Assembly (NCBI GenBank): GCA_023659895.1
Contig: JAGXOL010000008.1
Location: 1-36,243, forward strand
DNA from: Candidatus Aenigmarchaeota archaeon LH_S7
Lineage (GTDB): Archaea; Aenigmatarchaeota; Aenigmatarchaeia; QMZS01
Length of the DNA stretch: 36,243 nt
Direction: 5' to 3'
Part shown: positions 1-36,243 of the stretch, in pieces
How the letters are laid out: each line of letters begins with the position of its first letter
Numbering within the stretch: position 1 is the first letter of the stretch
Notes under the pieces: generated by a model
Told to the model about the DNA's origin: nothing
What the model saw: the letters and a program-made list of their open reading frames with translations, nothing else
The model's database searches: none
Position numbers and translations under genes: made by a program

Positions 1-33
1 TGTGGTTCAGAGTGCGACCTCAGAATCTCCTGA
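1..33 (+). CDS. tnpB: TnpB-type transposon protein, last 10 codons only (5' part outside window)
   Basis: The frame TGT GGT TCA ... TCC TGA encodes CGSECDLRIS followed by a stop. The same residues end a decayed TnpB-like reading frame on the minus strand at 27369-27610. The open frame is cut by the window edge, so nothing can be said about the catalytic domain. It lies inside the right end of an IS200/IS605-type element. Confidence 0.45.
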   Translation, partial: CGSECDLRIS

Positions 34-55
34 TTTTAGTCGTGGAGAGTGTCAA
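1..55 (+). mobile_element. Right end of an IS200/IS605-type element, body lies to the left of the window
   Basis: Bases 1-55 match the reverse complement of 27348-27401 with one substitution and one extra T. The segment contains an imperfect hairpin, CTCCTGA...TCGTGGAG, at about 27-47. It ends GAGAGTGTCAA, like the right tips of the copies at 27348 and 11930. The terminal TCAA recalls the right cleavage tetranucleotide described for IS608. Because it is cut at base 1, this is probably where assembly stopped in a repeat. Confidence 0.7.
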
Positions 56-145
56 GATTTCCAAGAACTCTTTAACTACAGAAATTCTAATGAAAACATC
101 AAAAACATCTTTTTCAGATAAATTATCTTAGTTATTCTTTCTCTA

Positions 146-523
146 TCATACATGTTTATCCAAAATTCTGTCATAATGCCTGTCAATTATAGGTTTAAAA
201 TCCAGATAAGACTTGAGTGTATTGGATCTTGTCCTATGCAAAAACAGTTCATCTTTTTGATATAATACTTTACCTTCCTTAAAAATCCTAAATCTTACAT
301 TAAGCGGCAAATCAGAGAATATAGAAATGTCTATTTTTCTTGAAGAGCAACTCAAGATTTCTTCTCTTCTCTTTTTTTGAATATCCTTGTCCGTAATCAC
401 ACAAATATCTATGTCAGAAAAAGGTTTTGTTTTTTTCCTTGCATAAGAACCAAACAAGTAGATTCCCTCCACCCCTTTTATATTTTTAATTTCATCCACA
501 ACCGACTTAATTTCTTTGTTCAT
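146..523 (-). CDS. MNT-family minimal nucleotidyltransferase (MntA-like)
   Basis: This 125-residue protein has the family signature GSYARKKTKPFSDID: G25-S26, then ten residues, then D37-I-D39. That is the GSX10DXD motif of the MNT superfamily, with the two Asp as metal ligands. Family members of this size often work as antitoxins that AMPylate or neutralise a HEPN ribonuclease toxin, so a toxin-antitoxin role is possible. No HEPN gene is visible next to it: bases 56-145 downstream hold nothing coding, and the upstream neighbour is trmI. It sits beside a transposon end, so a partner may have been lost or may lie outside the window. The C-terminal half (EGKVLYQKDE, LDFKPIIDRHYDRIL) resembles stand-alone archaeal MNT proteins. 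The fold call is firm, the biological role is open. Confidence 0.8.
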   Translation of the reverse strand: MNKEIKSVVDEIKNIKGVEGIYLFGSYARKKTKPFSDIDICVITDKDIQKKRREEILSCSSRKIDISIFSDLPLNVRFRIFKEGKVLYQKDELFLHRTRSNTLKSYLDFKPIIDRHYDRILDKHV

Positions 524-660
524 AAACTAACCTCTAAATTTGTTAATATATAGGAACTTAGAGAAAATGTGTAAGAATGGTCTAAATATTCTCTCAGAAA
601 CAGCTCTTGCATATTTAGAATGGATGTGCAAATCTGTATTTATTTCAAAAGACATAATTA

Positions 661-1266
661 TTACTTCTTTTTTGTTTTTTCAGCTCCTTTCTTATAACCA
701 AAACACAAAAAACCTGTGTGCAAAATTCCTGAATGAACAGGGCGAGAAGAAAAACCTACCTGCCATTCTCTAACAATATTCTCAAAAGTTTTTGTTTCAT
801 ATCCTAGCTCCTTAAAAACTTCCACACATTCCTTTATCTGCTCTATATTAGGAGAATAAATTGCAAAAACACCTCCTTCCTTCAAATTCTTGTCCAACTT
901 CTTTATTAAATCATAAGGTTGCTGCAAATCCAAGGTAATTATATCATATCTGGATTTTATTTTTGCTTTCCTGATGTTATCATTATGAATCTTGATGTTT
1001 TTCAGTTTTGAAGATTCAATATTCTTCTTAGCTAACTCATAGAATTCCTTTCTTTTCTCATAGGTATGGACTTTTCCTGGGTATGCAAGATTTGCTAAAA
1101 AAATTGCGAGCCATCCTGAACCTGTTCCAGCATCCAAAACATTTTTTCCACTAGACAAACCAGAGTAAGTTGCAATCAAACCTACATCTTTAGGCAAGAT
1201 TACCTGGGGACCTCTCTTAGCCTTCTTCTCAAAAAAATTAATGTCCATATTTACTTTTGTAAACAT
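661..1266 (-). CDS. trmI: tRNA (adenine-N1)-methyltransferase, TrmI type
   Basis: A 201-residue class I SAM methyltransferase that by family methylates A58 (and A57 in some archaea) in the tRNA T-loop. The N-terminal lead RGPQVILPKDVGLI is typical of TrmI. Motif I is LDAGTGSGWLA at about residues 44-54. Motif IV appears as DLQQPYD, and the C-terminal REWQV...SRPVH...HTGFL block is also typical. It lacks most of the small N-terminal beta domain of longer TrmI proteins, as is common in DPANN. It overlaps the 3' end of secF by 29 bases on the same strand; starting at Met7 (1248) would shorten the overlap, so the exact start is uncertain. The Lys-rich tail (GAEKTKKK) fits an RNA-binding enzyme. 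Confidence 0.88.
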   Translation of the reverse strand: MFTKVNMDINFFEKKAKRGPQVILPKDVGLIATYSGLSSGKNVLDAGTGSGWLAIFLANLAYPGKVHTYEKRKEFYELAKKNIESSKLKNIKIHNDNIRKAKIKSRYDIITLDLQQPYDLIKKLDKNLKEGGVFAIYSPNIEQIKECVEVFKELGYETKTFENIVREWQVGFSSRPVHSGILHTGFLCFGYKKGAEKTKKK

Positions 1267-2068
1267 CTAAAATAGTAGCATTTTGAATCCATGTGCTCCC
1301 AATATCAATGATTAATCCCAGAACCAAAACACTTGCCAACTTTCCAAAAACAGAAGTATAACCCGCGATGATTATAATAGAAGAAAGAGCTATCAAAGAA
1401 GTTAAAGTCATTGTTAAACCTGTTTTCAAGGCTCTCTTGTATTGGTCCTCAAATTTTCCTCTTTCTCTCAATACTCTTGTTGTTAGTAGAATATCTGTAT
1501 CAACTGAATAACCTAAAAGCATTAACAAGGCAGTGAAAGTGATAAGGGAAAGTTTTATTCCTAATATATTCATCAAAAATAAGGTTCCTATAATATCTGT
1601 AAAAGCAGCAAAAACTACAGCCAGAGAAGGTATTGGTATTCTGAACAAAATGAATATTATAACAGCCATTGCAACAAAAGCAAAGAAGATCCCATTTATG
1701 ATCTCATTTAGAACTTCCTCACTGAGTTTTGGGTCTATCTCACTAACTTCATAATTTTTTATTTCAGCTGTTTCATTTACATGATTTATTAATTCTTGTG
1801 TGTTTCCTCCAGTGGATTCTATGGATAATTGTGTTTCCAAAACACTAGTAGTTAAATAAGCAGCAACATTATAATTTCTCTCTAAATCATCTCTTAGCTT
1901 TGAAAGTTTTGAATACTCTGTATCTTCAAAAGTTATAGTAATAAAATTTCCTCCCTTTAAGTCAATAGCTTTGTCTATGAAATATCCTGTAGTTGCTTGT
2001 TTATAGCCTAAAAATCCTACACTAAGCAACAAGAAAGCTATAGTAAGGAAAATCAATTTTCTGTTCAT
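1238..2068 (-). CDS. secF: Protein-export membrane protein SecF
   Basis: A 276-residue integral membrane protein with the SecF plan. TM1 is at about residues 5-23 and is followed by an extracellular domain beginning DLKGGNFITITFED (the conserved GG...V/I-F start of the P1-like domain). Five TM segments follow from about residue 126, including ALLMLLGYSVDTDILLTTR, the conserved SecD/F TM4 motif. SecF works with SecD to assist late steps of Sec translocation driven by the ion gradient. In many archaea secD and secF are adjacent; here trmI lies downstream, an antiporter lies upstream, and no secD is present in the window. The 138-residue length difference from bacterial SecDF fusions is normal for the separate archaeal protein. 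Confidence 0.92.
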   Translation of the reverse strand: MNRKLIFLTIAFLLLSVGFLGYKQATTGYFIDKAIDLKGGNFITITFEDTEYSKLSKLRDDLERNYNVAAYLTTSVLETQLSIESTGGNTQELINHVNETAEIKNYEVSEIDPKLSEEVLNEIINGIFFAFVAMAVIIFILFRIPIPSLAVVFAAFTDIIGTLFLMNILGIKLSLITFTALLMLLGYSVDTDILLTTRVLRERGKFEDQYKRALKTGLTMTLTSLIALSSIIIIAGYTSVFGKLASVLVLGLIIDIGSTWIQNATILDVYKSKYGH

Positions 2069-2155
2069 AAAGTTAATAGAATCAAATATTTATTTTCCAT
2101 ATGTAATTTTTTATAGTTGAAAAGCCTAAGAAATTAGATAAGTTACATGCACATA

Positions 2156-3103
2156 TTAAATTATTCCAAAAGATTCTAAAATAAACAATAAGTACAATAT
2201 TATCAGGATTGCTCCCTCAAAGCGGGTAACTTTTTTCTTGTTAGCTATTGCATACCAAACTACAAATATTGCGATGAACAAGAAAGGTAACAACTTTATC
2301 AAACATCTGGCTTCTACTGCAACAGGACTCAATATGGATAAAATTCCAAGAACTAAAGTTAAGTTAACTACGCAACTACCTAGCAAATCTCCAATAGCTA
2401 ATCCATATTCTTTATTTTTAATTGCTCTTAACTGTACAGAAAGTTCAGGAAGTGTGGTGCCTATTGAAGTAATAGTCATTCCTATAAATGTGGTACTTAA
2501 AGCAAATACACTCGCAATTTCCAAAGCAGAATTAACTAAGAAATGGGAGGAAACAAGCAAAAATAATACTGAAATAGAAAAATACATAACAGCTTTCTTT
2601 TTTGAAAGAGTCTTTTCTTTTTTCTTAGTTTCGTAGAATTTTCTTTTAATTCTCCCTCCTCTGTAAAGTTTAGAGAAAAGCAATCCAAATAAAGTTAACA
2701 AAATTACTCCATGTATAATTGAAAGACTCTGGCTTTGGAATATCAATAAAGTGACTAAAGTGGATAAAAATAAGAGTTCAACAAGATCTGCTTCTTCCTT
2801 TTTGTTCAGATAGACAACTTTATAAGCTAAAACACTTATTCCCATTACTAATGTCAAGTTGAGTAAGTTTGATCCTAATAAATTTCCCACAGATAAGCTT
2901 ACATCTCCTGAAACCACGGAAAAAAGTGCAACAGTTAATTCTGGAAGTGATGTTGAAACTGCAACCATTATAAAACCAAAGACTACTGTTGAAATTCTAA
3001 GTTCTCTGGAAAGAATCAAAGAATATCTAAGAACCCATTCACTGCTTTTATACAAGACTAAAGAGCTTACTATAAATATTGCAAACAGAATAACCTCGTT
3101 CAT
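2156..3103 (-). CDS. Na+/Ca2+ (CaCA family) exchanger, YrbG-like
   Basis: A 315-residue membrane protein of about ten TM segments made of two inverted halves, as in the CaCA antiporters. The two alpha repeats are plain: TSLPELTVAL (51-60) with GNLLGSNLLNLTL (73-85), and GTTLPELSVQ (215-224) with GDLLGSCVVNLTL (238-250). The acidic residue in each PEL motif coordinates the transported cation in structurally known relatives. A charged cytoplasmic loop (about residues 147-170, rich in Lys and Arg) separates the halves. It probably exports Ca2+ or exchanges another cation for Na+ or H+. It is on the same strand as secF with an 87-base gap, so joint transcription is possible but not shown. Confidence 0.9.
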   Translation of the reverse strand: MNEVILFAIFIVSSLVLYKSSEWVLRYSLILSRELRISTVVFGFIMVAVSTSLPELTVALFSVVSGDVSLSVGNLLGSNLLNLTLVMGISVLAYKVVYLNKKEEADLVELLFLSTLVTLLIFQSQSLSIIHGVILLTLFGLLFSKLYRGGRIKRKFYETKKKEKTLSKKKAVMYFSISVLFLLVSSHFLVNSALEIASVFALSTTFIGMTITSIGTTLPELSVQLRAIKNKEYGLAIGDLLGSCVVNLTLVLGILSILSPVAVEARCLIKLLPFLFIAIFVVWYAIANKKKVTRFEGAILIILYLLFILESFGII

Positions 3104-3248
3104 ATAATTATTTGGATTCTTTCATAAAGTATTCTTGGATGGTTCTGTAGAATAACATCAGCAAAATAAACAACCCAGCAAAAAAAGCATATAATAGTCC
3201 ATAATAAGCCTTTTATTTGTTTAAAAAGATATAAGCCAAAGAATATTT

Positions 3249-3794
3249 ATGAAAAAAGAAATATATTATCTTTTAATTCTATCTTTAGTTCTATTATTCA
3301 TCTATTTTGTTGGAGGTTTTGTAATTATTTTTACAACTTTGCTTGTAATCTTTGATAAATGCTTTTTTGGAAGGATAAAGGTTATCCCTGGAATAGAATT
3401 CACAAGTTTAGCAACTCTTTTAGTTGTTTTAAAATATGGTTGGGCAACAGGAACTCTTTTTGTAATTATTATACTTTTGATTGTTCCTATAATAATCAAT
3501 ATATTTATAGGAGAAAAATTTATTTTAAACAAAGATTTTACATTAATGTCTATAGGTTTTGGAAATATTGTTGATATATTTTGTGTTTTTATCATATATT
3601 TGCTAAGAGGATTCGATATATTTTGGATAATGTTAGTTATGCTTGTATTCAAACATACCCTAAATAATTTGGCAGGTAAATTGAACGCAGCAAGGTTTAT
3701 GGTAGATTATATTGGGATTACTGTTGGATTTTTGTTTAATTTATCTATTATCTACTTCTTTCATTCCTTTTGGTTATATCTATTAGCAATATGA
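3249..3794 (+). CDS. Conserved-looking integral membrane protein of unknown function
   Basis: 181 residues, almost entirely hydrophobic, with five or six predicted TM helices (about residues 7-27, 30-38, 52-66, 68-88, 105-120, 125-138 and 152-180). Polar landmarks are PGIEFTSLATLLV at about 47-59 and FKHTLNNLAGKLN at about 134-146. No family could be named; the size and helix pattern recall small MreD-like or ECF S-type membrane proteins, but no motif supports either. The start ATG at 3249 follows an A+T-rich promoter-like stretch (TTTATTTGTTTAAAAAGATATAAG, at about 3209-3232). Its stop codon overlaps the start of a 29-residue membrane peptide (ATGA). Confidence 0.65.
   Translation: MKKEIYYLLILSLVLLFIYFVGGFVIIFTTLLVIFDKCFFGRIKVIPGIEFTSLATLLVVLKYGWATGTLFVIIILLIVPIIINIFIGEKFILNKDFTLMSIGFGNIVDIFCVFIIYLLRGFDIFWIMLVMLVFKHTLNNLAGKLNAARFMVDYIGITVGFLFNLSIIYFFHSFWLYLLAI
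3266..3302 (+). repeat. Direct repeat, first copy (pairs with 3808-3844)
   Basis: A 37-base segment encoding the first hydrophobic helix of the 3249 gene recurs at 3808-3844 with 35 of 37 bases identical. The reading frame is kept, both copies encoding YLLILSL-type sequence. This is a partial gene duplication. Confidence 0.75.
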
Positions 3795-3880
3795 ATAAAC
3801 GTTTGGTTTATCTTTTAATTCTATCTTTAACTCTATTATTCATCAGTCTTGTAGAAATCCTCAGGAAATTAATCAACTAA
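3791..3880 (+). CDS. 29-residue single-TM peptide, truncated duplicate of the N-terminus of the preceding gene
   Basis: ATG at 3791 overlaps the upstream stop codon (ATGA), which suggests translational coupling. The product begins MNKRLVYLLILSLTLLFI, compared with MKKEIYYLLILSLVLLFI in the gene at 3249, and ends ILRKLIN. It is a short lysine/arginine-flanked hydrophobic helix. It could be a real membrane micropeptide or the stump left when a tandem copy was deleted; the 37-base nucleotide repeat shows the duplication is recent enough to be visible. No function is known. Confidence 0.4.
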   Translation: MNKRLVYLLILSLTLLFISLVEILRKLIN

Positions 3881-3965
3881 AACAACTTTAATGAAAAAGC
3901 TTACATACTTGAAAACCTTTTGCACTTTCTTTGATTTGGAGACTCTAAATCAGAGGATTTCTACA
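3850..3965 (+). other. Long-range stem with an internal hairpin upstream of ileS (possible structured leader or old IS end)
   Basis: TGTAGAAATCCTC (3850-3862) is the exact reverse complement of GAGGATTTCTACA (3953-3965). Just inside the right arm lies a 9-bp hairpin, TGATTTGGA-GAC-TCTAAATCA (3932-3952), with one G-U pair. The structure ends 37 bases before the ileS start. The GACTCTAAATCAGAGGATT part also resembles the right-end sequence GACTAAATCAGGAGATT of the IS copy at 27348, so it may be a degraded transposon end rather than a regulatory leader. It overlaps the end of the 29-residue ORF. Confidence 0.35.
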
Positions 3966-4002
3966 GAACCTCTTGGATTATATTTTTTAAGAACTTTAAG
4001 TT

Positions 4003-7000
4003 ATGCTATACAGTCCAAAAGAAATTGAAAAACAAATCCTAAAAAAATGGAAAGATGAAAAAATTCCTGAGAAAATTGTGGAATTCAAAGGAAAAAACAA
4101 GTTTTATCTACTTGATGGCCCACCTTATGTAAATGGTAAACCACATATAGGGCACATAATGACTACAACATTCAAAGATGTTTGGGGAAAATTCAAGAAG
4201 ATGCAGGGACATGATGTTTGGTTTCAACCAGGTTTTGATTGTGGGGGTTTGCCTATAGAAAACAAAGTTGAACAAAGAATGGGAATAAAAACTAAATCAG
4301 AAATATTTAAAAAAGGTATAGGAAAATTTATAGAGGAATGCGACAAGTTTGCTAAAGGTAATGAAAAATTCTGGCTGGAATTTTATAGTAATATTGGTGC
4401 TTGGCGTGGTTTTGAAAAACCTTATTTAACAAGTGCTAGCTATTACAAGGAAAGTGGGTGGTGGGCAATCAAGAATATGTATGAAAAAGGGCTTCTTGTT
4501 AAAGGAGAAAAGCCAAATTTCTGGTGTCCTCAATGCGAAACTGTTTTGAGTGGTTACGAAACCACTGATACTTACAAGAATTTGAGTAGTCCTTCAATAT
4601 TCATCAAGTTCAAAATCAAAGGGAAAGAGGAATACTTACTTGCCTGGACAACAACACCTTGGACTTTACCATCAAATGTTGCCTTGTGCGTTCATCCAAA
4701 GGAAAAATACGTGAAAATTAAGGTTGAAGGTGAAACAATAATTTTAGCTAAAAATAGATTGGATCTTCTTGATGAACTTGAGAAAAAGTATGAGATTGTT
4801 GAAGAATTTGAGGGCAAAGAACTGGAAGGTAAAAAATATGAACCTCTACTTGACATACCTATACAAAAAGAGATTGATAAAGAGGATAATGCACATAGAG
4901 TTGTTTTATCAATCCCAATAATTAAAAAGAGAGTTGCAAGCAAAGTTCAGGGTAAGAAAAAAGTTGAAGGAGGAGAGGAAGCAGGCCACTTAGTTGATGT
5001 TTCCACAGGAACAGGTATAGTTCATATAGCTCCTGGTCATGGTCAGGAAGATGCAAAAATAGGGGAACATTACAATTTACCTGGACCTTCCCCAGTAGAT
5101 GAACAAGGTAAATTAAGTGAAGGTACTGGAGTATTTATAAAACAAAAAGTTGATGATGCTAATAAATCAATAATGGATTATTTAAATAAAACTAATTCTC
5201 TCTTTTATAAAACAACTATAACACACCCTTACCCTTTGTGTTGGAGATGCAAGACTCCTTTGATTTACAGAAAAAGCACGCAATGGTTATTAAAATTAGA
5301 TGTTATTAGAGAAAAAATGTTGGAAGAAATTGAGAAAGTTGATTGGAAGCCTGGATTTGCAAAAGAACAATTCAAAGAACTTGTTGAAACAGCACCTGAT
5401 TGGGCAATTACAAGACAAAGATTTTGGGGGATACCTTTACCTGTGTGGACCTGCAACAAATGCGATAATATAAAGGTAATAGGTTCCAGGAAAGAGCTAA
5501 AGGAAAATTCACTAGATGAATTGGAAGATGATTTTAACTTATCTGTTGATGTTGTGGACAAAATAAAGTTGAAATGTGATTGCGGGGGAGAAATGGAGAG
5601 AGAAAAAGCAATTCTGGATGTATGGTTTGATTCAGGTATTGCAACTTTCGCCTCCCTTGGATATCCATTCAAAAATGAGGAACTTTTCAAAAAACTTTAT
5701 CCTGTAGATTTGGTTGATGAGAGCCAGGACCAAATAAGAGGTTGGTTCTACTACTTAATGCTTTGCGGAGTTTCATTGTTTGGAGAAACCCCCTACAAAA
5801 CAGTTTGCTATAATGGATGGACTCTGGATAAGAGAGGGGAGAAAATGAGCAAGAGCCAAGGTAATATAATACGGGGTGATGAAGCGTACAAGGAACTAGG
5901 AGCTGATTTATTAAGGTTATATTTGTGTTTTTCTAGTGCTCCCTGGGAAACCAAAAAAATCTCCTTGGAAGAAGCAAAAAATCTTCAAAACAAGTTAAAT
6001 ATTTTGTGGAACCTTGTAACATTCATAGATTCCTATTCAAAAGAAGAACTTAAATTTGAGGAACCTGTTAAACCTGAGAATTTGTATGATAAGTGGTTGA
6101 TATCAAAAGTAAATTCTTTAGTAGAAGAAGTAAATGAGGGTTACGAGAATTTCATGTTCCATTATGCATCAAGAAAGATAATGAATTTCGTTGTGAATGA
6201 TTTCTCAAGACTCTATATTAAATTAGTCAGAGATGAGATGGATAAAAACAAAATAAACACAATGCTCTATACTTTAGAGAAAGTTTTGAAATTACTTGCT
6301 CCAATCACACCATTTATTACTGAATATATCTATAGCAAATATTCCCAAGGATCAATTCACCTATCAAAATGGCCTAAAGTGGAAAAAGAAAAAATTGATA
6401 AAAAACTTGAGGAAAAGATGAAACTTGCTGAAGAAATTTCAACAGCTATAAATAGTGAAAGACAAAATCAAGGAGTTAAATTACGTTTACCAATCAAGAA
6501 AGTTTTTGTTTACGGTTTTAAGGACATGAAGAAAAAGGTGGAAGAAACAAAGGATATCCTTAAAAATTTGTCAAATGTGAAAGAAATTGAGTTTAGAGAA
6601 AATAAAAATGTGAAAACCAAGCCCAATTTCGCTTCTCTAGGAAAAAAATTTGGTAGTGAGACCCAAAAAGTTGCAAAAGCAATTTCAAATTTAGATCCAA
6701 GCAAAGTTGATTTGAGGAAAGAAAAAATAAAAGTTGAGGATTTTGAATTAGATAGAGAGGATATAATAATAACAAAGAATGTGAAGGAAGGGGAAGAATT
6801 CTCCAAAGGATATATAACTCTAGATTTAACAGAAGATGAAGAATTAAAGAAAGAAAGATTCTTCAGGGAGTTGGTAAGAGAGATTCAAAAAGCGAGAAAG
6901 GAGCAAGGTTTTAATGTTCTCAAAAATATTAACTTGTATCTGGAGGATAAAGAATTCATTAAAGGATTTGAAGAAATTTTGAAGGAAGAGGTCAGGGCAA

Positions 7001-7083
7001 AAGAAATTGTATATAATATTAAAGAAAAAAAAGGAAGAGCAAAATATAAGGATTTGAATATTAAGTTTGGGTTTTCCAAATAG
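4003..7083 (+). CDS. ileS: Isoleucyl-tRNA synthetase
   Basis: 1026 residues, the normal length for archaeal IleRS, which charges tRNA-Ile with isoleucine. The class I HIGH signature is PPYVNGKPHIGH at residues 40-51. The KMSKS loop is EKMSKSQGN at about residues 612-620. The editing (CP1) domain lies between them (WTTTPWTLPSN at about 215-225 and GTGIVHIAPGHGQED at about 336-350). Cysteine pairs typical of the zinc sites are visible (CPQC at about 175, CWRC, CNKC and CDC near 480-530). The C-terminal anticodon-binding and tail region is complete. Start: the ATG at 4003 gives MLYSPKEIEKQILKKW, matching the usual N-terminus. Dephospho-CoA kinase follows immediately, probably in the same transcript. 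Confidence 0.97.
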   Translation: MLYSPKEIEKQILKKWKDEKIPEKIVEFKGKNKFYLLDGPPYVNGKPHIGHIMTTTFKDVWGKFKKMQGHDVWFQPGFDCGGLPIENKVEQRMGIKTKSEIFKKGIGKFIEECDKFAKGNEKFWLEFYSNIGAWRGFEKPYLTSASYYKESGWWAIKNMYEKGLLVKGEKPNFWCPQCETVLSGYETTDTYKNLSSPSIFIKFKIKGKEEYLLAWTTTPWTLPSNVALCVHPKEKYVKIKVEGETIILAKNRLDLLDELEKKYEIVEEFEGKELEGKKYEPLLDIPIQKEIDKEDNAHRVVLSIPIIKKRVASKVQGKKKVEGGEEAGHLVDVSTGTGIVHIAPGHGQEDAKIGEHYNLPGPSPVDEQGKLSEGTGVFIKQKVDDANKSIMDYLNKTNSLFYKTTITHPYPLCWRCKTPLIYRKSTQWLLKLDVIREKMLEEIEKVDWKPGFAKEQFKELVETAPDWAITRQRFWGIPLPVWTCNKCDNIKVIGSRKELKENSLDELEDDFNLSVDVVDKIKLKCDCGGEMEREKAILDVWFDSGIATFASLGYPFKNEELFKKLYPVDLVDESQDQIRGWFYYLMLCGVSLFGETPYKTVCYNGWTLDKRGEKMSKSQGNIIRGDEAYKELGADLLRLYLCFSSAPWETKKISLEEAKNLQNKLNILWNLVTFIDSYSKEELKFEEPVKPENLYDKWLISKVNSLVEEVNEGYENFMFHYASRKIMNFVVNDFSRLYIKLVRDEMDKNKINTMLYTLEKVLKLLAPITPFITEYIYSKYSQGSIHLSKWPKVEKEKIDKKLEEKMKLAEEISTAINSERQNQGVKLRLPIKKVFVYGFKDMKKKVEETKDILKNLSNVKEIEFRENKNVKTKPNFASLGKKFGSETQKVAKAISNLDPSKVDLRKEKIKVEDFELDREDIIITKNVKEGEEFSKGYITLDLTEDEELKKERFFRELVREIQKARKEQGFNVLKNINLYLEDKEFIKGFEEILKEEVRAKEIVYNIKEKKGRAKYKDLNIKFGFSK

Positions 7084-7087
7084 TTTT

Positions 7088-7576
7088 ATGGATTTAGTTC
7101 TAAAAGATGAATGTAGAGGAAAATTGAAAAAACCTCTAGGGGAATTAATAAGGGATGACAGCGAGCTGGTAAGAAAACTAAAAGGTAAAAAGATTATAAC
7201 TGTGGGAGACAAATCAACCCAAACTGTTTTAGAATTGATGATTAAACCTAAATTAGCAATTGTGGATTACAAAATTGAGAGGAGGGTAATAAGATATGAA
7301 TATAAAGGATTTTTAAATAAAAGGTGTGTGGAGAATCCGCAAGGTATGATTTCTGAAAAAGCTGTGGAAAAAATAAAAGAGTGTTTAGATGATATGAACT
7401 GCCTCTTGGAAATTAAAGGGGAAGAAGATCTGCTATTATTACCTACAATTATTGAATCTAAAGAAGGCACAATAATCCTTTATGGACAACCTAATGAAGG
7501 TATTATTTTGGTTAAGATCACAAAAGATAAAAGGGAAGAAATAAATAACTTAATCAAGATATGTTTTAAAAAATAG
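7088..7576 (+). CDS. GTP-dependent dephospho-CoA kinase (DUF359 family)
   Basis: This archaeal enzyme phosphorylates dephospho-CoA with GTP, the last step of coenzyme A synthesis, and replaces bacterial CoaE. Recognisable blocks are GKLKKPLGELI near the N-terminus, ITVGDKSTQTVLEL (a phosphate-binding-like GDxST), IVDYKIERR, NPQGMISEKA, EGEEDLLLLPTI-like KGEEDLLLLPT, and LYGQPNEGIILVKI. I prefer ATG 7088, which starts 4 bases after the ileS stop and gives MDLVLKDECRGKL, the usual family N-terminus. An upstream ATG at 7067 would add seven residues and overlap ileS by 17 bases. The complete family length (about 162 residues) and close spacing suggest cotranscription with ileS and the protease gene downstream. 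Confidence 0.88.
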   Translation: MDLVLKDECRGKLKKPLGELIRDDSELVRKLKGKKIITVGDKSTQTVLELMIKPKLAIVDYKIERRVIRYEYKGFLNKRCVENPQGMISEKAVEKIKECLDDMNCLLEIKGEEDLLLLPTIIESKEGTIILYGQPNEGIILVKITKDKREEINNLIKICFKK

Positions 7577-7588
7577 GTGTTATTTGTT

Positions 7589-9379
7589 ATGAGAAGTCTA
7601 AAAATAATTGTTTTGTTATCTATATTTGTCTTGTTTATTTCACCCAGTCTTGCACTAAAAGATACCACTGTACACCTACCTGCTGTTAAAGACACAAAAT
7701 ATGGTTATGAAGGTGCATTAGCAACATTAACTGTTGATGTAAAGAAAGGTAATGGTCATGTTTATGTAGATACCTGGCCTTTGACAAAGATTGATACACA
7801 AGCATCTGCAAGAATGGGTAAACAAGTTGCCTGTGATTTGCTAAGTTTGGATTGCTCAAATTATAATTTTTACTATACTATAAGGTCTGATGCAAGGATT
7901 GTTGGAGGTCCTAGTGGGGGAGCTGCAATAACAATTGCAACTTTAGCTTCTCTCCTTGACTTGGAAATGGATAAGGATGTAGCTATTACAGGAACTATTA
8001 ATCTGGATGGTTCTATAGGTCCAGTAAATGGACTTTTGGAGAAAGCGAAGGCAGTAAGTAAAAAAGGGGATACCTTCCTAATTCCTTATGGTCTTAGCAC
8101 CATAGAAAAAGAAAAAACAATCACTAAGACTATTGGACAGGTAACCGTTGAAAAAAAGGAGCCAGAAAAAATAAATATAAAAGAATATGCAAAAGAACAC
8201 TGGAACCTAACAATCATAGAAGTTAAAACTGTTAGTGATGCACTTGAATATTTCACAAATTATAAACTTAAAGAAGAAAGAATCCAATTTGAGAGAACTG
8301 AAAAATACCAAGAAGTTATGAAAAAATTAGCAGATAATTTGATTAACAGGTCCTCAAACTTAAAAGAAAATTGTGAAGAAAAATTGGAAAGAGCAACTAT
8401 AGGGTACAACTATCAGCAACAAATTTCAAAGATTTGCGAAAAAAGCTTGGACAAAGCAAGACAAAATCATCAACAAGGTAATTATTATTCTGCTGCTTCC
8501 ATATCATTTTCCAATGCGATTTCTTACAGGTATGGAAATGAACTAGTAAACTTCCTGAATAGTAATGAAAAGAAATATTATTTAAGGGATTATTTAAAAG
8601 AATTAGAAAATAAGGTATTTGAAATAAAAACCACTAACATAGAACTTTATGCAATCATAGAAGAGAGGTTATCTGAAACTAAAAACAAATTAGATGATGC
8701 GTGGAAGAACTATTACAATGAAAATTATATCGCAGGTTTGAATAATGCTGCTTTTGCTGAAGAGAGATTATACACTGCCCAATTATGGATGAAGTATGCA
8801 AATGAGTTTCCATCTTATATTGAAAATGAATCTGAATATTTGAAAGAAATTTCAAACAATATGATATCTGAAGCTTCTTCAATAATTACTTATGCCTCAA
8901 TTACTTCCTCTAACTCCTACATAAAGGAAGCAAATGAATTATTAACCAAAGCAAGAGATAATTACAAAGAAGAGAATTATTACGCTGCTATAACCTATTC
9001 CTTGAAGAGTCAAGCAAATGCGGAACTCGCTTCTGAATTACTTTTCCAGGACAAAGATTATTTAATAGAACTTCACAGAAAAAGGAGTCTTTCTGAAATA
9101 GACAAAACTAATTCTATTATAGGTCAAAGTTATTATGAATATGCTAAAACTCTACAGAAAGGTAATAAGGACATGGCTTTGATTTATTACACTTATGCTA
9201 AAAAGTTATCAACATTAAGTGAAATTTTGAATAAAGAGCCAGATAAACAAAAAATAATACCTGAAGACCATATAAAAGGAATCTCCTGTAATTATGAAAA
9301 CATGTATATTAAAATGGCAATAATAGGGATAACTTTACTTGCAATAGGTTTTGTATTAGGTAAAAAATTGAGAAAATGA
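7589..9379 (+). CDS. Membrane-anchored Lon-type (S16) serine protease domain with helical-repeat region
   Basis: About 596 residues. An N-terminal signal or anchor segment (IIVLLSIFVLFISPSLA) is followed by an S16 Lon proteolytic domain. The Ser of GGPSGGAAITIATL and the Lys of NGLLEKAKAV are the expected Ser-Lys catalytic pair. No AAA+ ATPase module is present, unlike LonA and LonB. Residues from about 230 on form a long alpha-helical region in which a motif recurs: GNYYSAASISFSNA, ENYIAGLNNAAFAEE, ENYYAAITYSLKSQA and KDMALIYYTYAKKL, like a solenoid of helical pairs. A C-terminal TM segment (MAIIGITLLAIGFVLG) precedes KKLRK, so the body faces outside with a C-terminal anchor. GTG 7577 abuts the previous stop; I prefer ATG 7589, giving MRSLKIIVLL. 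Its substrate is unknown; surface-protein quality control or maturation is an inference. Confidence 0.85.
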   Translation: MRSLKIIVLLSIFVLFISPSLALKDTTVHLPAVKDTKYGYEGALATLTVDVKKGNGHVYVDTWPLTKIDTQASARMGKQVACDLLSLDCSNYNFYYTIRSDARIVGGPSGGAAITIATLASLLDLEMDKDVAITGTINLDGSIGPVNGLLEKAKAVSKKGDTFLIPYGLSTIEKEKTITKTIGQVTVEKKEPEKINIKEYAKEHWNLTIIEVKTVSDALEYFTNYKLKEERIQFERTEKYQEVMKKLADNLINRSSNLKENCEEKLERATIGYNYQQQISKICEKSLDKARQNHQQGNYYSAASISFSNAISYRYGNELVNFLNSNEKKYYLRDYLKELENKVFEIKTTNIELYAIIEERLSETKNKLDDAWKNYYNENYIAGLNNAAFAEERLYTAQLWMKYANEFPSYIENESEYLKEISNNMISEASSIITYASITSSNSYIKEANELLTKARDNYKEENYYAAITYSLKSQANAELASELLFQDKDYLIELHRKRSLSEIDKTNSIIGQSYYEYAKTLQKGNKDMALIYYTYAKKLSTLSEILNKEPDKQKIIPEDHIKGISCNYENMYIKMAIIGITLLAIGFVLGKKLRK

Positions 9380-10062
9380 TCTGGAAGATAATACTACTAA
9401 TTTTTAGCTTCTCTATAGCTAGTTTTGGTTATGAAAAAAAGCTTGTGGATAAATACTCTCTAATCTTCATGCTATTCTTTTCTGTTTATTTCATTTTTTT
9501 GTTTCCTTTAAGATTTTTTATTTCAATTTTTATATTGTATGTTATTACTAGTGTGGCAACCAGGTACAAGATTGATAAGAAAAAAGTCTACCACAAGAAA
9601 GGAAGAAACCTTAATAATATCTTGAGCAACTTGTTAATATCTATTATTTTCTCATTCATATATTTGATTTATCCTAATCAAATTTTTTATCTAACTTTTT
9701 TATGTAGTTTAGCTTGTGCAAGCGCTGATACCTTAGCAAGTGAAATAGGTCAGCTAAGCAGGAAAAATCCAAAGTTAATCACAACACTTGAGGAAGTGAA
9801 GACAGGTACTGAAGGAGGCATTTCATTTTTAGGTTCTTTTTTTGGTTTGTTTGGTGCTTTTCTTGTTTCTTTACCAGCTTATTACCTAGGGATCCATTTG
9901 TTTTCCATCATAATCTTAGTAGGATTTATAGGTTGTAATGTTGACTCAATAATAGGAGCCAGTGTAGAACTTAGAGGTAAATGCACTAATGAAATAACAA
10001 ATCTGTGTGCAACATTATCTTCAGGTGTTCTTGGTCTTTTGATATTCAGTTTCTTAATTTAA
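9376..10062 (+). CDS. DUF92 family membrane protein (VTE6-like)
   Basis: 228 residues with six or so TM helices. The DUF92 hallmark is clear: KGRNLNNILSN, then ASADTLASEIGQLSRKNPKLIT, then TGTEGGISFLGSFFG, and a late DSIIGASVELRGKC block. Plant VTE6 of this family acts on phytyl phosphate, and archaeal members are suspected to handle isoprenoid phosphates for lipids, so a CTP- or phosphate-transfer role on polyprenols is a reasonable but unproven inference. The ATG overlaps the protease stop by 4 bases (ATGA), so the two are probably translationally coupled. It converges with the TYW1 gene, overlapping it by 4 bases. Confidence 0.83.
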   Translation: MIWKIILLIFSFSIASFGYEKKLVDKYSLIFMLFFSVYFIFLFPLRFFISIFILYVITSVATRYKIDKKKVYHKKGRNLNNILSNLLISIIFSFIYLIYPNQIFYLTFLCSLACASADTLASEIGQLSRKNPKLITTLEEVKTGTEGGISFLGSFFGLFGAFLVSLPAYYLGIHLFSIIILVGFIGCNVDSIIGASVELRGKCTNEITNLCATLSSGVLGLLIFSFLI

Positions 10063-10997
10063 TCAAACTTGTTACTAAATTTTGAGTTAGGATTTTTCAA
10101 CAAAACTATTCTGGAACTTTCCTTCTGGTTCTCTATTTTATAATTGCTCTTGTCCTCAATTCTTCTTGCATATTCTTTGATTTCTTCGAAGCTTGGCATT
10201 GCTTCATCACCTAGCCTCTTTTTTGCATTACCTATACTCATAAAAGCCTTTACTTCCAAAAAGTCTGGTGAAGCTTTGTTAATTAACTTCAAGTAATTTT
10301 CAATAAATCTTTCATTAGAATTAACTCCTTTAATTAGAGTTAATCTCAAAACAGTTCTTCCTTTAAAATCTCTCATCACATCCAAGGAATCATTGAATTT
10401 GTTCCATTCTTTTTCATCAGCAGGTTTGCAAATTTCCAAGAATTTTTCCCTGTTAGGTGCGTTCAAAGAAATATATAATTGGAAATTATTTTTTGGAGGG
10501 ATTTTCTCTAAAAGTTCTGGTTTGGTTCCATTAGTTACTAAAAAAACAGTTCTTGCTCTCTCTGATAGATAAGTTATCAAATCTATAATCTTAGGATAAA
10601 GTGTTGGTTCACCTGAAAGAGAAATAGCGAAGTGATTTGGTTCAAGAGCTTCTTTCAGTTTTTCTTTGTTGGGAGCACTACCTCCAAAACCAGAAAGTAA
10701 TTGTTTCCTCAATTCTATCAAAGCATCAACAATCTCCTTGGGCTCATTCAATTTTTCAAGGATTTTTTTGTACATCAACTCATTAGGTCTCCAACAGAAA
10801 ATACAATTCAGATTGCAGTGTGAAACTGCTGGGGAGAACTGCATGCACCTGTGGCAATCCACACCATAAAATTTCTCTTTGTAGCAAACATCCTCTTCTC
10901 TTATGGATTTCTTTGTCCACTCGCAGATTTGTACTCCACTGTGGTTGAAAATTTTATAGTGCTTTTTCTCCAATTCTTTCTTTATCTCCTCTATCAT
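10059..10997 (-). CDS. taw1: tRNA 4-demethylwyosine synthase (TYW1/Taw1), radical SAM
   Basis: 312 residues. The radical SAM cluster motif is CNLNCIFC at about residues 60-67. Extra cysteines (C26, C39, C49, C52) in QICEWTKKS and VCYKEKFYGVDCHRC are the second Fe-S site typical of TYW1. SLSGEPTLYPK (the GGE-like motif) and VTNGTKPELL follow. The enzyme uses pyruvate carbons to convert N1-methylguanosine-37 of tRNA-Phe to the tricyclic imG-14 base. It lacks the flavodoxin domain of eukaryotic TYW1, as all archaeal members do. The first step needs Trm5, which is not in the window. It is followed on the minus strand by nothing, and YrdC lies 27 bases upstream in the same orientation, so both position-37 enzymes may share a transcript. 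Confidence 0.93.
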   Translation of the reverse strand: MIEEIKKELEKKHYKIFNHSGVQICEWTKKSIREEDVCYKEKFYGVDCHRCMQFSPAVSHCNLNCIFCWRPNELMYKKILEKLNEPKEIVDALIELRKQLLSGFGGSAPNKEKLKEALEPNHFAISLSGEPTLYPKIIDLITYLSERARTVFLVTNGTKPELLEKIPPKNNFQLYISLNAPNREKFLEICKPADEKEWNKFNDSLDVMRDFKGRTVLRLTLIKGVNSNERFIENYLKLINKASPDFLEVKAFMSIGNAKKRLGDEAMPSFEEIKEYARRIEDKSNYKIENQKESSRIVLLKNPNSKFSNKFD

Positions 10998-11024
10998 AAA
11001 AAAGTTAATTCAGAAATTAATAAT

Positions 11025-11597
11025 TTATTTCATATTTAGAACTTCTTTAACTTTCTTGATTCCTGCCCCTTCTCTCACAATTCTAAGCTCAACAAGATTT
11101 ACCAGTGTATTGGATTGCGAATATTTAATTTCTTCATCACCTCTAACAACAAAATCAACATTAACCTCTAATTGATCCGATTTTTTTATAACCTCTTCTG
11201 AAAGACTTGCTGAAGCTGTGGCCAAAGGTAATCCTAACTTATCTATGAGTTCAGTGGCTATTTTGTTTTCAGGAAAATTTATTCCAACTCTCTCATTACC
11301 CCTGGTTATCAAATCAGAAACCAGTTCTTTTTTTGGTAAAACAACAGTAACAGGTCCTGGTAATAGTTCCTTAGCTTTTTTTCTTTGTTCTTTGGATAAA
11401 TAAGCTAGTTTCTCTAACATTTCAAAACTTGAAACAGTAATGGATAAGGGTTTGTTTATAGGTCTTTTTTTAATTTCAAAAATTCTCATTATTGCCTGCT
11501 CATTCATTATACCAGCTCCCACTTTATATCCTGTCTCAGTAGGAAATGCAATAATTCCACCCAATTTCAAAATTTCTGATGCTTTTTCTGTTTCCAT
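11025..11597 (-). CDS. yrdC: L-threonylcarbamoyladenylate synthase (YrdC/Sua5 domain only)
   Basis: 190 residues covering only the YrdC fold. The enzyme makes threonylcarbamoyl-AMP from Thr, bicarbonate and ATP, the first step of t6A37 synthesis; Kae1 in this window performs the second step. Motifs: GGIIAFPTETGYKVGAGI at about 13-30 (family usually PTETVYGLGA), EIKKRPINKPLSI at about 41-53 with the conserved KRPxxxPL, LLPGPVTVVLP, and ATASASLSE where most members have TSAN. Those two departures are mild and the fold is intact. The start lies only 8 bases from the divergent start of the methylthiotransferase fragment at 11606, so their promoters must overlap the other gene's coding sequence. 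Confidence 0.9.
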   Translation of the reverse strand: METEKASEILKLGGIIAFPTETGYKVGAGIMNEQAIMRIFEIKKRPINKPLSITVSSFEMLEKLAYLSKEQRKKAKELLPGPVTVVLPKKELVSDLITRGNERVGINFPENKIATELIDKLGLPLATASASLSEEVIKKSDQLEVNVDFVVRGDEEIKYSQSNTLVNLVELRIVREGAGIKKVKEVLNMK

Positions 11598-11605
11598 AAT
11601 TTTTT

Positions 11606-12019
11606 ATGAAACGATTTTACCTAAAAACCTATGGTTGCTCCGCAAACAAGAATGATTCAGAGATAATTGCAGGTATTTTATCTAAATCTGGTATGATTAA
11701 AATTAAGAACCCTAAATTTGCGGATTTAATAATCATAAATACCTGTATTGTCAAGAAACCCACAGAAAATAAAATCTTACATAGGATAAAAAAATTAAAA
11801 GAGAATTTTCCTAGAAAAAAATTCTTAATAGCTGGTTGTATGCCAGAAGCTTACCCAGAACTAATCAAAGATCACTTTCCTGAAATGAGCATGATTTCCA
11901 CGAACAAGATTAAGGATATAAGCAAGGTATTGACACTCTCCACGACTAAAATCGGTAGCTTTCTTGGGACTTATCTGTAAAAATAAAAACAAAGGGATTA
12001 AAAATATATGGAAAAATTA
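11606..12019 (+). pseudogene. Truncated MiaB/CDKAL1-type tRNA methylthiotransferase, cut by a 47-bp IS derivative
   Basis: The first 109 codons (MKRFYLKTYGCSANKNDSE..., FADLIIINTCIVKKPTE..., KKFLIAGCMPEAYPELI) are the N-terminal UPF0004 domain with its cluster cysteines C10, C45 and C76. Full-length enzymes are about 400 residues, with a radical SAM domain and TRAM domain that methylthiolate t6A37. Here the frame runs into the IS derivative at 11930 and stops at 11980 (tail LTLSTTKIGSFLGTYL). Removing 11930-11976 joins AAGGTA to GTAAAAATA in frame and gives VVKIKTKGLKIYGKIIKN then a stop near 12019, so the radical SAM part was missing even before or was lost with the insertion. No radical SAM sequence lies between here and aIF5A. 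Confidence 0.75.
11930..11976 (-). mobile_element. 47-bp solo IS200/IS605-type remnant: left tip fused to right tip
   Basis: Read on the minus strand it starts beside TTAC (plus GTAA at 11977-11980) with the left tip AGATAAGTCCCAAGAAAGCTAC, as at 27699 going leftwards. It passes straight into the right-tip hairpin arm TTTTAGTCGTGGAGAGTGTCAA seen at 1-55 and 27348. The join lies in the shared ACTAAA of both tip hairpins, so deletion between the two ACTAAA copies of a full element explains it. It interrupts the methylthiotransferase gene. Confidence 0.65.
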
Positions 12020-12026
12020 TAAAAAA

Positions 12027-12398
12027 TTAATTTTCTGAAATCTTCTTTTTTCCTTCGCACTCTATATAGTTCACTTGATCCTCCTCTTTTAGTTCCTTTC
12101 CTTCAGGAACATCCATGTCTATCATTTCGTAGGTCTCTAAATCCATTATTTGAGCCACATTACTTTGAACACTAATTACCTGTCCTTTCTTCTTTAGAAT
12201 CATAGGTACCTCAACTCTTGAGGTCACTGGCTTAACCAAATATCTCTTCTTTCCATCAAAAATTCCCACTGCTTCAACCCTTGCTTTTGCTTCACCGTGC
12301 TTACTTGTCTTTCTTTTTGTCAAGCTTGATATCTTACAAGGTTCTCCCTCTATCTTTATATAGTTTCCTTCCTTTAAACTTCTTAACTCTTCTGCCAT
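12027..12398 (-). CDS. eif5a: Translation initiation factor aIF5A
   Basis: 123 residues, the size of archaeal IF5A. The hypusination loop is KRKTSKHGEAKARVEAVG, with K33 of SKHG the residue modified by deoxyhypusine synthase; that enzyme is not in the window. The N-terminal SH3-like domain (EELRSLKEGNYIKIEGEPC) and C-terminal OB-fold (SVQSNVAQIMDLETYEMIDM) are complete. IF5A rescues ribosomes stalled at difficult peptide bonds such as polyproline. It is convergent with the disrupted methylthiotransferase and shares orientation with the small membrane protein directly upstream, 17 bases away. Confidence 0.96.
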   Translation of the reverse strand: MAEELRSLKEGNYIKIEGEPCKISSLTKRKTSKHGEAKARVEAVGIFDGKKRYLVKPVTSRVEVPMILKKKGQVISVQSNVAQIMDLETYEMIDMDVPEGKELKEEDQVNYIECEGKKKISEN

Positions 12399-12415
12399 AA
12401 AAAATAAAAATAAAA

Positions 12416-12712
12416 TTATTTCTTAGCAGTTTCTAGATTAATTCTGATTCCTCGATAATGAGATGCCACAAAATTGTAAACTATAGCAAATACTGCCCCT
12501 CCAATGAAACCCATTATAAAGAACAATATAGGGTAAACTATTATTGCTAAAGCACTAAGTGTACCAAGTGCAGCCCCACCAAGGAATCCTAGAATTGTAG
12601 ATCCTACTATTGCTGCAATTACACCAAATACTACTCCAATCACTGCATGCACCAAACCCATTACTACTGCAAAACTTAACACATCTATCCCTTTCAATTC
12701 CTGCATTACCAT
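12416..12712 (-). CDS. Small glycine-rich membrane protein (DUF3566-like)
   Basis: 98 residues with about three TM helices rich in Gly, Ala and Val (FAVVMGLVHAVIGVVFGVIA, FLGGAALGTLSALAIIVYPI, FIMGFIGGAVFAIVYNF). It ends with a short polar tail, VASHYRGIRINLET. The NxVAsxxGGIxxxL ending is the pattern of the small DUF3566-like membrane proteins common in DPANN and other archaea; function unknown. Either ATG (12712 or 12706, giving MQELKGIDVL) could be the start; the second matches the usual family N-terminus better. It is divergent from the 12751 gene across 38 bases and probably cotranscribed with aIF5A. Confidence 0.7.
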   Translation of the reverse strand: MVMQELKGIDVLSFAVVMGLVHAVIGVVFGVIAAIVGSTILGFLGGAALGTLSALAIIVYPILFFIMGFIGGAVFAIVYNFVASHYRGIRINLETAKK

Positions 12713-12750
12713 AATATATTTTATTTATAATAATATTATCCTATAATAAT
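12713..12750. promoter_or_regulatory. 38-bp bidirectional promoter region
   Basis: The gap between two divergent start codons is made almost entirely of A and T, with TATA-like runs in both directions (TATTTTATTTATAATAA). With only 38 bases available, both genes must be leaderless or nearly so, and the two TATA boxes must overlap. Confidence 0.45.
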
Positions 12751-13593
12751 ATGGAGTGGTGCAAAACCTTGAAGAAAAGTTTTATTTTCTCTATAGATAC
12801 AAAGAGATGGTTACCTGTTTTTGCAGCAGATATCTTCTTTGTTCTACTTGTATTATTATCAATCTTTTGGCTGGGAGGACTTTCAAATTATTCAATTATA
12901 TTGATTTTTCTGGAGATATTTATCATAGTTAGTCTTGCAAAAATCTGGATTAAGGGTGCTATAGTTCATCAGAGTTATAAAGAAAAAGACAAGGTCAAAG
13001 AATCTTTTAAGTTATCTTACAATAAGTATTTTTCTCTATTTGGAGCAGCAATAATAGTGATGATCATTAGCGGGATTGTTAGTATAGTTCCTGTAGTAGG
13101 TGTCATCTTCAGCATTTTAGTTTCCTTGATTTTCTTTTTTATTTATCAAGGTGTTATTGTAAAAGATTTTAAGTTTAATGAAACCTTGGAGCATTCTTAC
13201 AATATTTTCAAAAAGAATTGGAGCTCAGTAATAGGAATATTCCTGGTCTTGCTATTAACAACAGGTCTGATAATGCTTGTTTTCTTAATACCTCTAATTT
13301 CCATTTTTATACATTATTTAGTAAGTCTAAGCTCAATAGAAAACATTATCAATGCAATAACTTCCAACCCAATACCTCTCATAGTAACTGGGATTTTGGG
13401 TCTTATAGGTTTCTCTATTGGTCAGGTTTTCAGTTCAAAAGCTCAAACAGAATTTTATTTGCAATTAACCAAAAAGACTGCTGTTAATAAAAACGCAAAG
13501 AAAAGTTCTGCAAAAAAATCTGTTAAGAAGACTCCTAGGAAAACTAAAACAAAGAAAAGCTCCTCAAGAAAATCAACCCATAAAACTAAATAG
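12751..13593 (+). CDS. Integral membrane protein with basic C-terminal tail
   Basis: 280 residues. About six TM helices fill residues 20-225, with pairs of long helices separated by YKEKDKVKESFKLSYNKYFSLF and FNETLEHSYNIFKKNW. These recurring amphipathic S-Y-x-x-F-K segments between helix pairs are typical of DUF4013/DUF7847-like (glycerophosphodiesterase membrane domain-like) archaeal proteins. Residues 240-280 form a Lys/Ser/Thr-rich tail (KKSSAKKSVKKTPRKTKTK) that would stay in the cytoplasm and could bind nucleic acid or anionic lipids. Function is not known. The gene runs convergently into kae1, overlapping it by 8 bases. Confidence 0.65.
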   Translation: MEWCKTLKKSFIFSIDTKRWLPVFAADIFFVLLVLLSIFWLGGLSNYSIILIFLEIFIIVSLAKIWIKGAIVHQSYKEKDKVKESFKLSYNKYFSLFGAAIIVMIISGIVSIVPVVGVIFSILVSLIFFFIYQGVIVKDFKFNETLEHSYNIFKKNWSSVIGIFLVLLLTTGLIMLVFLIPLISIFIHYLVSLSSIENIINAITSNPIPLIVTGILGLIGFSIGQVFSSKAQTEFYLQLTKKTAVNKNAKKSSAKKSVKKTPRKTKTKKSSSRKSTHKTK

Positions 13594-14515
13594 AATCTAT
13601 TCTCCAGTTAGGATTTACTTTTGGTTCAATTCTTTTTTCTTCTTTCCAGTTAATTAAAGCTGTTAAAGCAATCATAACTCCATTATCTCCTGCATATTCT
13701 TTAGGAACTACATAAAAATTGGCTCCTCTATCCTCGCACATCCTTCTCAAAACTTCTTGTAATCTCTGGTTTTGTACTACTCCCCCCACAAGCAATAATT
13801 CCTTCTTATCTGTTGCTGCCAGAGCTCTCTCACAAACTTCTGCTAACATAGAAAAACAAACTTCTTGGAAGGAATGCAAAACATCTTCCTTTTTCTCTCC
13901 TTTCTCAATTTTTCTCATTGCCTCTGTTAGAATCCCTGAAAAATTCAAGTCCATTCCTTTAACTGAGTAAGGTAACAAGATGAATTTTCCTTTTTTAGCT
14001 AAGCTTTCTATTTTGGGACCAGCAGGAAATTTTAATCCAACCTTCCTACCCAACTTATCAAAAGCATTTCCTAACCCTATATCTTGAGTTTCTCCCAATA
14101 TCTTATAACCTCTATTATTATAGATAATCTGGGTATTACCCCCAGAAATGTAAAGAACTAAAGGATCTTCAACTCCACAAAAAACTTTTCCTACTTCTAT
14201 ATGCGCTTGACAATGATTAACGCCTATTATAGGTCTATCTAATTTCTTTGCTAAATTTTTCGCGAAATCAACCCCAAAATTAAGACAAGGAGGTAAACCA
14301 GGTCCTGAAGAAATACCTATCAAATCAATATTATCCAAATCAAGCTCCTCCAACAACCTGTTCGCATTTTCCTTGTGGAATTTAGCTGCTTCTCTTGGAA
14401 CTATTCCTTCCTTAGGTTGATAAGTTTGTCTTTCATCTATCAAAACATTATAAGTATCATCTATGACACCCAAACCAAATGTGTGTGCTGTGCATTCTAT
14501 TCCAAGTACCCTCAT
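13586..14515 (-). CDS. kae1: tRNA N6-threonylcarbamoyladenosine synthase subunit Kae1
   Basis: 309 residues of the ASKHA-fold Kae1/TsaD family, which transfers the threonylcarbamoyl group to A37 of ANN-decoding tRNAs as part of KEOPS. Metal ligands are in NHCQAHIEVG (H101 and H105) and GDNGVMIALT near the C-terminus (Asp). Nucleotide-binding motifs are LYISGGNTQII, GLGNAFDKLGR and LLVGGVVQNQRLQEVL. The length shows no fused Bud32 kinase, which in many euryarchaea is part of the same chain; Bud32, Cgi121 and Pcc1 are not in this window. YrdC at 11025 supplies the substrate. Start ATG 14515 (MRVLGIECTAHTFG) is the canonical N-terminus. Confidence 0.96.
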   Translation of the reverse strand: MRVLGIECTAHTFGLGVIDDTYNVLIDERQTYQPKEGIVPREAAKFHKENANRLLEELDLDNIDLIGISSGPGLPPCLNFGVDFAKNLAKKLDRPIIGVNHCQAHIEVGKVFCGVEDPLVLYISGGNTQIIYNNRGYKILGETQDIGLGNAFDKLGRKVGLKFPAGPKIESLAKKGKFILLPYSVKGMDLNFSGILTEAMRKIEKGEKKEDVLHSFQEVCFSMLAEVCERALAATDKKELLLVGGVVQNQRLQEVLRRMCEDRGANFYVVPKEYAGDNGVMIALTALINWKEEKRIEPKVNPNWRIDSI

Positions 14516-14547
14516 AAAAAACCTTATCCAAAAAAAGAATTATATTT

Positions 14548-15204
14548 ATGAAGACTATTGCAGTGATTCCCGCTTTTAATGAAGAGAAAGCTATTGGGAA
14601 GGTTTTAGAAGAAATTAAAAAGTTTGTGGATGAAGTTATAGTTGTTGATGATGGTTCCAGAGATAAAACTACTCAAATTTCTAATAAAGAAAAAGTAACT
14701 TTAATCAAACATGAAAAGAATGAAGGTTATGGAAAAAGTTTAAGAGATGGAATAAAAAAGGCTTTGGATAAGAAAGCTGATTACATAATAACCTTGGATT
14801 CTGATGGGCAACATAATCCTAAGGATATACCTAAAATAATCAAAGGGTTAAAAAAACACGATGTTGTGATTGGTTCTAGGTTTACAGGAAAAACTTCAAA
14901 ACACACTCTAAAAAGAAATGTTGGTTTGAGGTTGCTAGCGATAGAATTTTTCTTGTTTACATTATTATTCATAAAAGATGTACAATCAGGATATAGGGGT
15001 TATAGAAAAGAAATGCTAAAAGATGTAAGATTCAAAGAAAAAGGGTTGGGTTTTTCAATAGAAATATTAATAAAATTAAAAAAGCGGGGTGCAAGTTTCA
15101 AGGAAATTCCTATAAAAGTGAAATATTTCAAGGGTTCAAGGAGTTTCTTCTCTGTAGTAAGACAAGGAGTTGAAATAGGAAAAACTATCCTGAAATATTT
15201 TTAA
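14548..15204 (+). CDS. Family 2 glycosyltransferase, polyprenol-phosphate sugar synthase (DPM1-like)
   Basis: 218 residues of GT-A fold. VIPAFNEEKAIG (6-17) binds the nucleotide sugar, VVDDGSRDKT (32-41) is the first acidic motif, and LDSDGQHNP (83-91) contains the DxD metal site. QSGYRGYRKEML and GFSIEILIKLKKRGASFKEIP are typical of the dolichol-phosphate mannose/glucose synthase branch. There are no C-terminal TM helices, so the protein is probably peripheral. By family it charges a membrane polyprenyl phosphate with a hexose for protein N-glycosylation. That fits the neighbouring exported protein, which is very rich in N-x-S/T sites. It is convergent with that gene, overlapping by 4 bases. 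Confidence 0.88.
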   Translation: MKTIAVIPAFNEEKAIGKVLEEIKKFVDEVIVVDDGSRDKTTQISNKEKVTLIKHEKNEGYGKSLRDGIKKALDKKADYIITLDSDGQHNPKDIPKIIKGLKKHDVVIGSRFTGKTSKHTLKRNVGLRLLAIEFFLFTLLFIKDVQSGYRGYRKEMLKDVRFKEKGLGFSIEILIKLKKRGASFKEIPIKVKYFKGSRSFFSVVRQGVEIGKTILKYF

Positions 15205-17882
15205 GGATTGTTTATTGAATTTTTCATTAAATCCAATATATAAGAATAAAAGTAGTTAAGATTTTCAACAATACTCTCAAAAATATTTTTCTCACGGAAC
15301 TTACCAGTAAATTTATCTTCTCTAGTACTTGTATTATTAGATGATTGTTTTTCTTCTGATTGATTAATAATTCTTGGTTCTTTTTTAGATTCCCAAACAT
15401 AAGTCTTATTTATTAGAACTTTAGAATTTTTTAATACAAAAACTTTGTATTTTCCAAATCTATCAAAAACTCTATATTTCCTATTTGTAATTGCAGTAAT
15501 ATTAGGTCCAGTAATAATCATTTTACATCCTTCGCAATTGCTAAGATTTATTCTTATCTTTGTGTCATTCCAAATTTTTAAATTAGGCAACTTAAATTCT
15601 TTTACTTGTGCAGCTTCTTTTATTATCTCTTCATTAACTTTTATGTTTTTGGTTTTATCAATCTGATCATCATCTAGTTTTGCTCTAACCCTAAAGGGAT
15701 AATCTCCTGGTTTTGCTTCTTCTTCAATCTTGTTTCTTAATTTAATAGTTTTTTCCTCATTTTCCTCTAATGTTACTTCTTTCCTGTTTGAGGTCCACCC
15801 TCCTGTTATGCAATTTCTTCCATCAAATGCATAAGAATAAGTTTCAAAAGATATTTTCTTTCCAAAATTGTTTTTCAGTTTTACTCTTGTTGTAAATTCC
15901 TCGTTTCTTGCAACTTCTTTTGTTAGGTTTAAAATTTCTATTTCCAGAGTTTTTGATTTTTCTTCAGATTTTGTTGTTGAGTCTTTTGAAATATATTGGC
16001 ATAGATTATTTGCTTTTCCAGAAATATTGAGAGACAACTCTTTTTTTGTTTTCCACCTATTGCGTTCCTTTGTTTCTATGACAATTCTATATTCAGAGTT
16101 GTGATAATGATCATTACAATTTGGTTTGATTATCAGAGGCACAAAAATATATTTTGTTTCACCCCTGCTAAAACTATAGGTCATTTCATAATTTAAAGAC
16201 GCATATCTGGTTTTACTTATTGATAAATCTTTATTTATTCTTGCCCTGCAGCCAAGAGAGCCAGCATAATTATTTGCATTTACTTTTAGAAATATAGGGA
16301 TTATATCTCCAAATCTTGCTGTTTCTGGTGGTTCACCTAAAATAGATACATTTAAATCACCCAAATCTTTCAAACCATTTAACCAAAAAATTCCATTATC
16401 TGAAGAGTCTAAATAATCCCAACCAGTAGAACCATATTTAAATTTTGCCCTTAACTTATAGATTCCTTCAAAATAATTCTCGGGAATAGTAAAATTGCCA
16501 GAAATTGTTGTTCCATTTTGGGTGATATTAAAAGAATTATTTTCATAGGTTGTATTGAAATATTTAAAACCCGAACCTGACTTCTTATTTTTTCCTAATT
16601 TTAATGTCAGATTTCCTGTAGTTGAACCATTTAGTGGGATAAACAATTGTATTATCCAATTAATAGAACTATTTAATTCATATTTTTCTTTGTCTATCCA
16701 GCTCCTAAGTCTATATCGTATTCTATCTCCGGGATTAATTGTAATATTTTTATTAATTGAATTATCTGATTTGTTAATATCATTGAAATTGTGAAGAGTC
16801 ATATTTGCACAAACATTGAATTTTCCAAAACCAATATCAAGGCTTGCATTTTGAAAAGCTTCTTTTTCTATTTTTCCAGAGTCTATGATAAAATTACCAA
16901 TGGAGATATTGTAGTTTATTGTACAAGAAGCGTTTGAAAGATTTGTATAAAAAATTATTTTTTCATCTTCTTCTGTAATATTTAGAGAAATACTTGCATT
17001 CTCCAAAGGCAATATTTCAAAATTTTTGCAGAAAGAATTATTTGCTTCCGCACAAATTGTATAGTTTCCAGTTTCATTAAATGTCCAATTAAATTGAATT
17101 TTTGTTTGGTTTATTGCCTTTACTTTACAGTCTACTTCACTAGAATAAACTGCTGAATTTGTATTGTTGATAATTGTCAAACTAATATTTTCTGTTCCAT
17201 TCTCAAGACCTCTATTTAGAATCGTTATATTAAATTCAATTGAGTTATTTACAAAAATTTGTTCTGCTGAAATATCCAAAAGTTCTAAAGTCGCATTTTC
17301 ATAAAAATTCTGTTTTCCAGGACTTGGTGGAAAGGCAACCCAGTTTGTTGAATTGTTTGAAAGATTCTGGCTTGAATTAATCCTTTGGAGAGAATATCCA
17401 TCTCCATCTGCTCCCCAACTATCATTATAAGTTATGGAATCTGTTAAATTTCCTTGATTATTTGTAAGATTTATTGTTTCTCCAGTATTTTTTAATCCTC
17501 CTCCACACAAACTTCCTGCATCCACATGTAAAGCCAAAGAATCATTTGAAACATTAAAGTATTGGTAAACTTCTGTTCCACTCTCACCATCTGTAATTAT
17601 TGCATATTGATTTGGTGAAAGATTTGTACCTTTGTTTAAATAAGGTCCTCCCACTCCAGAATTTGTATAATTTATATAACCAGCCAATAATTCTTTTTCA
17701 CAAAGTTCCCAACTACTCAAATTTACTGATCTATTTCCTGGATTATAAATTTCTATCCATTCAGAGTAATCTTCATCTTGTTCAGTACTTGGATTATACA
17801 TCACTTCATTAATCACAACCTGCCCAAAGCAAGGAAGAAAAATAAACTGAAAAAAGACAAATAACGAAATAATTTTTTTCAT
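15201..17882 (-). CDS. Large exported lamin-tail-domain surface protein
   Basis: 893 residues. A signal peptide (KKIISLFVFFQFIFLPCFG) leads to a lamin-tail domain at about 21-195: VVINEVMYNP, SEWIEIYNPGNRSVNLSSW, GDGYSLQRI and FPPSPGKQN are the hallmark strands. Several CARDB/Ig-like beta domains follow (ISAEQIFVNNSIEFNITILNRG, LEIEILNLTKEVARNEEFTT). The sequence is packed with N-x-S/T sequons, so it is probably heavily N-glycosylated. No clear C-terminal TM anchor is visible; the end is amphipathic (FESIVENLNYFYSYILDL). It is likely an S-layer-associated or secreted structural or adhesion protein; no enzymatic motif was seen. Cysteines are sparse and partly paired in the lamin-tail domain. 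Confidence 0.85.
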   Translation of the reverse strand: MKKIISLFVFFQFIFLPCFGQVVINEVMYNPSTEQDEDYSEWIEIYNPGNRSVNLSSWELCEKELLAGYINYTNSGVGGPYLNKGTNLSPNQYAIITDGESGTEVYQYFNVSNDSLALHVDAGSLCGGGLKNTGETINLTNNQGNLTDSITYNDSWGADGDGYSLQRINSSQNLSNNSTNWVAFPPSPGKQNFYENATLELLDISAEQIFVNNSIEFNITILNRGLENGTENISLTIINNTNSAVYSSEVDCKVKAINQTKIQFNWTFNETGNYTICAEANNSFCKNFEILPLENASISLNITEEDEKIIFYTNLSNASCTINYNISIGNFIIDSGKIEKEAFQNASLDIGFGKFNVCANMTLHNFNDINKSDNSINKNITINPGDRIRYRLRSWIDKEKYELNSSINWIIQLFIPLNGSTTGNLTLKLGKNKKSGSGFKYFNTTYENNSFNITQNGTTISGNFTIPENYFEGIYKLRAKFKYGSTGWDYLDSSDNGIFWLNGLKDLGDLNVSILGEPPETARFGDIIPIFLKVNANNYAGSLGCRARINKDLSISKTRYASLNYEMTYSFSRGETKYIFVPLIIKPNCNDHYHNSEYRIVIETKERNRWKTKKELSLNISGKANNLCQYISKDSTTKSEEKSKTLEIEILNLTKEVARNEEFTTRVKLKNNFGKKISFETYSYAFDGRNCITGGWTSNRKEVTLEENEEKTIKLRNKIEEEAKPGDYPFRVRAKLDDDQIDKTKNIKVNEEIIKEAAQVKEFKLPNLKIWNDTKIRINLSNCEGCKMIITGPNITAITNRKYRVFDRFGKYKVFVLKNSKVLINKTYVWESKKEPRIINQSEEKQSSNNTSTREDKFTGKFREKNIFESIVENLNYFYSYILDLMKNSINNP

Positions 17883-17935
17883 AAGAAACTTATAATTAAA
17901 TATTTATGAAACTAAAATATCTAACTCCAAGATTT

Positions 17936-18111
17936 TTAATAAGTACCATTAGAATCTTCATCAGCAATTGTCCAATTACTCAAATTTATAGAGTTATTTG
18001 AAGGGTTATAAAGTTTACCCATTCAGGCTTTGTTGAATGAACTTCATTAATAACAAGAGCCTGTGAAGGAAAAATCAAAAACAAGAAGATTAATAAAGGT
18101 GATAAAATGTC
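17936..18111 (-). pseudogene. Decayed second lamin-tail gene (N-terminal fragment)
   Basis: Reading the minus strand gives a hydrophobic leader (LLIFLFLIFPSQA), then LVINEVHSTKPEWVNFI. After a one-base frame change comes NPSNNSINLSNWTIADEDSN followed by GTY and a stop. This matches the start of the 15201-17882 protein (VVINEVMYNP...EWIEIYNPGNRSVNLSSWEL). No ATG is in frame with the leader, the frame is broken once, and the gene ends after about 55 codons. It is therefore a dead fragment of a tandem paralogue. Confidence 0.75.
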
Positions 18112-18137
18112 TCATAAATTAATTCAAATTATAAATT

Positions 18138-18704
18138 ATGGATACTATTGAGTTAAGAGATATTTTGATCTCTTGGTTGGTTTTAAGTGTAGCATTCATG
18201 AATTTATTTGGGATTTCTCTAGAGAATCTATTAATGTTTTTGTTTATTATAGGATTAAGTGTAATAATCCATGAGCTTGCTCACAGAGAAGTTGCGAAGA
18301 GATTAAAATTTGATGCAAAATACAAAGCCTGGCCAATGGGTTTAATTTTGGCTTTAGTTACTTCATTCGCGGGTTTTCTTTTTGCAGCACCAGGAGCAGT
18401 AATGATTTCTCCTAAATATGTTTTCCATGAAAGCAGAGAAAGATTAAAAGAAGCAAATTTCAAGATTTCTGCAGCTGGACCTGGAACAAATATTATTTTG
18501 GGTGCATTTTTTGCTGTTTTAGCTCTCAATTTTGCGGGTTCCTTGTTTTATTTTGCATCTATGATAAACATTTGGCTGGCTATCTTTAACTTAATTCCTT
18601 TCCCTCCTCTGGATGGGTCAAAAATATTCTCTTATGATGTAAAATATTGGGGTGTGATGATTGGTATTGCAGCGGCATTATTTGTTTTGTTAGGTAGTTT
18701 TTAG
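18138..18704 (+). CDS. Site-2 protease-like M50 intramembrane metalloprotease
   Basis: 188 residues with four to six TM helices. The zinc-binding motif HELAH is at 45-49 inside a helix (IIHELAHREVAKRLKFDA), with E46 as the catalytic acid. The third ligand is D159 in LIPFPPLDGSK, the NPDG-type motif. The protein is near the minimal length for archaeal M50 proteases and has no PDZ or CBS domain. Such enzymes cut membrane-anchored regulators inside the membrane. A membrane-anchored winged-helix regulator exists at 32848-33711, but pairing the two is speculation. It starts at ATG 18138 after a short A+T-rich leader and stands alone on the plus strand. Confidence 0.87.
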   Translation: MDTIELRDILISWLVLSVAFMNLFGISLENLLMFLFIIGLSVIIHELAHREVAKRLKFDAKYKAWPMGLILALVTSFAGFLFAAPGAVMISPKYVFHESRERLKEANFKISAAGPGTNIILGAFFAVLALNFAGSLFYFASMINIWLAIFNLIPFPPLDGSKIFSYDVKYWGVMIGIAAALFVLLGSF

Positions 18705-18806
18705 TTTTCTTAGTAGGAATTGGACTTTTTGGTATTATGATGTTTTTATAACTGGATGAATAATTCTTTAAAGTATTACTATAGGAGCAATTTTCTGGTC
18801 TAATAT

Positions 18807-19425
18807 TCAAAGTTTGGGCCACATTTTTTTAGTTGCAATTAGACTTACAATATTATTTAGTTCCTCATTCAAATAACACGAGATTGTTAGTATTCCTTTT
18901 TCTGCTATTGTTTTTTTGTTAGACGAAGTAACAATCAACAATTCTCTGTTTTTTATATCAAATTCTTTCTTGAGAAAATTAAAGTTAAATTCTTCTACAT
19001 ATTGCGCTTTCAGTAAATCATTTTCACAGGTTAAGACCATAGCAGAATTGCATCCAACCCTGATTCCATTTTCTCGGGCAACATATAGTTTTTTCCTGTT
19101 TGTTTTTGTTATATTTTCTCAGAATACACCCATAACAATTTAAATTATCCCTAAAAATATCTTGATTTATTTTGATTATTGGAGATATAAATTTATATAT
19201 TTCAGAAAAATATTTCTTTCCTTTTTTAGTTAATTTATTACCCTTCTTTTCTGTTGAAACAAAATCATTATTTTTTAGAATTTTTATCATGGATTTTATA
19301 CTCCCTTCTCCAAATTCTGTAATTGTTGCCAGTTCCTCCCTGCTTACTGTTTTATGTCCTATTTCAAGAAAAGTAAGCATTATATCTAAGTCATCAAATT
19401 TTCTTAAAGTTCTTACAACCTCCAT
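18807..19425 (-). pseudogene. Winged-helix transcription regulator (DUF4443-like), frameshifted
   Basis: The 5' part (from 19425) encodes a winged helix: LDIMLTFLEIGHKTVSREEL, FGEGSIKSMIKILKNNDFV, STEKKGNKLTKKGKKYF. The frame then goes wrong in the A-rich stretch near 19100-19110 and ends at 19024 as ICCPRKWNQGW. The alternative frame reads LYVARENGIRVGCNSAMVLT and continues into the second half (CENDLLKAQYVEEFNF...) down to 18807. The ARENGIRVGCNSAM segment is the expected regulatory-domain sequence, so the gene is one about 205-codon gene with a one-base indel in a run of A. It could be true decay or a sequencing error. It is divergent from nrdD and may have regulated it. Confidence 0.7.
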
Positions 19426-19479
19426 ATTTATATAAATAATTTTTCTATATTAATTATTGTACGCCGTGTCCAATAGAAT
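19426..19479. promoter_or_regulatory. Divergent promoter between the regulator and nrdD
   Basis: 54 bases separate the two start codons. TATATTAA at 19446-19453 sits about 27 bases before the nrdD ATG, as expected for a leaderless archaeal transcript. Between the box and the ATG lies an unusually G+C-rich decamer (ACGCCGTGTC at 19461-19470) that could be an operator or start-site element. TTTATATAAA near 19431-19439 can serve the other direction. Confidence 0.45.
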
Positions 19480-21597
19480 ATGATTAATAAAATAAAAAAA
19501 AGAGATGGAAGGATTGTGAATTTTGAAAAAGAGAGAATAATTAATGCGATTTTTAATAGTGCTAAAGCAGTTGGTGGACAGGATTATGAATTAGCAAAAA
19601 AACTTGGTGATGAAGTAATTAAACTTTTGAAACAAAAATTAGATCCGGAAGAAATACCAACAGTTGAAAAGATTCAGGATATTGTTGAAAAGATTCTGGT
19701 AGAAAATGGGCATTATAAAACTGCCAAAGCTTACATATTATATAGAAAACAGCATGAAGAAATAAGAAGAACTAAAGATCTATTTTCTAATATAGAAAAC
19801 ATTGAAAGATATTTAAATGGGGAAGACTGGAGAGTAAAAGAAAATGCAAATATGAGCTACTCTCTTCAGGGTTTAAATTTTTATATTTCCTCTACAATAA
19901 CTACCCAATACTGGCTAAATAAAATCTATCCCGCAGAAATCAAACAAGCACATTTAAATGGTGATTTTCATATTCATGATTTGGGTATCTTTGGAGCTTA
20001 TTGTGTTGGTTGGGACTTGCAGGATCTACTGCTAACTGGTTTTAAAGGAGCGAGAGGAAAAATTGAGAGCAAACCACCAAAGCATTTCAAGTCAGCATTA
20101 GGTCAGATAGTAAATTTCTTATATACTTTGCAAGGTGAATCAGCAGGAGCCCAGGCATTCTCTGATTTTGACACCCTACTTGCCCCTTTTATCAGGCATG
20201 ATAATTTGAGTTACAGACAAGTGAAGCAGGCTATCCAGGAATTTTTATTCAATATAAATATTCCAACTAGAGTAGGATTTCAGACCCCTTTTACAAATAT
20301 TACTATGAATTTAACAGTACCTGGATACTTAAAAAATGAACCAGTGATGATAGGAGGAGAAACAAAAGAGGACACATACAGTGATTATACAAAGGAAATG
20401 AGCATGATCAACAGGGCTTTTGTTGAGGTGATGCAGGAAGGGGATGCGAAAGGTAGGCCTTTTACTTTTCCTATTCCAACTTATAATATAACAAAAGACT
20501 TTGACTGGGAAAATAAAAATTATGATAAACTTTTTGAGATAACTGCAAAATATGGAATTCCTTATTTTGCAAATTTTATTAATTCGGATATGAAACCTGA
20601 TGATGTCCGGTCCATGTGTTGCAGAATGAGAATTGATAACAGGTCACTCCAGAAAAGAGGAGGAGGTCTTTTTGGAGCAAATCCTCTTACAGGATCCATA
20701 GGAGTTGTAACAATTAATATGCCCCGTTTGGGATTTTTATCAAAAACTAAAGAAGAATTTTTTGAGAAATTAGAAAGATTAATGTTACTTGCAAAGAATA
20801 GTCTTGAAATAAAAAGAAAAACATTGGAAAATTTGACAGAAAAGGGTTTGTATCCCTATTCAAAGTTTTATTTGAGAGATATTAAAAAAAGATTTGGAGA
20901 CTATTGGAAAAACCATTTTTCAACAATCGGACTTATTGGAATGAATGAGTGTTGTCTAAATTTTTTAGATTGTACCATTGGAGATAAAGAAGGATTAAAA
21001 TTTGCAGAAGAAGTTATGGATTTTATGAATAACAAGTTAATAGAGTTTCAGAAGGAAACCGGAAACAACTACAATTTAGAAGCCACTCCAGCTGAGGGAA
21101 CCTCATACAGATTAGCAAGGATGGACAAAGAGAAGTTCCCTAAGATTATTGTTGCAAACAATGAGGAAGTAAAAAAGGGTGTAGAGCCATATTACACAAA
21201 TTCAACACAACTCTCAGTTAATTTCACAAATGATATTTTTGAATCTCTAAAATTGCAGGACCCTCTTCAGATAAAATATACAGGAGGGACGGTTCTGCAC
21301 ATATTTTTGGGTGAAAAAAAACCTCCAGCAGAATCGGTTAAAGCACTTATTAGAAAAATCTGTGAGAATTTCAGTTCACCTTATTTTACAATAACACCTA
21401 CTTTTAGCATCTGCCCCATTCATGGTTATCTTTTTGGTGAACATAAGTACTGTCCAAAATGTGAAGCAGAGAAAAAGAAAACCAAATGTGAAGTTTACTC
21501 CAGAATTGTTGGGTATTTAAGACCTGTTGACCAGTGGAATGAAGGAAAGCAGGAAGAATTTAAACAAAGAAAAACTTTTGATAAGGCTCTAAAATGA
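19480..21597 (+). CDS. nrdD: Anaerobic (class III) ribonucleoside-triphosphate reductase
   Basis: 705 residues. An N-terminal ATP-cone (IKKRDGRIVNFEKERIINAI) at about 4-95 is the allosteric site. The catalytic core follows, with SMCCRMRIDNRSLQKRGGG (Cys pair of the active site) and NECCLNFL. The C-terminal zinc site is CPIHGYLFGEHKYCPKC, and the glycyl radical loop is RIVGYLRPVDQWNEGKQEEF, whose Gly carries the radical. It reduces NTPs to dNTPs without oxygen, using formate or a thiol reductant. Its activase nrdG overlaps by 4 bases. This shows an anaerobic route to DNA precursors; no class I or II enzyme appears here. Length is normal. Confidence 0.97.
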   Translation: MINKIKKRDGRIVNFEKERIINAIFNSAKAVGGQDYELAKKLGDEVIKLLKQKLDPEEIPTVEKIQDIVEKILVENGHYKTAKAYILYRKQHEEIRRTKDLFSNIENIERYLNGEDWRVKENANMSYSLQGLNFYISSTITTQYWLNKIYPAEIKQAHLNGDFHIHDLGIFGAYCVGWDLQDLLLTGFKGARGKIESKPPKHFKSALGQIVNFLYTLQGESAGAQAFSDFDTLLAPFIRHDNLSYRQVKQAIQEFLFNINIPTRVGFQTPFTNITMNLTVPGYLKNEPVMIGGETKEDTYSDYTKEMSMINRAFVEVMQEGDAKGRPFTFPIPTYNITKDFDWENKNYDKLFEITAKYGIPYFANFINSDMKPDDVRSMCCRMRIDNRSLQKRGGGLFGANPLTGSIGVVTINMPRLGFLSKTKEEFFEKLERLMLLAKNSLEIKRKTLENLTEKGLYPYSKFYLRDIKKRFGDYWKNHFSTIGLIGMNECCLNFLDCTIGDKEGLKFAEEVMDFMNNKLIEFQKETGNNYNLEATPAEGTSYRLARMDKEKFPKIIVANNEEVKKGVEPYYTNSTQLSVNFTNDIFESLKLQDPLQIKYTGGTVLHIFLGEKKPPAESVKALIRKICENFSSPYFTITPTFSICPIHGYLFGEHKYCPKCEAEKKKTKCEVYSRIVGYLRPVDQWNEGKQEEFKQRKTFDKALK

Positions 21598-22298
21598 AAA
21601 TAGGAGGTTTTCAAAAGCAGAGTTTGGTTGACTATCCAGAAAAAATTTGCTCAATTATTTTTACAGTTGGTTGCAATTTCAGGTGTCCTTATTGCCATAA
21701 CCAAGACTTAGTAATCCCTGGAAAAACTGCAAAAGAAATTCCAGAGGAGGAAGTTTTATCTTATCTAAGAGACAATAACAAACTTCTTAATGCTGCAGAA
21801 ATAACGGGGGGTGAGCCAACTCTACACCAAGACTTGCCAGACTTTATTCAGAAAATCAGAGAACTTGGACTCCTGATAAAACTAGATACTAATGGAACAA
21901 ATTTTGAAATGCTGAAAAAATTGTTGGATGATAACTTGTTGGATTATGTTGCTATAGACATTAAAGCTCCAATAGAGTTCCATAAATATAACAAAGCAAC
22001 AGGAGGAATACTAACAGAAAAATTATTTAGCAATGTTAAAAAATCTATCTCACTTTTACTTAATTCAGGAATTCAATATGAATTCAGAACAACCATTGTT
22101 CCAGGGCTACTTACAAAAAAAGATGTTGTCAAAATTTGCTCATTCATCAAAAATGCAAATCAGTTTTCTTTACAACAATTTAACCCTGAAAACACCTTGG
22201 ACAAAAAATTTCAAAAACTTAAACCATTTGAAGAAAATGAAATAATTTCTTTGATTGCAGAGTGCAAACATTACATCCAAAATATTCTTTACAGGTAA
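21594..22298 (+). CDS. nrdG: Anaerobic ribonucleotide reductase activating protein (radical SAM)
   Basis: 234 residues. The radical SAM motif CNFRCPYC (C27, C31, C34) is preceded by GGFQKQSLVDYPEKICSIIF, the conserved lead of the NrdG/PflA group. ITGGEPTLH is the GGE SAM-binding motif, and IKLDTNGTNF and VAIDIKAP follow. The enzyme generates the glycyl radical on NrdD. The ATG overlaps the nrdD stop (ATGA), giving translational coupling and a fixed ratio of enzyme to activase. The C-terminal FSLQQFNPENTLD block is typical of this archaeal/bacterial subgroup. Directly downstream lies an IS605-type insertion. Confidence 0.95.
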   Translation: MKIGGFQKQSLVDYPEKICSIIFTVGCNFRCPYCHNQDLVIPGKTAKEIPEEEVLSYLRDNNKLLNAAEITGGEPTLHQDLPDFIQKIRELGLLIKLDTNGTNFEMLKKLLDDNLLDYVAIDIKAPIEFHKYNKATGGILTEKLFSNVKKSISLLLNSGIQYEFRTTIVPGLLTKKDVVKICSFIKNANQFSLQQFNPENTLDKKFQKLKPFEENEIISLIAECKHYIQNILYR

Positions 22299-22421
22299 AA
22301 TTAATTAATCTTGACTGAATTTCAATTATTTAATCAATTTTTGAGCTCCAATAATTCTTTTTTTGAGTAATTAATAAAAACTAATCTACTTCCCTATTTT
22401 AACTTAAAATATCCAAGAAGT

Positions 22422-22464
22422 CTACTTCCAAAATCTTAGCCAATAATACAGATTTTGGTGGTAG
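22422..22464 (+). repeat. Left-end hairpin of the TnpB element
   Basis: CTACTTCCAAAATC pairs with GATTTTGGTGGTAG around a 15-base loop. The right end carries a similar hairpin with the same CCAAA/TTTGG core. Such subterminal hairpins are what Y1 transposases bind in IS200/IS605 elements. Confidence 0.7.
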
Positions 22465-22502
22465 ATGAATTGGCATACTAAAGGTTTTTTGTAAATATAT
22501 AT

Positions 22503-23711
22503 ATGGTTGTGAAAAATTATAAATACAGAATTTATCCAACAGGAAAACAAAAAATAAGATTAGAAAAACAATTTGAGATTTGTAAAAACTTACATAATGA
22601 CTTATTGGAAATATCCAAAGAAACTTACACATGTAGTGGAAAGTCTGTAACAAGTAGAAAAGATTTGTATCAAGTTACCAATATTCTAAAAGAACAAAAT
22701 GGTTATAAAGGACATTCTCAGGTTCTACAGAATGTTGCAGATAAGCTAAGCAAGTCTTATAAAGCATTTTATCAGAGAATAAAAGAAAAACAGAAAGGCA
22801 AGAAAGTCAAAGTTGGCTATCCAAGATTCAAGAAGAGAATAAACAGTATAACCTATCCGCAGAATAATAGTTGTTTCAAATTCAAAAATCAGAGAAGACT
22901 TCATATAACTCAAATAGGTTCTGTTCCTATTGAGTTGCACAGGATACCAAAAGGAACTCCAAAAACCCTTACAATTAAGAAAACACTAAGTAACAAATGG
23001 TTTGTTTCCTTTAGTTGTGAGATAGAAAACAAACCAGTTAAACACAAATATCCTGAAAACAAAACTGGTATAGATTTAGGATTGGAAAACTTTGCTACTC
23101 TGTCGGACGGAACTGTTATAGAAAATCCAAGATTTCTAAATAAAACAGAAAAGAAACTCAAAAGAGAGCATAGGAGATTAAGTAAAAAGAAGAAAAGGTC
23201 TATTAATAGGAGTAAACAAAGAGTGAAATTAGCAAGATCTTATGAAACCTTAACTAATCAGAGATTAGATTTTCTACATAAATTAAGTTACCACCTTACA
23301 CAACAATATGATTTCATAGCCATAGAAAATTTGGGTGTATCAAATATGGTTAAGAATCATTATTTGGCAAAATCAATATCTGACGCAAGTTGGTCTGTTT
23401 TTACAGGAATGCTCACTTACAAGGCTTCAAGTGCTGGAGGTAAGTTAGTAGAAATAGACAGATTTTACCCATCTTCCCAAATATGTTCTGATTGTGGAAA
23501 TAAACAAGATATGCCACTATCAAAGAGAATATATAAATGTGAAAAATGTGGTGCAAAAATACCAAGAGATAAGAACTCTGCAATCAACATATTAATGGAA
23601 GGAATAAAAGAAAATACGGCTGGGCGAGTCGGAATTCACGCCTGTGGAGATTTGACCTCTACTGATCAGTCAGCAAGTCGAGTCGTGGAAGCAGGAACTA
23701 TATGTAACTAG
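22503..23711 (+). CDS. tnpB: TnpB, RNA-guided nuclease of IS605-type element
   Basis: 402 residues with all catalytic parts present. The RuvC-I Asp is D191 in TGIDLGLENFATL, the RuvC-II Glu is E275 in FIAIENLGVSNM, and the zinc ribbon is C328/C331 and C346/C349 (ICSDCG, YKCEKCG). The RuvC-III Asp is D356 in PRDKNSAIN. The N-terminus MVVKNYKYRIYPTGKQ is the usual helix-turn-helix start. Characterised TnpB proteins cut DNA guided by an RNA from the element's right end, and favour retention of the element when it is excised. The C-terminal tail (HACGDLTSTDQSASRVVEAGT) overlaps the predicted guide-RNA scaffold. It is probably active, as no frameshift or lost residue is visible. There is no adjacent tnpA. 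Confidence 0.95.
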   Translation: MVVKNYKYRIYPTGKQKIRLEKQFEICKNLHNDLLEISKETYTCSGKSVTSRKDLYQVTNILKEQNGYKGHSQVLQNVADKLSKSYKAFYQRIKEKQKGKKVKVGYPRFKKRINSITYPQNNSCFKFKNQRRLHITQIGSVPIELHRIPKGTPKTLTIKKTLSNKWFVSFSCEIENKPVKHKYPENKTGIDLGLENFATLSDGTVIENPRFLNKTEKKLKREHRRLSKKKKRSINRSKQRVKLARSYETLTNQRLDFLHKLSYHLTQQYDFIAIENLGVSNMVKNHYLAKSISDASWSVFTGMLTYKASSAGGKLVEIDRFYPSSQICSDCGNKQDMPLSKRIYKCEKCGAKIPRDKNSAINILMEGIKENTAGRVGIHACGDLTSTDQSASRVVEAGTICN

Positions 23712-23800
23712 GTCTCACAACCATTACTAGTTGCTGGAAGCCACTTCCAAAAATCAATTTGGTGGTGGAGGATGTCACACATTTTATTCTGCAATCAATA
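23600..23800 (+). ncRNA. Predicted omega (re) RNA of TnpB
   Basis: The 3' end of tnpB and the element's right end are markedly richer in G+C than their surroundings and can fold (CAAC-GTTG and CCAAA-TTTGG hairpins at about 23720-23768). In characterised systems the scaffold ends at the right tip (about 23779) and the guide is the flanking DNA after it, here beginning near TTTTATTCTGCAAT. The 5' limit is a guess. The copy at 36145 has the same scaffold but a different flank, so a different guide. Confidence 0.5.
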
Positions 23801-23882
23801 CACTTCCTTATAATACAGCCCTGCTCATTTTCTACTTTGCTTAATCGTCAACCATCTCTTTTTGATTTATTTAATCCATACT

Positions 23883-24272
23883 TCACAACTTCTCCAATTC
23901 TAATTTCCTTAAAGCTTCAAAATTTGGATCTTCCACCTTCGCAATGTTTTCTAGCTGTATATATCTTTCTTCATTGTATTCCTTAATTTTTCCAATCACA
24001 TCAACCAAATCCCCTTTCTCCACCTCCTCCAAAATAGTTAAGTCCTTGAAAACCTTGCATCTTATTGTGTCAGTTGTGTCATCTAAGGTTATGGTTCCAT
24101 AGTTTCCATCCTCTGAAATAAATTTATCAATTACTGTTCCCAAAACTCTTACTCGAGAAAATTCTATTTCTTCAGTTTTCACATAATTAGGGTTCATTCC
24201 TCCCTGCTGTACAAACTCTCCTGTATGAAGAATTTTTACATTTACTTTCTTAGCAACTTGTCTCTCTTGCAT
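23883..24272 (-). CDS. Single OB-fold nucleic-acid-binding protein (RPA32-like)
   Basis: 129 residues. An OB-fold is visible from about residue 38: FSRVRVLGTVIDKFISEDGN, YGTITLDDTTDTIRCKVF, VEKGDLVDVIGKIKEYNEER and YIQLENIAKVEDP are the beta strands of RPA- or tRNA-anticodon-type domains. The DDTTDTIRCKVF block is the form found in archaeal RPA32-like (RPA-associated) proteins that bind single-stranded DNA. No zinc finger is present. A short N-terminal segment (VAKKVNVKILHTGEFV) precedes the domain. Its stop lies about 100 bases from the right end of the TnpB element on the other strand; the gene is not damaged. Hel308 follows upstream in the same orientation, a sensible partner in replication or repair, though 287 bases separate them. 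Confidence 0.82.
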   Translation of the reverse strand: MQERQVAKKVNVKILHTGEFVQQGGMNPNYVKTEEIEFSRVRVLGTVIDKFISEDGNYGTITLDDTTDTIRCKVFKDLTILEEVEKGDLVDVIGKIKEYNEERYIQLENIAKVEDPNFEALRKLELEKL

Positions 24273-24558
24273 AATTAAAGAGTTTTAAGATTATTTAATT
24301 GTCTTTTTGGAGCAGATTTCTTCTAAAAATGGTCAAAGAAGATGGCCTGAACAAACTAAACAAAAATGAATAAACTACAAGGTGAAGCTACTGCAATAAC
24401 TAAACTGCCAGCCAAACCTGACAATACACCAGACTTGAAAAATCTTAGGAATCTCTTATTCATAAATTTTAGATTAAATATGTGCGAAATTAAATAACGA
24501 ACTATCTAACTCTCACAACAAAAGTTGTTAATTTTGATTAATTTCACACATCTCTATT
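24273..24558. other. Intergenic region between two minus-strand genes
   Basis: 286 bases with no convincing gene. A perfect small hairpin, ACAACAAAAGTTGT (24516-24529), lies just past the hel308 stop but is not followed by a T-run on that strand. Two short ORFs occur, one per strand (see 24356-24463); neither is recognised. Confidence 0.4.
24356..24463 (-). CDS. Possible 35-residue membrane peptide
   Basis: ATG at 24463 opens MNKRFLRFFKSGVLSGLAG and continues into SLVIAVASPCSLFIFV then TAG. Basic residues before one hydrophobic stretch would suit a small membrane peptide. There is no homology call and no clear promoter, and chance occurrence is quite possible in this A+T-rich spacer. Confidence 0.2.
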   Translation of the reverse strand: MNKRFLRFFKSGVLSGLAGSLVIAVASPCSLFIFV

Positions 24559-26607
24559 TTAGATTATATTATCTAAAGTTTTCTTGCCTATTAGCCTCTC
24601 CAAAGAAACCCTATCATATTTTTTAATATCAACAAATTTCTTTACACCAAAATTATATAACCTCCTAGCTCTAATCCTCCCAATACCTTTTACTCTAATT
24701 AAGTCAAGTAATTCTTCCTTGACACCATGTTTCATTCTAAGTTCTAACTTTCTTATTTCCTTAGAAATTTTTCTATGCCCTTTTAGTTTTGCAAATTCCT
24801 GAGCAGCGTATAATAACCATTCAGAATTAGTTTTTTTGACATAAAGTTCACCAGGTGTAAGTCCATATTTTTCCAGCATTTTTTCTTCTGTGTTCTCATT
24901 TATCCAATCTTTCAAGAAGAAAGCTGTTTTCAAGGAGTCCAAAAAAAGATTGTATTCAAAATCCCAAGATGAAGGAATTTCTATCAAAAATTTATTTTCA
25001 TTTTTAACAACAAAATCCTCATAATCCATTGACTCCTTGTTCTTCACTCTTAACAAAGGACGGATTTCTGAACAATAGCATATTGTTTGCAACCAAAAAA
25101 TGTCTTCTGTTTTCAAACTTGCTTTTTCTGTGGATTGGATTATTCTATGTGCAGATAAAGGATCAAGATACAATTCGGAAACCCTTTTTCCAATTCTTGT
25201 TGCTCTGAAATCATTGAAATCAATAAAACCAAATTCTTCTAACTGGAATAGTATGTCTTCCACTTTTTCCTTTAATTGATGAGTTGTCCCAAAAGTATGC
25301 CCAAAAAAAGTTCTTTCAAAAAAATCTATCAACTTATCCAAAGAATGAACAAAATCACTCGCAATCAAAGACAAAGTATGTATCCTCAAAATAGGTTCAA
25401 TAGCTAGTTTGGAAGTTATTGGCTCCACTTCCCCATATAGATACCTTCTTCTCAACTCTTCTGTTTCTCCATGATTCTTAGCCATTAAAACTCCCAAACC
25501 TGTTTTATCATATTTTGGTCTTCCAGCCCTACCCATCATCTGTTCTACCTCTAGATTTGGTAAATATTGGGAATAACCACCAGAATACCTTTTCATATCC
25601 CTAATGACTACAGCATAAGCAGGAAGATCCAAACCAGCAGCTAAAGTGGTGGTTGCACAAATTACTCTTATACTTCCATCCCTAAAACCTTTCTCAATCA
25701 AATTTCTCTGCTTGTTTAACAAACCAGCGTGATGGAATGCAACACCTTTTTTCAAAACCTCATATTCCCTCTTGCATTGTTGGGTTGGATTCTCAAGAAC
25801 ATTAAGAACTCTTTTAGGCAGTTCATTTTCTATGGGAGATGATTCCTTAGCCACTTTTTCAGCCATGCTTTCCGTGTTTCTCCTGCTTGCGAGGAAAACC
25901 AAAACTTGTTTTTCCTTCTTTACCAAATTCCTTATGTAAGATACAATGTCCCCCTCCACTTCCTCGGTTTTGTCTTCCAAAATTAGTTTACCACTAGAAA
26001 AAATTCCTTTATTTAAAGGAACTGGACGATAATCAGAAATAACATAATTTGCGTTTAACCATTCAGCTATCTCATCAACATTTGAGATAGTTGCTGAAAG
26101 AGCAATGATTTGAGGTGCAAGATTCTCTTTTAACAAAGTCAATACAATTTCCAAGGTTGGACCTCTTAAAGACTCAGTAAGTAAATGGGTCTCATCAGCA
26201 ACAACCAAAGAGATTTGGGAAAGCCACTCAACCCTGTGTCTCATCAAAGAATCAAGTTTTTCACTGGTGAGAATTATCAAATCCTTCTTCTCCAAATAAT
26301 CAGAAGTTGAATCCAAATCACCTGTGGAAATTCCAATGTTTAATCCCAACTCAGAATATTTCTCTTTGAACTCCTCATATTTTTCATAAGCCAAAGCTCT
26401 CAAAGGCACTATGTAAACAGTCTTACCTTTTCTATTTATCCAATTATTGATAACTGCTAACTCAGCAACAATTGTTTTTCCTGATGCAGTGGGACTCGCA
26501 ACAACCAGATTTATATTATCCAAAATACCTTTGTCTAAAGCTAATTTTTGTACAGGATTGAATTCCTTTATTTTTGATTGTTTTTTTACAGTTTCTATAG
26601 GCTCCAT
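24559..26607 (-). CDS. hel308: ATP-dependent DNA helicase Hel308 (Ski2-like superfamily 2)
   Basis: 682 residues. Q-motif area FNPVQKLAL (16-24), Walker A ASPTASGKT (37-45), motif Ia VPLRALAYEK, motif II DETH (138-141), motif III SATISN (171-176), motif V ATTTLAAGLDLPA and motif VI QMMGRAGRPKYDKTG are all present. A winged helix and the ratchet domain follow. The C-terminus carries a helix-hairpin-helix, DLIRVKGIGRIRARRLYNFG, as in Hel308. The enzyme unwinds lagging strands at stalled forks in a 3'-5' direction. The usual DEVH/DEIH variant is DETH here. Start ATG 26607 yields MEPIETVKKQSKIKEFNPVQ, a plausible short N-terminus. It is 28 bases downstream of the metallopeptidase gene in the same orientation. 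Confidence 0.93.
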   Translation of the reverse strand: MEPIETVKKQSKIKEFNPVQKLALDKGILDNINLVVASPTASGKTIVAELAVINNWINRKGKTVYIVPLRALAYEKYEEFKEKYSELGLNIGISTGDLDSTSDYLEKKDLIILTSEKLDSLMRHRVEWLSQISLVVADETHLLTESLRGPTLEIVLTLLKENLAPQIIALSATISNVDEIAEWLNANYVISDYRPVPLNKGIFSSGKLILEDKTEEVEGDIVSYIRNLVKKEKQVLVFLASRRNTESMAEKVAKESSPIENELPKRVLNVLENPTQQCKREYEVLKKGVAFHHAGLLNKQRNLIEKGFRDGSIRVICATTTLAAGLDLPAYAVVIRDMKRYSGGYSQYLPNLEVEQMMGRAGRPKYDKTGLGVLMAKNHGETEELRRRYLYGEVEPITSKLAIEPILRIHTLSLIASDFVHSLDKLIDFFERTFFGHTFGTTHQLKEKVEDILFQLEEFGFIDFNDFRATRIGKRVSELYLDPLSAHRIIQSTEKASLKTEDIFWLQTICYCSEIRPLLRVKNKESMDYEDFVVKNENKFLIEIPSSWDFEYNLFLDSLKTAFFLKDWINENTEEKMLEKYGLTPGELYVKKTNSEWLLYAAQEFAKLKGHRKISKEIRKLELRMKHGVKEELLDLIRVKGIGRIRARRLYNFGVKKFVDIKKYDRVSLERLIGKKTLDNII

Positions 26608-26635
26608 TAATTAATCTTGAATAAAATTTTGGTAA

Positions 26636-27157
26636 TTAATTTAGACAAGAAGCAACATTATGATCTTCATTCAAATACTTCCTGACATCATTGTCTTGGG
26701 ATGCAAGGTTCTTTGCCAGATTTATTTCACGTTGGTAAGGGCTAATTTCTTCCCAATCCTTCCCTATTTTATGTCCTTGTTCTATTGTTTTTTTCTCTGT
26801 TAGACCTTCTTCTATAGATTCCCAAGCACCTCCATATTTATTCATTAAATTTATGGGCTTCTCTGGATTTTCTTTTAAAGATTTGTAATGGATTGTTTCA
26901 TGTGCCAAGACATAATTCTCAAAGTTATTCACATATTCTCCTAGGCTTCCATACTTATCTAAAAATTCTTCAATATTACCTTTCTTAGAGGATTCATCCA
27001 TTTTATTAAAATAATCAACTACTGCATATAAACTAGATAAAGGATTTATCTCTATTTTATAAGGGGTGCACTCTTTCCCATCACAACCAAATAAGGTTCT
27101 ACCTCCTATTTGAGGATCCATAGGTCTATATTCTGGTTTTGGACAACTACTTGCCAT
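26636..27157 (-). CDS. Putative zinc metallopeptidase with HETIH motif
   Basis: 173 residues, no signal peptide and no TM helix. YVLAHETIHYKSL carries an HExxH motif (H86, E87, H90). Downstream ESIEEGLTEKKT at about 114-124 offers a Glu (E116/E117) about 26 residues after the second His, the arrangement of gluzincin-like or phage/ImmA-like minimal proteases. Cysteines at 5, 25 and 30 (SCPKP, GCDGKEC) could make a second metal site or disulfide. I do not recognise the family, so the peptidase call rests on the motif alone. It is divergent from the small gene at 27191 across 33 bases, which suggests a shared control region or paired function. A cytoplasmic target is likely. Confidence 0.6.
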   Translation of the reverse strand: MASSCPKPEYRPMDPQIGGRTLFGCDGKECTPYKIEINPLSSLYAVVDYFNKMDESSKKGNIEEFLDKYGSLGEYVNNFENYVLAHETIHYKSLKENPEKPINLMNKYGGAWESIEEGLTEKKTIEQGHKIGKDWEEISPYQREINLAKNLASQDNDVRKYLNEDHNVASCLN

Positions 27158-27368
27158 AATAAAATTTATAAATTTTAAATATCTTCTATAATGCTGAAGG
27201 AAATAATAAAGAAAGAAGTGGATGAAATTTTAGAGAGAACATTTTATGTTAACTTCTATAAAATAGAAGAACTAGCAGAAAGATATGATTTTGAGAAAGT
27301 TGCAACTTGCAGAAAACCAGAAGGAGAAACAGGACATTCTTTTTCATTTGACACTCTCCACGACTAAA

Positions 27369-27610
27369 TCAGGAGATTCTGAGATCGCACTCTGAACCAC
27401 AAAGCCTTTCGGCTGACTTCTTTATGAACTCTGCCTCAGTTCTGGGTTGTGCCAAAACAACCCCTAGTTTAGACATATAGCCTAAACCTCGTTGGTCTTT
27501 TATTGTATAAGCACCTTACCTCTTATTTGGTTGTTGCCAACGGTTTTAACAGGTGTAGTGTTCTGAAGTTTTAACCTTTCTCCAGCACAGCTATAGAGAA
27601 AGAACTCCAT
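27369..27610 (-). pseudogene. tnpB: Decayed C-terminal fragment of TnpB-like protein inside the deleted element
   Basis: From ATG 27610 the minus strand reads MEFFLYSCAGERLKLQN, then TTPVKTVGNNQIRGKVLIQ and a stop. In another frame it resumes DQRGLGYMSKLGVVLAQPRT, then EAEFIKKSAERLCGSECDL and RIS with a stop at 27369. The last ten residues are the same as those at window bases 1-33. No RuvC or zinc-ribbon residues remain. It is a remnant, with the internal deletion having fused the 5' leader to the C-terminal coding region. Confidence 0.55.
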
Positions 27611-27621
27611 AACTATATACA

Positions 27622-27635
27622 GAAAACTTTAAATA
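27622..27635 (+). promoter_or_regulatory. Outward-facing TATA-like box inside the deleted element
   Basis: GAAAACTTTAAATA is a good match to an archaeal BRE plus TATA box read to the right. A transcript from it would start about 25 bases later, near 27660, and run into the C-terminal half of the split gene and towards iscS. Whether it is used is unknown; A+T-rich sequence gives such matches often. Confidence 0.3.
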
Positions 27636-27958
27636 CCCTTCTTTCCAGCCCAATTCATCTACCCTCACTAAAGTCTGTAGCTTTCTTGGGACTTTATCTG
27701 TAATGCAGTAGTCTATTCTAAAAACAAAGGGGAAGAAGCTATTGTTTTGTGTGATAAATTAGGGGCTTTATATAAAAATGATAAAATATCTATAAATGAT
27801 ATCAACTTAGGGGAATCTTGTCCTCACTCTGAAGAAGTATCTAAAAACTTAAAAGAGTTTTTTCGATTGGATTATAAAAAGATAAGGGATTCAGAACAAC
27901 TTAAAGAATATTTAGAAAGATAGTTTATGATATTTAGAGAGAAATAAATCTCATTAAA

Positions 27959-29102
27959 ATGAAACAAATTTACCTAGACAATGGGGCTACTACACCTGTA
28001 GCAAAAGAAGTTATTGAAGAGATGAAACCTTATTTTGATAAAAAGTATGGAAATGCCTCTAGTCTGCATAGTTTTGGGATGGAGGCTAACGAAGCTCTTA
28101 CTAATTCAAGAAATAAAATATTGAAAAAGCTAAATGCGCAGAAAAATTTTAAGTGTGTGTTTACTTCTGGAGGTACTGAATCAAACAATCTTGCTATGAA
28201 AGGCCTAGCATTCAAAAATAAAGGAAAGCACATAATAACAACAAAGGTTGAACATCCTTGTATTTTAAATGCATGTAAATGGTTAGAAAGTCAGGATTTC
28301 AAAGTAAGTTACTTGAATGTTGATGAGAATGGTTTTTGTTGACTTGGAAGAGTTAAAAAAAGCTATTAAGAAAGACACAATTTTGGTTAGTGTGATTCAT
28401 GGTAATAATGAGATAGGAACAATAAATCCTATAAGGGAAATTGGAGAGATTTGTCGCGATAAAAAAATTTACTTTCACACAGATGCTTGCCAAAGTTTCA
28501 CAAAAGTTCCAATTGATCTGGAGAAGGATAATGTTGATTTACTTTCAATAAATTCCCACAAAATATATGGGCCTAAAGGTGTTGGAGCTTTGGTTTTGAG
28601 GGATGATATTAAATTAACACCTTTATTCCATGGAGGAGGTCATGAGGGAGGTCTAAGAGCTGGGACAGAGAATGTTACAGGTATTGTTGGATTTGCTAAA
28701 GCTTGTGATATTATAACAAAAAAGGATGTTGAACACATGAGTAAACTTAGAGATGAACTAATTGACAAGATAATGGAAATTCCTAATACAATATTGAATG
28801 GGCCTAAAGAAAACAGGCTGTGCAACAATGCAAATTTTTCTTTCAAATCTATTGAAGGAGAATCAATAATCTTACACTTGGATGAAAAAGGAATTGCTAC
28901 CTCAACAGGAAGTGCTTGTTCAACTAAAAGTTTGAAACCAAGTCATGTTCTAACTTCCATTGGCTTGTCCCCAGTGGATGCTCATGGCAGTCTAAGATTG
29001 AGTTTAGGTAAAGAGAACACAAAAGAGGAAATTGATTATACTGTGAAAAGTGTAAAACAGATTGTTGAAAAATTAAGGAAGATGAGTCCTTTAGGTAAGT
29101 GA
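27959..29102 (+). pseudogene. iscS: Cysteine desulfurase (IscS/NifS), one-base frameshift
   Basis: Fold type I PLP enzyme that takes sulfur from cysteine for Fe-S assembly. Part 1 (27959-28342) has IYLDNGATTPV and FTSGGTESNNLAMKG. Part 2 continues from FVDLEELKKAI, with HTDACQSFTKVP, NSHKIYGPKGVG (PLP Lys), GLRAGTENV, and the active-site Cys in STGSACSTKSL. The frames meet at GGTTTTTGTTGAC (28331-28343); removing one T from the run of five restores NVDENGFVDLEEL with no other defect. The gene is otherwise complete, about 380 residues, and lies 4 bases before iscU. A homopolymer sequencing error is the simplest explanation; true decay or programmed frameshifting are alternatives. Confidence 0.9.
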
Positions 29103-29106
29103 TATT

Positions 29107-29484
29107 ATGTATAGTAAAAAAGTAATGGAACATTTCAGGAACCCAAGAAATATGGGAGGGATGAAAAATCCTGATGCAATTGGTGAAATCGGGAATCCTG
29201 TCTGCGGAGATGTAATGAAAGTCTATCTCAAGATTGGGAAAAGGAACGGGAAAGAATTCATAGAAGATATCAAATTCCAAACTTTTGGTTGTGCAGCTGC
29301 TATAGCCTCTTCATCAATGATTTCAGAACTTGTTAAGGGGAAAACCCTGAAAGAGGCAATGAAAATTACAAGAGATGATGTTGCAGATGCTTTGGGAGGT
29401 CTTCCTCCTTTAAAATTACATTGTTCAAATTTAGCAGCTGATGCCTTTCATGAGGCAATTAAGAATTACAAGGGGAAGAAATAG
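29107..29484 (+). CDS. iscU: Fe-S cluster assembly scaffold IscU
   Basis: 125 residues. The three scaffold cysteines and the Asp are present: GNPVCGDVM (C33, D35), TFGCAAAIASSS (C62) and LKLHCSNLAADA (C106). IscU receives sulfur from IscS and builds a [2Fe-2S] cluster for transfer to target proteins. Several enzymes in this window need clusters: TYW1, NrdG and the primase. Start ATG 29107 (MYSKKVMEHFRNPRNMG) is canonical and is only 4 bases after the iscS stop. Length is typical of the short archaeal/bacterial form. Confidence 0.96.
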   Translation: MYSKKVMEHFRNPRNMGGMKNPDAIGEIGNPVCGDVMKVYLKIGKRNGKEFIEDIKFQTFGCAAAIASSSMISELVKGKTLKEAMKITRDDVADALGGLPPLKLHCSNLAADAFHEAIKNYKGKK

Positions 29485-29708
29485 ATTAAAAAGTTAAATG
29501 ATGAAATAGAGAAAGAGCCAAATAAAAAATAAATTAAATTATGGTTGATCTCATACCTTATGAAAAAATTCACAACTAGCCAAATATTTTAAAGCTGAAG
29601 TTAGTATCCGAAAGAAAACTATGATCCCTTTGAAAAAACTTATAGGAAAAAATCTGAAAAATCACAACCTTATATACCTAGAAATTTAATGACAAATTTA
29701 CCAAATAA
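29485..29708. other. Intergenic region, no convincing gene
   Basis: 224 A+T-rich bases between convergent iscU and primase genes. A frame of about 40 codons (ending YLEI then TAA near 29690) has no upstream ATG and no recognisable product. It may be a decayed gene tail; no repeat or RNA was seen. Confidence 0.4.
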
Positions 29709-30959
29709 CTATCTTCTTTCTGATTTCTTTTTTCTTGCAGATTTCTTCCTCCCAGAAGCTTTCAAAATTGCAAAGTTCAAAGGATTTTTTATTTTACTGC
29801 ACAAAGGTAAAGGTTTGCAAATCCCAACATCTTTGTAAAACAAATTGTTATCGCAATTTGGAGGTATGATTTTCCTGTTCTGTTTCTTGTGCCACATTAG
29901 TTGGGCTTTCACATAGTTGTCCTGCAATCCAACTTTTCTACCCCACTCCAAAACAAATTCCTCCACCTCCTTCATAGGCCAGTTACAGCACCTCAAGAAA
30001 CTTATTAATGTGAAAGTGCTTCTTTTCCTTCCATCTTCCAATCCTTCTATTATTTTCTTTATGCAGGGAGGGAAATTCTCTGCAAAGATTTTCTTGGTGT
30101 AAGTGATTGCTTCTTTTTGTGGTTTTGTCTTGTCTTCTTCTTTTTCTTTTTGTTTTTCATAGAAATCATAAGATTCAATAATTAGTTTGCTTGCATCTCC
30201 CTTCTTTTTCTCAATCTCCTTGAACTTAAAATTCTCTATTTTTGCGTCCTCTTTTCTGAATTTCTCTGGATTTTCTAAAGGAACAGAGGCTAGTTTTGTT
30301 TTCTCGTGCAAAGAATAAGGCATCCTAAACAAATGTCTGGAACTCCAGTCCTTCTCAATCTCAACAAATTGGAAAGGGCTAACTTCATGCACATCTTCCC
30401 CTCCTGTAAGTTCTTTCAAAGAGCCTTTGTAATTTATTAATTCCTCTAACAATTTGTCTTTAATTTTCTCTCTTAAAAAACCTGACAAAACTTTTGGTAA
30501 TTCAGGATAGAGTAATCTTGTTTCTTGATAATTAACTTCCTTTGGAAAGTTTTCCCAGAAAACGCAAAAATGGAATCCTCTTCTCCCTGAAAATTTTAAC
30601 AAATAATCTAAACCATATTTATCCAAGAATCTTTTAACTAATCTCGCTGCAATCTTTGATTCTTCAAGTTCCAATTTAGAATCTATATCAATGACCCAAT
30701 CAAAACCAATTCTTTGCTGGCTGTAGTTTCTTTCATTTATCAACAAAGGATTTTTCCAGTGCTCAACAGAACCATGGAAAGAAAAAGCTCCTCCTTCCAC
30801 TTGTTTCAAAACATCTTTTGGGTAAAGAAGCATTGCAGGCCTCTTAAAATATATTCCATCCAAATTCCTTGCTACCACTTCCCTGTTTTTCCCAAAGTTC
30901 CAAAGAATCTGCTGTAATTTTTCATTTGAATAATATTTTATAATATCCTCTTTGTTCAT
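29709..30959 (-). CDS. priS: Single-chain DNA primase: PriS catalytic core fused to PriL-type Fe-S domain
   Basis: 416 residues. The N-terminal about 230 residues are archaeal/eukaryotic primase small subunit. The metal-binding acidic pair is in GFDWVIDIDSK (D91, D93), followed by KFSGRRGFHFCVFW (124-135) and SSRHLFRMPYSLHEKTKL. After a charged linker (about 245-285) comes a PriL C-terminal-like domain: FPPCIKKIIEGLEDGRKRST, then FLRCCNWPMKEVEEF, IIPPNCDNN and VGICKPLPLCSKIKNPLNF. C299, C369, C381 and C387 would ligate the [4Fe-4S] cluster. Separate PriS and PriL subunits are usual; the fused form is reported for Nanoarchaeum equitans. The C-terminal tail is Lys/Arg-rich. No separate priL was seen. 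It is 18 bases downstream of aIF1. Confidence 0.9.
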   Translation of the reverse strand: MNKEDIIKYYSNEKLQQILWNFGKNREVVARNLDGIYFKRPAMLLYPKDVLKQVEGGAFSFHGSVEHWKNPLLINERNYSQQRIGFDWVIDIDSKLELEESKIAARLVKRFLDKYGLDYLLKFSGRRGFHFCVFWENFPKEVNYQETRLLYPELPKVLSGFLREKIKDKLLEELINYKGSLKELTGGEDVHEVSPFQFVEIEKDWSSRHLFRMPYSLHEKTKLASVPLENPEKFRKEDAKIENFKFKEIEKKKGDASKLIIESYDFYEKQKEKEEDKTKPQKEAITYTKKIFAENFPPCIKKIIEGLEDGRKRSTFTLISFLRCCNWPMKEVEEFVLEWGRKVGLQDNYVKAQLMWHKKQNRKIIPPNCDNNLFYKDVGICKPLPLCSKIKNPLNFAILKASGRKKSARKKKSERR

Positions 30960-30977
30960 AAAGTAAAAAAGAAGAAA

Positions 30978-31286
30978 TTACTTTATCTCAATCTGTTCCT
31001 TCTTGAATCCTTCCTTAACTAATAAATCCTTGATTTTCTGCTTGTGGCTTCCCTGCAACCACAACTCATTGTTCTTTATTGTACCCCCACAAGCTAATGT
31101 CTGTTTCAGTTTCTTCAGCAAGGCCTTGGTGTCAACTTTTTTTGGGTCTATCCCCGAAATCACAGATACCTCTTTCCTAAATCTCCCTATTATTGTGTAA
31201 ATCATAATCTTTTGCTCCTCTCTTGCCGCGAATTCACAAGTACAAATATCCTTCGGCAATCCACAAACTGGGCAAATCTCAGCCAT
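30978..31286 (-). CDS. Translation initiation factor aIF1 (SUI1 family)
   Basis: 102 residues. An N-terminal zinc knuckle, CPVCGLPKDICTC, is typical of archaeal SUI1 proteins. The SUI1 fold follows: VISGIDPKKVDTKALLKKLK, TLACGGTIKNNELWLQGSHK and QKIKDLLVKEGFKKEQIEI. The protein monitors start-codon selection on the small ribosomal subunit. It overlaps rpl29 by 8 bases. The L29-SUI1 order is a classical archaeal arrangement within the S10/spc ribosomal cluster. Confidence 0.95.
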   Translation of the reverse strand: MAEICPVCGLPKDICTCEFAAREEQKIMIYTIIGRFRKEVSVISGIDPKKVDTKALLKKLKQTLACGGTIKNNELWLQGSHKQKIKDLLVKEGFKKEQIEIK

Positions 31287-31476
31287 TTTGATTCAAATAA
31301 GTATTTATTCTAGCAATTGTCCTCCTAATCTCTCCCAATCTTCCAGGGTTCTTAACAGTTCCTCCAATAGCTGCACTGCTCTTCTCCTTTGCAAGCTCCA
31401 TTCTCAGCTCTTTCACTTTGCTCTCCAACTCTTCCTTTTTCATCTTCTCCATTTCTTTATATTTTAGGATGGACAT
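31279..31476 (-). CDS. rpl29: Ribosomal protein uL29
   Basis: 65 residues, fully alpha-helical: YKEMEKMKKEELESKVKELR, MELAKEKSSAAIGGTVKNPG, RLGEIRRTIARINTYL is the expected L29 coiled pair. It sits at the tunnel exit and contacts the signal recognition particle in known ribosomes. Start ATG 31476 follows a 27-base leader that is repeated at 31828. In most archaea S3 precedes L29; here the upstream neighbour is instead an unassigned stretch and an IS derivative, so the cluster has been rearranged. Confidence 0.95.
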   Translation of the reverse strand: MSILKYKEMEKMKKEELESKVKELRMELAKEKSSAAIGGTVKNPGRLGEIRRTIARINTYLNQNG

Positions 31477-31477
31477 T

Positions 31478-31504
31478 ATTATCTATTTATCTTAAGTTTT
31501 TTAT
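31478..31504 (-). promoter_or_regulatory. Leader/promoter repeat directly upstream of uL29 (pairs with 31828-31854)
   Basis: The minus-strand sequence ATAAAAAACTTAAGATAAAT and seven more bases recurs at 31828-31854 with one mismatch in 27. Each copy ends 1 to 4 bases before an ATG. AAAAAACTTAAGATA resembles a BRE/TATA unit, so this is probably a duplicated promoter. Confidence 0.5.
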
Positions 31505-31540
31505 AGTTCATTTTGTTTTTCCAACCGAATTTTGAATTTA

Positions 31541-31672
31541 TCATTTGTTTATGTTTGATATTTGGGTAGTAGTATTCCTTTTCAAAACATCCCAAGGTTT
31601 TGCAGGATCTGTTTCCGTGCCAAAGTAAGCTAAATCTTTTTGGTTGGAGTTTAAAACTTTTTTGTAATCCAT
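31541..31672 (-). CDS. Possible 43-residue protein of unknown function
   Basis: ATG 31672 opens MDYKKVLNSNQKDLAYFGTE and continues to KRNTTTQISNINK, then TGA. A second frame just beyond reads MINSKFGWKNKMNYKKLKIN, which may be the broken continuation. It lies between uL29 and an IS derivative. There is no homology call. The polar composition is not obviously random, but evidence for expression is lacking. Confidence 0.25.
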   Translation of the reverse strand: MDYKKVLNSNQKDLAYFGTETDPAKPWDVLKRNTTTQISNINK

Positions 31673-31685
31673 AATTATAGTTTCT

Positions 31686-31823
31686 TTAAATATTTAAGTT
31701 TATTCTGCTATCTATAACGCAACCTATTCTTTTTTCAACATGTATTCTTCTCTTCTCAATGTTTTCAGAATCACTAGATCTTTTATTATATATTTCCAAA
31801 GCTCTTTCAGGCTCTAAAATCAT
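31686..31823 (-). CDS. Possible 45-residue protein downstream of the duplicated uL29-type leader
   Basis: ATG 31823 opens MILEPERALEIYNKRSSDSE and continues NIEKRRIHVEKRIGCVIDSR to INLNI, then TAA. It begins 4 bases after the second copy of the 27-base leader found before uL29, the only reason to think it may be transcribed. It does not resemble uL29 or another ribosomal protein known to me. It may be a remnant of a rearranged gene. Confidence 0.3.
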   Translation of the reverse strand: MILEPERALEIYNKRSSDSENIEKRRIHVEKRIGCVIDSRINLNI

Positions 31824-31827
31824 AATA

Positions 31828-31854
31828 ATTATCTATTTATTTTAAGTTTTTTAT
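31828..31854 (-). repeat. Second copy of the uL29 leader/promoter repeat
   Basis: 26 of 27 bases match 31478-31504 in the same orientation. It directly abuts the left side of the IS derivative at 31856. The two copies bracket about 350 bases with only doubtful genes, suggesting a segmental duplication or an insertion next to the promoter. Confidence 0.55.
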
Positions 31855-31855
31855 T

Positions 31856-32141
31856 CGTGGAGATGAATTGCCTTATAAATAATTTTCTTTTTAAATATAT
31901 ATGGACATACAGGTCCTGTATTGTCTTCTGGGTATATCTTGGAAGACGGGGCTGCTGACCCTACAATAGTGAAATAAGGCGTCTGAAAAAGGTGACTCAG
32001 CCCTAAACTAAAGCGTGTTAGACCAAAACCTCTGCTATAGTAAGTTTTGTTAGCGACTTTAGAACCTCGCCAGTCTTCTGTATTCAAAACGGTGTTTTGG
32101 TTAAGGAAGCTCCTGAATTTATTCAGGGAGAGGAAGTCACT
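31856..32141 (+). mobile_element. IS200/IS605-type deletion derivative next to eL40 (about 286 bp)
   Basis: GTGGAGATGAATTG at 31857-31870 is a variant of the left-end motif GGTAGATGAATTGG of the copies at 22404 and 27348. It is followed, as there, by a T-run and TTTAAATATATATGG. The right side has the hairpin CTCCTGAATTTATTCAGGGAG (32111-32131) and tip AGGAAGTCAC, like GGATGTCAC at 23771. The inside is richer in G+C than its flanks and encodes nothing continuous on the plus strand; MDIQVLYCLLGISWKTGLLT is a short start. It is probably the ends plus guide-RNA region of a tnpB element. The left tip hairpin seems lost. Confidence 0.6.
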
Positions 32142-32316
32142 TACCTTTACCCTCCTTAGACTTTGCCCTGAACTTGTTGAAACCGCAGTTTCTGCAATAA
32201 ATTTTTCCCTGCTTGATTTTTTGAGGGTGACCTCTCACCTTTCTCTTGCATCTCAGGCACACGAAAACGTTTTCAAATACTCTTTTGAAAACAGCCTCGT
32301 TCATCTTTACTCCCAT
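32137..32316 (-). CDS. rpl40e: Ribosomal protein eL40
   Basis: 59 residues, too short to stand out by ORF length. The four zinc cysteines are in FVCLRCKRKVRGHP and KIYCRNCGFNKFRAKSKE (C20, C23, C41, C44), the archaeal L40e pattern. The N-terminus MNEAVFKRVFENVFVCLRC can begin at 32316 (MGVKM...) or at 32304 (MNEAV...). The last codons are GKGK, and the TGA stop (plus TCA at 32137-32139) lies within the GTCAC tip of the neighbouring IS derivative, so the native C-terminus may have been altered by a few residues. It shares orientation with uS8, 34 bases downstream of it. Confidence 0.88.
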   Translation of the reverse strand: MGVKMNEAVFKRVFENVFVCLRCKRKVRGHPQKIKQGKIYCRNCGFNKFRAKSKEGKGK

Positions 32317-32350
32317 AATCTCAAAAATAATTTATAAATTAATCTCGTAA

Positions 32351-32734
32351 TCAGTAGACGTAGCCTACAATAACTCCTCCTTCCTCCTTCAAATCTCTGT
32401 CTGTGGTTATCTTGCTTTTAGGGGTAGAGACCATCAAAAAACCAACATTGTTCCCAGGCAAATACCTTTTCTTGTACCTAAAAATCTCACTTTTCTTAAA
32501 GGAATGTCTTGGCTTCACAACCTTCAACTCATTTATACTGTTTTTCAGCTTAACTTTTAATTCCTGGTAATTGTTTCTAACTAAAACTTTATAACCTTTT
32601 ATATAATTTTTTTTCTTAAGCAGGTTCAATATATTCACAATCAAGTTGCTACTCTCTACTACAATCTCTTCCTTTCCTATTTTATCTGCATTTTTTATAG
32701 CAGAGAATACATCAGCTAGCAAATCATGCCTCAT
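32351..32734 (-). CDS. rps8: Ribosomal protein uS8
   Basis: 127 residues. MRHDLLADVFSAIKNADKIG is the archaeal S8 N-terminus; the C-terminal block NNVGFLMVSTPKSKITTDRD then LKEEGGVIVGYVY is the S8 signature that binds helix 21 of 16S rRNA. S8 normally follows S14 and precedes L6 in the spc cluster; neither is here, again showing a broken-up ribosomal cluster. Start ATG 32734 is divergent from a tiny basic protein gene at 32758 across 23 bases. Confidence 0.95.
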   Translation of the reverse strand: MRHDLLADVFSAIKNADKIGKEEIVVESSNLIVNILNLLKKKNYIKGYKVLVRNNYQELKVKLKNSINELKVVKPRHSFKKSEIFRYKKRYLPGNNVGFLMVSTPKSKITTDRDLKEEGGVIVGYVY

Positions 32735-32757
32735 AAAATATTAAAAAATAATAAATT

Positions 32758-32847
32758 ATGCCCAGTGGTAAAAAGAGGAAAAGGAAAAAGATGAAAACCC
32801 ATAAGTTAAAGAAGGAAAAGAAAAAGACAAGACATAAAACTAAATAA
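32758..32847 (+). CDS. 29-residue basic protein, bS38/COX24 (AURKAIP1) domain-like
   Basis: ATG 32758 encodes MPSGKKRKRKKMKTHKLKKE then KKKTRHKTK and TAA at 32845-32847. The pattern MPSGKKRKRxKMxTHKxKK with a final RHK is the bacterial bS38 / mitochondrial mS38 (AURKAIP1/COX24 domain) mini-protein, known as a small-subunit ribosomal protein in Bacteroidota and mitochondria. Sixteen of 29 residues are Lys or Arg. Its place beside uS8, back to back, supports a ribosomal role. The identification is by pattern only, and such a short basic peptide could match by composition, but the MPSGKKRKR...KTHK run is specific. It abuts the stop of the convergent regulator gene. Confidence 0.75.
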   Translation: MPSGKKRKRKKMKTHKLKKEKKKTRHKTK

Positions 32848-33711
32848 TTATTTCGCTACAATTTCATAATTTCTCCCCCTCCTTCTCCTTTCAATTAACC
32901 CACGAGATTCCAAAGACTTAGCTGTCCTGCTAACATGAGCTTTGGAAAAACCAGTATCGCGAGCTATTTTTTTCTGAGAGATTTTTCCACTACTTGTAAC
33001 CACATTGAGAACTTTTCTTTCATCCTCTGTTAATCCAATATCCATTATTTTAGGCTGTCTTCTAAAATAGATGAACAATAAAAACATTCCTACTATTAAA
33101 GCTAAAGTTATGACAACTACAAAAAATTGGTCTTCTCTTAAAGCTTTTTCATAGAGAACTGAAACATCATAAACCTTACCTAACTTAGGATTAAAGTTCC
33201 ATTCTAAATAAATAATCTTTCCATCTGTTTTTTGGGTTCCTCCAGAGGGATAATAAGAAGATTGTTCATTCTTTGTGTCTTCAGATAAAATATAACCTTT
33301 TGGTAAATAAACTTTCAAACTAAAATTATCTGTGGGTGTGGTTACGAAATATCTATCAGAATATATATTGTATTCACTATGTGGGGTTACAAGCCCATAA
33401 TACTCAAAATTTAGTTGGATTTCTGATGATTCAAAATTTTCACAGGAAACTAAGGTTCCTGCTCTATCATAACTTTTTTCACAGCTTAATCTTTCTTCAC
33501 CTGCAAAAATCTCTAAATTTCTGGCTCTGTGTATAAGATAATGGTTAAATTTATCTGCTTTCTGAGGAAATTGTATATTCATGGTCTCCTCCACAACCTT
33601 GTTTTCATTTAGTTCTACGATTATCTCATAATTCTCATATTTTGTGGGCAAATCCCCAAAAGAAGGGGTTGCTAATAAAACCAATAACAATAAGAACAGG
33701 ATTCTCTTCAT
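32848..33711 (-). CDS. Membrane-anchored winged-helix transcription regulator with extracellular domain
   Basis: 287 residues. A signal peptide (RILFLLLLVLLATPSFG) is followed by a beta-rich extracellular domain of about 180 residues (YENYEIIVELNENKVVEETM, LIHRARNLEIFAGEE). One TM helix is at about 196-215 (FFVVVITLALIVGMFLLFIY). The cytoplasmic winged helix follows: DIGLTEDERKVLNVVTSSGK, ISQKKIARDTGFSKAHVSRT, AKSLESRGLIERRRRGRNY. This is the DUF7343/7345-type architecture of archaeal one-component membrane regulators that sense something outside and bind DNA inside. The HTH has the MarR/IclR-like wing. It is divergent from ftsZ across 62 bases, so it may regulate ftsZ or itself. Confidence 0.85.
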   Translation of the reverse strand: MKRILFLLLLVLLATPSFGDLPTKYENYEIIVELNENKVVEETMNIQFPQKADKFNHYLIHRARNLEIFAGEERLSCEKSYDRAGTLVSCENFESSEIQLNFEYYGLVTPHSEYNIYSDRYFVTTPTDNFSLKVYLPKGYILSEDTKNEQSSYYPSGGTQKTDGKIIYLEWNFNPKLGKVYDVSVLYEKALREDQFFVVVITLALIVGMFLLFIYFRRQPKIMDIGLTEDERKVLNVVTSSGKISQKKIARDTGFSKAHVSRTAKSLESRGLIERRRRGRNYEIVAK

Positions 33712-33773
33712 AATAGTGTATAATTGTTAATATTTAGATGATAATAAATTATTAAAAATTTTGTAGTTATATT
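33712..33773. promoter_or_regulatory. Divergent promoter between the membrane regulator and ftsZ
   Basis: 62 bases, almost all A and T. ATAAATTATTAAAAA at about 33745-33759 lies at a suitable distance for a short-leader ftsZ transcript; TTAATATTTA near 33726-33735 could serve the other direction. The next gene's HTH may bind here, but no palindromic operator stands out. Confidence 0.35.
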
Positions 33774-34859
33774 ATGGCTAGTAAAAAGAGTAAAAAAGGG
33801 TCCAAGAAAACTAAACCAGAAGGAGTAAATCTGGAAAAATTACTAGAACAAAGGAAAGCAGTAATAAAGGTTTTTGGTATAGGTGGAGCTGGAAACAATA
33901 CTGCAATTAGATTAATGGAAGGAGGAATTCATGGAATAGAGATTATTGGAGCTAATACAGATGCTCAACAATTATTGTATTGTAAAGCAGACAAAAAGCT
34001 CTTATTAGGTAGAAATCTTACAAAAGGTTTGGGAGCAGGAGCAGATCCTTCAGTTGGTGAGGAAGCAACTAAAGAGGACAAAGAAGAAATAAAGAAATCC
34101 TTAAAAGGAGCAGATTTAGTGTTCGTTACTTGCGGATTAGGTGGAGGAACTGGTACTGGTGGAGTACCTATAATAGCAGAAATAGCTAAGAAGATGGATG
34201 CTCTTACAGTTGGGATAGTCACTATGCCTTTCAAAATGGAAGGAAATCAAAGGATGGAGAATGCTGTTCATGGACTTGAAAAATTAGAAAAAGCTGTGGA
34301 CACTTTGATTGTGATTCCTAATGATAAATTGCTAGAGATTGTTCCAGAAGTTTCAATAACAACAGCTTTCAAGATTGCTGATGATATATTAGTTAACGGT
34401 GTAAAAGGTATCGCTGAGTTAATAACAAAGCCTGGACTTGTAAACCTAGACTTCGCGGACTTGAGATCTGTGATGAAAGATGGTGGTTTAGCAATGATTG
34501 GTTTGGGAAGTTCAGACACTGAGAACAAAGCAACAGAATCAGTGGAAAGAGCTTTGAACAACCCACTACTTGATGTAGAAATTGAAGGAGCAAAAGGAGC
34601 TTTAATAAATGTTTCAGGTGGAAAAGATATAACAATAAAGGAATGTCAGGAAACTGTAGAAAGAGTGAGTGGAGTTTTGGATCCAAATGCAAAAATAATT
34701 TGGGGTGCTGTAGTTGACAAGGAATTAGGTGAAACTGTGAAAACATTAATTGTGGTGACAGGTGTGAAATCACTTTCAGAATATTTCAAACATGAGGTTT
34801 ACCAGAAAGGCAAAAAGAAAGATATTGAAAACGTACTAGGAGTTGAAGTAATTGAATAG
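33774..34859 (+). CDS. ftsZ: Cell division protein FtsZ
   Basis: 361 residues. The tubulin signature GGGTGTGG is at 123-130, the N-terminal loop FGIGGAGNNTAIRLME at 34-49, and NTDAQQL at 61-67. The T7 catalytic loop is NLDFADLRSVMKDGG. An N-terminal lysine-rich extension (MASKKSKKGSKKTKPEG) of about 20 residues is unusual in length and charge. The C-terminus ends soon after the core (VLGVEVIE) with no obvious conserved tail peptide. It polymerises at mid-cell with GTP to drive division. Transcribed alone, it is followed by 64 bases before convergent genes. Confidence 0.96.
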   Translation: MASKKSKKGSKKTKPEGVNLEKLLEQRKAVIKVFGIGGAGNNTAIRLMEGGIHGIEIIGANTDAQQLLYCKADKKLLLGRNLTKGLGAGADPSVGEEATKEDKEEIKKSLKGADLVFVTCGLGGGTGTGGVPIIAEIAKKMDALTVGIVTMPFKMEGNQRMENAVHGLEKLEKAVDTLIVIPNDKLLEIVPEVSITTAFKIADDILVNGVKGIAELITKPGLVNLDFADLRSVMKDGGLAMIGLGSSDTENKATESVERALNNPLLDVEIEGAKGALINVSGGKDITIKECQETVERVSGVLDPNAKIIWGAVVDKELGETVKTLIVVTGVKSLSEYFKHEVYQKGKKKDIENVLGVEVIE

Positions 34860-34923
34860 TTCTGGGACTTGGAGAGATAATTTATATATAAGGGATTTTT
34901 AGTTAGAAATAAGCAAAAAAGTA

Positions 34924-35184
34924 TTATTCTATAATCTTAATTTTAAACATTACTATAGCACAGTCTTCCGATTCACATTTTTTGTCATAATTAAACTCAG
35001 GGAAAAATTTATCTTTTGATAGTTCAGTTAATGTAGACTCTATCTTTTTTATATTTTCATTTCCTATAGTATGAATACTCACTTCTGTAAGGTTATCAGT
35101 TACACACCTTCTAAACAAATTTTCTTTTATTTTATATATATTATCTAACCCAAAAAGCTGAGGGAAAATATAAGATATAGTCAT
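34924..35184 (-). CDS. Unknown 86-residue protein, third gene of an unassigned minus-strand cluster
   Basis: MTISYIFPQLFGLDNIYKIK starts inside the end of the preceding gene, overlapping by 44 bases in another frame. The middle, CVTDNLTEVSIHTIGNENI then KKIESTLTELSKDKFFP, looks like an amphipathic helix-strand protein, and the tail KKCESEDCAIVMFKIKIIE carries two Cys. No family is recognised. Because the overlap is long, it may instead be the C-terminal part of the upstream gene separated by a frameshift. Confidence 0.45.
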   Translation of the reverse strand: MTISYIFPQLFGLDNIYKIKENLFRRCVTDNLTEVSIHTIGNENIKKIESTLTELSKDKFFPEFNYDKKCESEDCAIVMFKIKIIE

Positions 35185-35662
35185 TTAATTTTGTATTTAA
35201 CCAATCTCTGATTTCACTATCAGCTTTTCCATTCTTCTGTTGTTGCATTACATAGCCTATCATTTCATTAAAATATCCTTGTATAATAAGATTTATAAAA
35301 TGGACTGATTTTCTTCCATATCTTTCTGATGCTTCTCTCTTGATTCGACCTGCATTTTCTACATCACCAGATAACTTTTTTTCTCGAGCTCTTTCACCAA
35401 GAATAAAAATAGGCCAGTATTCGTAGCCTATATATTTTTCTACTAATTTATATTTCTCGGTTTTGCTTATATCTCTCAGCCTGTTATACTCCTCTGCACT
35501 CTCAGAAATTAATAATGGTTTAGATAATTTTTTACTCTTTATCTTCTTTATTTTATCAAATTTTTTCTTAAATTTTTCTGATAGTAGCTTAGCTACTTTT
35601 TTACTAACTTCAACAATTTCTGGAAAATATTTAATGAGATTCTATATGAAATCACTATTCAT
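35141..35662 (-). pseudogene. Unknown helical protein gene with an in-frame TAG at codon 7
   Basis: ATG 35662 overlaps the end of the preceding gene and reads MNSDFI, then TAG (35642-35644). The same frame then stays open for 166 codons to TAA at 35141: NLIKYFPEIVEVSKKVAKLL, ... EKYIGYEYWPIFILGERARE, ... RKSVHFINLIIQGYFNEMIG. No other ATG, GTG or TTG occurs soon after the TAG; the first ATG is near the 3' end. The product is lysine-rich in its first part and helical, with no recognised domain. The simplest reading is a nonsense mutation; stop-codon readthrough is possible but unsupported. Confidence 0.55.
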
Positions 35663-35930
35663 CTTTTTTACTTACTTCTTGTTTCTTTATTATATAGTCT
35701 GCCAGTGATGTTGCATTTTTACTTATAAAAAGATTAGAACCTGGCAGGATTCCAGCAAAGTTATCTTTATTTAATTCTACACCTGTAAGTGGGTCGTGTA
35801 ATACATTTCCTGTTATTCTATCTATTATTTTTCCCTCTTCATTGATTTCTTTATCAAAAAGGTCTAAAATTTGAGGCAAAATTTCTCTACTAAACTCTAC
35901 AACCTCAATTTTTGTGTCTTCTTTAATCAT
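35655..35930 (-). CDS. Unknown 91-residue acidic protein, first gene of the unassigned cluster
   Basis: MIKEDTKIEVVEFSREILPQ, ILDLFDKEINEEGKIIDRIT, and a distinctive GNVLHDPLTGVELNKDNFAG segment precede ILPGSNLFISKNATSLADYI. The GKIIDRITGNVLHDPLTGVEL part reads like a beta-hairpin sensor or binding element. There is no TM helix or known motif, and I do not recognise the family. Its last 8 bases overlap the start of the next gene, so the three frames at 34924-35930 form one operon. The ParB-like remnant upstream and the IS at 36145 suggest a mobile or defence-type island. Confidence 0.55.
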   Translation of the reverse strand: MIKEDTKIEVVEFSREILPQILDLFDKEINEEGKIIDRITGNVLHDPLTGVELNKDNFAGILPGSNLFISKNATSLADYIIKKQEVSKKDE

Positions 35931-36041
35931 AGTATAATTTGGAAAAATATAATAAATTATATAGTATCCAAGTTAAGTATATCATAATTAATAATTTAAA
36001 AATATTTATAGATTTCGGTTGTCTACTATATATATTATTTC

Positions 36042-36144
36042 TCAAATCCTTTTTAGAAAACCTGCTAATTTACAGGTCCTGTATCTCAATTCCCAATAAT
36101 TATCTGATTATTTTCATCTATTTCTATTGGTTGAATAACTGAAT
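36042..36144 (-). pseudogene. ParB-like nuclease domain remnant
   Basis: From the IS end leftwards the minus strand reads VIQPIEIDENNQIIIGN then TGA. In a shifted frame it continues RYRTCKLAGFLKRI, stop at 36042. Together they give the ParB/Srx motif pattern PIxxDExxxIIxGxxRYxAxKxxG. The frame is broken and both ends are missing; the upstream end meets the IS at 36145. It is a decayed fragment, perhaps of a gene related to the cluster at 34924-35930. Confidence 0.45.
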
Positions 36145-36243
36145 AATGTGTGACCTCCTCCACCACCAAATTGATTTTTGGAAATGGTTTCCAGCAACTA
36201 GTAATGGTTGTGAGACCTAGTTACATATAGTTCCTGCTTCCAC
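36145..36243 (-). mobile_element. Right end of a second copy of the TnpB element (continues beyond the window)
   Basis: These 99 bases are the reverse complement of about 23685-23783 apart from three substitutions (GAAACCATTTCC for GAAGCCACTTCC, and GAGGAGGTCAC for GAGGATGTCAC). It includes the RE hairpin and the tip GTCACAC; the flank after ATT differs, fixing the right boundary. As at base 1, the sequence stops inside a repeat. Confidence 0.85.
36217..36243 (-). CDS. tnpB: TnpB, last 8 codons (rest outside window)
   Basis: The minus strand reads VEAGTICN then TAG, identical to the end of the TnpB at 22503-23711. The gene is cut by the window edge; whether the rest is intact cannot be seen. 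Confidence 0.75.
   Translation of the reverse strand: MEAGTICN

Follow-up and report, generated by a model that had tools for sequence, protein, structure and literature searches.

How a 47-bp sequence came to lie within a gene for a MiaB-like tRNA methylthiotransferase, in the stretch encoding the N-terminal part, in the Candidatus Aenigmarchaeota archaeon LH_S7 was the question raised by this locus. The window, that is, the whole 36,243-nt stretch of DNA that was analysed, is the entire contig C55 of a 740-kb, 56-contig assembly that is 85% complete and whose gene content (aIF5A and other genes) is archaeal. On the plus strand of the window, positions 11930-11976 read TTGACACTCTCC...GGGACTTATCT, followed by GTAA at 11977-11980. 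The data suggest, with a probability of roughly 0.86, that recurrent repeat-mediated deletion of the core left this insert as a terminal-only relic (PATE) of an IS608-like, TnpB-associated IS200/IS605 element. The features are listed in Table 1.

Table 1. Features of the insert, the interrupted gene and related element copies in the window
Feature	Position	Strand	Basis or remark
47-bp terminal-only IS608-like element with fused ends	11930..11976	-	Comparison with other element ends
Right cleavage site C_R, TCAA	11930..11933	-	Role taken from IS608 (PMC5934647)
Chimeric hairpin CTAC-CGAT-TTTA-GTCG-T-GGAG	11938..11958	-	Left arm from left end, right arm from right end
Left guide G_L, AAAG, 5' foot of hairpin	11959..11962	-	Role taken from IS608 (PMC5934647)
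Target and left cleavage site C_L, TTAC (GTAA on plus strand)	11977..11980	-	Role taken from IS608 (PMC5934647)
First 108 codons of archaeal MiaB-like tRNA methylthiotransferase (UPF0004 domain), broken by insert	11606..11929	+	
17 codons and stop regained once insert is set aside	11977..12030	+	No significant homology
Related 352-bp non-coding element with both ends	27348..27699	-	G_R GAAT at 27376-27379; TTAC target at 27700-27703
Right end of another copy, cut off by contig start	1..55	+	Match to the 47-mer

The gene holding the insert matched UPF0004 with an E-value of 4.6e-26, and its best NCBIfam models were the MiaB/RimO subfamily and MiaB-like-B, a t6A methylthiotransferase. In most close relatives the gene is unbroken and about 420-450 codons long. 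The residues at the insertion point are KVV or KVI in the nearest relatives, and removal of the 47 bp restored KVV; none of the relatives compared (L031-L037, L039) carries the 47 bases as ordinary coding sequence at that codon. The initial annotation held that removing the insert restores the frame for 17 more codons. The frame does reopen for that length, but homology of these codons is not supported, since 3730 of 5000 shuffles scored equally well against the homologues. The last ~310 codons of the gene were also not found elsewhere in the 85% complete assembly. The C-terminal three quarters of the gene were therefore lost in a second event, separate from the insertion.

The family of the insert was defined by longer related copies, 352 bp to 1.4 kb in length, present in this genome and in the relatives G006 and G007. 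In the 1.4-kb copy (contig C56), the gene for a TnpB-like protein runs on the other strand, against the left-to-right reading first proposed, and in G007 both tnpA and tnpB come after the sequence that had been called the right tip. The initial annotation thus had left and right swapped: the element lies on the minus strand, and its supposed left tip is the right end of the IS. A plus-strand reading with a TTGAC target was rejected on the basis of the tnpA/tnpB orientation and the IS608 guides. Read in the minus orientation, full copies carry all four signals of IS608 (PMC5934647): C_L (TTAC), the guides G_L (AAAG) and G_R (GAAT), which stand at the feet of the left and right hairpins respectively, and C_R (TCAA), placed at the right end. 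GAAT is missing from the 47-mer. IS608 (ISHp608) of Helicobacter pylori likewise has like hairpins at both ends and a related TnpA, and the G007 TnpA, encoded beside such a left end, matched the ISHp608 transposase with an E-value of 1.3e-32. The elements studied here differ from IS608 in being archaeal, and their copies often lack tnpA or any genes; the 47-mer differs further in having one hairpin and no right guide. The Y1 HUH transposase TnpA was not found in the 85% complete assembly. The window also contains a tnpB gene (402 aa) of another IS605-type element at 22503-23711, at which ends of the 47-mer type are absent.

TTAC adjoins the left ends compared, and reconstruction of the empty sites at ndk (contig C44) and at 27348 revealed no target duplication, so insertion occurs 3' to a fixed tetranucleotide, as in the IS200/IS605 family. 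The 352-bp element splits a small ORF (ETGHSFS|CNAVVYSKNKG), which had no Pfam match, and removal of the element yields one continuous frame. In G007, an empty TTAC was found at a site where G006 carries a left end. The limits 11930-11976 set by the initial annotation proved exact, with TTAC as the left limit and TCAA as the right limit fixed by the empty sites at ndk, at 27348 and in G007. Close to the 352-bp element, a cysteine desulfurase gene (Aminotran_5, 27959-29102) is divided into two overlapping ORFs in different frames, which suggests a frameshift or an assembly error.

The end hairpin of the family has the form CTAC or CTCC-CGAC-TTTA-GTCG-T-GTAG or GGAG and showed paired changes, with 95% of cells paired and none of 500 shuffles as high. 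At its third position, an A-T or a C-G pair distinguishes left ends from right ends. An Rfam search over 11000-28000 gave zero matches. The 47-mer retains TTAC, AAAG, one chimeric hairpin and TCAA; with both outer ends intact, the core gone and a single palindrome remaining, it is a terminal-only PATE by structure. The chimeric hairpin has one A.G mismatch, and this lies at the third position, so it marks the fusion of a left end with a right end. When folded as a single strand, the 47-mer was weak and did no better than shuffles, in keeping with a damaged hairpin. A second form of damage recurs at left ends in L010, L012 and L063, where other sequence (CTACCGATTGGCTTAGAATTAAGG) stands in place of the hairpin's 3' half.

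A genome-wide search with the fused stretch gave five best other matches with E-values from 4.8e-15 to 3.6e-10, and equivalent fusions of 47-49 bp in all were located at three unique sites of the genome: C55:11930, C11:43957 (end of rpl15) and C44:53362 (ndk stop codon). Because of these E-values and the two additional sites, the similarity of the 47-mer to IS ends is not due to chance. In ndk, removal of the insert changes ACA ATT TGA to ACA ATG TAA, and ndk in four relatives ends in ATG plus a stop codon, as in the insert-free reconstruction. The coding-strand target GTAA together with the insert start TTGA re-makes the stop codon at once, and the ndk insertion is therefore nearly harmless. 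Both fusions outside the window (C44:53362, L006, and C11:43957, L002) are located at gene ends. A chance resemblance, an assembly artefact or ordinary coding sequence has next to no probability of explaining the 47-mer; the assembly is metagenome-like and fragmented into 56 contigs, but the low E-values, the three unique sites and the exact restoration of the ndk stop codon speak against it, and the restored ends at ndk and 27348 in essence refute it.

Three of the ten left ends in the LH_S7 genome are fused, compared with 0 of 19 in G006 and G007 combined. The fusion pattern was absent from 155 other genomes of the class (present in 1/156), and none was found in GTDB and viral contigs. For the 28-bp relic L074 of G006, a reading as a smaller fusion was tried and rejected; its left flank is unlike that of G007, and truncation of a left end explains it best.

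The parents of the fusions were sought among the longer copies. The best match to the left-end part of the 47-mer was C11:14179 (34 bases exact), and the best matches to its right part were the C56 copy and window positions 1-55 (24 bases exact). The initial annotation described the insert as exactly the tips of the 27348-27699 element. This was correct for the first 21 bases, which equal 27348-27368, but the remainder departs from the other tip of that element at two substituted bases and one deleted base; because of these differences in its left end, 27348-27699 is a relative of the 47-mer and not its exact parent. It is instead the best left-end match of the C44 fusion. Each of the three fusions is a mosaic with its own parental pair of left and right alleles. 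A direct repeat at the junction, as in terminal-only PATEs, was present in each, the tips common to the best parents overlapping by 7, 8 and 14 bases; the 7-8-base overlap in two of the three fusions is so short because the true parents are missing from the copies available. The tips within single full copies share up to 16 bases, versus about 5 expected by chance, and several copies share only 5-9.

The hairpin tips have two alleles, GTCGT and GTGAGG, and every pairing of these across left and right ends of full copies is present (L050-L063, from G006 and G007); such free mixing suggests exchange or conversion between the two ends of an element. The same mixing, and the fact that the best parent of each half is a different copy, would fit an origin of the 47-mer in which two separate copies exchanged their ends, for example by unequal crossover or template switching. 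We consider such an origin very unlikely, since exchange between distant copies would have rearranged the flanks, whereas the ATG and stop codon of ndk are restored across the site and the flanks there belong together; moreover, allele mixing permits both parental tips to occur in one copy. Loss of the core from a single copy, through slippage or short-homology repair between its two tips, is the simplest route. As the junction falls within the hairpin tip and away from the TnpA cleavage sites, the fusion can be explained without cutting by the transposase.

In the proposed sequence of events, a longer element would have entered the methylthiotransferase gene in minus-strand orientation, 3' to a TTAC, as the boundaries determined here indicate. 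Binding of both ends by one TnpA, a reason borrowed from IS608, would account for the near-identity of the hairpin tips, which is observed, and these tips would then act as a direct repeat. Judging from the mosaics, slippage or short-homology deletion between the tips would have removed the core, so that the outer halves of the two hairpins, left from the left one and right from the right one, became joined. The differing parental alleles indicate that equivalent events probably took place separately at the two other sites. The fusion of IS605-type left and right ends by short-homology deletion at common hairpin tips, as first suggested, is thus supported as the best explanation. A full copy at any of the three fused sites was found in none of the relatives examined, none of which is of the same genus.

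In IS608 the GAAT guide selects the right cleavage site (PMC5934647), and a 47-mer that has lost it should, by IS608 chemistry, no longer be able to excise. This bears on whether the 47-49-bp fused unit is itself mobile, with TnpA acting in trans, so that the three copies would be transposed mini-elements and not scars formed in place. The three copies do occupy unrelated TTAC sites of one genome and none occurs in relatives with many longer copies, and possible movement of terminal-only copies of 52 bp has been suggested by Dyall-Smith et al. (PMC3119063). Such mobility is nevertheless improbable here given that the left and right end alleles differ in each fusion, the right guide is gone, the chimeric stem carries a mismatch and the Y1 transposase is absent from the assembly, though this is only 85% complete. 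In our analysis the fusions are best read as probably dead scars.

The deletion route and its product have already been published for Haloquadratum, and the 47-mer belongs to that kind (PMC3119063). The 52-bp terminal-only PATEs and the ISHwa23 relics of Dyall-Smith et al. (2011) were attributed to repeat-mediated deletion at 19-22-bp palindrome repeats; the authors left the mobility of the 52-bp copies undecided, all six strain-specific ISHwa23 insertions had the terminal-only form, and for some copies the full-length form was shown at the same site in another strain (PMC3119063). The Haloquadratum walsbyi PATEs (HqIRS46, ISHwa23) likewise consist of fused IS605-type ends from which the core and one palindrome were lost by deletion at a direct repeat of near-terminal palindromes. 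They are 52 bp long versus 47-49 bp here and belong to another archaeal lineage and another element. In the present fusions, IS608 guides could be assigned and loss of the right guide demonstrated, the ends are mosaic, the common repeat is shorter, and no strain pair with full and fused forms at one site was found.

A PATE-like element of Halanaerobium hydrogeniformans is also an ends-only IS605 derivative, but it comprises 28 nt of left end, 58 nt of tnpB and a 160-nt right end and is not a tip-to-tip fusion (PMC7290912). REP sequences of TnpA-REP systems share with the 47-mer a single guide-like tetranucleotide and a single hairpin, whereas they are many-copy, carry GTAG and have a dedicated TnpA-REP (PMC8266576); the fusions here are low-copy scars, three in number, with an AAAG foot in place of the high copy number and GTAG foot motif of REPs/REPINs. 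That one-hairpin fusions with the left guide only, still moved by TnpA in trans, represent the first step from an IS605 element toward REP-like repeats is very unlikely. A looser fusion pattern gave one match, in a Bathyarchaeota MAG (PKYH01000099.1, L125:7939-7987), to a like one-hairpin unit, TTAC-...-AAAG-CTAC-CGACTTTAGTCG-GGGAGAGTG-TCAA. A possible decayed second unit lies at about 1500-1548 of L127, and the full parent of the unit was not found in this MAG.

Scars of 47-49 bp are easily missed by annotation and account for some broken or altered gene ends, and the loss of the right guide provides a testable reason for regarding the fusions as dead. The findings suggest that solo-end scars of IS605 elements are not confined to haloarchaea: one transposase that needs two like hairpins gives the element a direct repeat able to delete it.
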